Below, piece after piece: positions 1 through 45,848 of a DNA stretch of 45,848 nucleotides. The position numbers and the translations under genes were made by a program. The notes under the pieces were generated by a model. That model was given only the letters and a program-made list of their open reading frames with translations. It was not told the origin of the DNA and searched no databases. The stretch is from IMG/VR virus record IMGVR_UViG_3300045922_000565, positions 1-45,848 of that record. The stretch is one strand, 5' to 3'. Within the stretch, counting starts at the first letter, position 1, and the number at the start of each line of letters is the position of its first letter. This stretch comes from a virus.

Positions 1-538
1 CAGCCTCTTTCCTTCCATTTGGTTTTTTAGGGCCAAATGGCTTATTCCTGTTTTCAATTCCTTCTTGGGTAGGGGAGTTAAACTGATTTAAAGAATGAAT
101 TATAGAAGATTCAGGAATCCAAGCAGACACAACGCCGCCTCCAGCCGTAGCGAAGTCGTAAGGGACATCGTATTTTGGAGTCCAGCTTGTTCTTTCTCCA
201 ACTTCATATTTTGTGTAGCCGTTTTTGTGATCATGAGCGCCCTTATACTCCTTTCGCCCCATCCCCCTGTGCATTAAAAACAATCTCTCGCCAGTTTTGG
301 GATCTTTTCTTACATGAGTTTTTGCTGCAAGCTTATTCAAAGCTCTGAGTCTGGCGGCACCCTCCATTTTGGGCAAAGAATCTCTCATTTCCGACATCTC
401 TTCATGAGTCCACATTCTTTGTTTTGTCTGTGTAGTCTCGTTTTCTTTAGATAATGGATTGAAAGGATTGCGTCTTTGTAAAGAACCCTTTTGAAGGTCT
501 TTATTTTCTTCGGTTATAACTATACCCCTTCTATTCAT
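1..538 (-). CDS. ADP-ribosyltransferase-like protein, partial (C-terminus outside window)
   Basis: The first 179 codons are visible; the gene runs off the left edge. The start overlaps the stop of the upstream 75-residue gene and has a GGAGAG SD. The protein resembles residues 120-280 of the 890-residue protein at 1319-3991: RARALNKL, then FLMHRG, TSWTPKYD and VVSAWIPESSI. In that paralogue these segments correspond to the R and S elements of an R-S-ExE mono-ADP-ribosyltransferase fold. Here the sequence stops at RKEA, just where the ExE element would fall. The ADP-ribosyltransferase assignment is inference from motif order; the paralogy is visible directly. It may be a virion-packaged effector like T4 Alt, but its catalytic glutamate cannot be confirmed in this window. 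Confidence 0.7.
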   Translation of the reverse strand, partial: MNRRGIVITEENKDLQKGSLQRRNPFNPLSKENETTQTKQRMWTHEEMSEMRDSLPKMEGAARLRALNKLAAKTHVRKDPKTGERLFLMHRGMGRKEYKGAHDHKNGYTKYEVGERTSWTPKYDVPYDFATAGGGVVSAWIPESSIIHSLNQFNSPTQEGIENRNKPFGPKKPNGRKEA

Positions 539-758
539 GGCGCTCTCCTAAATCAACAAATGTATCTTCATTTTGTTTAATATAATCCAAAGTCTGCAAA
601 TATCTTGCGCGTTCTTCTTCATTTTTAATAGCGTAAGCTTTGGATATTTCATCCCAAAAAAACTCTTGGGCGTAAGTATCGTCTTCAATAGATAGTTCAA
701 CTCCACTTAGGTAAAGCTCTACAACTTCTTTAACTGTCATTTCGGTAATATGCTTCAT
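531..758 (-). CDS. Hypothetical acidic small protein (75 aa)
   Basis: Small acidic, probably helical protein beginning MKHITEMTVKEVVELYL. Its ATG overlaps the stop of the upstream 185-residue gene (ATGA) and its stop overlaps the start of the ADP-ribosyltransferase-like gene, so it is translationally coupled inside the minus-strand operon. An AAGGGGAAA SD lies upstream. No family is recognised. The position suggests a virion accessory protein or a partner of the neighbouring large proteins, but nothing in the sequence shows a function. Confidence 0.7.
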   Translation of the reverse strand: MKHITEMTVKEVVELYLSGVELSIEDDTYAQEFFWDEISKAYAIKNEEERARYLQTLDYIKQNEDTFVDLGERHE

Positions 759-1312
759 ACTTTCCCCTTGGTTGGAAAATGTATTGATATATTTCTAGGC
801 CCAATACCTTGTGTATGAGATTCCCTATGAACAGTGAGTCTATCGGGATGAGATGTATCAAGTTTAACACTTTTTGAGTTAGAAAGCAACTCTGCCAAGT
901 GACGCGCCCTAACCTGTTGTTTTCCTTTTTCTGCAGTAGGTATAAAGTGCCTATTAGGATCATTAACTACTTGATATACCATGTTAGCATAGGCTTGCTT
1001 ATGGGTATCTGGCAAGGAATTAAGAATTTTTTGATGGGCGGCTTTATTATTGATTATCTGATCTACTTTTTTGGCCTTTTCTGGACTATGCGCCCACATC
1101 ATAATCCCACTTGGATGGCGCTTACTTTGCCAGCTAGAGTTAGTAGGATGAGTAACCCCCTCTTCCTCTGGAGGCATAGCTTTATTTAATTCGTCTTCAT
1201 CCGTAAAAAACCAAGGTTCATAGACCTCTGATTTACCAAAAAAATCCTGAACATGAGAAAGCCCATGTTTATTTACAATGTGTCTAAATATTCTATCTAT
1301 TTTATTCTTCAT
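755..1312 (-). CDS. Hypothetical protein (185 aa) in polyvalent-protein operon
   Basis: Starts 6 bases after the stop of the 890-residue gene, with no convincing SD, so translation probably depends on the upstream gene. It has a charged N-terminus (KNKIDRIFRHIVNKHG), a central segment SGIMMWAHSPEKAKKVDQI and a His/Arg-rich C-terminus with VHRESHTQGIGPRNISIHF. No transmembrane segment or signal peptide is evident. No domain is recognised. Its His- and Lys-rich style matches the neighbouring giant proteins, which suggests, as inference only, that it belongs to the same set of virion-associated proteins. Confidence 0.7.
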   Translation of the reverse strand: MKNKIDRIFRHIVNKHGLSHVQDFFGKSEVYEPWFFTDEDELNKAMPPEEEGVTHPTNSSWQSKRHPSGIMMWAHSPEKAKKVDQIINNKAAHQKILNSLPDTHKQAYANMVYQVVNDPNRHFIPTAEKGKQQVRARHLAELLSNSKSVKLDTSHPDRLTVHRESHTQGIGPRNISIHFPTKGKV

Positions 1313-1318
1313 TTGTAT

Positions 1319-3991
1319 TTACTTTATATTTTTTAAATTCTTAGCAAAGTCTAAAATGGCCTTCCAGCTTTTCTTGGCGTGTCCCATAAGTTCTTTTTCT
1401 TTATTTGCAAATTCAGGGTTTGTTTTTCTCATTAAATCTCTAGTTTTGGGGTCGTGCAACATCTCATATAAGTGCGGAGCGTACTCGCTATGATGAGCTT
1501 CAGGGCTGTAGCCTACTTTAGACATGTGGATTGCTAAGTGATCTCTAATATCTGGATGGATTAGCTGATTAATTCTATCTTGAGCGTGATTGCTTATTTT
1601 GTATCCATACTTTTTGCCTAAATCGTCTAGAAGTAGATGAATTGCCTCATGTTGCCTTCTGGCTCCTGTAGGATAGTTGCCTTCTCCAGCCACCATACCG
1701 ACTGGTTTTTTGATCAAATCCCCCTGACCAACCAACCCTATGTGAGTGAATTGCTCTTTAGGCATATCATAATCAAATTTTGCTTTGGCGGCAGAAATAT
1801 TTTCATTTATTGTTTTTTCATCAAAGGGTCTTGCTGCTTGATAAAATTTCTCCTTAATAAGCGTATTATAGGGGTCGCGTTCTGAAAATACAGAATTTGC
1901 TGCAGCTTTCCGACCAAACATTTTTGCTTGTCTTTCAGTATCAATATTTTGTATTTCTTGATCGGGTCTAGATGTAACTTTAGGAAAGTTTTTAAATTCA
2001 GGCAACCCTCTCGACATTTTTTGAAGGTTGGGCTTACTTTCTTCTAAAATATCAGTCTTTTCTAAGCTTGATCTACAAATTCCATCGATCGTTTCTTCGT
2101 TACCGCAAATGATACATCTGGGGTGTCCGTTGGGGTGAGTATATTTAGCAGCTTTAAATTTGTGTTTTTTAGTCGCTTTTAGCTTTTTTTTATTTTCTTT
2201 TATTTTAAGGTTTTCAGCTTCTATTTCTTTTTCGTTCTTAATTATCCCCTGTGGGGTGTGATTTTTCTTTTTTTTAGCTTTTTGAATTTGTTCAGATTTA
2301 TTAATTTTTTCTCTGTTTGCGTAGAATTTTCGACCCTCCCCAGAAAGGATGGGGCTTGTTTCTACCTTTTTGCCCACCTTGCTTTCTATAAAATCATGAG
2401 CGGCAGAAGCTAAACCCTTTCTTCTATGGTCTTTATGGGTCAGCAAAGCTGATGCGTAAAAATCGGGTAATTGTGGGTTTCCTTTTTTACCTTCAATTTT
2501 TTCTGAAAAAAAGTATTTTCCAGCCAAATTTCCATCTTTGTCGTGAGCATAAACGGTATGGCTAATGTAATCAGGAGTAAATCTTTCGTCTATATCTTGC
2601 TTGTGTGTAAAAGTGTATCCTTCTTTCTTCCAATCGCCACGTTCACCTTTTTTCATATCCTTTAGGGTTTTTTGTTTTTTGGATTTTTTCACCCGTTCAG
2701 GTATATTTTTTGGGGTTTTACTTTCCCACTCTTCAATACCCTTTTTACCGCCAAACTTTTCGGGGTTGGCATAAGCAAACCTCCTCTGCGCCTTACTAGA
2801 GAAGGGTTTCTGCAAGTCTGCCGTTAAACTTTCTTTCTGCAAAGCCTCTCCCCCAGTTAACGTCGATGGGGCGCCTGATGGTATTCCAGCGGTGAGGGTT
2901 TTTTTAAGATTAGGTTTTTGCTTTTCATTTGCTGCTAGCTTATTATATTTAATATCCAATCCGCCGCTTTTGGCTTTTGCTTTTTCATTTATCTTTTGAT
3001 TTACATTGGAAACATCTACTTTATCGTAATATCCGTCGCTACCTTGCACATCTCTAACTGTATCCCCTCTTAAAGCTTCGTAGCTACTGTGAGGTAGTGA
3101 TAGTTTAAATGCTGTTTCTTTATCCAACAATTTATGCGGTTTTGTATGGTTGACTATAACCTCTTTTTCACGTTTTAATCTACTAGAGAGAGGTTGATGT
3201 TTTCCTTTAAATTTAACCCCTGTCTGCATGGGAATGGAGTGGATATCATCTTCAGATATATAGGCAGATATAACATGATTCCCGCTAGGGTCATTAGAAA
3301 AATTATAAGCAACGCTGTGGTCTGGAGTCCAAGAGGACATTTGAAGATCTGGAGAAGTGTGGTGTTTTGTTTGTTTGCTTTCCTCATCTACATATTTCTT
3401 ATATTCTGTAGGCCCAACCCCTCTATGTAATAGATAATGCCTTTTGCCGTTTTCATCTATTTTAACGTCTGTCATTCCCGAAAGCTTATGTAAAGCTCTA
3501 GCTCTGGCATTTCCTTCTATCCTAGGTATTTTTTTTCTATCCTCAGGAGATCCAGATCCATAAATCCAATTTGCCAATTCTTCTGGCAATTCTTGAGATT
3601 TAGGATTAAAAGGGGTTTTTCTTTGCAAGCTTCCTTTAGCCAAATCTATAGCAGCTTTTTTAAGGGCTGAACCAAGGCCCATATATGTTTTTTCTGAAGC
3701 GGCTAAAAAATCTTCTGCATTAAATTCTTTTTGCTGTTTTTTGGGTTTTTCTAGTTGCTTTTTACCCCCATCCTTAGACAGTCCAAGCATCTTATGAGCT
3801 GGAGACAAAGATTCCTGATCAAGCTGTTGCGGCTTGACATCTGGATGGTTAGGATTATACTCCATAGCCTCATAGGCGTCAGCAATAATTCTACCGTGCT
3901 CTGGATTAATTTTGACTTTGGATAGATTGTCGTCATTATTCATGATTTTTTCAACAATTTCTTCTAATTTCAATAACTTATCAAGGTTCAT
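1319..3991 (-). CDS. Polyvalent-type protein: ADP-ribosyltransferase-like, GNAT-like, Zn-knuckle and HExxH zincin domains
   Basis: 890 residues. Residues 150-300 look like a mono-ADP-ribosyltransferase: LLHRG (R190), SSWTP (S219/S220) and REKEV (E275-K-E277), in the R-S-ExE order of arginine-specific enzymes. Residues 366-389 carry a segment matching the major capsid N-terminal region (15 of 24 identical). Residues 470-565 resemble a GNAT acetyltransferase: the HRRKGLAS turn (522-529) followed by GRKFYANR. C626, C629 and C639 form a small cysteine cluster. H781-E-A-I-H785 is a zincin metallopeptidase motif, with E836 a possible third ligand. Lysine-rich linkers separate the parts. The start has an AGAGGA SD and a CAATCTTT element upstream. 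The domain set fits known phage polyvalent/internal proteins that modify host targets; catalytic activity is inferred. Confidence 0.8.
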   Translation of the reverse strand: MNLDKLLKLEEIVEKIMNNDDNLSKVKINPEHGRIIADAYEAMEYNPNHPDVKPQQLDQESLSPAHKMLGLSKDGGKKQLEKPKKQQKEFNAEDFLAASEKTYMGLGSALKKAAIDLAKGSLQRKTPFNPKSQELPEELANWIYGSGSPEDRKKIPRIEGNARARALHKLSGMTDVKIDENGKRHYLLHRGVGPTEYKKYVDEESKQTKHHTSPDLQMSSWTPDHSVAYNFSNDPSGNHVISAYISEDDIHSIPMQTGVKFKGKHQPLSSRLKREKEVIVNHTKPHKLLDKETAFKLSLPHSSYEALRGDTVRDVQGSDGYYDKVDVSNVNQKINEKAKAKSGGLDIKYNKLAANEKQKPNLKKTLTAGIPSGAPSTLTGGEALQKESLTADLQKPFSSKAQRRFAYANPEKFGGKKGIEEWESKTPKNIPERVKKSKKQKTLKDMKKGERGDWKKEGYTFTHKQDIDERFTPDYISHTVYAHDKDGNLAGKYFFSEKIEGKKGNPQLPDFYASALLTHKDHRRKGLASAAHDFIESKVGKKVETSPILSGEGRKFYANREKINKSEQIQKAKKKKNHTPQGIIKNEKEIEAENLKIKENKKKLKATKKHKFKAAKYTHPNGHPRCIICGNEETIDGICRSSLEKTDILEESKPNLQKMSRGLPEFKNFPKVTSRPDQEIQNIDTERQAKMFGRKAAANSVFSERDPYNTLIKEKFYQAARPFDEKTINENISAAKAKFDYDMPKEQFTHIGLVGQGDLIKKPVGMVAGEGNYPTGARRQHEAIHLLLDDLGKKYGYKISNHAQDRINQLIHPDIRDHLAIHMSKVGYSPEAHHSEYAPHLYEMLHDPKTRDLMRKTNPEFANKEKELMGHAKKSWKAILDFAKNLKNIK
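2825..2896 (-). other. Capsid-like APSTLT segment inside the 890-residue protein
   Basis: This encodes residues 366-389, aligned without gaps to major capsid residues 13-36 (coding bases 14484-14555). Identities include AG, APSTLT, G, ALQ, E and L, 15 of 24 in all. Codons differ at many synonymous positions, for example in APSTLT, so the match is kept at protein level and is not a recent DNA duplication. In related phages this capsid region lies near the N-terminal part removed by the prohead protease. A targeting or processing role here is inference. Confidence 0.6.
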
Positions 3992-3999
3992 AAATTCCT

Positions 4000-4017
4000 C
4001 TTATAAGTTAAAGATTG
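4000..4017 (-). promoter_or_regulatory. CAATCTTT leader element before the 890-residue gene
   Basis: Reads CAATCTTT-AACT-TATAAG on the minus strand, immediately before the AGAGGA SD. CAATCTTT lies 18 bases upstream of the ATG. The same octamer with a TATA-like hexamer four bases later occurs before the prohead protease gene and the 391-residue gene. It overlaps the end of the upstream gene. It could be a phage late promoter or a 5' leader element. Confidence 0.4.
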
Positions 4018-7000
4018 TCATATCCAAGCATTTTCTTGATTAAAGAGATATTGACGGTATCTTTTATAACATCTTGATTTTTAAGATGTTTTTTAACATA
4101 CAGAATTTCGGCTTTGATTAGGGTTGTGGCCAGTTCAATGCTCTTTTTTAAATCAATTGGATTTAGGTCATAAACGTGCCCTTGTAGCTTTTTGGGCTGT
4201 TCTAAGGGCTTGCCAAGAAGTTCGTCGTATTTGTGAGGAACAGGGGCAGATTCTACGTTATCTTTAGGCAGGCTGAGGTTTTTTGCACCAAAAACGTGTG
4301 AGATATTTTTAATATTTTCAGGAGTGTCTAATTCTATTGTATTTTTGTTTCCTATACTCCTCCAAATATTATAGTGGTTCTTGGCCATATTTAAATGGTA
4401 GTCAGAAGCACCCTTAAAAGCTGGATTTTGAGAAAAAGCGCTATAATGCTCTAAATGGTGCTTTATTGCCTGTTCATGTTTCTTTTCTCTTTCTTCAGGA
4501 GTCTCTTCCTTTCCTACTACAAAATACCTCTTACCATATTCCGTCAAGGGCATCTCTTCCATTTCGACAGGTTTAAATCCCATATTTCTAGGGACTTTTC
4601 TATAGCTGTCGTGATATACAGTATGAATCGTATCACTTCCTGTATGATTAGCCTTGCTTTCTGGGGAGTGTGTGTAAACTTTTTCGGCACCATGTTTCTT
4701 AGCGGCCTTTAAAACTGCATTTAAAAGGTTTTCTCTCCAATTTGAGTGAATTTTTTCAATTTCAGCTATATGTTTAGCTTCACTCTCCCTTCCGTTTTGT
4801 TTAAGATATTCCCTTACCGTTTTGCCGTAATCTGACTGAAGCTCACTAATCATTGGCTTTTTGGGGTTGGTAAAGTCCACTCTAGCCCACGCAATTGTGT
4901 TTTTGTTCGTTGGATGGCCGCTTCTTTGAGAGAGTTCTTGTATTTTTTGAAATGTATTATAAAGCTCAGGGTTTTTTTGCAAAGCCTTGATGCTGTCGTC
5001 AGAATGATCTAATCTAAACACAACCTCATCTTGCTTGTTTGTGTTTTGCATTTGATCTTGACCCCATTTTTTATAAGTTATGTCATACTTTGTTTTTGGA
5101 ATTTCGTCTATTTTTTTTTGTATTTCTTCCGAACTGAGCCTACCTTTATCACCAAACATCTTTTTCCAAATATCTTTCTGATTAGGGAATATTTTGTGCA
5201 AGGTTCCAATATCAATACTGCCACCCTTGGCGTCGGCATAATCCTTAGCTAGTTCATAGTGATGTTGGTTTTCGCCGTAAGAATGCTCATACTCTCTTTT
5301 AGGAATGTATTTGTCAAGAAATTTACCTTCACCACTATCCTTTATTTTTTTAATTTTAAAATTTGCAAGATCTGCAAAATTAGGAATATGTGGACGCACA
5401 TGTTCAGGAACAAAATCAGGATCTTGATGTGAATTTTCATATAGTTCCGCTACGTGGTCTTCAGCATTTTCTTCTAAATAAGATTTTCTAGCTTCTTCCA
5501 TCGCTTGTTCGTAATCAGGATGCTCATGGTAGTTTTCGTAAAGATGGTTTTCATCAGCTATGTCATAACGGTTATCTTTCCAGTGCTTGAGTCTCCAATC
5601 GTTAGCCGCCTCCTCAAATCTGTCATCATAATCAGGGTGATCAGTAATAGTTAAGGTGGGGTGATTGGCATAGTCTATTTGAGAAGGGCCTCCGTACTCG
5701 TCCAACTTATCATAGACTTTTTCCATGTCAATATAGTCTGCTTTTTTATCATAAAGTTCGGGCAGGCCTATTTCTGAAGGGTGCCTGTAGCCAGTTATTT
5801 CTTCAAATTCATCTAAATCTATCGCACGACTTCTGTCGTATTTTTGTGCCAGTTTGTCTAGGGAGTCAAAGTCAGCTTTTCCTATGTTTTGTTTTGAATT
5901 TGGATTGTCAACTTTCCAATTATATTCTTTTGCTAAATTTTCATGTATTTCATCAATATCATCATACTTAGAGCCCATTATTGTTAAAATATCATCATCA
6001 TTTAAGGTATTTAAATAATCTTCGTAAGGAAATATTGCACTAGCATGTTCGTCAATCGCTCCGTTATCGTACCCCTCTTCTATTATTTCTTGTTTAACTT
6101 CTTCGGGTAGATCTTCATGAGTGTAGATATTAAACTCTTCTTTATTTTTTTCGTTTAATTCGTCTGTGCTATATCCATGATGGTCATCATCATTCTTCCA
6201 TTTTTCAAACATCTCGACAGCATGTCTTGGGTCTATATTTTTGTTTTTGTGGTACATGTCGTATTTTTGATCAAAATCGCCATGTCTTTTAATGTGCTCA
6301 ACGTGAGAATCGTCTAAATGTTTAGATCTGGAAATTAATTTAGCTACTTTAGCGTCATAACCTTTCCCTACTCTCCAGTTATCCCAATTTTCGTCGCCAG
6401 TTTTTTCGGGGTCGTAAGCTTCACCACCAGTAATCCCTAGTTTGCTGTCAATGTAGCTCTTCCTGTCTTCTGGACTAAGTTTGTCTAAAATTTTATCCAG
6501 TTGTTCATGATGGGTAATGTAGTTTTTAAAATCAGGGTGCTCAATTATTTTTTTTGCGCTAGTTGGAGTTAAACCTTCGCTGTGCCACCTTGCTATACCA
6601 AAAAGAGCATACTGTGGAATTTTTTCAAAAATATGATCTCTAGATAGGATATGGTTAAGGAACCTTTCGCTATTTATTGCAGGACTTTTTGACTTAAGAA
6701 TTTTTTCGATATGCTCAGGATAATTTTCAGCAGCCATTAAAACATGTTTTTCTTCTAAATTTGGATTTGATAAAACATAGTTTTCAATGTTAGGAGTAAA
6801 CTCTACTTCCTTGCCCTCGCTGTCTTGTGCTGTGTATTTAGCATTATAAGGATTATCTTTACTACTTAAAATTTTGTCGTAAGTGGAGGAGGGGAGTTTT
6901 GCATATTGAAGCAATGTTTTTATTATTTCTCCCGCCCTTCTTCTTCTAGATCTCGGAGCTTTAGTATTTCTAAAAAGTTTATTTGCATGATCCAAAGCTA

Positions 7001-7322
7001 TTTGTGCAGCTTCCTCTGGAATATTTTTTTCAGAATCGTTATTAAAAAACAAATTTTCCGCATCCCTAATTGAATGATTGAAAGGGCGCTGTCCATGATC
7101 GTTTCCAGCAAGATAGGCGTATAGCTCTCTTCCCGATAAAGGTTTACCTCTTTCATTCAATATATTATGAAGTTTAGCCCCACCCCAAGCCTCCATGACA
7201 CGCCTATCTACTGGAGCTTTTTTCTTGATTTTTAAATTACGATTAGCTTCGAGAGTGTCACCCTCTAATTTAGGATGTTCTTGTTTAAATAAATTTTTAA
7301 GTACACTTTTTGATCTCATCAT
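4008..7322 (-). CDS. Giant polyvalent-type protein with ELQSD domain (1104 aa)
   Basis: 1104 residues, rich in His, Asp and Lys. Residues about 770-930 hold a domain frequent in phage and mobile-element polyvalent proteins: IAWARVDF, ISELQSD (825-831), then a helix NLLNAVLKAAKKHGAEKVYT, the counterpart of the E(I/L)QSD domain. Its biochemical function is not established. Residues about 190-310 contain degenerate helical repeats (NPNLEEKHVLMAAENYPEHI), faintly like the LRV repeats at 42-45 kb. A long acidic, Tyr/Asp/His-rich middle has no recognised fold. ATGA overlap with the 391-residue gene upstream indicates co-translation. It is probably an internal or accessory virion protein made with the head genes; this rests on position and domain company only. 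Confidence 0.75.
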   Translation of the reverse strand: MMRSKSVLKNLFKQEHPKLEGDTLEANRNLKIKKKAPVDRRVMEAWGGAKLHNILNERGKPLSGRELYAYLAGNDHGQRPFNHSIRDAENLFFNNDSEKNIPEEAAQIALDHANKLFRNTKAPRSRRRRAGEIIKTLLQYAKLPSSTYDKILSSKDNPYNAKYTAQDSEGKEVEFTPNIENYVLSNPNLEEKHVLMAAENYPEHIEKILKSKSPAINSERFLNHILSRDHIFEKIPQYALFGIARWHSEGLTPTSAKKIIEHPDFKNYITHHEQLDKILDKLSPEDRKSYIDSKLGITGGEAYDPEKTGDENWDNWRVGKGYDAKVAKLISRSKHLDDSHVEHIKRHGDFDQKYDMYHKNKNIDPRHAVEMFEKWKNDDDHHGYSTDELNEKNKEEFNIYTHEDLPEEVKQEIIEEGYDNGAIDEHASAIFPYEDYLNTLNDDDILTIMGSKYDDIDEIHENLAKEYNWKVDNPNSKQNIGKADFDSLDKLAQKYDRSRAIDLDEFEEITGYRHPSEIGLPELYDKKADYIDMEKVYDKLDEYGGPSQIDYANHPTLTITDHPDYDDRFEEAANDWRLKHWKDNRYDIADENHLYENYHEHPDYEQAMEEARKSYLEENAEDHVAELYENSHQDPDFVPEHVRPHIPNFADLANFKIKKIKDSGEGKFLDKYIPKREYEHSYGENQHHYELAKDYADAKGGSIDIGTLHKIFPNQKDIWKKMFGDKGRLSSEEIQKKIDEIPKTKYDITYKKWGQDQMQNTNKQDEVVFRLDHSDDSIKALQKNPELYNTFQKIQELSQRSGHPTNKNTIAWARVDFTNPKKPMISELQSDYGKTVREYLKQNGRESEAKHIAEIEKIHSNWRENLLNAVLKAAKKHGAEKVYTHSPESKANHTGSDTIHTVYHDSYRKVPRNMGFKPVEMEEMPLTEYGKRYFVVGKEETPEEREKKHEQAIKHHLEHYSAFSQNPAFKGASDYHLNMAKNHYNIWRSIGNKNTIELDTPENIKNISHVFGAKNLSLPKDNVESAPVPHKYDELLGKPLEQPKKLQGHVYDLNPIDLKKSIELATTLIKAEILYVKKHLKNQDVIKDTVNISLIKKMLGYDNL

Positions 7323-8494
7323 TTTTTACCTAGATCATAAGCCAAATTAGCCAAAAAGTTTGGATCGTGATGCCCAAATTCTTGTGCGTATTGTTTTGCT
7401 GATTGCTGCAAATTGTCCATTTTATGTCTGTCGATAGCGCTAGTCTGTTTAAAATCTTCAGGATGTAACTGATGTTTTTCATAAACTGGCATGGGATAGA
7501 ACATAGCTATAACGTCAGGTAGGCTACTTTTGCTATTAAAAAACCCATGATACCCTCTGTTTTTAAGCTCTTCATGAATATCGTCGTTAGTAACCGCCCC
7601 ACGGTTAATTTGTCTTTTATCAGCTTTAGCTTTTGCTGCTGCCCTTACACCTTCAGTGTCTTCCCCCAAATCGTACAATCTATGTCCATGATCTAGTTTT
7701 GTTACATATTTGGCTTTTGCGCCAGTCGTAACAACCTCTTCTGGCTTAGCGCCCTCTCTGTAGAAAAAAGCAAGCTTATGTTCAGGTGCGCCACGCTTAG
7801 CTTCCATTCCGATATTTCTTTTACCATGAAAAGAGGGGGATATTTCTTGCAAATTTTCTTCAGGACTGTAATGAACAAGGTTAATCTCTTGTCCAGTATG
7901 TTCTGATTTTCTAATATTATTAGGTATATAAACTCTTTTTTTTATTTCACTTTTAAAAAGCTTTTCCTGTCTAAAATGCTGCCTCAGAATAGATTTGTCT
8001 TGTGGGTACAAATTTTTAAAATCTAAGGAATGGGCAAACATTGTGCCATCTTCCATAGTAGAGAAGTTGTCTTGAGGAGCTACTATAGGTATAGACGTTC
8101 CATGACCTTTATGATGTTTTCCCTCGTTTTCTCCGTTGACATAATGATATTCATGCCCGCCATTTCCATCAGAATAGATAACGCTCTCTTGCCCTGTCAT
8201 CTTGGCAAGGCCCATTAAAGCTTTTACAGCCGCGGGGGATGGGTTCTCTACCATTATGGAATTTTCAATTTTGCCGTCGTATTTTCCCTTAAGAGGATGC
8301 ACCTTAAAGCCTTTAGCCCTAAGATCGTTGATCGTATCTTCATGCGTGGTTTGATGCGAAACCTCAAATTTGGGGTTTTCAACACTAAAAAGGAAGTGCG
8401 GCTTTTTATTGTAAAGCGGGTGGTCATTTTCGTTTTTGTAAAGAGATGAAAATTGCTTTTCTTTTATTAATTTAAGTATTTTTTTGTGTATCAT
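7319..8494 (-). CDS. Two-domain protein: DUF3293-like plus ART-PolyVal-like region (391 aa)
   Basis: Residues 34-125 resemble DUF3293 (FSVENPKF, a predicted strand-helix core, then SIMVENPSPAAVKALMGLAK and SVIYSDG). Residues 203-340 resemble a domain common in phage polyvalent proteins: LVHYSPEENLQEI, SFHGKRNIGMEAKRGAPEHK, LAFFYREG, and a closing NRGYHGFF and VIAMFYPMPVYE. This is compatible with an ADP-ribosyltransferase-like fold, but no full catalytic triad can be named. It is the first gene of the minus-strand giant-protein operon and overlaps the next one by ATGA. No SD precedes the ATG, but a TGGTATATT box and a CAATCTTT element lie within 45 bases upstream. Function is unknown; domain calls are from memory of family patterns. 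Confidence 0.7.
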   Translation of the reverse strand: MIHKKILKLIKEKQFSSLYKNENDHPLYNKKPHFLFSVENPKFEVSHQTTHEDTINDLRAKGFKVHPLKGKYDGKIENSIMVENPSPAAVKALMGLAKMTGQESVIYSDGNGGHEYHYVNGENEGKHHKGHGTSIPIVAPQDNFSTMEDGTMFAHSLDFKNLYPQDKSILRQHFRQEKLFKSEIKKRVYIPNNIRKSEHTGQEINLVHYSPEENLQEISPSFHGKRNIGMEAKRGAPEHKLAFFYREGAKPEEVVTTGAKAKYVTKLDHGHRLYDLGEDTEGVRAAAKAKADKRQINRGAVTNDDIHEELKNRGYHGFFNSKSSLPDVIAMFYPMPVYEKHQLHPEDFKQTSAIDRHKMDNLQQSAKQYAQEFGHHDPNFLANLAYDLGKK

Positions 8495-8519
8495 AATTAA
8501 AATATACCATAAATATGGA

Positions 8520-8537
8520 ATTATACAAGAAAGATTG
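8520..8537 (-). promoter_or_regulatory. CAATCTTT-N4-TATAAT element before the giant-protein operon
   Basis: Minus strand CAATCTTT-CTTG-TATAAT, preceded by AAAAG. It matches the element at 13190-13207 over AAAAGCAATCTTT and again over TTGTATA, with one variable base between. A second box, TGGTATATT, lies closer to the ATG (8501-8509) and looks like an extended -10. Either could drive the operon starting at 8494. Confidence 0.5.
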
Positions 8538-8583
8538 CTTTTTTGCTAAGTGCTTGATATCTCATTTTGACAAAATTTAGGTT

Positions 8584-8611
8584 TTGACACAGCGTATAGT
8601 TATGGTAAAAT
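8584..8611 (+). promoter_or_regulatory. Sigma70-type promoter with extended -10
   Basis: TTGACA (8584-8589), 16-base spacer, TAAAAT (8606-8611) preceded by TGG, which gives an extended -10. It lies about 55 bases before the ATG of the plus-strand 114-residue gene, the only plus gene in the first 13 kb. A consensus -35 suggests the host RNA polymerase reads this gene early. Confidence 0.7.
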
Positions 8612-8665
8612 GGAGTAATCACAAACAAGATCTATGTTAGACTAAAAAATAAAACGGAGCTTAGT

Positions 8666-9010
8666 ATGAAGGTTAGAGTTTACAGAAATTTACATAAAAA
8701 ATGCTTATCTGTACAGCATAAAACCGCTAAGGGTTGGAGACTGTGGAAACATGTTGATAGGGCAAATCTTACAAATGTTGAATTTAAAGTTTACCAAAAT
8801 GGTAGAGAGAAGGTACTTAAGGAAAAGCAAAAGAATGTGCATGCTTTTGTTATTGGGGAGTGGGAGGAATCGGATCTTGTTATAAAAAATCCTAAGGCTG
8901 TATATTACAACCCATACCAAACCAGCCAGTTTGTCTTGTTGTCTAGTGGGGAGGAAATTTTAAACGCTAATATGGCGATAGTTGAGCCGCACAAAGTGGT
9001 TGTTGACTAG
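8666..9010 (+). CDS. Conserved phage hypothetical protein (114 aa)
   Basis: Basic N-terminal half (MKVRVYRNLHKKCLSVQ, then KGWRLWKHVDRANLTNVEF) followed by GREKVLKEKQKNVHAFVIGE. This resembles a small protein seen in many large phages, usually annotated hypothetical. It is an isolated plus-strand gene among minus-strand head genes, with its own consensus promoter, so it is likely expressed early and independently. An ACGGAG SD precedes the ATG. Its stop overlaps the 3' end of the convergent connector gene by four bases. Function is unknown. Confidence 0.8.
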   Translation: MKVRVYRNLHKKCLSVQHKTAKGWRLWKHVDRANLTNVEFKVYQNGREKVLKEKQKNVHAFVIGEWEESDLVIKNPKAVYYNPYQTSQFVLLSSGEEILNANMAIVEPHKVVVD

Positions 9011-9822
9011 ATATTAGAAATAAAATATCTATTATTAAATATCATTTGAATTTTCGATAGCATGCGCTCTCTTCGTTGATTAAGTGCGTCTATCCTTGCT
9101 TGATAGATTTGGGGCCCTGCAGAGCTGGAGCTTTGAGAAATGCCGTCTTGAGATAGGGATTGGCTGGTAAACGTATTTTGATTCTGTTTTGCGGACAGGA
9201 TTTCAGTAGCGGCGGAAAGTCCCACAAGGTCGTTAATTAGTACGGGCAAATTCCCCTCTTTATCTCCAAAACCTACAATCGTCTTAACTTCAAAGAACGC
9301 AGGTATCCAACGAGCAAATCCGATGGCTTGCAAAAAAATCGAATTTCCAGTGGTATCGCCTGTTTGAATGTTGCTTCCGCCAGCAATTGTAGAAAGAAGC
9401 GGGAGGAAGTTAATCTGAGATTTGGTCTTAATATTGCCTTTCTCAATCCATTCTTGGGGTGCTCTCCAAACGGTTTGCCCGTCTGAAGATACAATTTCTA
9501 CCGACACAACGGATTGGACTGGGCGCCTTTCACATTTAAAGTGCCAGTAATTGTGGATATGGTTGTACTCGTATGGCTTTCTTTCCGTCACTTCAATGGG
9601 CCACAAAGGCATGTTAAGGAGCAGCTCTATTTCTTGGATAGCAAGCCAAATCTCCTGTTTAATCTCATCTTCGCTATAGTCTGAAATATCAACGCCATGA
9701 AGATAGCGACTTTTAAGTTGGGCGGGTGTAATTAGCGGTTCAACTCTGCTAAAAAGATCGGACGTTTCAGATGCCGATTGAGGGTATGACTTAGTTTTGT
9801 AGGTTCTTCCTTTGCTGGCCAT
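9007..9822 (-). CDS. Head-tail connector / neck-like structural protein
   Basis: 271 residues from the ATG in a TAATG overlap with the upstream gene, with an AGGAGG SD; an in-frame TTG six bases earlier has no such support. The N-terminal helical region (LITPAQLKSRYLHGVDISDY, then EDEIKQEIWLAIQEIELLLN), the RRPVQSVVSVEIVSSDG strand and PQEWIEKG follow the pattern of phage head-completion or neck adaptors, which start with a helix bundle that packs on the portal. Position in the head module supports this. The Gln/Ser-rich segment near the C-terminus is probably flexible. The exact family is not certain. Confidence 0.6.
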   Translation of the reverse strand: MASKGRTYKTKSYPQSASETSDLFSRVEPLITPAQLKSRYLHGVDISDYSEDEIKQEIWLAIQEIELLLNMPLWPIEVTERKPYEYNHIHNYWHFKCERRPVQSVVSVEIVSSDGQTVWRAPQEWIEKGNIKTKSQINFLPLLSTIAGGSNIQTGDTTGNSIFLQAIGFARWIPAFFEVKTIVGFGDKEGNLPVLINDLVGLSAATEILSAKQNQNTFTSQSLSQDGISQSSSSAGPQIYQARIDALNQRRERMLSKIQMIFNNRYFISNI

Positions 9823-10241
9823 TAACAACCTCCTACATCATTAAGTTCAACAGAAATCGCACCTCTAACAACAACTCTTTTAGTGTTGGTTCCCTCAGTT
9901 AAAGTAAAAATGAAATTACCAGTACGGGGTAATTGATCGTCATTTAATTGTACTTTCCAAATTGACCTATCTTCAGGAAATGGTTGTGTAGCGTTTACAG
10001 TGAACTTTTCATCATCAAACAAGCTATCAAACTCTACCTCAATTGTTGCTCCGACGGCAGGAATATACCTTAACGGATGATCTGGTAAAGATTCTGAATC
10101 TTTTCCGTAGGTTAATTTATTTAAATCAACTAGACGAAAATAAAATTCGTTTGTGCTCCCTTCCAAAATATAGACCTGATCTTCATATTGAAAATGATTT
10201 ACATTAGCTACATTTTTAAGCATTTTTGCACTTAAACGCAT
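9822..10241 (-). CDS. Virion structural protein candidate (139 aa)
   Basis: Predicted mostly beta protein: YILEGSTNEFYFRLVDL, RYIPAVGATIEVEFDSL, RSIWKVQL, NFIFTLTEG and KRVVVRGAISVEL. Similar unnamed proteins sit beside neck genes in other large phages, which suggests a structural or neck-associated role. It ends in a TAATG overlap with the connector-like gene and follows the Nudix gene with almost no gap, so it is co-transcribed. No catalytic motif is present. Function is inferred from position only. Confidence 0.7.
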   Translation of the reverse strand: MRLSAKMLKNVANVNHFQYEDQVYILEGSTNEFYFRLVDLNKLTYGKDSESLPDHPLRYIPAVGATIEVEFDSLFDDEKFTVNATQPFPEDRSIWKVQLNDDQLPRTGNFIFTLTEGTNTKRVVVRGAISVELNDVGGC

Positions 10242-10242
10242 A

Positions 10243-10638
10243 TTAGTTCTCCATGTAATACTCTAAAAGTATATTATCCTCAATCGGAATGTGCAAATCC
10301 TCAACCACTTTGGATGGGTCTACGTAGATTAGCTCTTTAAATTCTTTGTCAGGGTCTTTAGAAGGGTCTGGTTTAGATTTTGTATCAACTTCTAATTTGA
10401 AACCGTAAACCAGCACTTTCCGATCTTTTTTAAACCTTGCATTGATCATTTCAATTTTTCGTGGTTCAAGTCCTGTTTCCTCGATACACTCTCTAATAGC
10501 GCCCGTAAAAGGATCTTCCCCTTCTTCGATTTTTCCGCCCGGATTTGCCCACTTACCCGAATCTGTTCTTTTGCCCATAAGCATATTTCCTTTATCGTCT
10601 TCGATAAGTAGGGCAGCGTATCTTTTAAACTTCTTCAT
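10243..10638 (-). CDS. Nudix hydrolase
   Basis: Contains a full Nudix box, GGKIEEGEDPFTGAIREC followed by IEETGL, matching GX5EX7REUXEEXGU. The box glutamates coordinate the divalent metals used to hydrolyse nucleoside diphosphate derivatives. The substrate (oxidised dNTP, ADP-ribose, NAD or other) cannot be read from the sequence. ADP-ribose or NAD turnover would be an interesting pairing with the ADP-ribosyltransferase-like genes nearby, but that is speculation. The chosen ATG begins MKKFKRYAALL, right at the first strand of the fold, and overlaps the GIY-YIG gene by 14 bases; an in-frame ATG at 10662 is possible. About 131 residues, typical for a single-domain enzyme. Confidence 0.9.
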   Translation of the reverse strand: MKKFKRYAALLIEDDKGNMLMGKRTDSGKWANPGGKIEEGEDPFTGAIRECIEETGLEPRKIEMINARFKKDRKVLVYGFKLEVDTKSKPDPSKDPDKEFKELIYVDPSKVVEDLHIPIEDNILLEYYMEN

Positions 10639-11296
10639 AAAAATTTTCTTTAGTTTCAACATATTCCACTTTCCAGCCCTTGTGGTGTGCGGGCACTGTC
10701 AAAAAACACTTTCCGTTTCGGCCATATGTTTTTAATGGCTGACCTTTTGCTACTTTATGACAATGCGATCTATCCAGTCCATGTTCTTTCATAAAATCGG
10801 TAGGTATATCTGGAATATATGTTTCCCCATCTTTGGTAAATCTCATAGGTCTTGAGTTGAATTTTCTTAATTTTGAGTAATCAACATTTAACTTTTTACC
10901 CTTTCTATTTTTTGACATTTTTTCTAAAGTAATTTCAGAAAATTCAAAGTTTTTTCCGCCAGTAGTCAGGTTATATCCATTAGGCGCTAAACAATTAAAT
11001 TCTTTAATCCAAAACTGCTCTCTTTCGTTTAAGAGATGCGGTTCGCACTGCTCTACAATCTCTACCTTAAAGTTTTTATCTCCGTATTTTAAAATAGCTC
11101 TATAAAGGTAGGCACTAATTTTATTAATTTGACCTTTTTCTAGTTTTCTGGCGTCTTTTCTATGCGATTTCCATCTGCGAGAGGCTGTTTGTCTTGTCTG
11201 ACCAATATATATCATGCCGTTAACGGTATTGGTTATTTTATAAATAACGTTTTTTTTATTTAAGTGAGGTTTTTTTGAATAATCTATTTTGTGCAT
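10625..11296 (-). CDS. GIY-YIG endonuclease (homing-type)
   Basis: The N-terminal catalytic domain has VIYKITNTVNGMIYIGQT, with YKI and YIG in place of GIY-YIG, then a conserved Arg in SRRWKSH, a Tyr/Glu-containing helix and NEREQFWI. NGYNLTTGG closes the domain. The C-terminal part (ITLEKMSKNRKGKK, then a basic region) resembles the nuclease-associated DNA-binding modules of Seg-type phage homing endonucleases. It is wedged between the prohead protease and Nudix genes, overlapping both, typical of a free-standing mobile endonuclease. The ATG at 11296 has an AAGGAA SD; an ATG eight codons upstream lacks one. The target is unknown. Confidence 0.88.
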   Translation of the reverse strand: MHKIDYSKKPHLNKKNVIYKITNTVNGMIYIGQTRQTASRRWKSHRKDARKLEKGQINKISAYLYRAILKYGDKNFKVEIVEQCEPHLLNEREQFWIKEFNCLAPNGYNLTTGGKNFEFSEITLEKMSKNRKGKKLNVDYSKLRKFNSRPMRFTKDGETYIPDIPTDFMKEHGLDRSHCHKVAKGQPLKTYGRNGKCFLTVPAHHKGWKVEYVETKENFYEEV

Positions 11297-13176
11297 TTCC
11301 AACGTTTCCTTGCTTTGCATGCTCTTTTTTCAGGATCTTTTTTACAGTCTATATTGTGCATATCAATTTGACCTTTATTTCTTGCACAAAAAGATTTTTT
11401 TCTTTTCCCACCTTCGGGCTGGGGTCTTTTTAAATTAGATCCCGTTGCTTTATTGTAGGCTTTTCGACCTTTTTCGGTCAAACCGCCCTTGTCTGATTTA
11501 TGATCCGCTTTAAACTTGAAATCTTCAGACTTGCCCATCTTTTTGGATTTTGGAAGTTTAGGGATAACGGACTTAATATTTTTCATTTTTTGATTATGGA
11601 TTTCTTTTAAATGCTTACGTTGACCTTCGTCGAGCGGCTTAAAATTAGTCAGGCCAAATCTCATGCGTTTTTTATCTGCCTGTTTAATTCCTGATTTTGG
11701 GTCGGCATAATTTCTAGCGCCAGCTTCGCTTGGGCTATGTACGTTTTTATTTTCGTTTTCTTCTGCGCTGGCAGCTCTTTCGGCTCTAGTTTTTTGTTTT
11801 TCTTTTTTTGTCTTGCCTTCGCTTACCTTTGCCTTTTTTATTGGCTGACAGCTTCCTTTAGAGTAGGGTTTTTTGCCGGGCGTTGGCTCATACCCTTCCC
11901 AACACCTACCTTTTTTACTTTTTTCAAAAAGATCCTCTAACTCATTTTCTTGTTTTTTCATGTCAATATAAACATAAGTTTTAGCAACATTTAAAACATC
12001 TTCTTGAGAGAGGTGAGGTTGATTTTTCTTAATAGTTTCGATAAGCAAGTCTTTATGTTTAAAGACATCCCAAGTCTCGTTAATTATGGATTTTAGAATT
12101 TTATTTTTTTTCATTGAAGTCAATCCATTTTCCTCTTTGTGAGGTATTAATCTATATCCACTGCTTTCTATTTTTTTGGCTCCTCCATGTTTTTCATTAA
12201 TTTCTTTTAATGAAAGCGGAGTTGAAGTGATTCTTTGTTTGCCCTCATATATGTGGTATTTATCTTCTTTTTTTCTCATAATTTTAGTTTTTACAGCCTT
12301 TCTTAATGGGTTTTCTGTGTCGATCTCTTTTTTCCAAGTTTCGGGGTCTTTGTAAATAGAGGCCCCAGATCTCACTTTTGGTTTATTGTGTAAAATTCTA
12401 TCTCCAACTTTAGCCCTTTCTGGGGCTTCAGCCATTGAACTGAATATCCTTTTAGGTTGTGTTTTAATTCCTTCCCTGTGCTCGCCAGTAGCGGTGGTAA
12501 TAGGAGTATAATCTCTTGTACTTTTTTGCCCCGTTTTAACATTTTTAACGCGAGCTAACTGCTTGAAATATTTAGTGCCTGATTTTTTAAGATCAGCTTC
12601 TTCCGCCATAGATTTTTTCATAGAATCTTGTACTTTTTTCTTGGCAATCTGCGGAATAAACTTATCAGCTTGCTCGTCGGTTAGCAATTCGGCAATACAA
12701 GCCTTATTGCAGGGGCGGTGGGTGTAAGCCCAATCACGGGCAATACACTTCTTAATTCTATTCCCTTCTTTATCAAGACGACTACCTTCGATCGACCACC
12801 AGCTCATGCCGTTGGTTTTATCAGTGTCTAGGTGTTGATCGAATTTAGCTTGGGCAAGGGCGTCTTTAGCGCCTTGATGTCCCATTTTATCAAATAAGAC
12901 TGCCGCAACATACATGTAAGGGCGTTTTCTGGCCTTTTCCCAAAAATATTTATGAAGTTCGTGTTCGCAGTCGGACTCTTTTAGAATTTTTTTGCAATCT
13001 ACAATCTTTCCAATAACTTGGGAGCTATTATCGTTCTTATGTTCAAAATGCACCTTCCCATCCTTAAGAAGGGAGCTGTGATCAATCCCTTTTATTTCTA
13101 TAATTTCACCAGAACTATCGATATCTTCTGTTGCGCCAATTCCAGCAAGAAAAGAACCAATTTCACTGTTTTTCAT
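11284..13176 (-). CDS. Prohead protease with long basic C-terminal extension
   Basis: 630 residues. The first 170 resemble phage prohead (T4 gp21/U9-type) serine proteases: GATEDIDSSGEIIEIKG, HFEHKN with likely catalytic His46, VIGKIVDCKKI, and GMSWWSIEGSR with likely Ser128, then THRPCNKACIAEL. The protease would cut scaffold, capsid N-termini and internal proteins during head maturation. The rest is unusual: a Lys-rich middle, CWEGYEPTPGKKPYSKGSC, and a Cys-rich C-terminal domain (residues 564-630, GGLTEKGRKAYNKATGSNL to RWKCTK) of a type common in marine and freshwater phage proteins, often annotated DUF6321. AGAGG precedes the ATG. It lies divergent to the capsid operon, as expected for its role. 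Confidence 0.75.
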   Translation of the reverse strand: MKNSEIGSFLAGIGATEDIDSSGEIIEIKGIDHSSLLKDGKVHFEHKNDNSSQVIGKIVDCKKILKESDCEHELHKYFWEKARKRPYMYVAAVLFDKMGHQGAKDALAQAKFDQHLDTDKTNGMSWWSIEGSRLDKEGNRIKKCIARDWAYTHRPCNKACIAELLTDEQADKFIPQIAKKKVQDSMKKSMAEEADLKKSGTKYFKQLARVKNVKTGQKSTRDYTPITTATGEHREGIKTQPKRIFSSMAEAPERAKVGDRILHNKPKVRSGASIYKDPETWKKEIDTENPLRKAVKTKIMRKKEDKYHIYEGKQRITSTPLSLKEINEKHGGAKKIESSGYRLIPHKEENGLTSMKKNKILKSIINETWDVFKHKDLLIETIKKNQPHLSQEDVLNVAKTYVYIDMKKQENELEDLFEKSKKGRCWEGYEPTPGKKPYSKGSCQPIKKAKVSEGKTKKEKQKTRAERAASAEENENKNVHSPSEAGARNYADPKSGIKQADKKRMRFGLTNFKPLDEGQRKHLKEIHNQKMKNIKSVIPKLPKSKKMGKSEDFKFKADHKSDKGGLTEKGRKAYNKATGSNLKRPQPEGGKRKKSFCARNKGQIDMHNIDCKKDPEKRACKARKRWKCTK

Positions 13177-13189
13177 TTTTTACCTCTAA

Positions 13190-13207
13190 AATATACAATA
13201 AAGATTG
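13190..13207 (-). promoter_or_regulatory. CAATCTTT-N4-TATATT element before the prohead protease
   Basis: Minus strand CAATCTTT-ATTG-TATATT, preceded by AAAAG. CAATCTTT lies 23 bases before the ATG. If TATATT were an ordinary -10, transcription would begin near or inside the AGAGG SD, so the element may instead be a phage-specific promoter with an upstream start, or an mRNA leader signal. Confidence 0.5.
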
Positions 13208-13274
13208 CTTTTCCTATTACATTTTTGAACAAAAATAAATATTTTTGCTCTGAACCACAGTCCAAGTATTTAAA

Positions 13275-13331
13275 ATCATTTATTTAATTCTGTAAATGAT
13301 AATTATTAAATAAAAACGCACATTTACGTGC
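13275..13331 (+). promoter_or_regulatory. Inverted repeats in the capsid-operon leader
   Basis: ATCATTTA (13275-13282) and TAAATGAT (13293-13300) form an eight-base inverted repeat with a ten-base spacer. A second small hairpin, GCAC-ATTTAC-GTGC, spans 13318-13331, just ahead of the GGAGG SD of the head operon. They lie in the roughly 180-base divergent region between the protease and head operons, and may be an operator, or an mRNA 5' structure protecting a highly expressed transcript. No consensus promoter is obvious. Confidence 0.4.
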
Positions 13332-13356
13332 ACAACCCATTTATTTGGAGGAAATC

Positions 13357-13809
13357 ATGACCCCTAGCACAGCTAAAGCGGAATCACTTATCCGCAAACT
13401 AGAAGAGCATTTAGGTTTCAGATTGAAAGGCAACTCAGGTCTGGACACTATTCGCGCTCTTAAAGATTCACAAGGATGGCCTGCCATTATTATGTCTGCT
13501 GGCGGCAACGAAGCTGCAAACCAACCAGTATGTCTCGTTCGCATTAAAGGTGCCGATGCTGTATCACCTGACATCTTCGGAAACTCTTTCTCTGCTTTTG
13601 CGCCACATGCGGTTGATGTTGTGTTCGACGACACAGCTCTTTCTCATAAAGATCTAGCTATTGTTATGCACGAAGTAACCAAGCTTGCTTCTAAAACACG
13701 TGTACGTCAAGTTACAGGCGGTACAGCGGTAACAATTTCTTCTGCTGATTCTGCAAGCATTGTTGCTTCTCTTGAGCATGAACTACGTTGGCCAACTAAG
13801 AGCGTTTAA
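13357..13809 (+). CDS. Head structural (possible decoration) protein
   Basis: 150 residues from the ATG eight bases after GGAGG; the GTG-type start further upstream would include the SD. The N-terminal helix (TAKAESLIRKLEEHLGF) is followed by a predicted beta-rich body with VCLVRIKGADAVSPDIFGN and FAPHAVDVVFD. It is the first gene of the capsid operon, ahead of scaffold and capsid, with the same raised GC and biased codons as the capsid gene, so it is probably abundant. Small proteins in this position are often capsid decoration or head-vertex proteins; that is inference. Confidence 0.75.
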   Translation: MTPSTAKAESLIRKLEEHLGFRLKGNSGLDTIRALKDSQGWPAIIMSAGGNEAANQPVCLVRIKGADAVSPDIFGNSFSAFAPHAVDVVFDDTALSHKDLAIVMHEVTKLASKTRVRQVTGGTAVTISSADSASIVASLEHELRWPTKSV

Positions 13810-13838
13810 TATCAACCACTTACTGAATGGAGCAATCT

Positions 13839-14438
13839 ATGAAAAAACATTATACAGAAGAAGATATGCTCAGAGTCATTCAAGAGGTTGAAGCTGAATT
13901 TTCACAAGCTCTAGCTAAGGCTGAAGCAGAAGTCAAGCAAGAAGAGGCTGCTAGTGAAAATACTGAAAACGTCGAAGCTGACTTTGAACAAGAGATTGAA
14001 GAACTCTATTCTTCTATGGAAAAATCAGAAGCTGAAACTCATTTGAAAGCACTTTCAAAGGTTCTTGGCGTCTCTGAAATGAAAAAGTCCGAGGAGAGTG
14101 AGGAAACCAAGCTACTTAAGTCTGAACTTGAAGCTGTTAAAGCTTCTAACGAAGAGCTTAAGAAAAACTTGGAAAAGGCTATTGAAATTATCACTAAGAG
14201 TGTTAAGCCAGCCGCTCCACAGCGCAAAGCTATCACTTCTGAAGTAGATTTTATCAAGAAGTCTGAAAACGAAAATACCGCCCAAGAAAAAGATTTTGCA
14301 AAACTTTCTAAGTCGGAAATCAAATCAGCTCTTAGCGAAAAAATTCGCTCTGGCAAGCTTGAGAAGAAAGACAAAGAAGCTATTGTAAGTTTTTACGAAG
14401 GCAAAACAAACATCGAATCAATTAAACACCTTTTATAG
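13839..14438 (+). CDS. Capsid scaffolding protein candidate
   Basis: 199 residues, highly charged and nearly all helical, Glu/Lys/Ala/Ser-rich with predicted coiled coil (LLKSELEAVKASNEELKKNL) and a compact basic C-terminus ending FYEGKTNIESIKHLL. Scaffolds typically have this composition and sit directly before the capsid gene; their C-terminus often binds capsid subunits. The ATG at 13839 has a GGAG SD seven bases upstream, preferred over the ATG four codons earlier, which would contain that SD. The stop is ten bases from the capsid ATG. No enzyme motif is present. It is the expected substrate of the protease at 11284-13176. Confidence 0.75.
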   Translation: MKKHYTEEDMLRVIQEVEAEFSQALAKAEAEVKQEEAASENTENVEADFEQEIEELYSSMEKSEAETHLKALSKVLGVSEMKKSEESEETKLLKSELEAVKASNEELKKNLEKAIEIITKSVKPAAPQRKAITSEVDFIKKSENENTAQEKDFAKLSKSEIKSALSEKIRSGKLEKKDKEAIVSFYEGKTNIESIKHLL

Positions 14439-14447
14439 GAGGAAACA

Positions 14448-15833
14448 ATGGTCAGCGAACAATTAACAGACCTTTTGAAAGCGCTAGAGGCGGGTTCTTA
14501 CAATGCCGCTCCTAGTACGCTTACTCAAGGTGCAGCTCTTCAAATGGAAGATCTTTCACCCGTAATGGAAGTTGTCACTTTTGACGATTCTCACATTAAA
14601 CTTCAAAAAATGGTTTCTAAGAAATCAGTGAAGTCAACCCTTTTCCAATTTAACCGTCAGCTTGACTACGGTATTTTTGGCGGATCAGCTCAGTATGAGG
14701 GCGGTATCGGAGAAGAAGATACTTCAAACTTCGTACGTGCTACAGTTCCTATGGCGTACTACTCAACAACTCGTCGCGTATCAGTCGCTGCTAACCTAGT
14801 TGCTACCGTCGATGGCGTAAAAGCTGAAGATCGTGCGGCTAAAGACGCTGCTATGAAGCTTTCTGCTGATATCGAGTTCGACCTTTTCCGCGGTCAGTCT
14901 GATTTCTCTAACGCTGGTGTTTTTGACGGAAACCCATTGGCTATCGCTGATATGCCAAATATGCGCGGTGTTGATTCTCAAATTCGTGAGTCAGACTCTA
15001 TCGCTAACACTCAAGATTTGATGTTTGCTGAATACGGCTCAAATCAGTCTGTTATCGTTGCTGTTAACGGCGCTTTGGCTCAATCAAACATCGAAGATGC
15101 TGCTGTTAAGTCTGCTATGCAAATGGGCCGTGCTGATAAGCTCTTGCTCGATCCTATTGCTCTTTCTAAGTACAATAAGATTGCTTTCGCAAAAGAGCGT
15201 ATCATGCTTGCTGGCTCAGCTCAAGACGCTTCAGGCGCTCAATTGCGTACTCAGTGGACTAGCTCTGCTGTTGTATCTCTAGAGCCTTCTCGCTTCTTGT
15301 CTGCTAAAACAGGCCCAGCACGTGCTCGTTTGGGTTCTCCTGCCGCTCCTTCTGCTACTGCCGCTGCTGCTGCTGATGCCGCTTCACAATTGGCTGCTGG
15401 CTCTTACACATACTACGTAACTGCAGTATCTGAAAGAGGCGAGTCTGTGAAGTCTTCTAACGTAGTTCAGGCTATCACCCTTGGTCAGCGTTGTGATCTC
15501 ACCATTAACCAAGTTTCTGGTGCAAAATATTACAACGTTTATCGTTCTAACGCTGGTGGATCTGCTGCTTCAGCTAAATTCATTGGTCGCGTTAAAGATT
15601 CAGGCGCTGCCACTACTCTGTTTGTAGACTTGGGCAACCGTGAGCCGGGTTCAATTACTGGCTTCTTGATTCAAGCAGACACAATGGAAATGGCAGAACT
15701 TGCTCCATTCACTTCTATGGAACTTGCGGTAAGTAACTTGAGCATGCCAAAAGCATTCTTCCAATTCGTTACTTTGGGTGTTAGACAGCCACGCAAAAAC
15801 GTATTGATGGACAATATTGCGGCCTCTATCTAA
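14448..15833 (+). CDS. Major capsid protein (HK97 fold) with Ig-like insertion
   Basis: 461 residues, SD GGAGG. The N-terminal region, STLTQGAALQMEDLSPVMEV followed by TFDDSHIKLQKMV and STLFQFNRQLDYG, matches the pattern of SPO1-like myophage capsids, where a leading peptide is removed by the prohead protease. Residues about 300-395 form an extra domain with SYTYYVTAVSERGES and YYNVYRSN, typical of an Ig/fibronectin-like fold, before the capsid sequence resumes (FLIQADTMEMAELAPFTS and the C-terminal RQPRKNVLMDNIA). The insertion is probably surface-exposed. Codons are GC-richer than in the rest of the window, consistent with very high expression. A strong terminator follows 30 bases after the stop. 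Confidence 0.9.
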   Translation: MVSEQLTDLLKALEAGSYNAAPSTLTQGAALQMEDLSPVMEVVTFDDSHIKLQKMVSKKSVKSTLFQFNRQLDYGIFGGSAQYEGGIGEEDTSNFVRATVPMAYYSTTRRVSVAANLVATVDGVKAEDRAAKDAAMKLSADIEFDLFRGQSDFSNAGVFDGNPLAIADMPNMRGVDSQIRESDSIANTQDLMFAEYGSNQSVIVAVNGALAQSNIEDAAVKSAMQMGRADKLLLDPIALSKYNKIAFAKERIMLAGSAQDASGAQLRTQWTSSAVVSLEPSRFLSAKTGPARARLGSPAAPSATAAAAADAASQLAAGSYTYYVTAVSERGESVKSSNVVQAITLGQRCDLTINQVSGAKYYNVYRSNAGGSAASAKFIGRVKDSGAATTLFVDLGNREPGSITGFLIQADTMEMAELAPFTSMELAVSNLSMPKAFFQFVTLGVRQPRKNVLMDNIAASI

Positions 15834-15863
15834 TAAGTAATTTCCAATACTTATGAATAAAAA

Positions 15864-15884
15864 CCCCGCTTCGGCGGGGTTTTT
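15864..15884 (+). terminator. Rho-independent terminator after the capsid gene
   Basis: CCCCGC, TTCG tetraloop, GCGGGG, then TTTTT; flanking A-tract and T-tract extend the stem. A textbook intrinsic terminator closing the head operon. Confidence 0.95.
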
Positions 15885-15936
15885 ATTTTTCTTTGTTTTG
15901 CATTGATATAAAAATCAAAAAATTATTCTGAAAAAA

Positions 15937-15986
15937 CAATCTTTTAATAAAAATCACCATATAAATACCCCAAAATGACAATCTTT
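15937..15986 (+). promoter_or_regulatory. Tail-tube leader: two CAATCTTT copies and TATAAATA
   Basis: CAATCTTT occurs at 15937-15944 and 15979-15986, and TATAAATA, identical to the T4 late-promoter -10 consensus, at 15960-15967. The second octamer is 17 bases before the tail-tube ATG, directly upstream of the AAAGGAG SD, the same placement as before the 890-residue gene. TATAAATA would start transcription around 15975. Which element is active is not known. Confidence 0.45.
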
Positions 15987-16003
15987 GATTTAAAGGAGAC
16001 TTT

Positions 16004-16465
16004 ATGGCAGCAAAGACTTTTACAGGTGCACGTGCGGTAGTGCGCATCGATAATGAAATAGTAGCGATTGCAGAAAGCTACAGCTATACCGTCAATACCC
16101 CAATGGAGCCTATCCACATTTTAGGCAGATTTAGCTCATCTGAATTGGTTCCTCTTTCTTATGAAGCGGTACCTATTTCTCTTTCGGGTGTTCGTATTAT
16201 TGGTGAAGGCCCTCACAAACAAGGTAAAGTTCTCAAGCTTCAAGATCTTTTGAATGCCGAAGATATTTCTATTACAATTTCCGATCGCCAAAACCCAGAC
16301 GGCCCTGTAATAGCAAATTTTGTTGGTTGTAAATCAACTGGATATTCAACTGGAGTTAGCGCAAAAGGGAGCGCTCGAGTAAATATTAACTATCTTGCTC
16401 GTTACATGCAAATTGAGGATGGAGACCAATCAGAATCCGCTGGTGCAGTCGATTTGCCACAGTAG
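16004..16465 (+). CDS. Tail tube-like protein
   Basis: 153 residues, SD AAAGGAG. The sequence TFTGARAVVRIDNEIVAIAE, then MEPIHILGRFSSSELVPLSY and ISLSGVRIIGEG, follows the beta-barrel pattern of phage tail-tube proteins, with the conserved order of N-terminal strand pair, LGxxSxxELVP turn and SxxRIxGE strand. FVGCKSTGYSTGV matches a later strand. It lies first after the capsid terminator and has its own leader, as expected for a highly expressed tail component. No sheath gene is visible next to it, so the tube assignment rests on sequence pattern and place. Confidence 0.65.
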   Translation: MAAKTFTGARAVVRIDNEIVAIAESYSYTVNTPMEPIHILGRFSSSELVPLSYEAVPISLSGVRIIGEGPHKQGKVLKLQDLLNAEDISITISDRQNPDGPVIANFVGCKSTGYSTGVSAKGSARVNINYLARYMQIEDGDQSESAGAVDLPQ

Positions 16466-16481
16466 ATCGAAAAAGGATAAA

Positions 16482-16868
16482 ATGGAAAATTGGATTAAAT
16501 CTAGTCTTGTTGGATTAGTGGGAATTTTTGCGCCAATTTACATGGTGATGTTCAGTGCTGGGTTTTTAATTTTTGTAGATTTGATTACAGGCTGCTGGAA
16601 ATCCGTAAAACAAGGTCAAAAAATTACTTCTGCAGGGTGGAGACGTACAGTCACAAAAATGTGTGTGTATCAAATAGCCCTCATGTCTGGTTTTTTGGCT
16701 GAAATTTATTTACTAGATAACGTAATTCCAGTGAGTAAAATTGTAGCATCGGCTATTGGAATGACGGAGCTTCTTTCAATTGTTGAAAACATTGAATTTA
16801 TTTATGGCGAACCTATCTTTAAAAAATTAATTAAAAAGCTAGGTAGCGTAAATGATAAGCAAGACTAA
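16482..16868 (+). CDS. Phage holin (holin_4-like)
   Basis: 128 residues, SD AAGGA, ATG 16 bases after the tail-tube stop. Two or three hydrophobic segments (LVGLVGIFAPIYMVMFSAGF, then a central membrane segment) with the conserved D-x-ITG-x-WKS motif (VDLITGCWKSVKQGQKITSA), a basic GWRRTVTKM stretch, and a C-terminal TELLSIVENIEFIYGE. This is the pattern of the phage_holin_4_1 family (SIxEN motif). It would permeabilise the inner membrane at lysis. Its place between the tail tube and tail proteins is unusual, because holins normally sit beside the endolysin; the nearest candidate enzyme is at 22258. Confidence 0.85.
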   Translation: MENWIKSSLVGLVGIFAPIYMVMFSAGFLIFVDLITGCWKSVKQGQKITSAGWRRTVTKMCVYQIALMSGFLAEIYLLDNVIPVSKIVASAIGMTELLSIVENIEFIYGEPIFKKLIKKLGSVNDKQD

Positions 16869-16875
16869 GTTAAAA

Positions 16876-16899
16876 AATTAGCCATAGGGTTGGCTAATT
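16876..16899. terminator. Perfect 8-bp stem-loop after the holin gene
   Basis: AATTAGCC, loop ATAGGGTT, GGCTAATT. On the plus strand no T-run follows; on the minus strand the stem is followed by six Ts, so it looks like an intrinsic terminator for antisense transcription. On the plus strand it may stabilise or separate the holin message. Confidence 0.5.
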
Positions 16900-16909
16900 A
16901 AGGTGTGGT

Positions 16910-17809
16910 ATGGCATTTGAGAAAAGATACGCAGCTATCACAGCTCGCGCTTTTACTTCTAATGGTGGCGCCAATGGCACCGTTCAAATTGCCGACACAT
17001 CCAATTTTAAAACAAAGCAACATGTAGTTATTACAGCGAATGGAGAGCCAAATTTAGAGCTTGAGGTAAAAGCTGTTCTATCAAACACTATTCTTAAAGT
17101 TGGGCCTCGTAACTCCAATATACACACCTTTACAAATATAAGCGCATACACAACTATTAAAAATGCCGCAATTCTTGCGGCGGAACAGCCCCGTCCCGGC
17201 ATTACTAATCAAGAAATTATCAGAGCGGTTTATGACGAAGAGCCTACGCTGGCTCTACGCAACGTAGTTGTTGATAAGTACGGAAGATATATCGACGAGA
17301 GCAACCCTCTTCCCACAACCGCCACTTTAAATGTTGAAAATTTAGAATTAAATGTAAATTTAGACGCTTTTAGTTCTACACCAGATAATTCCTTAACTGT
17401 AGGTACTGAGGACGGCACAAAAAACGGAACAAAACACGTACTAAGGGTTGGAAATGACCTAAATCTTAGAGTTAAGGATGAAGAAGCAATAACCAAACTT
17501 ACAGAAATTGCTGACGCCCTAGGTGAACCGCTAGAAATAGAAAAGCCAGTCGTAGTGGCAGGAACAAGAGACGGAGACCCTGATTCAACGCCTTTTGTTT
17601 TAGTTAATAATATAAAAAATCAAATATTACAAGCAGATGATAGAGTGCAAGAAATCACTTACGCCGATTTTGGTACAAAAAATGAAAGAATTGTGCAAAT
17701 AAAATATACTAGCCCAACATTTCCTTCTGTTGAGGCTATTAAAACAATAAACTATTCTCAAGTAGGGAATAAATATAGAAGAGATAGTATTGTGTGGACT
17801 ATTAATTAG
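16910..17809 (+). CDS. Virion structural protein, tail/fibre region (299 aa)
   Basis: Beta-rich protein, SD AAGGTG. The N-terminal half has the pattern TVQIADTSNFKTKQHVVI, LELEVKAVLSNTILKVGP and YTTIKNAAILAAEQPRPGI, then VYDEEPTLALRNVVVDKYG, shared with structural proteins of many large aquatic-type phages. The C-terminal half ends with RIVQIKYTSPTFPSVEAIKT and IVWTIN, like the end strands of phage proteins that decorate tail fibres. It is followed within nine bases by the fibre-like gene. It is probably a tail or fibre-base component; the exact role cannot be assigned. Confidence 0.65.
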   Translation: MAFEKRYAAITARAFTSNGGANGTVQIADTSNFKTKQHVVITANGEPNLELEVKAVLSNTILKVGPRNSNIHTFTNISAYTTIKNAAILAAEQPRPGITNQEIIRAVYDEEPTLALRNVVVDKYGRYIDESNPLPTTATLNVENLELNVNLDAFSSTPDNSLTVGTEDGTKNGTKHVLRVGNDLNLRVKDEEAITKLTEIADALGEPLEIEKPVVVAGTRDGDPDSTPFVLVNNIKNQILQADDRVQEITYADFGTKNERIVQIKYTSPTFPSVEAIKTINYSQVGNKYRRDSIVWTIN

Positions 17810-17817
17810 AGGTGACT

Positions 17818-19872
17818 ATGAAAACTGTTAAAGCCGATTTATTGAATGATGTTGTTAATGTTTACGATCAAACAAAAACTACAATTCAAGGTAGAGTTTT
17901 AAACCGTGTGGTGGATGGAGATACGGCTTTAGGCCCATCTTTAAATAAATATGTAGATGTTTTGGCGGACACGGCAGGAATTACCCCAGTAATGTCTTAT
18001 TTGTCTCCTAACGGCAGACTTTATCATATTGCAGCAAAGGTTGGCTCTATAGCTACCATAACTTGCCATACGGTTAACCTCAACAACGGGGATATATCAT
18101 ACGTCGGTATGATAAGAATGCAGCTTGCCGATACACCGGGAACCACCGCTGTCTACAGAGGGTTTAAGGTAATAGATAACGGTAACGCTGGATTTAGGAT
18201 TTTTGTAGCAGTTACTGGTTCCGTATTGGTAAATGGTGGACTGTATTGTGTTAACAATGTAGATTTGGCTGATTTTACTCCACTAGCTCCCGGTACACTA
18301 TTCCCTTTTGCAACAGGCTCAAATCAAAAAGCAACATATTTTTTACAAGATCCAAACAACATAGGAGCTGGACAGCTAAATACTGCCTCAACAGGTGTGA
18401 TTATTGATGAAGCTAACAACAGAGCTTATGTTCATAACGGTGTTGCAGCTACACATCAATATTACGTTTACTCCACCAACGCAACGTTGAACTGTCCTAT
18501 AACGGCAGGGAACACCATCAACGACGTAACAGACAGGATAACACAGACCGGACACGGGTACAACAACAACGATCCTATTTTTCTTACAAACTTGTCGGGC
18601 GGTGCTGGACTAACCAACAATACGGTTTATTTTGTAAGAAACCCCACAGCAAACGACTATCAAGTGTCAACTGCTCCGGGCGGTGCTGTCATAAACATAA
18701 CGACGAGCGGTACCGTTGATGTTTGCAGGGCTTTTGGCACAACAGGAGATGCTTTTGTCCATAAAACAGGAAACTTACCTGCTTTATCGGGAACTCTTGT
18801 TGCAATAAACTCGGAATATTTTGCGACACCGCAGCACACATCAAATTCAGGTTTTGATTGTGCATTTTTTGCAACATCCACCAATTTGTATTTAGGTAGA
18901 TTATCAGAACTTACTTCAGGTGCTACAACTTGGCCGTCATTAGTTACATCTAACTTACTTGGTGTAGGAAACGAGATAACCGCCCCGACCTTGGCAAACG
19001 CAGCTTGGTCAAATGCTACCGATAGGGCTGTTTATCTAACCAACACAAACTTACTTGTTATGAAACAGGTAGTTAACAACAGCATTGATAAAATTTTTGG
19101 CGGAAATACAAACAAATACAGGGAATTGACAAATAGTGAAGTTGTCGATTTTTCTTTTATAGGTGCTGTTTCTTTGGATTTTAGTAATGGTTGGTTGGCT
19201 GTTACCGGCAACGCCCCTGTCGGTCAAAGAGGTACTATTATTGCTGATATTAGGTCAGATGCTTTTTTTGACTATAGTTATATCGTAACAAAAGTATTGG
19301 ACACACCGGATGCGGTTTATAAGTATCTAGCAAGTACAAACAAGCTTTACAAGGATACGGGATATTTAAAAGTATATTATCGCACATCCGGATTTAACAC
19401 TATAACTGGCGGCTGGCAGCTTATCCCATTTGCTAAAGATATAACATCTTTTGCTGCGGGTCAACAAGTTCAATTTAAAATATTGTTTGATACTTTAAGA
19501 ATTGGAAGCGCAATTCCGGCCCAGTTAACAGAATTTTTCTTAGGTATTCAATCCAATAATGAAATTTCAGATAACTGGGAATTTTCTGATGATTTTTCAG
19601 ATAACAACGTACCGTCCAGAACAGCATTCAGGCTTAAAAAAGCATATGTTGGGTCTGTTCCAACTCTCTACTATAGAGCGTATGATTTAAACGGAACTTT
19701 AATAGTAAATCACAACACCAACGCAAATGCGTCGAATTTCCAATATTTAACTGATGGTGGAACAACTTGGCTCGCACTTGGTACAATTCCGAACACTGTC
19801 GGAACGTTAGTCAGATATACATTTACAACGCCGCCGGGTGTGGATGTAAGACCATCTCTTAGAAATAATTAG
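17818..19872 (+). CDS. Tail fibre-like protein (684 aa)
   Basis: The ATG is five bases after AGAGG; a GTG two codons upstream overlaps the SD and is less likely. The protein is Asn/Thr/Gly-rich and predicted beta throughout. Residues around 240-300 contain DPIFLTNLSGGAGLTNNTVY followed by FVRNPTANDYQVSTAPGG, a motif repeatedly seen in phage fibre and tail-spike proteins. The middle reads like a beta-propeller or sheet repeat (RAVYLTNTNLLVMKQVV and similar). Low charge and many Asn/Thr residues fit an extended, receptor-facing shaft. It is followed by other appendage genes. Receptor and trimerisation are not shown by the sequence. Confidence 0.65.
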   Translation: MKTVKADLLNDVVNVYDQTKTTIQGRVLNRVVDGDTALGPSLNKYVDVLADTAGITPVMSYLSPNGRLYHIAAKVGSIATITCHTVNLNNGDISYVGMIRMQLADTPGTTAVYRGFKVIDNGNAGFRIFVAVTGSVLVNGGLYCVNNVDLADFTPLAPGTLFPFATGSNQKATYFLQDPNNIGAGQLNTASTGVIIDEANNRAYVHNGVAATHQYYVYSTNATLNCPITAGNTINDVTDRITQTGHGYNNNDPIFLTNLSGGAGLTNNTVYFVRNPTANDYQVSTAPGGAVINITTSGTVDVCRAFGTTGDAFVHKTGNLPALSGTLVAINSEYFATPQHTSNSGFDCAFFATSTNLYLGRLSELTSGATTWPSLVTSNLLGVGNEITAPTLANAAWSNATDRAVYLTNTNLLVMKQVVNNSIDKIFGGNTNKYRELTNSEVVDFSFIGAVSLDFSNGWLAVTGNAPVGQRGTIIADIRSDAFFDYSYIVTKVLDTPDAVYKYLASTNKLYKDTGYLKVYYRTSGFNTITGGWQLIPFAKDITSFAAGQQVQFKILFDTLRIGSAIPAQLTEFFLGIQSNNEISDNWEFSDDFSDNNVPSRTAFRLKKAYVGSVPTLYYRAYDLNGTLIVNHNTNANASNFQYLTDGGTTWLALGTIPNTVGTLVRYTFTTPPGVDVRPSLRNN

Positions 19873-19884
19873 TAGGAGATTTAA

Positions 19885-21231
19885 ATGCCTAATTTTTTAG
19901 TTGAAAATAATTTTTATCAGGGCACGAGTCAGGCTTGTATTACAGACCTGACTCCACCTACTTTTGCAGGTATTAACTTTTTAGATGTTGAGTCGAGGGG
20001 GCAAATTCGAGTAAAGTGGCTTGCAGCAACGGACCCAACACCGCCAATTAGGTATGAAGTGTACATAAAAGCAAATAACAACGTAAACCTATTTAACACC
20101 GCAAATATCGTTGCTATAACAGATAAGCTCCAGTATGATATTTTTACTCTACCCGACGGCTCTTTCTTACAAAATGGAACTACTTATCATGTGGGAGTTA
20201 GAGCAATAGACGGTGTTAATAATAGAGACAACAATACAGTAAGCCAAAGCGTCATCTCTACTGGTATTCTTACATCTATTGATACTTACACTGTAGAAGG
20301 CTCTTTCGCAGTCAATGGAAGTAATCAATTCATATTAAAAGCATGGGGGAACAAAAACGGAAGTCTGGCTATTTCCCCGGGTGCTGTTATGGGAGCCGCG
20401 AGTTATCAAGTTTATGATGGCGCAGGTAACGCTGTGTCGGGCATGGCTGGCACTGACCCAGCACCAAACTCGCAAGGTGAGTATGTTTTTCCTGCCGTAT
20501 CTAACACCTTAGATAGAATTAATAATACTTATAGCATCAAAATAACTATTGATATTGACGGCGAAGATAGGGTGAATTTTATCCCAATTCCCGCTTTAGA
20601 AAAAATTTACAAAATCAATGGTGCTATTGATATAAATAATTCTAACCAACTAACAGGTTCTTTCTGGATTACCAGAAAGGGTAATTTAATGACAACAAGT
20701 TTAGGAACTTGTTCTTATGTGATGTATGATGCTCAGGGCAACTCACTGTCTATTTCTGGGTCGGGCATTACTGCTGATGCTAATGGGTTTTTTGTAATAA
20801 CTCCAACAACGTTCACAGGCTATGATTCAACAAAAGCATATGTAGCTAAGGTGACTATCATAGCTGATGGAACACAAATTACCGAAGATATAGTTATCGG
20901 AAATGAACCTGAAGTTTTTGACAACAAGGCTGTATTCTCTATAAACGCTTCTAATCAGTTAAGAGCCACATTCTGGGCTACTAAAAATAATCAATTACTC
21001 AGTGGTTCTATTTTGGGCACTGCAAGTTATCAGATATATGATGCTAGTGGAAACCCTGTTGCTGGTTTAACGCAGTCTGGTATAACTGCCGATGCTAACG
21101 GTTATTTCCATATAACACCCGTTCTTGCAACTCTTATTACAGATTTAACTCACTATACAGCTAAAATTACAATTTCAGTAGCTGGGTTGAATAGAGTTTC
21201 AACTAGAGCGTTTACATTATTGGGGACTTAA
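19885..21231 (+). CDS. Fibronectin/Ig-repeat tail appendage protein (448 aa)
   Basis: SD AGGAG, 12 bases after the previous stop. Residues about 20-130 look like a fibronectin type III domain (TPPTFAGINFLDVESRGQIR, VKWLAATDPTPPIRYEVYIK, TYHVGVRAIDGVNNRD). Three related beta-sandwich repeats of about 95 residues follow, each with a strand like SYQVYDGAGNAVSGM, SYVMYDAQGNSLSIS or SYQIYDASGNPVAGL, and an ADANGYF-type turn. Such Ig-like arrays are common on phage appendages and bind host polysaccharides weakly. It ends in a TAATG overlap with the next gene, so the two products are made together. Confidence 0.7.
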   Translation: MPNFLVENNFYQGTSQACITDLTPPTFAGINFLDVESRGQIRVKWLAATDPTPPIRYEVYIKANNNVNLFNTANIVAITDKLQYDIFTLPDGSFLQNGTTYHVGVRAIDGVNNRDNNTVSQSVISTGILTSIDTYTVEGSFAVNGSNQFILKAWGNKNGSLAISPGAVMGAASYQVYDGAGNAVSGMAGTDPAPNSQGEYVFPAVSNTLDRINNTYSIKITIDIDGEDRVNFIPIPALEKIYKINGAIDINNSNQLTGSFWITRKGNLMTTSLGTCSYVMYDAQGNSLSISGSGITADANGFFVITPTTFTGYDSTKAYVAKVTIIADGTQITEDIVIGNEPEVFDNKAVFSINASNQLRATFWATKNNQLLSGSILGTASYQIYDASGNPVAGLTQSGITADANGYFHITPVLATLITDLTHYTAKITISVAGLNRVSTRAFTLLGT

Positions 21232-21785
21232 TGCCTGTATCTAGGAAGCTTATAGCGCACGACAATAACCAAGATGCTCAATGGTTGAAAGTCGATCATT
21301 CGAGTCGCTATATTGAAAATCATAGCGAAGAGTGGCAATTTCTTTTTAATTTGGATTCTAGTTTAAATACAAGTACGCAAGTTTTAAAATTGGGAGCAGA
21401 GTTTAATACTCAAACACTTGATAAGATAAGAGTAGTAGCTTATTTATACAACCCAATAACAGGAAGCGTAGATAACGCATCATCTTGTACATTTAAAATT
21501 TATAAAGTGGAGGATTTAATAAGTCCTAGATGGAATGATAATCTTGTTTATACTGTTTCTGGTATTCAACAGCCAAATCAGTATTTTTTTCAAGAAATCG
21601 ATTTAACAAGTATTCCATCTGTTAATTTGGATGGAGAAAATACTATTTTACTAGAAGCTTCTGTAACAAGATTAAATGTAACTTATCGAAATCGGTTGTA
21701 TATTAATCATTTGGGTGTTTACTCAAGTATAGTTAAGCTTCGTCAGGATGTTGACTTTTTGGATATTACAAAATTAGATGAATAG
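21231..21785 (+). CDS. Tail appendage protein, beta-sandwich (184 aa)
   Basis: Starts at the TAATG of the preceding Ig-repeat gene. Predicted jelly-roll-like: YIENHSEEWQFLFNLD, TLDKIRVVAYLYNPITGSVD, CTFKIYKVEDL, YFFQEIDLTSIPSVNLDGEN and TILLEASVTRL, with a final YRNRLYINHLGVYSSIVKLR strand. This strand pattern resembles carbohydrate-binding or fibre-tip domains, but no specific family is recognised. Translational coupling to the Ig-repeat protein suggests the two assemble together. Confidence 0.65.
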   Translation: MPVSRKLIAHDNNQDAQWLKVDHSSRYIENHSEEWQFLFNLDSSLNTSTQVLKLGAEFNTQTLDKIRVVAYLYNPITGSVDNASSCTFKIYKVEDLISPRWNDNLVYTVSGIQQPNQYFFQEIDLTSIPSVNLDGENTILLEASVTRLNVTYRNRLYINHLGVYSSIVKLRQDVDFLDITKLDE

Positions 21786-21793
21786 GAGAGTTT

Positions 21794-22261
21794 ATGGCAT
21801 TGCATGCTTTTTTAAAAAATAACGTGGTGGTAAAGGTTGATGATATTGCTAATGAAGAGCAGTATTTTCAAGAAATGTTAAAAGGCTATCAAAACATTAT
21901 TGATGTTAGTGGTCTTTTAATTTCCCCAGAAGTCGGTTGGGTTTTGCAAGGTAATCAAATTGTCCCCTCCCCTTCTCAACAAATCACAGTTCAAAAAATG
22001 ATTGAAAGTCGAATTAAACACTATCAGTCTTTAGCTCCTCAAATTCTAGTTGATTTATACGTTCAAAATACGCTTTTGGGTATAACAGCAGCTCAATCTC
22101 ATGCAATGTTTGTAGCTTATTCGGATGTTCTTTTGGCTATAAGAGAGGGAGCTTTCCCAACAGCGCTGTACGCTCTACAGCAAAAACAACCCGAAGGGTT
22201 TGTTACGCAAGAAATGATTGATGGGTGGATAAATTTACTACAGTCAAGGATACAGGCATGA
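21794..22261 (+). CDS. Tail-associated hypothetical protein (155 aa)
   Basis: SD AGGAGAG, 9 bases after the previous stop. The N-terminal third (HAFLKNNVVVKVDDIANEEQ, then VSGLLISPEVGWVLQGNQIV) looks like a small beta module as found in fibre-assembly or fibre-tip proteins. The C-terminal two thirds are helical (TVQKMIESRIKHYQSLAPQI and following). It ends by overlapping the ATG of the permuted NlpC/P60-like gene. Position after fibre genes suggests a fibre chaperone or tip protein; this is inference. Confidence 0.6.
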   Translation: MALHAFLKNNVVVKVDDIANEEQYFQEMLKGYQNIIDVSGLLISPEVGWVLQGNQIVPSPSQQITVQKMIESRIKHYQSLAPQILVDLYVQNTLLGITAAQSHAMFVAYSDVLLAIREGAFPTALYALQQKQPEGFVTQEMIDGWINLLQSRIQA

Positions 22262-22758
22262 TCGACACCGTAACTATTGGCTTTAGTCGCCCCAAAAATC
22301 ACAAATTTCCTATTGGTTCTTGGTTAATAAGACTTCATCAAAGAACCCCATACTCCCATTGTTATATTCGTTTTTATAGCGAATCTTTAAATCGAACATT
22401 GGTATATGAAGCGGTGGGAACTGGAGGGGTAAGGTTTATAGGATACAAGGCTTGGAGCGAACATGCCGAAGAACTTTTATCTTTTACAATAAAAGCTAAA
22501 AAATGCAACTATATCACAATGCTTCAATCTTTTGTTGATGAAGCTGGAGCCTCTTACGGTTGTTTACAAAATGTTGGAATTTTTCTTGCCAATGTTTTTG
22601 GATGGAAAAACAACCCTTGGAAAAAAGGAAGGAACTGTTCTGAAATTGTAGGACTGTTTTTAAAATCTGAAGGGTACGAGATAAACAAACCCCTAGATTT
22701 ACTTACTCCAAAGGACATTGAAAGTATTTTAAAAACAAAAGTTGCTAAACAAACATAA
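22258..22758 (+). CDS. Permuted NlpC/P60-like (papain-fold) protein
   Basis: 166 residues from the ATG that overlaps the upstream stop (ATGA). SHCYIRF with His34, VYEAVGTGGVRFIGY, and the NCSEIVGLFL helix with Cys127 give the His-before-Cys order of circularly permuted NlpC/P60 or YiiX-like papain-fold enzymes. These act on amide or ester bonds in peptidoglycan peptides, lipids or proteins. No signal peptide is present, so with the holin at 16482 it could be a lysis enzyme, or a tail-associated hydrolase given its fibre neighbours. The catalytic pair is visible; the substrate is not. Confidence 0.65.
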   Translation: MIDTVTIGFSRPKNHKFPIGSWLIRLHQRTPYSHCYIRFYSESLNRTLVYEAVGTGGVRFIGYKAWSEHAEELLSFTIKAKKCNYITMLQSFVDEAGASYGCLQNVGIFLANVFGWKNNPWKKGRNCSEIVGLFLKSEGYEINKPLDLLTPKDIESILKTKVAKQT

Positions 22759-22780
22759 TTAAATTATTTAACTTTGTTTA
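22746..22780. terminator. AT-rich bidirectional hairpin between convergent genes
   Basis: TAAACAAA and TTTGTTTA form an eight-base inverted repeat with AT-rich sequence between, spanning the six-base gap between the convergent genes ending at 22758 and 22764. Its location suits a bidirectional terminator, but the stem is weak. Confidence 0.35.
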
Positions 22781-23165
22781 TAGCCCAAGCCCCTAAAAGC
22801 ACAGAAGCCACACCTAGTCCAAAATAGGCAATTCTTTCTAATTTGACGTCTTTTTGACTTTTTTGCAAAAATTCGTATTGTTTATAGGCTTCTTTTTCCC
22901 AAGTATTGGCTCTTAAATCCGCTTGTTTAAGGGCTAAGTCTTTGAATTCAATCGTTTTTATTAAACTTTGAACTTGCTCTTCTCTAAGTTTTTCTGTTTT
23001 AACTAGCTTACCAACGGACAGATGGCACTGGGAAGAATAAATAAACCTATCGCCATCACGCTGGATCGTAGACCAATCACAGGCAAAAGTATTAAAGCTA
23101 AAAATAAACAGTAGAAAAAAAGCTTTCGTAATATTTACTAATCTTTTTTTATCTTCAGATGCCAT
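22764..23165 (-). CDS. Membrane/secreted coiled-coil protein, possible lysis accessory (133 aa)
   Basis: N-terminal hydrophobic segment after a basic start (ITKAFFLLFIFSFNTFACDW), likely a signal sequence with a nearby Cys. Then FIYSSQCHLSVGKLV, a helical coiled coil (REEQVQSLIKTIEFKDLALK and following), and a C-terminal hydrophobic segment (AYFGLGVASVLLGAWAI). Related proteins with the CDWST and CHxxVGK pattern occur in many large phages without assigned function. The signal, coiled coil and terminal anchor recall spanins or other envelope lysis proteins, but this is inference. SD AAGGGG; its start lies inside the end of the 95-residue gene. Confidence 0.65.
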   Translation of the reverse strand: MASEDKKRLVNITKAFFLLFIFSFNTFACDWSTIQRDGDRFIYSSQCHLSVGKLVKTEKLREEQVQSLIKTIEFKDLALKQADLRANTWEKEAYKQYEFLQKSQKDVKLERIAYFGLGVASVLLGAWAINKVK

Positions 23166-23425
23166 TCCAAATCCCCTTCTTCTTGTTTAATTTTTTCAAT
23201 CTTTTTAGCAATTTCGTCTGCTTTCTGTTTTTCTTGATTTGCCTTTTCTTCATTCTTTTTTTGTTCAGACAAAAGCTCGCTATTTTTTTTAACAGCGTCA
23301 ATTAAACTTTTTGTAGCCTTTTGATTTGTCGATTTAGGTATCAATAACCTATAAATTATAAAACCAATAATAGTAATTGGCAATAGTAGCAACCACTTAC
23401 TGAATTTCTTGAGGTTTTCTTTCAT
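23138..23425 (-). CDS. Small membrane-anchored coiled-coil protein (95 aa)
   Basis: The ATG at 23425 has an AAGGA SD; a TTG two codons upstream is less likely. One N-terminal transmembrane helix (WLLLLPITIIGFIIYRLLI) is followed by a Lys/Glu-rich coiled coil. The topology resembles i-spanin-like or scaffold-type phage membrane proteins. It overlaps both neighbours by about 28 bases, in the same operon as the signal-bearing 133-residue protein, so the pair may act together in the envelope. No family is recognised. Confidence 0.65.
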   Translation of the reverse strand: MKENLKKFSKWLLLLPITIIGFIIYRLLIPKSTNQKATKSLIDAVKKNSELLSEQKKNEEKANQEKQKADEIAKKIEKIKQEEGDLEWHLKIKKD

Positions 23426-24074
23426 TTTCAAATCCTTTTATTTTTTCAAGTTCTTGCTTAAATAAATTTTCTTTAATTCTTTGTGCTTCTCTGTAATCTT
23501 TTATTTCTTCGGAATTTTCTAGTAACTCGGCACGCTCCCATTCTTTAGGGTTATTTTGAATAGCTAAGGCCCAAACATAGGCGTCTTTTTTGGATGGTTT
23601 TGACTTCTTTTCAGAAAAGCTTTGAGCTTCTTTTAGTTGTTCCCCAGCATCAACTTGTAAATATTTTAACACTTCAGGATGAACAACCTTAAAAATCATA
23701 GCATACCTGCCAGCATTGCTAACTTTCACCTCTCCCACTTTCTCAACCAAACCCTTGCAAATTCTACGAATAATTGAGGGGTAGCTATCGTTTTTAAGCC
23801 CCAAAGGAGACTCCCAATTTACATCTTTTTTAAGAAGATCTCTAAGACAAGATCTGTTAAGTATAAAAACCACCCTACGCTGGTAAATAATTGAATTTAA
23901 TATGGAAACGGTGGCTTTTGTCAACCATTCTGAGTTTTGACACCCGACATATTCCTCCGCCACCATAGCCCAAGCAGGGTCATTTTCAATGTCTGATTTC
24001 GTAATCTGTTTTGTGGCTTTTAAGATAACATAACTACCACGGTCAGCCTCTTCAATGCTTTTTGCAATTTTCAT
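23397..24074 (-). CDS. Winged-helix-like DNA-binding protein candidate (225 aa)
   Basis: The ATG at 24074 follows GGAGG by five bases; a GTG two codons upstream overlaps the SD. The N-terminal and middle segments, ENDPAWAMVAEEYVGCQN, NRSCLRDLLKKDVNWES, YPSIIRRICKGLVEKVGEVK and VSNAGRYAMIFKVVHPEVL, read as helices followed by a strand pair, consistent with a winged helix. The C-terminal third is charged and helical. Its gene begins at the edge of the direct-repeat region at 24117-24225, so a repressor or replication-initiation role at those repeats is plausible. That is inference; no family is recognised with confidence. Confidence 0.6.
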   Translation of the reverse strand: MKIAKSIEEADRGSYVILKATKQITKSDIENDPAWAMVAEEYVGCQNSEWLTKATVSILNSIIYQRRVVFILNRSCLRDLLKKDVNWESPLGLKNDSYPSIIRRICKGLVEKVGEVKVSNAGRYAMIFKVVHPEVLKYLQVDAGEQLKEAQSFSEKKSKPSKKDAYVWALAIQNNPKEWERAELLENSEEIKDYREAQRIKENLFKQELEKIKGFENERKPQEIQ

Positions 24075-24089
24075 TTCCACCTCCGTTTA

Positions 24090-24101
24090 GATATACCACA
24101 G
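24090..24101 (-). promoter_or_regulatory. Extended -10-like box TGGTATATC upstream of the 225-residue gene
   Basis: Minus strand TGTGGTATATCT, about 20 bases before the ATG. It matches the recurring TGGTATATT boxes at 8501-8509, 24261-24269 and 39741-39749. No clear -35 was found. Confidence 0.4.
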
Positions 24102-24116
24102 CCTCATCAAAAACGA

Positions 24117-24236
24117 GGGGACGCAATAGGGGACGCAATAGGGGACAAAGAAGAGGGGACGTAGTAATAGGTAATACTAATAAGAAATAAGAAAGTAGAA
24201 ATAGGAAAGTAGAAATAAGTAATAGTACGAGGGGAC
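24117..24236. repeat. Iteron-like direct repeats (GGGGAC and GAAATARGAAAGTA)
   Basis: GGGGAC occurs at 24117, 24129, 24141, 24155 and 24231; the first three are 12 bases apart, with GGGGACGCAATA repeated exactly twice. A second family, GAAATARGAAAGTA, repeats at 24184, 24198 and, partially, 24212. All lie in the roughly 215-base gap between divergent genes, with extended -10-like boxes pointing outward on both sides. Such phased direct repeats typically bind an initiator or repressor. An origin or operator is inferred. Confidence 0.6.
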
Positions 24237-24260
24237 ATTTGCATTTACTTTTGCTTTTGT

Positions 24261-24269
24261 TGTGGTATA
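24261..24269 (+). promoter_or_regulatory. Extended -10 box TGGTATATT
   Basis: TGGTATATT within TTGTGGTATATTTTATAC, 22 bases before the ATG of the 164-residue gene. A weak TTTACT lies about 16 bases upstream as a possible -35. Confidence 0.5.
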
Positions 24270-24291
24270 TTTTATACAAAAAGGGTTGTTT

Positions 24292-24786
24292 ATGATTTAT
24301 TTAGGTGTTTTTGAAGCTTGGAAGAAAAATATCAGCGAATCACTTGGTAAAAGCAGATTTTTGGCTAGGTCTAGACAAGATGCTTTAGGCGAGTTGGTTG
24401 ATATGTTGATTGAGGAGAAGGTTTCTTACGACGACGCCCTTAAATTAAAAAACAACCTAAAGAATTGCTTGGTCACTAAAAAAGGGCTTACTGGAGGTGG
24501 TAATCACAAAGGTTGGAAAGAGGCGGTTGAAAATGACTATCTACGCATCTTATACGAGTCCTACAAGCATAAAAACCTCCTACCCCTGCCCCATGTAGGG
24601 GGTGCTTCTCAAAACGCTTCTAAAGCCAATTTTGAAGCTAATAGAGTGGTGTCAAATTTACACCCTTTAATGGAAATTTGGGGAAAACAAAAATATGGGG
24701 AAGTTTGGAATGAGGAATTGGCAGCTTTAGTTGGCACTCCAGACACCTCTTTGCATAACTTATTTTTGGATGAAATGTTTGGTTGA
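24292..24786 (+). CDS. Hypothetical protein (164 aa), possible transcription/replication accessory
   Basis: The ATG at 24292 follows the TGGTATATT box; the longer in-frame GTG lies inside the promoter. The N-terminal part is helical (VFEAWKKNISESLGKSRFLA, then ELVDMLIEEKVSYDDALKLK). A flexible middle (LPHVGGASQNASK) precedes a helical C-terminus ending HNLFLDEMFG. No domain is recognised. Its position at the edge of the repeat region, divergent from the winged-helix-like gene, hints at an early or regulatory role. No further evidence. Confidence 0.65.
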   Translation: MIYLGVFEAWKKNISESLGKSRFLARSRQDALGELVDMLIEEKVSYDDALKLKNNLKNCLVTKKGLTGGGNHKGWKEAVENDYLRILYESYKHKNLLPLPHVGGASQNASKANFEANRVVSNLHPLMEIWGKQKYGEVWNEELAALVGTPDTSLHNLFLDEMFG

Positions 24787-24809
24787 CACAGCCATCTGCT
24801 TGGTATAAG
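24783..24809 (+). promoter_or_regulatory. Sigma70-type promoter with extended -10
   Basis: TTGACA (24783-24788), 15-base spacer, TATAAG (24804-24809) preceded by TGG. The -35 overlaps the stop codon of the 164-residue gene. It would serve the small genes from 24832 onward. Confidence 0.6.
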
Positions 24810-24831
24810 ATGTTTTAAAGGCGGTGCGTTT

Positions 24832-25011
24832 ATGGAAGAGACAATTGAAATTTTAAAACAGCAGGCTGCAGGATATATGATTATGGCCAAAGCGCTCAAA
24901 ACACAGAAAATCAATCCTAAGCATTATTTGGAAGCGGCCAAAGCATGTTGTGAAGAAGCTGCTAAGTTGCAGCAAAAGCTTAATGAAATCGAAGAGATGA
25001 TGGCTGCATAA
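24832..25011 (+). CDS. Small helical protein (59 aa)
   Basis: Too short for common ORF cut-offs but well supported: promoter at 24783-24809, AAAGGCGGTG SD region, and a protein with a clear amphipathic pattern, MEETIEILKQQAAGYMIMAK and YLEAAKACCEEAAKLQQKLN. Entirely helical, probably a small oligomeric or binding protein. No family is recognised. Confidence 0.65.
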   Translation: MEETIEILKQQAAGYMIMAKALKTQKINPKHYLEAAKACCEEAAKLQQKLNEIEEMMAA

Positions 25012-25080
25012 TGTATTTTCATGAGTATTTTGGAGTGGTGTCCATTTTACTAATGCCAAAAATATAATTTAGGAGGTTTT

Positions 25081-25263
25081 ATGAAAAAATCCAAATACTT
25101 AGAAGCAATTGAATGGATTGTTTTAAACGACCTCCCGCCTGCAGATGACGATGGATGGATAAGCGTTTGTTTAGTGGCCGACCTATTTAACGTAAAAAGA
25201 AAAAAAGTTTTAGCTGATGTTAGAGATTTATTTGAGCAAATGAAACTAAAAAAGTGGGAGTAA
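25081..25263 (+). CDS. Small winged-helix-like protein (60 aa)
   Basis: Strong SD AGGAGG. KYLEAIEWIVLNDLPPADDD, then WISVCLVADLFNVKRKKVLADVRDL, looks like a helix-turn-helix: VCLVADLFNV as helix two and KKKVLADVRDLF-like residues as the recognition helix. It may bind DNA as a small regulator. Size and motif are visible; the role is inferred. Confidence 0.65.
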   Translation: MKKSKYLEAIEWIVLNDLPPADDDGWISVCLVADLFNVKRKKVLADVRDLFEQMKLKKWE

Positions 25264-25291
25264 GACTTCCTAACAACCATAAAGGATAATT

Positions 25292-25924
25292 ATGAATGAA
25301 TTTTTGCCAGCTAACCCCAATTATGCCGTTGTCACATCTGATACATTATTGACCGTGCGAGATGGTATATCGCTTTGTCATCAGTGTGGCAAAACTTCAA
25401 ATGGCAAAGTTGATGTTTGCCGTCATCGTCATGAGATGGTTACTTTGCGAAAAATGGTTAAAGTTAGTGAAGGAAGTGTTGTTCCCAAGACTGACTACAA
25501 AGGCAATGATATTGTTGTGAGATTACCAAAAAACAAAGTCTCTTACATGGATTGGGACACTCAGAAATATGAAATTGGTTCTATTATTCAGAGTAAGTAT
25601 TCTGACCATTTTCAAATTATAGACATTGAGCTAGAAGGGGAGTGCGGCTCTAAAAACCTTGTTTGGAATATTCAATATCAATTTGAAGAGCATGAAACCC
25701 TAAGAAAACTTATTTCTGATATTCGCAATGGGCGTGAAATTGTGCCATCACAGGAAAATACATATCTCATCAATCGTTACAGAAATTTCTTCTCTAAAGA
25801 TGAAATTTTAAGTTACATGACGGTTGCTATAAGTGAAATCCACGAAAAGCAAAACCTTATAATCAGCACTATTCAAAAAATTTCCAACCGATTGACTGAA
25901 GCAGGAAATTCCTTGTTGGATTGA
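25292..25924 (+). CDS. Zinc-finger-containing hypothetical protein (210 aa)
   Basis: SD AAAGGA. Residues about 29-46 contain CHQCGKTSNGKVDVCRHRH, a possible single zinc site with two CxxC-like pairs plus His. The middle is predicted beta (DIVVRLPKNKVSYMDWDTQK and following) and the C-terminus is helical. No further domain is recognised. It belongs to the plus-strand set of small phage genes that follow the promoter at 24783. Confidence 0.7.
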   Translation: MNEFLPANPNYAVVTSDTLLTVRDGISLCHQCGKTSNGKVDVCRHRHEMVTLRKMVKVSEGSVVPKTDYKGNDIVVRLPKNKVSYMDWDTQKYEIGSIIQSKYSDHFQIIDIELEGECGSKNLVWNIQYQFEEHETLRKLISDIRNGREIVPSQENTYLINRYRNFFSKDEILSYMTVAISEIHEKQNLIISTIQKISNRLTEAGNSLLD

Positions 25925-25928
25925 TAAT

Positions 25929-25997
25929 ATGGGTTGGAAAGGACAAAAAAGAGAACGGGCTATGAACGCCCTTTTTGCAACAAGGGGTTTAAAATGA
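25929..25997 (+). CDS. Possible 22-residue basic peptide
   Basis: ATG to TGA overlapping the next gene's ATG (ATGA). The peptide GWKGQKRERAMNALFATRGL recalls short basic GWRxERxRHSLA-type peptides found in many phages. There is no convincing SD, and a small GGGC/GCCC hairpin followed by five Ts lies within it, so a chance ORF remains possible. Confidence 0.3.
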   Translation: MGWKGQKRERAMNALFATRGLK

Positions 25998-26317
25998 ATA
26001 TCACTGGAAAGCAAGATTTATTGGATACTATTGAATTTAATTACGGTCAACCTAGCGGTTTCACACACGAGCAAAACATTTTTTGGACTAAGCTAATCGA
26101 TGAAGTATTTGAAAAGGAAACCGAGAAGCTCAAAAATCAACTTGCTGAAGCCGAGGAAGCTTTAAAGTTTTATGCTTCACTTTCTAATTGGAATGGGAAA
26201 TGGATGGCTGATAGTGTTGACGCTAGCGATTGCGACTATCAGCAAACTATATCAGAAAGAGTTGGTGGTAAAAGAGCTAGGGCATATTTTGAGAGATATA
26301 GGGAGATTCAAAAATGA
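25994..26317 (+). CDS. Helical hypothetical protein (107 aa)
   Basis: The ATG at 25994 has an AAGGGG SD; the longer in-frame start upstream lacks one. A predicted coiled-coil helix (EKLKNQLAEAEEALKFYASL) is followed by a segment ending KRARAYFERYREIQ. The same closing pattern, RGYFEKYKEKK, ends the 102-residue protein at 27084, so the two share a C-terminal module. The stop overlaps the next ATG (ATGA). Confidence 0.7.
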   Translation: MNITGKQDLLDTIEFNYGQPSGFTHEQNIFWTKLIDEVFEKETEKLKNQLAEAEEALKFYASLSNWNGKWMADSVDASDCDYQQTISERVGGKRARAYFERYREIQK

Positions 26318-27087
26318 AAATAACCGAAGAGAGCGGAACCAAAACCTACGAAATCGAAGAGTCTGATTGTGTCGATAAGGGGTGGTGTTTCGAGATTGAT
26401 GGGGCGACTTACGATGGGAACCTAAAGGTATCTTTACCTAAAACTCTTGTAGTGAAGGGCGATCAAAGAGTGAATGGCTATCAGATTGTGATAGGAGATC
26501 AGGTAGTGACTGGCAATCAAATAGTTAAAGACTGTCAGATAGTGAAAGGCCTTCAGATAGTGGAAGGCGATCAAATAGTGAGAAGCTATCAGACAGTGGA
26601 TGGCGATCAGACAATAAAGGGCCATCAGATAGTTAAAGGCGATCAGACAGTAAGAGGTTATCAGACAGTAAGAGGTTATCAGATAGTGGACGGCTATCAG
26701 ATAGTGGAGGGCGATCAAACAGTGAAGGGCGATCAAACAGTGAAGGGCTGCCAGACAGTGAGAGGCGATCAGACAGTGAAGGGCCACCAGATAATGGACG
26801 GCTATCAGAAAGTGAGTGGCTATCAGATAGTGGAAGGCAACCAGAAAGTTCGTTATAAATCTATGCCCTATATTTGTCGCCATCTCGTTCAATACTCTGC
26901 TACGACTATTAAAATCGGTTGCAAAGAGAAAACCACAGAGGAATGGAAGAAATGGTTTGCTGGCGACGAAGTTTATCTAACGCCAAGAAGCTGCCTCACT
27001 TTCAAAGATATTGAGAAAGCTTTCCGTATTGCCGCTACAGCACAGAAGTATGATAGAGGGCTAATGAGAGAGGAGATTTTGAAATGA
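26314..27087 (+). CDS. Hexapeptide-repeat beta-helix protein (257 aa)
   Basis: Residues 47-178 are 22 tandem copies of a six-residue unit, consensus V-K-G-D/Y-Q-T/I (for example VKGDQT VRGYQT VDGYQI). Regular Gly, Gln and Val spacing suggests a solenoid such as a left- or right-handed beta-helix. The N-terminal 46 residues and a helical C-terminus (TTEEWKKWFAGDEVYLTPRS, then FRIAATAQKYDRG) cap it. Phage repeat proteins of the pentapeptide class can mimic DNA or decorate proteins; whether this one does is unknown. ATGA overlaps couple it to both neighbours. Confidence 0.75.
   Translation: MKITEESGTKTYEIEESDCVDKGWCFEIDGATYDGNLKVSLPKTLVVKGDQRVNGYQIVIGDQVVTGNQIVKDCQIVKGLQIVEGDQIVRSYQTVDGDQTIKGHQIVKGDQTVRGYQTVRGYQIVDGYQIVEGDQTVKGDQTVKGCQTVRGDQTVKGHQIMDGYQKVSGYQIVEGNQKVRYKSMPYICRHLVQYSATTIKIGCKEKTTEEWKKWFAGDEVYLTPRSCLTFKDIEKAFRIAATAQKYDRGLMREEILK
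26452..26847 (+). repeat. 18-bp tandem repeat array (22 units) inside a gene
   Basis: Each 18-base unit encodes one hexapeptide; most include the form RKGGCNATCAGAYAGTG. Adjacent units such as those encoding VRGYQT VRGYQT are nearly identical, and VKGDQT is also repeated, which indicates recent unit duplication. The array reads open on the opposite strand too, producing a false ORF. Confidence 0.85.
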
Positions 27088-27392
27088 TTGAGTCGTGCAA
27101 AAAATGTAATTGTGATTTTCTAACCGAAGCTGACCCGTACGGAGTAATTCCATCATCAAAGGGGTATTTGCTTTTTTGTAGCACTTGCTTTGCAGAGAAA
27201 ACGTATGAGCCAGCAATAATCAGAGAAATTCAATCCCTAAAAACCCAGCTCGAGGAAGCTGAGAAAGTGATTAAGTCAGCAATGAGAAGCTGTAGCGAAG
27301 ACTGTGCGAGTGTTAGACACTTACCAAGAAAATGTGATTGTGTTGCACAACAAGCAAGAGGGTATTTTGAGAAATACAAGGAGAAAAAATGA
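27084..27392 (+). CDS. Zinc-binding hypothetical protein (102 aa)
   Basis: CKKCNCDF near the N-terminus and LFCSTCFAEK about 25 residues later make a likely four-cysteine zinc ribbon. A coiled-coil helix (SLKTQLEEAEKVIKSAMRSC) follows, then a second Cys set (CDCVAQQ), and the terminal ARGYFEKYKEKK shared with the 107-residue protein at 25994. ATGA overlaps on both sides couple it to neighbours. Function is unknown. Confidence 0.7.
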   Translation: MIESCKKCNCDFLTEADPYGVIPSSKGYLLFCSTCFAEKTYEPAIIREIQSLKTQLEEAEKVIKSAMRSCSEDCASVRHLPRKCDCVAQQARGYFEKYKEKK

Positions 27393-27559
27393 GTGTTAAG
27401 TGTGACTATTGCGGAAAATTCAGAAAAGACGAATTCGTTGAGATAATAGAAATTGTTTGCGGAGATGGGTTTTCTGTAGATAATTATGCTATATGTGGAG
27501 AGTGTAAAGATAAACAAGAAACTAGTATTGATAAATTGGAGTCTATCCCAAAACGCTAA
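27389..27559 (+). CDS. Small zinc-ribbon protein (56 aa)
   Basis: CDYCGKF at the start and AICGECKDK about 35 residues later give two CxxC knuckles, the pattern of a small zinc ribbon. The ATG overlaps the previous stop and an AAGGAG SD precedes it. It was found by reading below the usual length cut-off. Small zinc-ribbon proteins are common phage regulators or inhibitors; no specific role can be given. Confidence 0.7.
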   Translation: MSVKCDYCGKFRKDEFVEIIEIVCGDGFSVDNYAICGECKDKQETSIDKLESIPKR

Positions 27560-27582
27560 GAATAAAAAGCTAAGGATATCAA

Positions 27583-27966
27583 ATGAAAGCATTTGTAAAC
27601 ACAACAGTAACAAAACAAGAAATGGATGAGGCTAACCCCGAGAGCGCAGAAGCTATAGTTGCAAAACACTTGAGGGACAGAGGGTTTGCGGTTGCAATAA
27701 AAGAAAGCGAATCCTCAAACGGAATAGACATAGTTGCAATAAAGAATGGTAAGTATTTTACCATTGAGGTTAAGGGGTGTATTGCTAGCACAAGAACACT
27801 TGTAGTTGGCGGACTATCAAAAAGCGGATTAATAAGCACCCATGTCGCAATAGTTACTCCTAAAAAGAATGTTATTTTTCAAACAACAGAAGACCATTTA
27901 AAGCTTTGCAGAAAAACTGACAAAAGAAGGGCTGTAACAAAGTTAGTAGAAATATATGACTGCTAA
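27583..27966 (+). CDS. PD-(D/E)XK-like nuclease (127 aa)
   Basis: SD AAGGATA. GFAVAIKESESSNGIDIVAI, then KYFTIEVKG, gives D49, E62 and K64 in the D-x(n)-E-x-K arrangement of restriction-endonuclease-fold enzymes, with a helix (EAIVAKHLRDRGF) before it, as in Holliday-junction resolvase or VRR-like nucleases. The short C-terminal half is beta and helical. It likely acts on DNA in recombination, repair or host DNA breakdown; the substrate is unknown. Confidence 0.65.
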   Translation: MKAFVNTTVTKQEMDEANPESAEAIVAKHLRDRGFAVAIKESESSNGIDIVAIKNGKYFTIEVKGCIASTRTLVVGGLSKSGLISTHVAIVTPKKNVIFQTTEDHLKLCRKTDKRRAVTKLVEIYDC

Positions 27967-28053
27967 AAGGATTTTTTGACCTACGTCAAATTTGCAGACA
28001 AGCTACTTGAATTAATCAAACAAGAAAATTAATGCCACATAGGAGATTATTAA

Positions 28054-28320
28054 ATGAAGCCAAAAAAGCAAAAAAATAAAGAGGCGGTAATGGTTTGGCT
28101 TCCAGATCAAGGTGAAAATGAGAAAGATGCTAGAGTTCGATATGCTAGAGACATAGAGTCTCTTGTTATAAAAGCCGCAGAGGAGTCTTACAGTAGCGAC
28201 CACTTAGACCCTATTCATTTTGAAGAAACTGTTAAAATTAAACTAGCTGACGGGACTATAAAAACCTTTATCGTCACGGCCGAGGTCAATATAGATTTTT
28301 ATGCAGAGGAGCAGAAATGA
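28054..28320 (+). CDS. Hypothetical protein (88 aa)
   Basis: SD AGGAG. The N-terminus is basic, followed by an acidic helical region (ARVRYARDIESLVIKAAEES) and a beta C-terminus (TVKIKLADGTIKTFIVTAEV). No family is recognised. The stop overlaps the next ATG (ATGA), so it is co-translated with the 146-residue gene. Confidence 0.65.
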   Translation: MKPKKQKNKEAVMVWLPDQGENEKDARVRYARDIESLVIKAAEESYSSDHLDPIHFEETVKIKLADGTIKTFIVTAEVNIDFYAEEQK

Positions 28321-28757
28321 ATCCAACAAAGCAACAGATTGAAGAAGCGGCACGTAAACACGCCCATGAACAAATTAATGAAGTCGAATATAACTCAAGG
28401 TCTGATGACTTAGAATGTGCCTTTATCGCTGGCGCAGAGTACATAATAAAATCCCAACCCCAAATTTCAAAAGATTTTGAAGAATATGAAAAGAAAATAC
28501 AGCATCTTGAAGGTCATATTTGGATCGCAAAGGATTCTTGGAACGCTTGCCAAGCAATGATGCAAAAAGAGATCGACCATCTTAAGGACATTAACTTTGA
28601 GCTTTCGCAAAACCTTCTCTGCGCTCAAGACCAAAACCACTATTTTAAATTGATGTGTGAGTATCGCGACAAGCTACATGATGCAGAGAAAAAAATTGAG
28701 GAGTTGCAAGAAAGTAAAAACCGTGGTAATGTTGATTCATCAAGTAGTAGCTTTTAA
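28317..28757 (+). CDS. Coiled-coil hypothetical protein (146 aa)
   Basis: NPTKQQIEEAARKHAHEQIN, then AFIAGAEYIIKS, is a pattern frequent in small phage proteins of unknown function (a helix with an AGAEY turn). A long predicted coiled coil follows (SWNACQAMMQKEIDHLKDIN and further), and the tail is Ser-rich. It is coupled to the preceding gene by ATGA. No enzyme motif is visible. Confidence 0.7.
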   Translation: MNPTKQQIEEAARKHAHEQINEVEYNSRSDDLECAFIAGAEYIIKSQPQISKDFEEYEKKIQHLEGHIWIAKDSWNACQAMMQKEIDHLKDINFELSQNLLCAQDQNHYFKLMCEYRDKLHDAEKKIEELQESKNRGNVDSSSSSF

Positions 28758-28923
28758 GACATGGCTTCTGCTTTAGAAAAATTGAAGGGGCTGCCACCCC
28801 CTTCCCTATAAAAGGACATTATGAGGCTAATTATTTTTTGTTTACAACCGCTGTGTTTTGTCAAGAAATTCCTGATGTGAATATGTTAAAGCAATTAAGT
28901 TTAGAGAATAAAGGAGAGAATAA

Positions 28924-29148
28924 ATGATTTTTAAAATTAAACGTTTATATTATAACACCTTTAAATCACAGTACGTAGAATCACCAGAGCAGGTGTTTTT
29001 ATTAGACAGAGCAATTCGAGCCATTACCATTGATCCCGATAATAAACTTGGACGCATTTTCACCGATTATGACCCACAGTATCCGATCATTCTTAAAGCT
29101 CAAGATGCTTTAGAGATTGTCGAAAAATTGCAAGCGCACAAAAATTAA
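28924..29148 (+). CDS. Hypothetical protein (74 aa)
   Basis: SD AAAGGAGAG. A small, predicted alpha/beta protein: MIFKIKRLYYNTFKSQYV, LDRAIRAITIDPD, YPIILKAQDALEIVEKLQ. It precedes the tail-chaperone-like gene by 13 bases and is probably co-transcribed with it. The 160 bases before it hold only a short GC-rich hairpin (GGGG/CCCC near 28785) and unsupported short ORFs. Function is unknown. Confidence 0.65.
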   Translation: MIFKIKRLYYNTFKSQYVESPEQVFLLDRAIRAITIDPDNKLGRIFTDYDPQYPIILKAQDALEIVEKLQAHKN

Positions 29149-29161
29149 AAAAGGCTAAAAA

Positions 29162-29626
29162 ATGAGTAAAGATATAATTTTACAGGGTTCTGAAGCTGAA
29201 TTTACGGTCTCTGTGATCGGTAAACAAACGGGTGAAACATTTCAGGGCACCTTTAAAGTTAAATGTTTCTTGTCGCCAATAGATACAATAAAGGCTGACA
29301 AACTTTACCGAGAGTTGCTAGGCTCTATTACGCCCCATTTGGCTTCTACAGAAGCCCAAAACATGTGTTTTGCCCTTTCCCAGCTTAAGTATAGGGTTAA
29401 GCAATCGCCTGCGGGCTGGAAAAATGAGGAAATTGACGGCGGTCACTTGGATATGAATATTGTAGTTGAGGTGCTTAATCATGCAATTGAGGCTCAAACT
29501 ATGTATCAACAAAGATCCAAGGAGAGGCTTAAAAAACTTCAGGATCAATTGACTAAAGATATAAAAGATGGGAAAATTCAGCCAGAAGAGGAACTTGAGT
29601 TGCCAAATGATGGAGGGGATGTTTAA
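29162..29626 (+). CDS. Tail assembly chaperone-like protein (154 aa)
   Basis: SD is weak (AAAGG, 11 bases from the ATG). The order of segments (GETFQGTFKVKCFLSPIDTI, then KADKLYRELLGS, AQNMCFALSQLKYRVKQSP and GWKNEEIDGGHLDMNI) matches small proteins found shortly before tape-measure genes in many myophages, usually assigned as tail assembly chaperones. The C-terminus is a charged coiled coil. It ends in TAATG with the 62-residue gene. No slippery heptamer of the classic G/GT type was found at the end. The role is inferred from pattern and from the tape-measure gene 1.5 kb downstream. Confidence 0.55.
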   Translation: MSKDIILQGSEAEFTVSVIGKQTGETFQGTFKVKCFLSPIDTIKADKLYRELLGSITPHLASTEAQNMCFALSQLKYRVKQSPAGWKNEEIDGGHLDMNIVVEVLNHAIEAQTMYQQRSKERLKKLQDQLTKDIKDGKIQPEEELELPNDGGDV

Positions 29627-29814
29627 TGAACATTCAGCAAATTCGCAATATTAGAACTTCAATTCATTATGCCTACAACTATTCGCGCTGGCTTGATGAA
29701 AATCAATCCTTGCGTCCTGATAATGAAGATTCGCCTAAGGCCAAACAGTTACAAAACATGCTTCTTCAGGCTTTAATTGAAATTGATAAACTAACAAATG
29801 ATGAAGATTTTTAA
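29626..29814 (+). CDS. Small tail-region protein (62 aa)
   Basis: Starts at the TAATG of the chaperone-like gene. Helical with aromatic residues (NIRTSIHYAYNYSRWLDENQ) and an acidic tail (KLTNDEDF). Translational coupling suggests it works with the preceding protein. No family is recognised. Confidence 0.65.
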   Translation: MNIQQIRNIRTSIHYAYNYSRWLDENQSLRPDNEDSPKAKQLQNMLLQALIEIDKLTNDEDF

Positions 29815-29867
29815 TAAAAACAACAACTTAAATATTTATTTTTTTCTTTATTTTTCCCTTCATGTCG

Positions 29868-29875
29868 TGTATAAT
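29868..29875 (+). promoter_or_regulatory. TGTATAAT promoter box
   Basis: A perfect TATAAT preceded by TG, 18 bases before the ATG of the 129-residue gene, with an AAAGGGAG SD between. Upstream is a T-rich tract (TTTATT near -35). It separates the chaperone-like pair from the next three genes. Confidence 0.5.
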
Positions 29876-29893
29876 GGGTAAAAGGGAGAAATT

Positions 29894-30283
29894 ATGAAGC
29901 AATTAGAAGTAAACTACCAGCCACTTTTTCTCGTACACTATAAAAACCCATGGAGGGATTATAAAGAAATGGTAAGACAAAGCACTCTTGACAATTATAG
30001 GCAATACCATGTAAGTGCTGTGGTTACAGTGCTAGAGGAAATTAATCCCTCCCCAATTCCTGTAACTGTTTTTCTTGCCAAAGTGACTGAGCGTCGTTGT
30101 TATACAAAACATGAATATGTAATAAACTCCGAAAGAGAGTTGACGGATTATGATTTCCAAGTGCTAAGGTCTTTGGGTACGTTTATGAACGGACAAGTGA
30201 ATGGAAAGGTTCTTTCGCATAAAAAGAACGAAGATGGTACTTATACTTATAATTTGGTGTCTGAATGTGACAGTGGGGACTAA
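29894..30283 (+). CDS. Hypothetical protein before the tape measure (129 aa)
   Basis: SD AAAGGGAG, own promoter box. Predicted alpha/beta: YQPLFLVHYKNPWRDYKEMV, HVSAVVTVLEEINPSPIPVT and VFLAKVTERRCYTKHEYVIN. No family is recognised. The position between chaperone-like genes and the tape measure suggests a tail-assembly role, without direct evidence. Confidence 0.7.
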   Translation: MKQLEVNYQPLFLVHYKNPWRDYKEMVRQSTLDNYRQYHVSAVVTVLEEINPSPIPVTVFLAKVTERRCYTKHEYVINSERELTDYDFQVLRSLGTFMNGQVNGKVLSHKKNEDGTYTYNLVSECDSGD

Positions 30284-30295
30284 AAGGAGCAATAA

Positions 30296-30562
30296 ATGAG
30301 TAAATTGATTTTAATAACTTATGGTAAGAAATCCGTACCAACCTATGATATGGGAGGGTTTCCTGACGAAAGGTTTGTTGAGGACAAGTCTAATATTGTG
30401 ATAGTGACAAAAGTATCCAAAAATGATATGGAGTTTGCTTTTGATTTTGACCTACTTCCATTTTCTAAAACAAGGGTTATGGCCCACCCCGAACTTACTG
30501 AGCAACAGATAACAAAAACCTTGATTGGCTATTTGGACTTCATAAATGAAATAGATAAATGA
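30296..30562 (+). CDS. Hypothetical protein (88 aa)
   Basis: SD AAGGAGCAA, 12 bases after the previous stop. Small alpha/beta protein: LILITYGKKSVPTYDMGGFP, SNIVIVTKVSKNDMEFAFDF. The stop overlaps the ATG of the next gene (ATGA). No family is recognised. Confidence 0.65.
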   Translation: MSKLILITYGKKSVPTYDMGGFPDERFVEDKSNIVIVTKVSKNDMEFAFDFDLLPFSKTRVMAHPELTEQQITKTLIGYLDFINEIDK

Positions 30563-30996
30563 ACACTAAGTTTAACCCCTACCTTTTAATCCAAACAGAG
30601 GCAATAAGTTCTATTTTAAATAGGACAGACCTCTACATTTACAGAAAAATCTGTCGCTGGTATTCGACCACCTTCCACACGCCCCTTCACATTGTAAATT
30701 CAATGCCTTACGACGAAATCCTTCTTCATTATTATGAGCATAATTATGAAAAACTGCCATATAATGAAGTGCTAAGGCTTGCCCATGAAGTGCTTCCTGA
30801 GCTGGCCCAACAAAAAGAGAAGGAAGATGAAGAGTTTATTAAAAGCCTTCTGGAGTCTAAGTCTAAAAAACAATCTTTAAATAAATCAACCACCCAAAGT
30901 CCTAATATTCCAGCCAAAATGGGTGAACCCCTACCAGAATCACCTAAGGAAATATTTAAGACTTTTGACGTTGATGAGGATGAAGACCTTACATAG
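30559..30996 (+). CDS. Tail assembly protein candidate (145 aa)
   Basis: Coupled by ATGA to the gene before it. The segment YIYRKICRWYSTTFHTPLHI, then LPYNEVLRLAHEVLPELAQQ, resembles a small protein located just upstream of tape-measure genes in many large phages, where tail assembly chaperones lie. The C-terminus is acidic and disordered (FKTFDVDEDEDLT). A terminator and then the tape-measure gene follow. The role is inferred from position. Confidence 0.6.
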   Translation: MNTKFNPYLLIQTEAISSILNRTDLYIYRKICRWYSTTFHTPLHIVNSMPYDEILLHYYEHNYEKLPYNEVLRLAHEVLPELAQQKEKEDEEFIKSLLESKSKKQSLNKSTTQSPNIPAKMGEPLPESPKEIFKTFDVDEDEDLT

Positions 30997-31025
30997 CCAC
31001 AAGGCATGGGTTTATTGTAGCGTAA

Positions 31026-31060
31026 AAATCAGTAGTATTGTTACTGATTTCTTTTCTTTT
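31026..31060 (+). terminator. Terminator before the tape-measure gene
   Basis: AAATCAGTA, seven-base loop, TACTGATTT, then CTTTTCTTTT. A nine-base stem with T-rich tail ends the preceding operon 15 bases before the tape-measure ATG. Confidence 0.65.
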
Positions 31061-31074
31061 ATAAACTGGAAAGC

Positions 31075-33420
31075 ATGGAAAATTTAAAGTTAGAGATTGG
31101 TGTAAAGGTTAATGACCAAGAAGTTGACCAAAATTTAAAAAGGATACAGGATAGGCTGAAGCAATTGCAGCAGGTGTCTAGCGGTCAGCTTTCTCCACAA
31201 TCTCAACAGCAAATGTCAGGTCAGAACCGAATTTTGCAGGATATGCAGAAGAGGTATATAGACGACCTAAATAGACAATACCAGCAAATCCAGCAGACAA
31301 TGAAGGGGATTGATAGCCTTTATGAGAATTCGCTTAAAAGCGATAAGGCTAGGATTGCCGCTCAAGAAAAGCTTTTGGATCTCAAAAGAAAAGAAAAAGA
31401 GATAGCTGAATCATTAAATAGAATGGGCGTGTCTACAACGCCTAGCGCACAAACACCTTCCATTCAAAAGCCCGAACAACCTCAAGACGAGAGTCGTTTT
31501 CAGGGGTTATTAAAGAATTTCTTAACAGCTACAACGGCCGCCGCCATTATTAATGGTGCATTGAATATCTCTAGGAATATGGTCAGAGCAGAAGGAAGAG
31601 AGTCTCGCAATGAGGCTATTGGTATTCAATCTGCTTTTAGACCTGTAGCTGAAGCAATGCAGGGTAGAGGTTACGAAACAGCCTTTTTTGGAGAGGAAAG
31701 GGCTAGAGCTTTGCAAATGGCCGAAAAGCAAATGGGCAGAGAGAGCATTCTTGGAAGACTTCAAGCCCTTAATCCTTTTGGTAGCGCCGCTCAATTTGGA
31801 GGCATGGCTGCTGGAGCGGGATTGGGCGCAAAGGTAGGTGCTGGCGTAGGTGCAGGTTTTGGTTTTGGGTTTGGGGCCATTCCCGGCGCTGTAATTGGAG
31901 GATTAGTTGGTGGAGTGGGCGGCTTATTGGCTGGTTCAGCTACTGATGAAAGAAATAGGTTGGCACTTTTTGACCCAACTGGATATGAAAAGTTAATGAC
32001 TGCAGAAGGCATGAAAAACTTCGAGCAGCTTGAGGCGGCAGAAAGGGCAAAAGATCCTAGAAAGGTTATTGCCGCTGAATTTATGGCTAGAAGGGGGAGA
32101 GATCTTCTCCAAGCTCAAAGGGCGATGGGTGCGGGCACTCAGTTTCAAGATCTTCAGTCATCCCTTATGAGCAATATGACGTTTGGCGGAGGAGCCTACT
32201 CCCTTGATCAAATTTTGGCAAATCAGTCTGCAATGATGCAAGCAGGAGCTTCTTCGGCAGATCTTCGTGGGAATTTGGCAGGGTTTGCGAGCGCTGCCCA
32301 ACAGTTTGGGGTTAGTTCTGCAGCTTCAGTTATGGGTAGAATTTCTGCAGCAGGAAACCAACAGGGCACTACTGACGACGCTTTTGCCAGAATTATGACC
32401 ATAGCGGTTAAAAATGGGGTAGATCTTTCCAAAATGCCCCAAGAACTTAATAGATTTGTAAGTTTGGCCTCAGAACTGGCTACTCAAGGCGGTGGTTTTA
32501 GTCAAAAGGCAGCAGAGGTGTTTGCTGCAGGTATGACTGACTTTTCTGCAGTTTCAATGCAGGGTGCAAAAAGCTTTACTGAGCAGTTTCAGGGTAGGGC
32601 GGGAACGGCAGGCGGCCTAGAAGGCCAGATTGGTTATGGGTTTTTGTTGGGCGAAGAGGCGGAGGGTATTTTAGGTGCCGAAAGCTACCAAAAAATGAAA
32701 GAAAACAATCTCACGTCAGTTTTAAACACTATGACGGCAGAAGAACTTGAAAAAAACCCAACACTTCTAAAAGGTTATGCAAAACAGCTAGGCACTACAC
32801 CAGAAAAGCTCAAAGAGCTTGTTTCTAAGAAAGATTTGTCTAAAAACGTTCGCACAGCCCGACAGAAAGAAGCTCTTTCAAAGCTTGGAGAAGCAATTAA
32901 GGGAAAATCTGCCGAAGAAATTAAAGCGTTTTATGATACCGAAGAAGGGGCGATGCTTTATTCTGAAGCATTTACTGAAAGTCGAAGAGCTATGGGTGAA
33001 AGCTTTAGGCCAGATGCCATGGGGCGCTCCGCTATCACTGGTCTTAGCCGTTTAATGGTAGGCGATCAAACCATTACTTCGGAAGATGTTGAAAAACTTA
33101 GAAAAGATATGTCAGGGCCAAGAGGTGGGCAGCTTGAGGCAATTGAAAGATCCCGAGCTATGGGTGATCAAATGCAGGTGGAAAACCTCAGCAAATTTGT
33201 AGATCAAATGGGAAAAACTGCCGAATCTTTTGATAAAAACTCAGCAGCTTTTGAGGCGGCTTTTGGGGTTTTTATTAGATCTGCCAAAGAGGGCGGAGAT
33301 GCTATGTCTAAATATAAAGATGAAATACTCAAAGCTATTCAAGAATTGCAACGGCAACTTCCTCAAAATCCCGTTGCGATACCTAGCAGAACTCAACCTA
33401 AGTCTGGTGCGAGCAACTAA
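31075..33420 (+). CDS. Tape measure protein candidate (781 aa)
   Basis: Largest protein of the tail module. Residues 1-145 form long predicted coiled coil (VDQNLKRIQDRLKQLQQVSS). Residues 242-288 are a Gly/Ala hydrophobic stretch (GAGLGAKVGAGVGAGFGFGF, then GGLVGGVGGLLAGSA), a glycine-zipper-like membrane segment typical of tape measures that reach the inner membrane. The rest is mainly helical. The position after chaperone-like genes and before baseplate genes fits. At about 1.5 angstrom per residue it would set a tail near 115-120 nm, assuming the whole chain is helical. Ends in TAATG with the hub gene. Confidence 0.75.
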   Translation: MENLKLEIGVKVNDQEVDQNLKRIQDRLKQLQQVSSGQLSPQSQQQMSGQNRILQDMQKRYIDDLNRQYQQIQQTMKGIDSLYENSLKSDKARIAAQEKLLDLKRKEKEIAESLNRMGVSTTPSAQTPSIQKPEQPQDESRFQGLLKNFLTATTAAAIINGALNISRNMVRAEGRESRNEAIGIQSAFRPVAEAMQGRGYETAFFGEERARALQMAEKQMGRESILGRLQALNPFGSAAQFGGMAAGAGLGAKVGAGVGAGFGFGFGAIPGAVIGGLVGGVGGLLAGSATDERNRLALFDPTGYEKLMTAEGMKNFEQLEAAERAKDPRKVIAAEFMARRGRDLLQAQRAMGAGTQFQDLQSSLMSNMTFGGGAYSLDQILANQSAMMQAGASSADLRGNLAGFASAAQQFGVSSAASVMGRISAAGNQQGTTDDAFARIMTIAVKNGVDLSKMPQELNRFVSLASELATQGGGFSQKAAEVFAAGMTDFSAVSMQGAKSFTEQFQGRAGTAGGLEGQIGYGFLLGEEAEGILGAESYQKMKENNLTSVLNTMTAEELEKNPTLLKGYAKQLGTTPEKLKELVSKKDLSKNVRTARQKEALSKLGEAIKGKSAEEIKAFYDTEEGAMLYSEAFTESRRAMGESFRPDAMGRSAITGLSRLMVGDQTITSEDVEKLRKDMSGPRGGQLEAIERSRAMGDQMQVENLSKFVDQMGKTAESFDKNSAAFEAAFGVFIRSAKEGGDAMSKYKDEILKAIQELQRQLPQNPVAIPSRTQPKSGASN

Positions 33421-35210
33421 TGTACGTTAAAACAATTAAACAAAACACTAAAGATAGTCATCAAACCAGCCCTTCCTACGTTCTCACTTTTATTCGTTGG
33501 AATGTTAGGGACACTTTAAATACGGACGCTGAGCCGTTTGATGTAAGAAAACCGTTAGTGGTTTACAATGATGCTACTAATATTCGCGTATCTATGTCAA
33601 AATCCTCCAAAACCCCTACAATGTCGGCAACTCTGATGGGGGGAGATATTAATTATTCTACTGCAGTTCATCCGGGCGATTTAGTTTTTGTTAATATACT
33701 TGATTGGGGTTCACACGCAGTTAAAGTGGCAGAAAAAGCCTTTAATTTGCAACCAATCAACGGAATTCATGACGGTTTTAAGGGTTTTTTTAAGGTTCAG
33801 GCCGTCACTAGAAACCTTGTTACATCTGAAGATGGACACAAAACCTACTACTATACAGTAAGCGCCGCTGGATTTACAGAGTTTGATTCTACTTATCTTT
33901 ACAACCCCGCTATTCAAGACGCTTTCAAGCAAGACGCTCAAGCTCTTTTTATGAGTTTGGTAGGAGAATATTATTCAGATAAACTCAAACAAACAGTTTC
34001 AATTGAAACTATCCTTCAAGATTTATTTCAAATATTAATTGGCAAATCTCCCCGATCAAACAATGTAAAAGTTCCAAATTACGGTAACTTACATTACAGA
34101 ATCCCTACCTCTGTTGGACAGCTTCTTGGAAAAAAAGATGCAAAATATGTGTGCGATATCTACAACTTAATTACAGGCATTTGGAGTGGGGGTTCTAAAA
34201 GTGCGGCCTTGACTGAATCGTCAGGCTTTAATCCCAACATAACCCCTACCTCTGAAACAGCTAACATTTACAACACAAACATTCCCTTGCAGGGCTGGAG
34301 AATTATTGCCCCCGAAAACTGGAACTATAAAACTGTATGGTCAATTCTTAACGACAATCTTAATAATACTTTAAATGAAATGTACGTATCTTACAGAGTT
34401 TCCCCAGATTCTAATTCCGTAATGCCCACAATCATAGCAAGACAAAAGCCGTTTTCCAACCCAAACTTTGTTCCACCCGCAGGCTATAGCGTAACTAAAT
34501 TTACTGAACTACCACGCTGGAAAATTACCCCTGAAATGGTAAAGTCAGCTCAATTCTATAAAAATGAAGCACTTAGAACTAACTTTGTGCAAGTTTTTAC
34601 TCGCAATTTAGCAGAGCTTACTAATGAAAATATGGCGACCAATATTGCTGAAAGAAATTTTGTACAAGATGCTGAAGACATTCAGCGCCATGGATTAAAA
34701 CCTTATATTACAACCTCTAATTTCGACTTTCCAGTTAATGGGGATGTAAAGGTTAGAGCAAAAGAATGGACTCAGATCGTTGCAGATTGGGTCATTAATG
34801 GACACCTTAAAGAGGCGGGAACTATCCAGTGTGTAGGCATTGAAGAGCCCATAGCTGTAGGTGATAATATAGAATTTGATAATGTGGTATATCATATAGA
34901 ATCTATTGACCATGTTTGGCAAATAATGAGAAATGGAAATAAACAATTTATCACAAATATTAATGTAAGTTATGGAATTGACTTGAGATCTAACAGTAGC
35001 CAAATAGTTTTCACTGAAATGGAAAGAACTGATAGGTACACAAAAGGTGTTGATGACTATAAGTATGAAAAAATCCTTCCCGGAATTTCCGACTCCCAAG
35101 ACATTTTTGGCAGGACTCAAGGGGAAGAGCTTAAGAACACTAAAGAAACATCCTTTCTCATACCTAACAAAAAAAGACAAGAGCCGCCTAAAGGTGAGGG
35201 TAATTTATGA
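33420..35210 (+). CDS. Baseplate hub-like protein (596 aa)
   Basis: Starts at the TAATG of the tape-measure gene. SPSYVLTFIRWNVRD, TNIRVSMSKSSKTPTMSATL and HPGDLVFVNILDWGSH match the N-terminal pattern of myophage baseplate hubs (gp27 or gpD type), in which a barrel domain begins with such a strand set. Near the C-terminus VADWVINGHLKEAGTIQCVG, PIAVGDNIEFDNVVYHIESI and FITNINVSYGIDLR look like the second barrel. It is directly followed by a spike gene, as gp27 is paired with gp5. The stop overlaps the next ATG (ATGA). Confidence 0.7.
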   Translation: MYVKTIKQNTKDSHQTSPSYVLTFIRWNVRDTLNTDAEPFDVRKPLVVYNDATNIRVSMSKSSKTPTMSATLMGGDINYSTAVHPGDLVFVNILDWGSHAVKVAEKAFNLQPINGIHDGFKGFFKVQAVTRNLVTSEDGHKTYYYTVSAAGFTEFDSTYLYNPAIQDAFKQDAQALFMSLVGEYYSDKLKQTVSIETILQDLFQILIGKSPRSNNVKVPNYGNLHYRIPTSVGQLLGKKDAKYVCDIYNLITGIWSGGSKSAALTESSGFNPNITPTSETANIYNTNIPLQGWRIIAPENWNYKTVWSILNDNLNNTLNEMYVSYRVSPDSNSVMPTIIARQKPFSNPNFVPPAGYSVTKFTELPRWKITPEMVKSAQFYKNEALRTNFVQVFTRNLAELTNENMATNIAERNFVQDAEDIQRHGLKPYITTSNFDFPVNGDVKVRAKEWTQIVADWVINGHLKEAGTIQCVGIEEPIAVGDNIEFDNVVYHIESIDHVWQIMRNGNKQFITNINVSYGIDLRSNSSQIVFTEMERTDRYTKGVDDYKYEKILPGISDSQDIFGRTQGEELKNTKETSFLIPNKKRQEPPKGEGNL

Positions 35211-36232
35211 TCATTCCATCATCTTTGTATGAAGAAAGAAATGAAGAGCTTACAAATACTTTTTATAAATCTTTTAGAAATACATCTCTAAGAATTGGAA
35301 TTGTTCTTAAGGTTTATGACGTAGAAGATGATCAGAATATTAATAAAATCTCCCCCGAATATGACGTCATGACTGTGGAGCGGGAGAGTCAGCTTGGGCC
35401 AAACACCAGTATCTATAAAAATTGCCTTTCTTTTGATGGTTTTGGTGGTGTTGCTGATTATTTTCAAATAAAGCACCGACCAGTAAAAGATGAAAAGAAA
35501 ACTAAGTCTAAGGGGGCGCTGACAGACGAAACAGGAAGTATTGTGCTCCTTCTTTGTATTGATGGCAACTCAGACAAGGCTGTTATCATAAAATCAATGC
35601 AAAACCCAAAAAAACAAGTCCTCACCAAAGAAAAAGGCATTCACCTTGAGGGAGAGTATAACGGAATCAACTACCAGATCAATAAAGACGGTGAGCTTAC
35701 AGTTACTTTCCGTTCCGCTACCGAAGATGATGGTACGCCCAAAGATAAGGATGCTGGCGGCTCTTTTCTTAAAATTGACAAAACAGGTTCAATTGAGCTT
35801 AACGACAATAACAAAGAAAGTTTTAGAATTGATAAAAAGAACAAAACAATCTCTGCCAATGCGGAGAAAGATATATCAGTTAATACTGAAGCCAACCTTA
35901 ACCTAACGTCCAAGCAAAACGCTAATGTTAAGGCAAAAGATATCATAGCGGCGGCAGAAGGGAAGATCTCTTTTGACGCCAAAGCTCCGTCTGCTTTTAA
36001 GGTGAAGGGGGAGCTTACTATCGACGCCCCAACAATTAAGCTTCAAGGCTCAGATATGGTTATGATGCAGGCTAGTCAAATTCAACTTAAAGGAAATCAG
36101 GTGATGGTGGGCAATGGTGCTGCACCGGCCGTTACTAATGCGACTATGTTCATAGGTACTGGAAACTTGGGAGCGCCCGTAGTTTGCCAAGCTGTAGGCC
36201 CATTCTCTGCATCTGTCATGATAGGCGCTTAA
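35207..36232 (+). CDS. Baseplate spike (gp5/VgrG-like) protein (341 aa)
   Basis: The N-terminal part (SLRIGIVLKVYDVEDDQNIN, then SIVLLLCIDGNSDKAVII) reads as an OB-like fold. Residues about 150-310 are short repeating strands (SFLKIDKTGSIELNDNNKES, ISVNTEANLNLTSKQNANVK, AFKVKGELTIDAPTIKLQGS) typical of a triple-stranded beta-helix spike as in gp5 C-terminal domains and phage gpV. The C-terminus is small and hydrophobic. It would form the needle that pierces the outer membrane. ATGA-coupled to the hub. No lysozyme domain is present, unlike T4 gp5. Confidence 0.75.
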   Translation: MIIPSSLYEERNEELTNTFYKSFRNTSLRIGIVLKVYDVEDDQNINKISPEYDVMTVERESQLGPNTSIYKNCLSFDGFGGVADYFQIKHRPVKDEKKTKSKGALTDETGSIVLLLCIDGNSDKAVIIKSMQNPKKQVLTKEKGIHLEGEYNGINYQINKDGELTVTFRSATEDDGTPKDKDAGGSFLKIDKTGSIELNDNNKESFRIDKKNKTISANAEKDISVNTEANLNLTSKQNANVKAKDIIAAAEGKISFDAKAPSAFKVKGELTIDAPTIKLQGSDMVMMQASQIQLKGNQVMVGNGAAPAVTNATMFIGTGNLGAPVVCQAVGPFSASVMIGA

Positions 36233-36241
36233 AGGAATTTT

Positions 36242-36742
36242 ATGTTACAAATGTACACAGGCTTTGCCATCATCATTTTAATGTTTCTATTTGATAGGTC
36301 AAAGCTAGACATCAAGCTTGATAAAGTGAGCAAGTTCCTTGCTTTTATGGCAATTGTTACAGCTTTTAGGCTTGCCCTTCACTCATTTCATAACACTCCA
36401 CCTTCCACTGAAATTATCAACATTCCCTTCTACCTGTTCGCCTTAGTTCCTTGGGAAGATGCTTTTTATGTCGCCCCATTACTCTATATTGATGAAATGA
36501 GACAGGAAGGGAGAGTTAAGGAATGGGTGTGGAAGCTTTTAGTCGTTATTTCTTCCGTGACTTTTGGGCTTGGACATGCCTACCAAGGTCTTTTCGGCGT
36601 TCTTCTTACGTCTATTTACCCCTACTTCGTTAGCTTTAAATACTCTAAGCGTGTAGGTATGGGAACGGTTATGGTTTGTCACGTTCTGTATGACATGATT
36701 ACATACGCAACGGCAAAATTTGGATGGGTAGTAAATCTCTAA
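36242..36742 (+). CDS. CPBP-type (CAAX protease-like) membrane protein
   Basis: SD AAAGGA. About four transmembrane helices. The motifs of CPBP intramembrane proteases are partly present: E72-D73 in PWEDAFYVAPLL in place of EExxxR, F108-x-x-x-H112 (FGLGHAYQG), and H147-x-x-x-D151 (CHVLYDM). The missing second Glu and Arg make catalysis uncertain. CPBP-like genes occur near baseplate genes in some large phages, but their job is unknown. It might process a tail or host envelope protein, or act in exclusion of other phages. Confidence 0.75.
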   Translation: MLQMYTGFAIIILMFLFDRSKLDIKLDKVSKFLAFMAIVTAFRLALHSFHNTPPSTEIINIPFYLFALVPWEDAFYVAPLLYIDEMRQEGRVKEWVWKLLVVISSVTFGLGHAYQGLFGVLLTSIYPYFVSFKYSKRVGMGTVMVCHVLYDMITYATAKFGWVVNL

Positions 36743-36775
36743 CATAGCAAAGAGAAGCTGTGGGCGAGATCGATT

Positions 36776-36804
36776 GGGGGTGGGTATTCGCCCCCTCTAT
36801 TTTT
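36776..36804 (+). terminator. Terminator-like hairpin after the CPBP-like gene
   Basis: GGGGG, ten-base loop, CCCCC, then TCTATTTTT. It lies 34 bases after the stop of the CPBP-like gene and 9 bases before the ATG of the 89-residue gene, so part of the transcription may read through. Confidence 0.5.
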
Positions 36805-36812
36805 GAGGGTTT

Positions 36813-37082
36813 ATGGTAGCTAGATACAAAAGAAAAAGACATATTGAGAAAAACTGTTTGGACGCAAAGCCCAAACATGTCAATTTTGAAAAGTCCGAAA
36901 GACAGGCAACCAAGAAAGAAGTGAGAGAAAGGCTTGCTGAATCGGATTATTTAACGCAAGATCGTTTAGATGCCGAAGCAGACATAAAAGAGCGAATGGA
37001 TCTGGGCTATTGGTGCTGGCAAATGGAGCAAGCAGATCCTAACTATGTATGTAGATGCTTTGAGAAGGAAGAAGAAAGCTAG
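36813..37082 (+). CDS. Small charged protein (89 aa)
   Basis: SD GAGGG. The start is highly basic (MVARYKRKRHIEKN), the middle helical and acidic/basic mixed (ERLAESDYLTQDRLDAEADI), and the C-terminus has YWCWQMEQADPNYVCRCFEK with three or four Cys. Similar proteins are common small unknowns in large phages. It is the last plus gene before a strong terminator and the convergent minus block. Confidence 0.7.
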   Translation: MVARYKRKRHIEKNCLDAKPKHVNFEKSERQATKKEVRERLAESDYLTQDRLDAEADIKERMDLGYWCWQMEQADPNYVCRCFEKEEES

Positions 37083-37113
37083 CTCATGTACCAAGTCGTA
37101 CGCAGAGATATTG

Positions 37114-37142
37114 GGGGACGGTGTAAAAACGTCCCCTTTTTT
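37114..37142. terminator. Bidirectional terminator between convergent operons
   Basis: GGGGACG, nine-base loop, CGTCCCC, followed by TTTTTT on the plus strand. The minus strand reading has an A-run before the stem and little T-run after it. It ends the baseplate operon from the left and lies at the stop of the minus operon at 37141. Confidence 0.85.
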
Positions 37143-37368
37143 ATTTATCAACAGGCAATAAACCCCTAAATAGCATCTCTGAAAGGACGATATCCTGAGC
37201 AACTACAACATTTTTTAGAAGCATTTTTTGGGAATTTTTGCCCACTTCAACCTCACCTGAGAGCAGGGCCATTTCAAATTCCAGTGTTTTTAAGTAAGAA
37301 CGTACAAGATCGGTGTCACTCATTTCGTCAAATAATTTAGTTAGCCCTTTAATTGTTGATTTTTTCAT
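37141..37368 (-). CDS. Hypothetical protein (75 aa)
   Basis: Last gene of the minus six-gene operon. Helical: TIKGLTKLFDEMSDTDLVRS, LEFEMALLSGEVEVGKNSQK. The ATG overlaps the upstream gene's stop by four bases, and GGAGG lies just upstream. No family is recognised; it ends on the bidirectional terminator. Confidence 0.65.
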   Translation of the reverse strand: MKKSTIKGLTKLFDEMSDTDLVRSYLKTLEFEMALLSGEVEVGKNSQKMLLKNVVVAQDIVLSEMLFRGLLPVDK

Positions 37369-37556
37369 TTGCTCACCTCCATTGTATCTGAAGAAATTTT
37401 TTTATCATTAAGCCACAAACTAACTTTTATTTTATTATCCGTGTCTACGGATTCAATCATCACCCTAAGGTTGTTGGTGATGATATCCAACACAGCATCC
37501 TGAATCAGACTTTTGGTTTGCTCATGTTGTTGTTTTTCAAACTCTGCCTTAGTCAT
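37365..37556 (-). CDS. Hypothetical protein (63 aa)
   Basis: Starts MTKAEFEKQQHEQTK with a helix, then a beta segment (KIKVSLWLNDKKISSDTMEV). It overlaps the neighbouring genes on both sides by four to eight bases in the minus operon. No family is recognised. Confidence 0.65.
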   Translation of the reverse strand: MTKAEFEKQQHEQTKSLIQDAVLDIITNNLRVMIESVDTDNKIKVSLWLNDKKISSDTMEVSK

Positions 37557-37776
37557 TTGTATCCTCCATCTCTTTTAAAATGGCGTTAAGATAGGCTTTT
37601 ACATTTTCTTCGTATGAAGAGTTAGGGTCATAATAGTCAAGCTGTTTACCTAAAACCTTATTAACCGCCTCATCGAATCCAAAACTAAACACAAATCTAT
37701 ACTTGACTTCCCAAGTAGGCGTTGGACTTGACAAAAAGTTTTTACAGATAGATTTTAAGCTTTCTTTTGAGTTCAT
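37549..37776 (-). CDS. Hypothetical protein (75 aa)
   Basis: MNSKESLKSICKNFLSS, then PTWEVKYRFVFSFGFDEAVN and an acidic helical C-terminus. Third from last of the minus operon. The ATG is preceded by AAAAGGTAA as SD. No family is recognised. Confidence 0.65.
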   Translation of the reverse strand: MNSKESLKSICKNFLSSPTPTWEVKYRFVFSFGFDEAVNKVLGKQLDYYDPNSSYEENVKAYLNAILKEMEDTND

Positions 37777-37796
37777 ATATTACCTTTTAGAGGTTT

Positions 37797-37967
37797 TTAA
37801 TTATCTTCCAGCGCCTGTACAATAATCTCCGCCTGCGCCATATAGTCGCGAGCCAGATCAAATTGACCTTCGCCAATACGCCTCTGAATTTTAATCAAAG
37901 CTTCCTTTATAGTCAATAGCATCTCATTTCTCATAGCTTCAAGTTCGGCCTTTTCGATTGGGTTCAT
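37797..37967 (-). CDS. Small helical protein (56 aa)
   Basis: Below the usual length cut-off but coupled by ATGA to the 85-residue gene. MNPIEKAELEAMRNEMLLTI and LIKIQRRIGEGQFDLARDYM make two amphipathic helices, like a small two-helix hairpin protein. The minus operon would otherwise show an unexplained gap here. Function is unknown. Confidence 0.65.
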   Translation of the reverse strand: MNPIEKAELEAMRNEMLLTIKEALIKIQRRIGEGQFDLARDYMAQAEIIVQALEDN

Positions 37968-38221
37968 TTTTCATACCTCTTATTAACTGCGTCAATAATT
38001 TCTTGTGCCTTGGAAACAGCCACATCGACATTAAAATTGGTTATGGGCACGTCATTGGAAAGCCTAGCCTTAATAAGCTCCAAAGTGACGTGCAATAGTA
38101 GTTGCTTTTTAGACTCCGCAGCCTGTTCTTCTAAATAGTTTAAATTTACCGAATTTTTAAAAGTGTCAGTTGATTTAATTTCCATTGTATTTTCGGTTGG
38201 TTGTATGTCTGTATTTTCCAT
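37964..38221 (-). CDS. Hypothetical protein (85 aa)
   Basis: Acidic N-terminus (MENTDIQPTENTMEIKSTD), then helical: LNYLEEQAAESKKQLLLHVT and DVAVSKAQEIIDAVNKRYEK. SD GGGGGTAAA region upstream, and the ATG starts four bases after the stop of the previous gene. No family is recognised. Confidence 0.65.
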   Translation of the reverse strand: MENTDIQPTENTMEIKSTDTFKNSVNLNYLEEQAAESKKQLLLHVTLELIKARLSNDVPITNFNVDVAVSKAQEIIDAVNKRYEK

Positions 38222-38224
38222 ATT

Positions 38225-38500
38225 TTACCCCCTTAATGTAACGTGTTTGTCAGAAAACATCACCATCTGCTCTATGCCCTCATCAATTGTGACATGGTAG
38301 AGATGGACTTTCAAGTTGTTAAAGTTTTTCATGTTGGTTTCGGCAACGCTTTTAGCAAGAGACAGGATCTCAGACTTTTGTGCGTCGGTTATTTCTGGAG
38401 AGCAGGGAAGGTAGCCAGCGGGAATTGTGTGCTGCTCTACTTTGCGCCCTCTTTTCTTAACACCTACAACCGAAACACGTACTTTAAATTTTTCTTCCAT
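38225..38500 (-). CDS. First gene of the minus small-gene operon (91 aa)
   Basis: The ATG at 38500 follows GGGGG by five bases. The in-frame start ten codons earlier lies inside the extended -10 promoter, so it is rejected. The protein begins MEEKFKVRVSVVGVKKRGRK, then IPAGYLPCSPEITDAQKSEI and a beta C-terminus (NLKVHLYHVTIDEGIEQMVM). Alpha/beta, unrecognised. It heads a run of six overlapping or closely spaced genes. Confidence 0.65.
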   Translation of the reverse strand: MEEKFKVRVSVVGVKKRGRKVEQHTIPAGYLPCSPEITDAQKSEILSLAKSVAETNMKNFNNLKVHLYHVTIDEGIEQMVMFSDKHVTLRG

Positions 38501-38520
38501 AAGATCCCCCTTGTAACCAA

Positions 38521-38549
38521 ATCTTACCATTTTTAGCGACTGTTTGCAA
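38521..38549 (-). promoter_or_regulatory. Promoter for the six-gene minus operon
   Basis: Minus strand TTGCAA, 17-base spacer, TAAGAT preceded by TGG (extended -10). It overlaps the last codons of the 40-residue gene upstream. The first start of the operon (38500) is 21 bases downstream of the -10. Confidence 0.6.
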
Positions 38550-38655
38550 GAAAATAAATCACACTAAGGAAAAATAAATCCCAAGGGATTGTAATTGCTA
38601 ACCCAGCGTATTCGTTGGTTTTTCTGGTATGGAGTAAATAAAACAGCGTTGCCAT
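38533..38655 (-). CDS. Micro membrane protein (40 aa)
   Basis: Starts one base after the stop of the preceding micro-gene (TGATATG). MATLFYLLHTRKTNEYAGLA, then LFFLSVIYFLANS gives one or two short hydrophobic segments. It is third in a chain of three small membrane genes and too short for ordinary gene finders. Coupling supports that it is translated. Function is unknown; small phage membrane peptides can act in lysis timing or superinfection exclusion. Confidence 0.5.
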   Translation of the reverse strand: MATLFYLLHTRKTNEYAGLAITIPWDLFFLSVIYFLANSR

Positions 38656-38656
38656 A

Positions 38657-38803
38657 TCAATCCTGCAACCCTTCTCTGATGACTGTAATAAGTCTCATAA
38701 CCAAAATCCCCGCCACAGATCCGCTAAAATGTGTGTCACTGATTTCTTTGCTAATCATAAAAACTAAAAAACTCATTGCAATTTGTACAAGTACAACTTT
38801 CAT
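38657..38803 (-). CDS. Small membrane protein (48 aa)
   Basis: SD AAGGAGG with an eight-base spacer. One hydrophobic helix (VVLVQIAMSFLVFMISKEIS) and a second weaker one (GSVAGILVMRLITVIRE). Starts two bases after the stop of the previous micro-gene. Unrecognised. Confidence 0.6.
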   Translation of the reverse strand: MKVVLVQIAMSFLVFMISKEISDTHFSGSVAGILVMRLITVIREGLQD

Positions 38804-38804
38804 A

Positions 38805-38954
38805 CTATTGCCTCCTTAAAGCAAAATAAAGACTGCCCAAAAATATGGCAGTGGTTAAATACAGGATAACAGGATAATTAGAAAAAACCCATGCGAGCAT
38901 AATCAAAAAACATATACTAGAAACCAAAGTTAATAAAGCTGATATAAAAGCCAT
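38805..38954 (-). CDS. Small membrane protein (49 aa)
   Basis: Begins at the TAATG overlap with the nucleotidyltransferase-like gene. Two transmembrane helices: ISALLTLVSSICFLIMLAWV and VILYLTTAIFLGSLYFALRR. The basic C-terminus suggests a cytoplasmic end. Unrecognised, but hairpin membrane proteins of this kind are common phage small products. Confidence 0.6.
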   Translation of the reverse strand: MAFISALLTLVSSICFLIMLAWVFSNYPVILYLTTAIFLGSLYFALRRQ

Positions 38955-39586
38955 TAATCAACTCCAAAGAATCTAACGCTGCCATTAGGGTAGAATTGTA
39001 GGGTATTTTCAGAGGGGTTGTTAAGGTCTATCCCGTTTAAAGATTTGGCTATTTCTAGCAATGTACCATTACATGCTACATAACCTCTCTGGATGTATTT
39101 TTGCATACGCTCCAATGTGGACAAAGGAAATGTTATCTTGTTGATTCGTAAGTGCCTGCTTAATGTATCTTGGAAAAATGTTGTGCTAGCGTCAAATTCA
39201 ACCCCACCGACTTTTAAACCCTCTTCTGTCACGCTTACGTTCGTGAAAACAACAGCTTGGCAAATTGTAAAGTCGAAAGACTCAATTAGTTCCTGCGGCA
39301 TCGTAAAGTGTCTGCCTTTGATAACCTGAAACCAACGCTCTTTATAGGTATAGTTGGCAATCTGATCGTTTTCGTTTATAAGCTTGCCTTTTTCCTTAAA
39401 AAACTTGATTAGCTCATCCTCCGACTGCTTGTTAGTGGTGAACATGTCGATATCCTTGATCTCTGCGTTGGACAAATAGTCTCTGATGGCACCCCCAGCG
39501 ATAAAGACATTGGGACGAAGAGTTTCGGGAAGTTCCTCAAGGATAAGTTTTTGATAGTGATATTTAAGTTTGTCAACGTTTTTCAT
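38954..39586 (-). CDS. Nucleotidyltransferase-like protein (tRNA NTase head-type fold)
   Basis: The ATG at 39586 follows GGAG by four bases; the upstream in-frame start lies in the promoter -10. FIAGGAIRDYLSNAEIKDID, with GG-x-x-RD (31-36) and D45-I-D47, is the nucleotidyltransferase head-domain signature of CCA-adding/polyA polymerases. SFDFTICQAVVF (about 110-120) supplies a further acidic residue and matches phage relatives. At 210 residues it has only the head and part of the neck, so it lacks the tail of true CCA enzymes. It may add nucleotides to RNA, or to a toxin-type target; no tRNA genes are visible in the window. Confidence 0.75.
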   Translation of the reverse strand: MKNVDKLKYHYQKLILEELPETLRPNVFIAGGAIRDYLSNAEIKDIDMFTTNKQSEDELIKFFKEKGKLINENDQIANYTYKERWFQVIKGRHFTMPQELIESFDFTICQAVVFTNVSVTEEGLKVGGVEFDASTTFFQDTLSRHLRINKITFPLSTLERMQKYIQRGYVACNGTLLEIAKSLNGIDLNNPSENTLQFYPNGSVRFFGVD

Positions 39587-39603
39587 AAAACTCCTTTTTA
39601 AAT

Positions 39604-39632
39604 CTTTTATCATGAATACTAAATCGTGTCAA
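39604..39632 (-). promoter_or_regulatory. Promoter for the nucleotidyltransferase-like operon
   Basis: Minus strand TTGACA (39632-39627), 17-base spacer, TAAAAG preceded by TGA (extended -10). It lies 18 bases upstream of the chosen ATG. Confidence 0.65.
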
Positions 39633-39637
39633 CACCA

Positions 39638-39648
39638 TGGTATATATT
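39638..39648 (+). promoter_or_regulatory. Extended -10 box TGGTATATATT
   Basis: TGG followed by TATATATT, on the plus strand, divergent from and just upstream of the minus promoter at 39604-39632. No clear -35 is present. It precedes two hairpins and a terminator with no ORF between them. Confidence 0.4.
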
Positions 39649-39654
39649 ATTGTG

Positions 39655-39730
39655 ACAATACCCTGCCTCCTTTGGGTATTTTCGCTTCTACCCCCCCCTA
39701 AAGGCCCCTTAATTGGGGCTTTTCTTTTTT
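39655..39730 (+). ncRNA. Possible small RNA: two hairpins ending in a terminator
   Basis: AATACCC-TGCCTCCTTT-GGGTATT (39657-39680) is a hairpin whose loop holds CCTCCTT, identical to the anti-SD of 16S rRNA. A C-rich linker follows, then AAAGGCCCC with GGGGCTTTT (39700-39723) and a T-run. No ORF lies between the TGGTATATATT box and the terminator, so a transcript of about 80 bases is possible. Alternatively this is just a terminator cluster for read-through. Confidence 0.35.
39700..39730 (+). terminator. Rho-independent terminator
   Basis: Stem GCCCC/GGGGC extended by AAAG and TTTT, six-base loop, then TTTCTTTTTT. It isolates the block on the left from the TGGTATATT promoter at 39741. Confidence 0.75.
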
Positions 39731-39740
39731 TCTAAAACCG

Positions 39741-39749
39741 TGGTATATT
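39741..39749 (+). promoter_or_regulatory. Extended -10 box TGGTATATT
   Basis: TGGTATATT, 45 bases before the ATG of the 80-residue gene and immediately after the terminator. Identical to the box at 24261-24269. Confidence 0.5.
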
Positions 39750-39793
39750 GAAATATAAATGAGTTGCAATTAAAAACACACTGGAATAGACAA

Positions 39794-40036
39794 ATGACAT
39801 TTACACTTTATAAATGGCGAAATAAAAAGAATGAGTCTGAATTTAACAGCCCTGTCCTTTATTTAAGGAATGGGGTTGCAGTTGAGTTTTGGGGGTTTGG
39901 GTTTGAGTTTTCTTTTAACAAACTACACATTACCTTGTCTTTGTTCTCGCCCAACGCTATGTATGAAGCACAGTTTATTTTTAACAAAAAATATAACACA
40001 TTTAAAGATAATATTTTGTTTGAGAAAACTTGGTAA
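39794..40036 (+). CDS. Hypothetical protein (80 aa)
   Basis: The ATG at 39794 is chosen; an in-frame TTG ten codons earlier lacks an SD. Predicted beta protein: MTFTLYKWRNKKNESEFN, VLYLRNGVAVEFWGFGFEFS and KLHITLSLFSPNAMYEAQF. No family is recognised. It is the first gene after the promoter at 39741. Confidence 0.6.
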   Translation: MTFTLYKWRNKKNESEFNSPVLYLRNGVAVEFWGFGFEFSFNKLHITLSLFSPNAMYEAQFIFNKKYNTFKDNILFEKTW

Positions 40037-40043
40037 ATATAAA

Positions 40044-40245
40044 CACACCCTTATTTCTATCCCGAGTGTTAGGATGTAGGGTTGGAAAGGCGACCGATAG
40101 CCGAAATGTTTCTAGAGCATTAAGTCGGTGACAGTTGTGGAGAGACACATTACTTACCTGTAGCTATATGCTACTGGTGTTCCTTAGGTGCTCTGGCTTG
40201 CGGGACGGAGTTAAATGGCTCAGATAAGAGCAGCAGCCTATTTAT
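40044..40245 (+). ncRNA. Possibly structured non-coding region before the 123-residue gene
   Basis: No open frame above 30 codons. Inverted repeats visible by eye: ACCGA (40093) with TCGGT (40125); TGTG with CACA (40136-40149); a strong hairpin ACCTGTAGC-TATAT-GCTACTGGT (40156-40178) with one T-T mismatch; TGCTCT (40189) with AGAGCA (40227); and GCTC-AGATAA-GAGC (40218-40231). This nested arrangement with GC content above its neighbours suggests an RNA element, either independent or a 5' leader. It does not match any riboswitch, tmRNA or tRNA signature I can recognise, and no T-arm is present. Confidence 0.4.
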
Positions 40246-40266
40246 TTTTATAAGGGGCCACACAAA

Positions 40267-40638
40267 ATGAAAAAAACATACGAAATCATTGTTGATGACG
40301 CATACTTCAATGAGCCAGAAGACTACCTCAAATACCTAATGTGTGAAAATCTAATTGTTGTAAACAATGGCTGGTGGAACAAGGAATGGCCTAAAGATAA
40401 AATAACACTCTCCGTTATATGCAACGACGTTTTTGCTTGGGGGTGTTCGGATGCTGAGGACATAAATTATTCTGATTTAGAACCTTTAGCCAAAGCTCAC
40501 CTCAAAGACCCCACTTGGGGCGTAGTTGCTTGGTGCATTAAAAAAAGAAAACAAATGCCTCAAAAACCAATTGTTGTCAAAATGACAGAAGCAGGCTATA
40601 ATCTAGAAGAGTTAATTGGCGAAGAAGGGGGAGGGTAA
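40267..40638 (+). CDS. Conserved phage hypothetical protein (123 aa)
   Basis: SD AAGGGG, 11 bases upstream. The protein has an acidic N-terminus (YEIIVDDAYFNEPEDYLKYL), a Trp-rich core (VVNNGWWNKEWPKDKITLSV, then FAWGCSDAEDINYSDLEPLA), and VVAWCIKKRKQMPQKPIVVK near the end. Such Trp-rich small proteins are common in large phages without known function. It is the first gene after the possible structured RNA. Confidence 0.7.
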   Translation: MKKTYEIIVDDAYFNEPEDYLKYLMCENLIVVNNGWWNKEWPKDKITLSVICNDVFAWGCSDAEDINYSDLEPLAKAHLKDPTWGVVAWCIKKRKQMPQKPIVVKMTEAGYNLEELIGEEGGG

Positions 40639-40639
40639 A

Positions 40640-40942
40640 ATGAAAAATAAACAAAACCACAAAATTTCTCTTTTAGAGCTGGTAACTGGCACAGTGATTA
40701 TTGCTGCTAAATATATTAGAGATTTGTTATCTGTTTTAGGAGCGTGTTACGTGCTTCCACTTATTATATGTCGTCTTGCCTACTATTTTGGCTTTTTGCC
40801 ATTTATTAATGATGCGGATTTTTTTAAAGCTGTATCCGTTACCCCACTCCTTAACATTGGAGGGGCTGTGTACATAGTTGTTGCAGCCATTTTAGCATTG
40901 CCATTTGTAGTTATAGAGTGGTTGGTAAATTTAATTTATTGA
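40640..40942 (+). CDS. Small multi-span membrane protein (100 aa)
   Basis: The ATG at 40640 follows GGGAGGG; the longer in-frame start upstream lies inside the previous gene. Three hydrophobic segments: LELVTGTVIIAAKYIRDLLS, VLPLIICRLAYYFGFLPF, and AVYIVVAAILALPFVVIEWL. A basic N-terminus suggests an inside orientation. No family is recognised. It is coupled with the next membrane gene, possibly a pair acting at the host envelope. Confidence 0.7.
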   Translation: MKNKQNHKISLLELVTGTVIIAAKYIRDLLSVLGACYVLPLIICRLAYYFGFLPFINDADFFKAVSVTPLLNIGGAVYIVVAAILALPFVVIEWLVNLIY

Positions 40943-40966
40943 GATAGGTTGAGGAGACAAACACAA

Positions 40967-41140
40967 ATGACAAGTAAGAAAATGCTCGGATCTCTATTAC
41001 TACTGACGGTATTTGTGATTGTATTTCTTTATTTGATATGGTTGCGTGGAATTTGGATCGCTCTAGGTTGCGCTGGTGTCACAATTCTGACCACCGATCT
41101 TATTATGATTGCAATTGATATGTTGACGGAGAAAAAGTGA
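40967..41140 (+). CDS. Small membrane protein (57 aa)
   Basis: The ATG at 40967 lies 10 bases after AGGAG; an in-frame TTG six codons earlier is less likely. Two transmembrane helices: MLGSLLLLTVFVIVFLYLIW and IALGCAGVTILTTDLIMIAI. The stop overlaps the GTG of the next gene. Unrecognised. Confidence 0.65.
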   Translation: MTSKKMLGSLLLLTVFVIVFLYLIWLRGIWIALGCAGVTILTTDLIMIAIDMLTEKK

Positions 41141-41349
41141 TTCAAAATACTTATAAAAGAATCGTAAAAGACGGTAAATTTTGTATTGAATATTTTGAAA
41201 CGCATATCGGTAAGAGTAGGATTATTTTTGAATCCAAAAGTGAGATAGAGACGATGCGTAGATATAAGAGATTGAAGGAGCTGGAAGAGTACGAAAATAG
41301 TTTGTGGGATGAGTTTTTTGTAAAACAAGAGGAAAATGAAGAATGGTAA
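41137..41349 (+). CDS. Hypothetical protein with GTG start (70 aa)
   Basis: GTG overlaps the previous stop (GTGA), with a GGAG SD. Basic beta start (IQNTYKRIVKDGKFCIEYFE), then a charged helix (EIETMRRYKRLKELEEYENS). No family is recognised; likely a small cytosolic protein. A GTG start is otherwise rare in this window. Confidence 0.6.
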   Translation: MIQNTYKRIVKDGKFCIEYFETHIGKSRIIFESKSEIETMRRYKRLKELEEYENSLWDEFFVKQEENEEW

Positions 41350-41417
41350 AATTTATAGTGAATTATATATCAAGCGACGATAGAATAAAAGAGCCGACTT
41401 GAAACAAGGAGAACAAA

Positions 41418-41582
41418 ATGAGTGAAGTGCTTTATTCCCCCAAACACAATGAGATTTTTATATTCACAGGATGCTTTAGCTACGACGATAAAAAGAAAAC
41501 CATGACTTTGTATGTTTTCTCGGGCAAAAAAGGTTATGCCACTATTAAGGCTAAAGACCTCGTTCATATAGGATGGCTATAA
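41418..41582 (+). CDS. Small hypothetical protein (54 aa)
   Basis: SD AAGGAG seven bases before the ATG. MSEVLYSPKHNEIFIFTG, then YDDKKKTMTLYVFSGKKGYA and a C-terminal VHIGWL: a compact beta protein. It overlaps the 121-residue gene by ten bases, so it was missed by length cut-offs but is supported by SD and packing. Unrecognised. Confidence 0.6.
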   Translation: MSEVLYSPKHNEIFIFTGCFSYDDKKKTMTLYVFSGKKGYATIKAKDLVHIGWL

Positions 41583-41938
41583 GCCAGACAAAAGAACAAA
41601 CGATTGACGATTGGGATAGCATGGAAACACCAGACAAGTGGGTAATTTTAAAATTAAACAGCAACGGCAAAACCCTCTTTAAGGTACTGGCTGGGTGGTC
41701 GGGTTCTTATTTAAAGGGGCAGAGCTGGAGGATTAATAGCGGGATTGTTAAGGTAGAGTCTAACGACGACCACTATTTGTTTTATGGTCATTCTGGCTCT
41801 GTTTACAAATGCAGAAAAACATGTTATGGTATGAATGCGATTATGTCAAGCATTGCAGCTAATTTTGAAGGCAATCCTGACATAAAGATCATGGCTGAAC
41901 AAGATTTCAGTAATTTGATGGGGGCGGTAGATGGGTAA
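41573..41938 (+). CDS. Conserved phage hypothetical protein (121 aa)
   Basis: The ATG lies inside the end of the 54-residue gene. DDWDSMETPDKWVILKLNSN, then KTLFKVLAGWSGSYLKGQSW and YLFYGHSGSVYKCRKTCYGM give a beta-barrel-like core. Similar small proteins are common in large phages, function unknown. Ends by overlapping the ATG of the LRV-repeat protein at 41931. Confidence 0.7.
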   Translation: MAISQTKEQTIDDWDSMETPDKWVILKLNSNGKTLFKVLAGWSGSYLKGQSWRINSGIVKVESNDDHYLFYGHSGSVYKCRKTCYGMNAIMSSIAANFEGNPDIKIMAEQDFSNLMGAVDG

Positions 41939-42779
41939 AGATAACGGCTATTCTGATAGCAAAACAGACTCACAAGGCTCTAGGATCAAAGAGCTTGAAA
42001 CGGAAAATCAACAGCTTAAGCAAATTATTAAGGAAACATTGCCGTTAGCTAGAGAATACGCTCACAAGAGATCCACATTTGCACCTACAATCGTTAATGA
42101 AGCCATTGATAAAGCATTAAAGCTTGGTGTAAATTTATGGAATGGACTGGCTCCCAAGTACGCTGATGACGGTGACTTTGGCAAATGGAACCCAATCGTT
42201 GGAAAGTTCGTGGAAAAAAAATGGGTTGAAAATCAACCTGTCGATGTCCGCATAGATATGGCTTCTAATCCTAACCTTGATCCAAAACTCCAAGAAACGC
42301 TGGTTGGAGATAAGAATTGGCGTGTTCGTGAAGCGATAGCTTATAACCCTAACCTTGATCCTAAATACTTTGAAAGATTGGTTGGGGATAAAAAGAGCAA
42401 TGTTCGTGTAGCAATAGCCTCTAACCCAAACCTAGACCCAAAACTTCACGAAAGATTAGTTGGAGATAAGGATTGGGGTGTTCGTATATCAATTGCCCGT
42501 GCCCTTAACCTTGACCCAAAATTCTATGAGAGATTGGTTAGAGATAAGGATTGGGGTGTTCGTAGAACAATAGCCTCTAACCCAAACCTTGACCCTAAAT
42601 ATTACGAAAGGTTGGTTGGGGATGAGAATTGGGGTGTTCGCGCAGGAATAGCTTCTAACCCTAACCTTGATCCTAAATACTTTGAAATATTGCTTAAAGA
42701 TAGTGATCCAGCCGTTCGTATAACAATAAAAAAGAATCCTAGTTATATTAAATTTGCCAATTTAAAAAATAAAGGTTAG
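41931..42779 (+). CDS. LRV/HEAT-like repeat protein with coiled-coil N-terminus (282 aa)
   Basis: Residues 20-36 form a short coiled coil (IKELETENQQLKQIIKETL), with a helical linker to residue 112. Residues 113-268 are six exact-length 26-residue repeats, consensus NPNLDPKxxERLVGDxxWxV followed by RxAIAS, then a cap NPSYIK. The pattern resembles the leucine-rich-repeat-variant (LRV) family, an alpha-superhelix of protein-protein interaction type, though LRV units are typically 24 residues. The same repeats recur in the genes at 42804 and 45233. Partner unknown. Confidence 0.8.
   Translation: MGKDNGYSDSKTDSQGSRIKELETENQQLKQIIKETLPLAREYAHKRSTFAPTIVNEAIDKALKLGVNLWNGLAPKYADDGDFGKWNPIVGKFVEKKWVENQPVDVRIDMASNPNLDPKLQETLVGDKNWRVREAIAYNPNLDPKYFERLVGDKKSNVRVAIASNPNLDPKLHERLVGDKDWGVRISIARALNLDPKFYERLVRDKDWGVRRTIASNPNLDPKYYERLVGDENWGVRAGIASNPNLDPKYFEILLKDSDPAVRITIKKNPSYIKFANLKNKG
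42267..42734 (+). repeat. 78-bp LRV-coding tandem repeats (6 units)
   Basis: Six in-frame 78-base units with high nucleotide similarity, for example around the AACCCNAACCTTGA segment that opens each unit. The array could recombine with the similar arrays at 43605-44384 and 45341-45496. Confidence 0.8.
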
Positions 42780-42803
42780 AATTAGAAACATATATTAAAT
42801 TTT

Positions 42804-44636
42804 ATGGTAAATTTAACTAAAAAACATCAAGAACACATTAATTGGGCCAAAAAACTTCCTAACTCTAATTGGCAACTTTGGGCAACAAGACACTTTAAAA
42901 ATAAACCAGAAGATTTTACACCAGAAATAAAACAAAAAATTGAACATTATGCTGGAAGTTTTCATATCCCAGAAATTTCAAAGGTTCGTTTTGAAAAACA
43001 TCATAATTTGCATTTTGGCCTCCAAATGCTTGAAAATGCTGAAAAACAGTACAACGATAGAATAAAAAATAACTTAAATATTTTAAAACCTACTCCCGAA
43101 ACCATTAAGTTCGTACAAGGAGTCGAAAAACCAAATAGACATTGGTTTAACTTAAGTAAAAGTTCTTGTGTGGACGAAGGAAAAGCGATGGGACATTGCG
43201 GAAATGTTCCTTTAAAAGTTAAAGGGGATGAAATATTGTCTTTTAGAACTGAACATAAAATTGGGGATAAAACCTATCATGAACCTCACCTAACATTTAT
43301 TTATAATCAAGGTTTTCTTGGTGAAATGAAAGGTAGAGGAAATGAAAAACCAGCCAAACATTATCACCGTGAAATCGCTAACTTATTAAAAGATCCTAGG
43401 ATTAAGGGTGTGATGGGCGGAGGATACGAACACAAAAATAATTTTCATTTCACTGATTTATCTCCAGAATTACAACAGGAGGTTTTAAAAGCAAATCCAA
43501 ACCTAATTACTATGGATGACAGTGATGAGGATTTGCATAGAATTTTGTATGGAAATGTTATTTTTCCAGAAAAATATAAAGATATTTTAAAAGCAATTGC
43601 TTTTAATCCAAATTTAGATCCAAAACATCATGAAAGATTGGTTGAAGATAGTAGAGTGTATGTTCGTGAAGCAATAGCCTCTAACTCCAATCTTGACCCG
43701 AAATTCTATGAAAGATTGGTTAATGATAAACACTGGGCTGTTCGTATAGCAATTGCTCGTAACCCAAATTTAGACCCAAAACATTATGAAAGGTTGGTTG
43801 ATGATAAGGATTCGGATGTTCGTAAAACAATAGCTTCTAACCCCAACCTTGATCCAGAATTCCATGAAAGATTGGTTAATGATGAAGTTTGGAATGTTCG
43901 CGCAGCAACAGCTCTTAACCCCAACCTTAACCCCAAATTCCATGAAAGATTGGTTGAGGATAAAGAGGATAGTGTTCGTCAAGCAATAGCTTCTAACTCA
44001 AACTTAGACCCAAAACTCCAAGAAAAATTAGTTGGGGATGAAAATAAATATGTTCGAGCAATAATGGCTCTTAACTCAAACTTAGACCCAAAATTCCATG
44101 AAAGATTGGTTGAAGATAAAAAGGAAAATGTTCGTGCAGCAATAGCTTCTAACCCAAATCTGGATCTAAAATTTCATGAAAGGTTGGTTAATGATGAGGA
44201 TTGGAATGTTCGCACAGCAATAGCTTTTAACCCCAACATTGATCCAAAATTATATGAAAGGTTGATTGAGGATGGTGATTGGAGTATTCGTTCAGCAATA
44301 GCCTCTAACCCTAACCTTGATCCTAAATACTTTGAAAGATTGCTTAAAGATAGCGAGCCAATTGTTCGCCAAGAGATAAAAAATAATCCTAGTTATATTA
44401 AATGGAAAAAGGAGTGGAAAATGACTAAAGAAGAATTTGCAGAAAAGGTTTTAAAAAGTCCAAAAAATACTGTTTTTGTTAATACAGATCAGGTGTTGAA
44501 TGCTATTGAGGTTTTTACTGATCTTGGCATGCTACCCCCTTTGACTAGAGCTTTGCCTGAAGATTTCTCAAATACAGGGTTTGACCAAGATTTTTTAGAT
44601 GAACATGAGTTTCAAGTTAATAGGTGGGAGGAATAA
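42804..44636 (+). CDS. GHCGN-domain (PcfJ-like) plus 10 LRV repeats (610 aa)
   Basis: Residues 1-267 contain a domain with HWFNLSKSSCVDEGKAMGHC, then GN (129-134), ILSFRTEHK, HEPHLTFIYNQGFLGEMKGR and GNEKPAKHYH. The His-Cys pair followed by strand, Glu/Gln and a GxxN end recalls the PcfJ-like module of phages and plasmids, whose role is unknown. Residues 268-527 are ten 26-residue LRV repeats with the NPSYIK cap, and a helical C-terminus (MTKEEFAEKVLKSPKNTVFV) follows. No SD precedes the ATG, in very AT-rich DNA. A catalytic domain tethered to an LRV scaffold is likely, by inference. Confidence 0.75.
   Translation: MVNLTKKHQEHINWAKKLPNSNWQLWATRHFKNKPEDFTPEIKQKIEHYAGSFHIPEISKVRFEKHHNLHFGLQMLENAEKQYNDRIKNNLNILKPTPETIKFVQGVEKPNRHWFNLSKSSCVDEGKAMGHCGNVPLKVKGDEILSFRTEHKIGDKTYHEPHLTFIYNQGFLGEMKGRGNEKPAKHYHREIANLLKDPRIKGVMGGGYEHKNNFHFTDLSPELQQEVLKANPNLITMDDSDEDLHRILYGNVIFPEKYKDILKAIAFNPNLDPKHHERLVEDSRVYVREAIASNSNLDPKFYERLVNDKHWAVRIAIARNPNLDPKHYERLVDDKDSDVRKTIASNPNLDPEFHERLVNDEVWNVRAATALNPNLNPKFHERLVEDKEDSVRQAIASNSNLDPKLQEKLVGDENKYVRAIMALNSNLDPKFHERLVEDKKENVRAAIASNPNLDLKFHERLVNDEDWNVRTAIAFNPNIDPKLYERLIEDGDWSIRSAIASNPNLDPKYFERLLKDSEPIVRQEIKNNPSYIKWKKEWKMTKEEFAEKVLKSPKNTVFVNTDQVLNAIEVFTDLGMLPPLTRALPEDFSNTGFDQDFLDEHEFQVNRWEE
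43605..44384 (+). repeat. 78-bp LRV-coding tandem repeats (10 units)
   Basis: Ten in-frame 78-base units, more divergent at the start of the array than at the end. The last unit plus the following cap is nearly identical to the end of the 45233 gene, which shows recent copying between these loci. Confidence 0.8.
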
Positions 44637-44989
44637 TGAAATATTACGATAAAACCAAAAGAAAGCCCACGGCTTTAGTCGTGGGAGCTGTCAGGAAATT
44701 GTTCTTTGCAAAACTATGGGAATTTATTTTTGGGTATGATCATCGAAGATGGTTCCCAGAGAAATGGGACTTATCTGAAGTTTTTATTTGGAAAGAATAT
44801 GGTAAAAACGAAGGATTCGTGAGATATTATAAAAGCTCAGACAGATATTTAAAATTTGTCAACGGTGTTGACATTAAATTTTACGAAAATACTTTTAAAG
44901 TAAAATATATCGTCGGATATACTAGGACTGGAATCTGTAGTATCGGGGTTAATAAAAATAGATTAATGGGACTCGTACATGACAAATAA
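44636..44989 (+). CDS. Hypothetical protein carrying an IS605-like hairpin in its 5' end (117 aa)
   Basis: The ATG at 44636 is in a TAATG overlap with the LRV gene, with a GGGAGG SD. Codons 5-17 are provided by the 40-base hairpin repeat (44648-44687). The rest (RKLFFAKLWEFIFGYDHRRW, then YYKSSDRYLKFVNGVDIKFY) is unrecognised and basic/aromatic. The hairpin insertion keeps the frame open here, while in the second copy it introduces a stop. The protein may be a domesticated or disrupted gene. Confidence 0.6.
   Translation: MKYYDKTKRKPTALVVGAVRKLFFAKLWEFIFGYDHRRWFPEKWDLSEVFIWKEYGKNEGFVRYYKSSDRYLKFVNGVDIKFYENTFKVKYIVGYTRTGICSIGVNKNRLMGLVHDK
44648..44687 (+). repeat. Exact 40-base repeat with IS200/IS605-like hairpin (copy 1)
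   Basis: CCCACGGC-TTTA-GTCGTGGG (44666-44685): eight-pair stem with one G-T wobble and a TTTA loop, preceded by AAAACCAAAAGAAAG. Hairpins of this form mark the ends of IS200/IS605-family elements, where they are bound by TnpA and overlap the omega-RNA scaffold. No tnpA or tnpB is present. Confidence 0.7.
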
Positions 44990-45128
44990 AAAGTTAATTA
45001 TAAACTCCTTTTCGGAATGTCCTCATTTTGATAATGAATATTGGCATTATAGTCAAATATGTGAAAAGTTAAATAAAGAAAACAAGCAATATCTTAAGAT
45101 AAAACCAAAAGAAAGCCCACGGCTTTAG
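44979..45128 (+). CDS. Small protein ending in the hairpin repeat (49 aa)
   Basis: ATG inside the end of the preceding gene with GGGA upstream. MTNKKLIINSFSECPHFDNE, then YWHYSQICEKLNKENKQY, and finally IKPKESPRL read from the second hairpin copy, whose TAG in the loop region gives the stop. The natural gene end may have been replaced by the hairpin insertion. No family is recognised. Confidence 0.45.
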   Translation: MTNKKLIINSFSECPHFDNEYWHYSQICEKLNKENKQYLKIKPKESPRL

Positions 45129-45137
45129 TCGTGGGAG
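45098..45137 (+). repeat. Exact 40-base repeat with IS200/IS605-like hairpin (copy 2)
   Basis: Identical over 40 bases to 44648-44687, including hairpin and flanks; the sequences diverge just outside. Its 3' arm includes GTGGGAG, which could act as SD for the ATG at 45145. Confidence 0.7.
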
Positions 45138-45138
45138 T

Positions 45139-45255
45139 ATGTCAATGATTTGTTTTGAGATTGACTTAAACGGGGAACGGTTGTATAAAAGAATAAAGAT
45201 TGAAAACCCAAATACAAAAGTGGAGATTGTTAATGAAACCATACGCAAGTCTTAA
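45139..45255 (+). CDS. Small protein after the hairpin (38 aa)
   Basis: Two possible starts (45139 or, with better SD spacing from the hairpin GGGAG, 45145). Sequence MSMICFEIDLNGERLYKRIK, then IENPNTKVEIVNETIRKS. Its 3' end overlaps the start of the chimeric gene at 45233. Weakly supported; might be the remnant of a larger gene. Confidence 0.4.
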   Translation: MSMICFEIDLNGERLYKRIKIENPNTKVEIVNETIRKS

Positions 45256-45288
45256 CATTGAAACAGCAGGCCTAAATTCAAAATCACA
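45233..45288 (+). repeat. Partial duplication of the exonuclease 5' end
   Basis: 50 of 56 bases identical to 45578-45633. Divergence begins directly after CAAAATCACA, at a short stretch (CCAAAA) also present in the LRV units, suggesting a microhomology junction. Confidence 0.85.
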
Positions 45289-45541
45289 TGAAAGGTTGGT
45301 TAATGATGAGTCATGGCATGTTCGTAAAGCAATAGCCTCTAACCCCAATCTTGACCCGAAATTCTATGAAAGGTTGGTTGGGGATGAGGATTTGGATGTT
45401 CGTAAAGAAATAGCCTCTAACCCTAACCTAGACCCTAAATACTTTGAAAGATTGCTTGAAGATAGCGAGCCAATTGTGCATAGAGCAATAAAAAATAACC
45501 CTAGTTATATTAAATGGAAAGAGGGGCAGAAAAATAACTAA
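45233..45541 (+). CDS. Chimeric gene: duplicated exonuclease 5' end fused to LRV repeats (102 aa)
   Basis: ATG with GTGGAG SD. Residues 1-18, MKPYASLNIETAGLNSKS, copy the start of the exonuclease at 45578 (MKPYVSLDIETTGLNPKS); the first 56 bases match at 50 of 56 positions. After the shared K-S position the sequence switches to HERLVNDESWHVRKAIAS and two full LRV units plus the NPSYIK cap, nearly identical to the end of the 610-residue gene. The exonuclease DxE is NIE here, so the copied part is catalytically dead. A longer in-frame start at 45200 lacks an SD. Whether the product is functional is unknown. Confidence 0.75.
   Translation: MKPYASLNIETAGLNSKSHERLVNDESWHVRKAIASNPNLDPKFYERLVGDEDLDVRKEIASNPNLDPKYFERLLEDSEPIVHRAIKNNPSYIKWKEGQKNN
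45341..45496 (+). repeat. 78-bp LRV-coding repeats (2 units) in the chimeric gene
   Basis: Two complete 78-base units plus a partial one before them, closest to the last units of the array at 43605-44384. Confidence 0.8.
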
Positions 45542-45577
45542 GGCTTTGCCTAAATACATTTTATCAGGAGAAATTTG

Positions 45578-45848
45578 ATGAAACCTTACGTAAGTCTTGA
45601 CATTGAAACAACAGGCCTAAACCCAAAATCACAAATACTTCAGATTGCTATGGTCTATGATGACCTTAAAACGCCAATCGATCAGCTACCAACATTTAAC
45701 AAAAAGATTTTTTACGAATCATTCTCACATGCCGAACCATACGCTCTCATGATGAATGCTAAATTGATTCAGGAAATGTCAAAGGGTTACGGTAAGCTCG
45801 GAGACGATTGGATTCATAGCGAATATGCAATTGGCTATGTTATTGATT
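45578..45848 (+). CDS. DnaQ-like 3'-5' exonuclease, N-terminal part (cut by window end)
   Basis: ATG with AGGAG SD. SLDIETTGLNPKSQILQIAM is motif Exo I (D-x-E) of the DEDD exonuclease superfamily, with catalytic Asp and Glu. The following segment (PTFNKKIFYESFSHAEPYAL, then MMNAKLIQEM) resembles phage and oligoribonuclease-type DEDD relatives. It would trim DNA or RNA 3' ends; the later Exo II and III motifs lie outside the window. It is the intact parent of the duplicated fragment at 45233. Confidence 0.8.
   Translation, partial: MKPYVSLDIETTGLNPKSQILQIAMVYDDLKTPIDQLPTFNKKIFYESFSHAEPYALMMNAKLIQEMSKGYGKLGDDWIHSEYAIGYVID

Follow-up and report, generated by a model that had tools for sequence, protein, structure and literature searches.

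A GC-rich, ORF-free gap ahead of a small phage gene folds at chance level and may be an ordinary lineage-specific leader or spacer

Results

A GC-rich gap without a plausible gene

The window analysed here is the whole of a 45,848-base IMG/VR virus record. On its + strand, a same-strand intergenic gap (40037–40266, 230 nt, GC 0.44) separates an upstream ORF, which ends at 40036, from the following one, which starts at 40267. A first-pass annotation had singled out 40044–40245 as about 200 bases with no ORF, and this was borne out. The gap is real, largely ORF-free and without a plausible gene, its longest internal ATG frame having 19 codons. That frame (40168–40227, including the stop) is also open in the second copy described below, with one amino-acid change, and has no SD-like sequence ahead of it. 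The small gene that follows the gap (40267–40638, + strand) belongs to a widespread phage family with the motif ICNDVFAW and had no PHROG or Pfam match. Its ATG at 40267 is preceded by the SD-like sequence TAAGGGG (40251–40257, + strand).

The GC content of the gap exceeds that of the adjoining genes and of the phage (0.38). Its core (40055–40243, + strand, GC 0.47) was richer in GC than ~95% of 189-nt stretches in the phage contigs. Among ORF-free gaps 60 nt or longer in the window, G003, G004 and G005 (one listed G005 gap duplicates a window gap), it ranked highest, the others spanning 0.24–0.39; the next highest (39614–39763, 0.39) contains a terminator-like hairpin. The gap is also long, at 230 nt against a median of 8 nt for same-strand gaps in the window, a value that depends on a crude codon-usage gene caller (the caller fails on the GC-rich relatives G001 and G010, whose gap lists were ignored). 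Both properties count against a plain spacer, which would be expected to be AT-rich, and GC enrichment is the sole clear departure from an ordinary spacer. A GC-rich non-coding island in an AT-rich genome is a composition signal for finding RNA genes, and here it favours a structured RNA; the excess over the genes on either side also favours a gene remnant or a foreign insert.

Known RNA families and transcription signals

The first-pass annotation recognised no RNA family in the region and proposed an Infernal/Rfam search, which agreed with it. Rfam 15 (4227 models) gave no match in the window at the gathering threshold, and none to the region alone even at E ≤ 10, for either copy, and a known RNA family was rejected on this basis. 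ARAGORN found no tRNA or tmRNA in the window, and four other settings returned nothing for 450-nt pieces of both copies. Its pseudogene setting (-ps70) gave six low-scoring candidates across the two 450-nt pieces, three for each; among the matches listed, which are those of the G003 piece, two touch an edge of the region and none lies inside. A tRNA array or degenerate tRNA, prompted by D-arm-like pieces, was thus unsupported by ARAGORN or Rfam.

A scan of 39950–40300 reported no + strand promoter-like site and no terminator-like site, which may count against a separate RNA and for a leader. A weak promoter-like pair, TTGTTT-16-TATAAA (40016–40043, + strand), was recovered by a pattern search below the scanner's threshold; a transcript launched from it would begin close to the 5' end of the region, and we give it little weight. 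The pattern listing also placed the promoter-like motif TGGTATAT twice upstream (39638 and 39741) and TGGTAAAT at 40031. Further upstream, a + strand terminator-like hairpin (39700–39723, nine pairs, T-rich tail) is flanked by divergent genes. No + strand gene immediately precedes it, and it may terminate a short + strand transcript that begins near TGGTATAT at 39638. An Rfam suhB/mmgR match over 39658–39736 was sub-threshold (19.6 bits, gathering threshold 41).

The region was found in one other contig

One other copy was found, in contig IMGVR_UViG_3300044941_000368 (G003), which was reached via the protein of the downstream gene. G003 is 98.3% identical to the window over 6.9 kb, and the region itself is 94.9% identical over 234 columns. 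A DNA search of annotated phages and plasmids returned short chance matches alone (E 7–10), and 21 virus records searched for the region held no copy; a 15-base match in G016 was rejected as chance, sitting by eye in an apparent DNA polymerase gene. Four sequence patterns were then scanned in viral contigs. The first spans an inter-copy difference and returned no stretch at all, G003 included; the other three found G003, and 17/18, 4/5 and 1/2 of their stretches did not extend past the pattern. The same was true of all seven stretches from a scan of genome contigs.

A two-sequence profile run over ten contigs gave no further copy (the listing covered rows other than G001–G004, at E of 1e-6 or below). 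The covariance model R1, searched over 858,475 bases in 55 sources with duplicates and pattern-match loci left out, matched the window and G003 only, a third match (E 1.6) being noise. R1 also had no match in 21 virus records, in a run without a positive control, where an empty result carries no weight. By profile and R1 searches the region is absent from distant phage relatives, whose capsid protein is 54–67% identical. Among the sequences searched, the region is probably confined to one phage lineage. This lack of copies beyond G003 tells against a structured RNA.

Folding does not exceed chance

The first-pass annotation had pointed to a strong nine-position hairpin and several mutually compatible inverted repeats. 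The hairpin is present at 40156–40178 (+ strand), as ACC-U-GUAGC/GCUAC-U-GGU with one U-U mismatch, and no 36-nt window holds a more stable one; its strength is that of chance, −11.6 kcal/mol compared with a shuffle mean of −11.9 and matched by 152/300 shuffles. In G003, the best 36-nt hairpin was equalled by 117/300. A smaller hairpin with a GAGAGA loop occupies 40134–40151 (+ strand). Inverted repeats are likewise present, among them the single perfect 7-base repeat (CCCTTAT at 40048–40054, ATAAGGG at 40250–40256, + strand), which connects both region ends, but their numbers are those expected by chance (1/4/21 perfect repeats of 7/6/5 bases observed, 0.97/4.6/18.9 expected) and the fold depends on where the sequence is cut.

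The predicted fold of 40044–40266 (−63.3 kcal/mol) had a z score of −0.64, with 53 of 200 dinucleotide shuffles equally stable. Scores were similar for the minus strand (−0.46), the G003 copy (−0.87) and the region extended by 64 nt into the downstream gene (−0.75). Stability above dinucleotide shuffles was therefore not seen in the window copy, in the G003 copy or with the downstream gene. With those 64 nt a different fold was preferred, and the enclosing helix (40048–40054/40250–40256) fell to a probability of 0.00.

The structure is no better than chance by every energy or repeat count, which weakens the case for a structured RNA. A failed stability test does not exclude a non-coding RNA, since secondary structure by itself generally gives too little signal for detecting such RNAs (PMC3150283). 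Chance-level folding only removes the reason that the earlier annotation had for suspecting one.

Divergence between the two copies

Across 228 aligned sites of the gap, 10 substitutions and a 2-nt deletion separate the two copies. In the eight neighbouring ORFs, 10/830 third positions and 4/268 fourfold sites differ. Divergence of the gap was greater than that of third positions overall (Fisher test, p 0.004), and could not be distinguished from that of fourfold sites (p 0.06) or of third positions in the two ORFs just downstream (7/226, p 0.62). The two-copy comparison gives no sign of purifying selection on the gap, and such fast change argues against a structured RNA. The substitutions are unevenly placed, with only one of the ten in the last 86 nt, a point in favour of such an RNA.

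The substitutions within the adjacent hairpins at 40134–40151 and 40156–40178 (helices 5 and 6) all pair in G003 (5/5), two of the sites being mismatches in the window copy. Both differences in the smaller hairpin improve pairing in G003; all three stem differences in the nine-position hairpin pair there, and its loop is 2 nt shorter. No pair changed on both sides between the two copies, and the structure was drawn from the same two sequences, so that these counts lean towards structure. We also set the copies against 1,000 random mutants in which changes of these kinds had been introduced. Their base-pair overlap was better than that of 95.9% of mutants in one measure (0.041) and of 80.4% in a second (0.196), and their stability was unremarkable (22–24% of mutants equally stable). 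Together, the pairing-compatible changes and the base-pair overlap may be taken as a weak hint of structure. They speak for a structured RNA and against a plain spacer, in the case of the overlap by one measure and not by the other.

Differences between the window and G003 cluster in 40030–40791 and are lacking from the ORFs of 40968–41930, as in mosaic genomes, a pattern that favours a remnant or an insert. Two observations from the same comparison are recorded here. A cluster of five substitutions (40735–40742) lies inside a coding stretch beside an inverted repeat (40739–40757). Exactly 127 bases (38944–39070) of the window recur where G003 starts and where G004 ends, and resemble an assembly-graph k-mer; left of them the window and G004 differ, and the point looks like a junction between two mosaic strains within one phage group.

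Homologues of the downstream gene lack the region

We examined the family of the downstream gene at 30 viral loci, that of G003 and 29 further ones, among which five pairs look like duplicates. R1 matched one of the 30 loci, that of G003, and none of the 29 further loci. At 24 of these 29, an upstream ORF ends no more than 40 nt from the assumed start; four have 93–196 nt upstream, possibly through wrongly assumed starts, and one was not assessable. The negative R1 search and the close upstream ORFs together mean that the gene family occurs elsewhere without the region. That the homologues mostly lie directly behind other ORFs also fits a remnant or an insert.

The first-pass annotation had raised a riboregulator, and the position of the SD-like TAAGG at 40251, within the 3' arm of the enclosing repeat, suggested sequestration of the ribosome-binding site. 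An SD-sequestering helix was rejected, the pairing being lost (probability 0.00) when the downstream gene is included and start accessibility being ordinary. The 16 bases before the start had a mean predicted unpaired probability of 0.45, compared with 0.47 in 38 other genes, of which 17 were lower. The riboregulator version is weakened by the leaderless homologues and by this modelled accessibility.

Other features of the window

Many imperfect internal repeats lie at 42200–45600, in and around the ORFs at 41931–42779, 42804–44636 and 45200–45541, the first two of which match PHROG 20647. A 66%-identical relative occurs in G005, beyond the window's left end. A minus-strand gene at 7319–8494 matches the S-adenosylmethionine lyase family of Pfam (32.6 bits, cut-off 28); phage SAM lyases counter restriction.

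Discussion

We consider an ordinary lineage-specific untranslated leader or spacer the most likely of three readings of the gap, a judgement only a little firmer than an even one. The gap would probably be transcribed within a + strand operon and form the 5' leader of the small gene starting at 40267, to which it would supply the ribosome-binding site TAAGG, and no further, structure-dependent function would be expected of it. Its hairpins would be a chance product of composition, and its divergence that of nearby synonymous sites or greater. Chance-level structure in both copies, the lack of an Rfam match, fast divergence, leaderless homologues, ordinary start accessibility and the missing promoter-like and terminator-like sites all point this way. 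If the gap is only a leader, it illustrates that an RNA gene cannot be argued from hairpins visible in some 200 bases unless controls are run.

A lineage-specific structured RNA, either non-coding or a 5' leader of ~210 nt (40047–40257), would carry short hairpins and act in trans or regulate the following genes. We regard it as somewhat unlikely. The GC-rich island, the paired substitutions and shortened loop in helices 5 and 6, the better of the overlap measures and the quiet last 86 nt are set against folding no better than shuffles, the absence of two-sided changes and rapid divergence. The fuller proposal is more doubtful still, namely a new ~210-nt structured phage RNA of one uncultured-phage lineage, whose hairpins would drift under a pairing constraint and which would regulate the operon or act in trans on the host. 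Should the gap encode an RNA, this would be an orphan non-coding RNA of phages, invisible to current libraries because just two near-identical copies were found.

Improbable, and the least favoured of the three, is the reading that the gap is what remains of a decayed gene or of foreign DNA where the genome recombines; its high GC, missing relatives and rapid divergence would then be accounted for. A decayed gene was rejected on the 14 stop-free pieces of both copies, which had no convincing protein match among the loci searched (best E 0.11; the target set omitted seven loci containing the region). A mobile element was also rejected, with one copy per genome, only short chance DNA matches in phage and plasmid records, no target-site repeat demonstrated and no empty site found for comparison.

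Three known systems come closest to the gap. Like the large structured phage RNAs GOLLD and ROOL, the gap is a non-coding stretch in a phage genome; unlike them, it is far shorter, has no Rfam match, and had no conservation or above-chance stability in our analyses. The gap resembles cis-regulatory leaders of the riboswitch-like, SD-sequestering kind in its inverted repeat, which, for the region on its own, is predicted to pair the region's start with the SD-like sequence, but here the pairing is lost in folds that extend into the downstream gene, the leader is absent from the gene family elsewhere and Rfam offers no match. With the untranslated 5' leaders of phage operon genes the gap shares a non-coding position just before a small gene of a same-strand series and an SD-like sequence at its end; at 230 nt it exceeds the other ORF-free gaps of this phage in both length and GC.

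Follow-up and report, generated by a model that had tools for sequence, protein, structure and literature searches.

In S. aureus, the fusion gene nusG'-'sigH arose by duplication of 1210 bp flanked by an 8-bp repeat, with both parent genes left intact, and it was shown by experiment that the sigH fusion is driven by the start of the downstream gene (PMC3486894). In this case, as in rplK'-'sigH, the start, the ribosome-binding site and the first codons of a downstream gene are fused in frame to a part of an upstream gene at a short repeat, and intact parents lie on both sides (PMC3486894). Other bacterial fusion genes are born by deletion, which creates new open frames from joined gene fragments (Kaul et al., PMC12803068).

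Here, we analysed a stretch of phage DNA of 45,848 nucleotides (hereafter the window; IMG/VR virus record IMGVR_UViG_3300045922_000565, positions 1-45,848) that contains a chimeric ORF with the same layout as the S. aureus fusions. The S. aureus duplication was observed directly, is reversible and is expressed, as seen by Western blot (PMC3486894), whereas that of the phage is inferred, would be old enough to have diverged, and would have been trimmed by deletion. The locus also resembles the fusions of Kaul et al. (PMC12803068) in that a structural change joins gene fragments into a new open frame, but here a duplication would have made the fusion and a deletion would only have trimmed its surroundings.

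An exonuclease start joined to LRV repeats

The ORF at 45233-45541 runs from an ATG to a TAA stop and codes for 102 aa, in which the start of a DEDDh-type exonuclease is joined to LRV repeats (Table 1). The first-pass annotation had recognised a 56-base match to the exonuclease start, and this match stands, with 50/56 identical bases between 45233-45288 and 45578-45633 and an abrupt loss of similarity at base 56. When the ribosome-binding region is included, BLAST gives an E-value of ~5e-15 (45567-45633 against the related contig L009, see below). The open frame, the Shine-Dalgarno-like GGAG (7 bases 5' of the ATG) and the loss of the catalytic Asp that had been reported are likewise all present, codon 8 being AAC for GAC, which gives NIE where the exonuclease has DIE.

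The match to LRV units starts at about base 48 and is in frame, so that the exonuclease and LRV similarities overlap by ~9 bases around CAAAATCACA. This overlap represents the junction, in agreement with the short-homology junction that had been proposed. When three exonuclease versions are compared with three LRV arrays, the longest word that they share exactly always falls within exonuclease bases 39-52, at the junction, with a length of 12-14 bp for the exonuclease of L009 and of 9-10 bp for those of the window and of L011. Since words of 9-10 bp are common in shuffled sequences, the evidence lies in the position of the word and not in its length.

Concerning the LRV part, the first-pass annotation had pointed to the end of the 610-aa gene as its source. 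This is indeed the best DNA match (44168-44428, 84%) and the nearest relative of the last unit. However, the first unit is closer to a canonical LRV gene unit of another contig (50/54 to L017:7126, versus 46/54 to the 610-aa gene), so that the source is uncertain or was altered by later conversion.

Table 1. Features of the chimeric locus and its surroundings, in coordinates of the window
Feature	Position	Strand	Remarks
LRV array of 282-aa gene	42244..42730	+	Also enriched in window/L009 differences
LRV array of 610-aa gene	43591..44400	+	Best match for chimera tail
MTKEEF module	44421..44636	+	Joined to LRV frame here; separate from LRV in L011
Hairpin-containing segment, first copy	44641..44687	+	
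Hairpin-containing segment, second copy	45091..45137	+	Single copy in L011
Probable original exonuclease leader, now 5' of chimera	45140..45232	+	4/93 bases differ from L011; mini-ORF 45145-45255 overlaps start codon
Chimeric ORF	45233..45541	+	102 aa: exonuclease start, two LRV repeats and LRV C-terminal cap; counterpart L009:6283-6591
Exonuclease-derived segment	45233..45288	+	50/56 identity to 45578-45633; residues 1-13 predicted disordered
Junction interval	45277..45288	+	Corresponds to the longest exact word (9-14 bp, around CCTAGACCCAAAAT) that the exonuclease gene has in common with each of the LRV arrays compared
LRV-derived segment	45280..45541	+	78-bp units and C-terminal cap; ends in cap and stop ATAACTAA (window) or ATGACTAA (L009; first bases of MTKEEF gene)
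Likely MTKEEF gene fragment from putative second copy	45542..45551	+	GGCTTTGCCT; score reached by 6/2000 shuffles (window), 2/2000 (L009)
Shortened leader of probably displaced exonuclease	45549..45577	+	Weak similarity to original leader; contains AGGAG
DEDDh-type exonuclease gene	45578..45848	+	Cut by window end; 191 aa in L009

Related contigs and the reality of the junction

The same ORF, junction and spacer are found in L009 (IMGVR_UViG_3300044941_000368), which is 98.3% identical to the window over 38944-45848 (6.9 kb). A second contig from the same metagenome, L017 (3300044941_000300), is 99.8% identical to window positions 1-5620, which indicates that these sequences probably come from one phage population. 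Positions 1-538 (minus strand) hold the 5' portion of a large gene with LRV repeats that continues in L017. Elsewhere in the window, a 391-aa ORF (7319-8494, minus strand) matches the Pfam family S-AdoMet_lyase (PF23780) above cut-off, a family with a role in counter-defence in phages.

Mis-joined reads of related phages might in principle have produced the junction or the LRV patches described below, all the more since contig ends in this population have sequence in common (127-bp shared ends; 103-bp overlap) and LRV repeats are difficult to assemble. However, two separate contigs have almost the same junction and spacer in spite of differences close by, which argues against a chance mis-join, and we consider an assembly artefact or strain mixture very improbable as the source of the chimera. 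The assembly chimera that the first-pass annotation had envisaged is thus not borne out at the contig level, L009 having the same junction. The LRV patches alone could nevertheless reflect strain mixture in the assembly. The 127-base stretch at 38944-39070, exactly common to the ends of contigs _000368 and _000421, is probably an overlap that the assembler left at a point of rearrangement.

Probable position of the original start and age of the fusion

Contig _000421 (L011) represents the site without insertion: a single copy of the hairpin segment is followed by the mini-ORF, GGAGA, and then the exonuclease start. Since the same leader that lies 5' of the chimera in the window is followed immediately by the exonuclease in L011, 45233 would be the original start position and the working exonuclease at 45578 is probably a displaced copy, the reverse of the earlier reading of the DNA at 45233 as the copied part. 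L011 is not surely ancestral, because it contains the remnant of an LRV cap as well as an inverted arrangement; it may be derived, and a deletion between the two start copies would yield the same empty-looking site. Our exonuclease search recovered only two viral contigs, both of one metagenome, and so no outgroup to settle the direction; the same search in genome contigs gave no relative, and a DNA search with the 4-kb region had no match among 50,697 phage records. Exonuclease and MTKEEF are both absent from the large LRV-bearing contigs, which are therefore unusable as an outgroup for the junction.

A spacer of 36 bases separates the chimera from the exonuclease, and its last 29 bases weakly resemble the original leader. 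In comparisons anchored at the start codon, ~1% of shuffles or of window 29-mers reach the score obtained against L011, and 3-4% of shuffles are as good as the match to the leader of the chimera; by local alignment alone the similarity is not significant (586/2000 shuffles). Similarity between the two starts may extend weakly 5' of them (~1-4% of shuffles as good). A promoter scan gave sites no more numerous than in shuffles, and no Rfam match was found above gathering score.

The two start copies differ at 6/56 bases in the window and at 8/56 in L009, whereas between contigs the exonuclease starts show only 2-4/56 differences, and the window and L009 have the same sequence in the exonuclease-derived part of the chimera. 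This indicates that the fusion predates the split between the two and is not newborn, contrary to what had been suggested, although its age could be exaggerated by faster change in the freed copy. The substitutions D to N, T to A and P to S, which only the chimera copy carries, hit residues common to all three exonucleases, as expected after loss of exonuclease function.

A proposed short-junction tandem duplication followed by deletion

The last 33 bases of the chimera match L011:172-204 at 32/33 positions in the window and 33/33 in L009. In L011, the matching stretch consists of LRV-cap DNA that continues into ATGACTAA, the apparent start of a separate MTKEEF gene, and the L009 chimera ends with AATGACTAA. 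Directly 3' of the chimera, GGCTTTGCCT matches an internal stretch of the MTKEEF gene. A tandem copy running from the LRV tail into MTKEEF, followed by an internal deletion, would account for both the MTKEEF-like end and the fragment in the spacer.

The 610-aa gene itself apparently consists of an LRV gene plus the MTKEEF gene. At 44397-44429 the boundary measures 33 rather than 34 bases, and this net one-base length difference with respect to L011 joins the two frames. Such a frame fusion is a closer analogue of the cases of Kaul et al. (PMC12803068) than the chimera is.

We propose, with a probability of about two thirds, that a short-junction tandem duplication, later trimmed by deletion, gave rise to the chimera at its junction. 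The ancestral order would have been LRV gene, MTKEEF gene, leader with mini-ORF, and exonuclease. A word of 9-14 bp occurs both in codons 13-18 of the exonuclease and in an LRV unit, and recombination or slippage between these two sites would have duplicated everything from the tail of the LRV gene to the start of the exonuclease (~0.7 kb without and 1.1 kb with the 450-bp hairpin insert, as estimated from coordinates), fusing the first exonuclease start in frame to the LRV tail and leaving an intact exonuclease downstream. The second MTKEEF copy and most of its leader would then have been deleted, giving rise to the 36-base spacer. Translation of the resulting ORF would start from the ribosome-binding site that originally served the exonuclease, and the LRV part of the chimera appears to exchange sequence with other LRV arrays.

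As in short-junction tandem-duplication chimeras, a downstream start is fused in frame to an upstream part, a short direct repeat lies at the junction, and intact parents flank the chimera, namely the 610-aa LRV gene on the 5' side and the exonuclease on the 3' side (seen at full length in L009). A full second copy of the intervening DNA is absent 3' of the chimera, where only fragments occur, and we accordingly class the chimera as a trimmed derivative rather than an intact example. The duplication step, the later deletion and the order of events are what we infer from this arrangement, the deletion from ~10-20 bases and the weak leader match.

The main rival is a double template switch within one replication event, whereby the exonuclease start would have been copied up to a jump at short homology into an LRV array, followed by copying to the LRV end and a jump back 5' of the exonuclease start. 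Such an event would yield the same final order with no separate deletion, and the first junction does have short homology, but extra jumps through MTKEEF-like and leader-like DNA would be needed, while the spacer fragment and the MTKEEF-like end follow naturally from a tandem copy. We therefore regard it as unlikely. Of the origin by partial duplication and template switching put forward in the first-pass annotation, the short-homology chimera is retained, whereas template switching as such is not supported: the LRV-cap/MTKEEF end, the MTKEEF fragment in the spacer and the insertion-free site favour a short-junction tandem duplication and subsequent deletion.

Hairpins and a second insert

The locus contains a second insert of similar layout (44639-45137), in which an ORF starting at 44639 begins with 51 bases of a mini-ORF of L011 (MKYYDKTKRKPTALVVG) and a hairpin copy then follows at 45091-45137; no source was found for the inserted 44688-45090. 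The hairpin AAAGCCCACGGCTTTAGTCGTGGGAG, at 44666-44685 and 45116-45135, has similar counterparts in plasmids of haloarchaea and Finegoldia, most of them without annotation, and we take it to resemble the end hairpins of IS200/IS605 elements.

The LRV part might have been inserted into the exonuclease start as a mobile cassette with target duplication, perhaps in connection with these hairpins. The insert 44688-45090 between the hairpin copies likewise reuses a downstream ORF start, and LRV arrays occur in several contexts. However, no transposase was recognised among the proteins scanned (part of the ORFs), the putative cassette has no fixed ends, and the hairpins lie away from the LRV junction. 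A duplication of at least 56 bases is moreover unlike IS200/IS605 elements, which are not known to make target duplications, and a cassette origin appears highly improbable.

Possible sequence exchange among LRV arrays

Divergence between the window and L009 is 9.8% of sites in the LRV part of the chimera, 5.1% in the LRV array of the 282-aa gene and 0.37% in that of the 610-aa gene, against a background of 1.15% over 38944-42243 and 0% over 44401-45280. Moreover, the last unit of the chimera matches the 610-aa gene at 77/78 positions in L009 and at 68/78 in the window. At the sequence level, these patchy differences suggest gene conversion with other LRV arrays. A broader and rather improbable scenario is that the LRV arrays of this phage serve as a recombination hub, sharing short words with other genes, capturing new starts and exchanging patches, so that LRV proteins with different N-termini would keep arising and some would be kept as functional adaptors.

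Predicted protein and possible role

The repeat part of the chimera matches the Pfam LRV model (PF01816) with 28.1 bits (cut-off 21.6), as LRV proteins do (PF01816; 1LRV), but the chimera has only about two repeats and a cap, an unrelated disordered N-terminus and no head domain. In related phages, by comparison, LRV arrays are part of large multidomain proteins and follow a conserved head domain, which we did not find in genome contigs. Our literature search found no publication naming LRV together with phage. The structure model has a mean pLDDT of 82.9, with values below 50 for residues 1-13 and helices from residue 16. Its best PDB matches are HEAT-like solenoids, none with E <= 0.001, and the profile of the 610-aa family has 1LRV as its sole PDB match by sequence (E 5.7e-05). 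The product is predicted to be a small LRV solenoid, its exonuclease-derived tail being disordered.

With DEDDh exonucleases (phrog_192, DNA polymerase exonuclease subunit), the chimera shares the first 18-19 codons, but it lacks the rest of the domain, which stops after ~19 residues, as well as the first catalytic Asp (NIE for DIE). Judging from these residues, exonuclease activity is not expected.

The most likely reading is that the chimera is tolerated as a by-product and may be expressed. Recruitment as a putative working small LRV protein under selection, for example as a competitor or adaptor for larger LRV proteins, would be compatible with the duplication origin. The open frame has been kept although 22/102 codons are not the same in the two contigs (13 silent differences), the solenoid is predicted to fold, and a ribosome-binding site is present. 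Yet gene conversion with coding LRV arrays as donors would likewise introduce open sequence rich in silent changes, and we hold a selected function to be doubtful and less likely than a tolerated by-product.

Significance

The locus provides a clear example, in an uncultured phage, of a route to gene fusion for which there are bacterial precedents, and leaves knowledge of gene birth unchanged. A fusion gene has formed here without the loss of either parent, and the junction, a related junction-free locus and the diverged copies can all be read within the phage population. LRV arrays may represent hot spots of sequence exchange.
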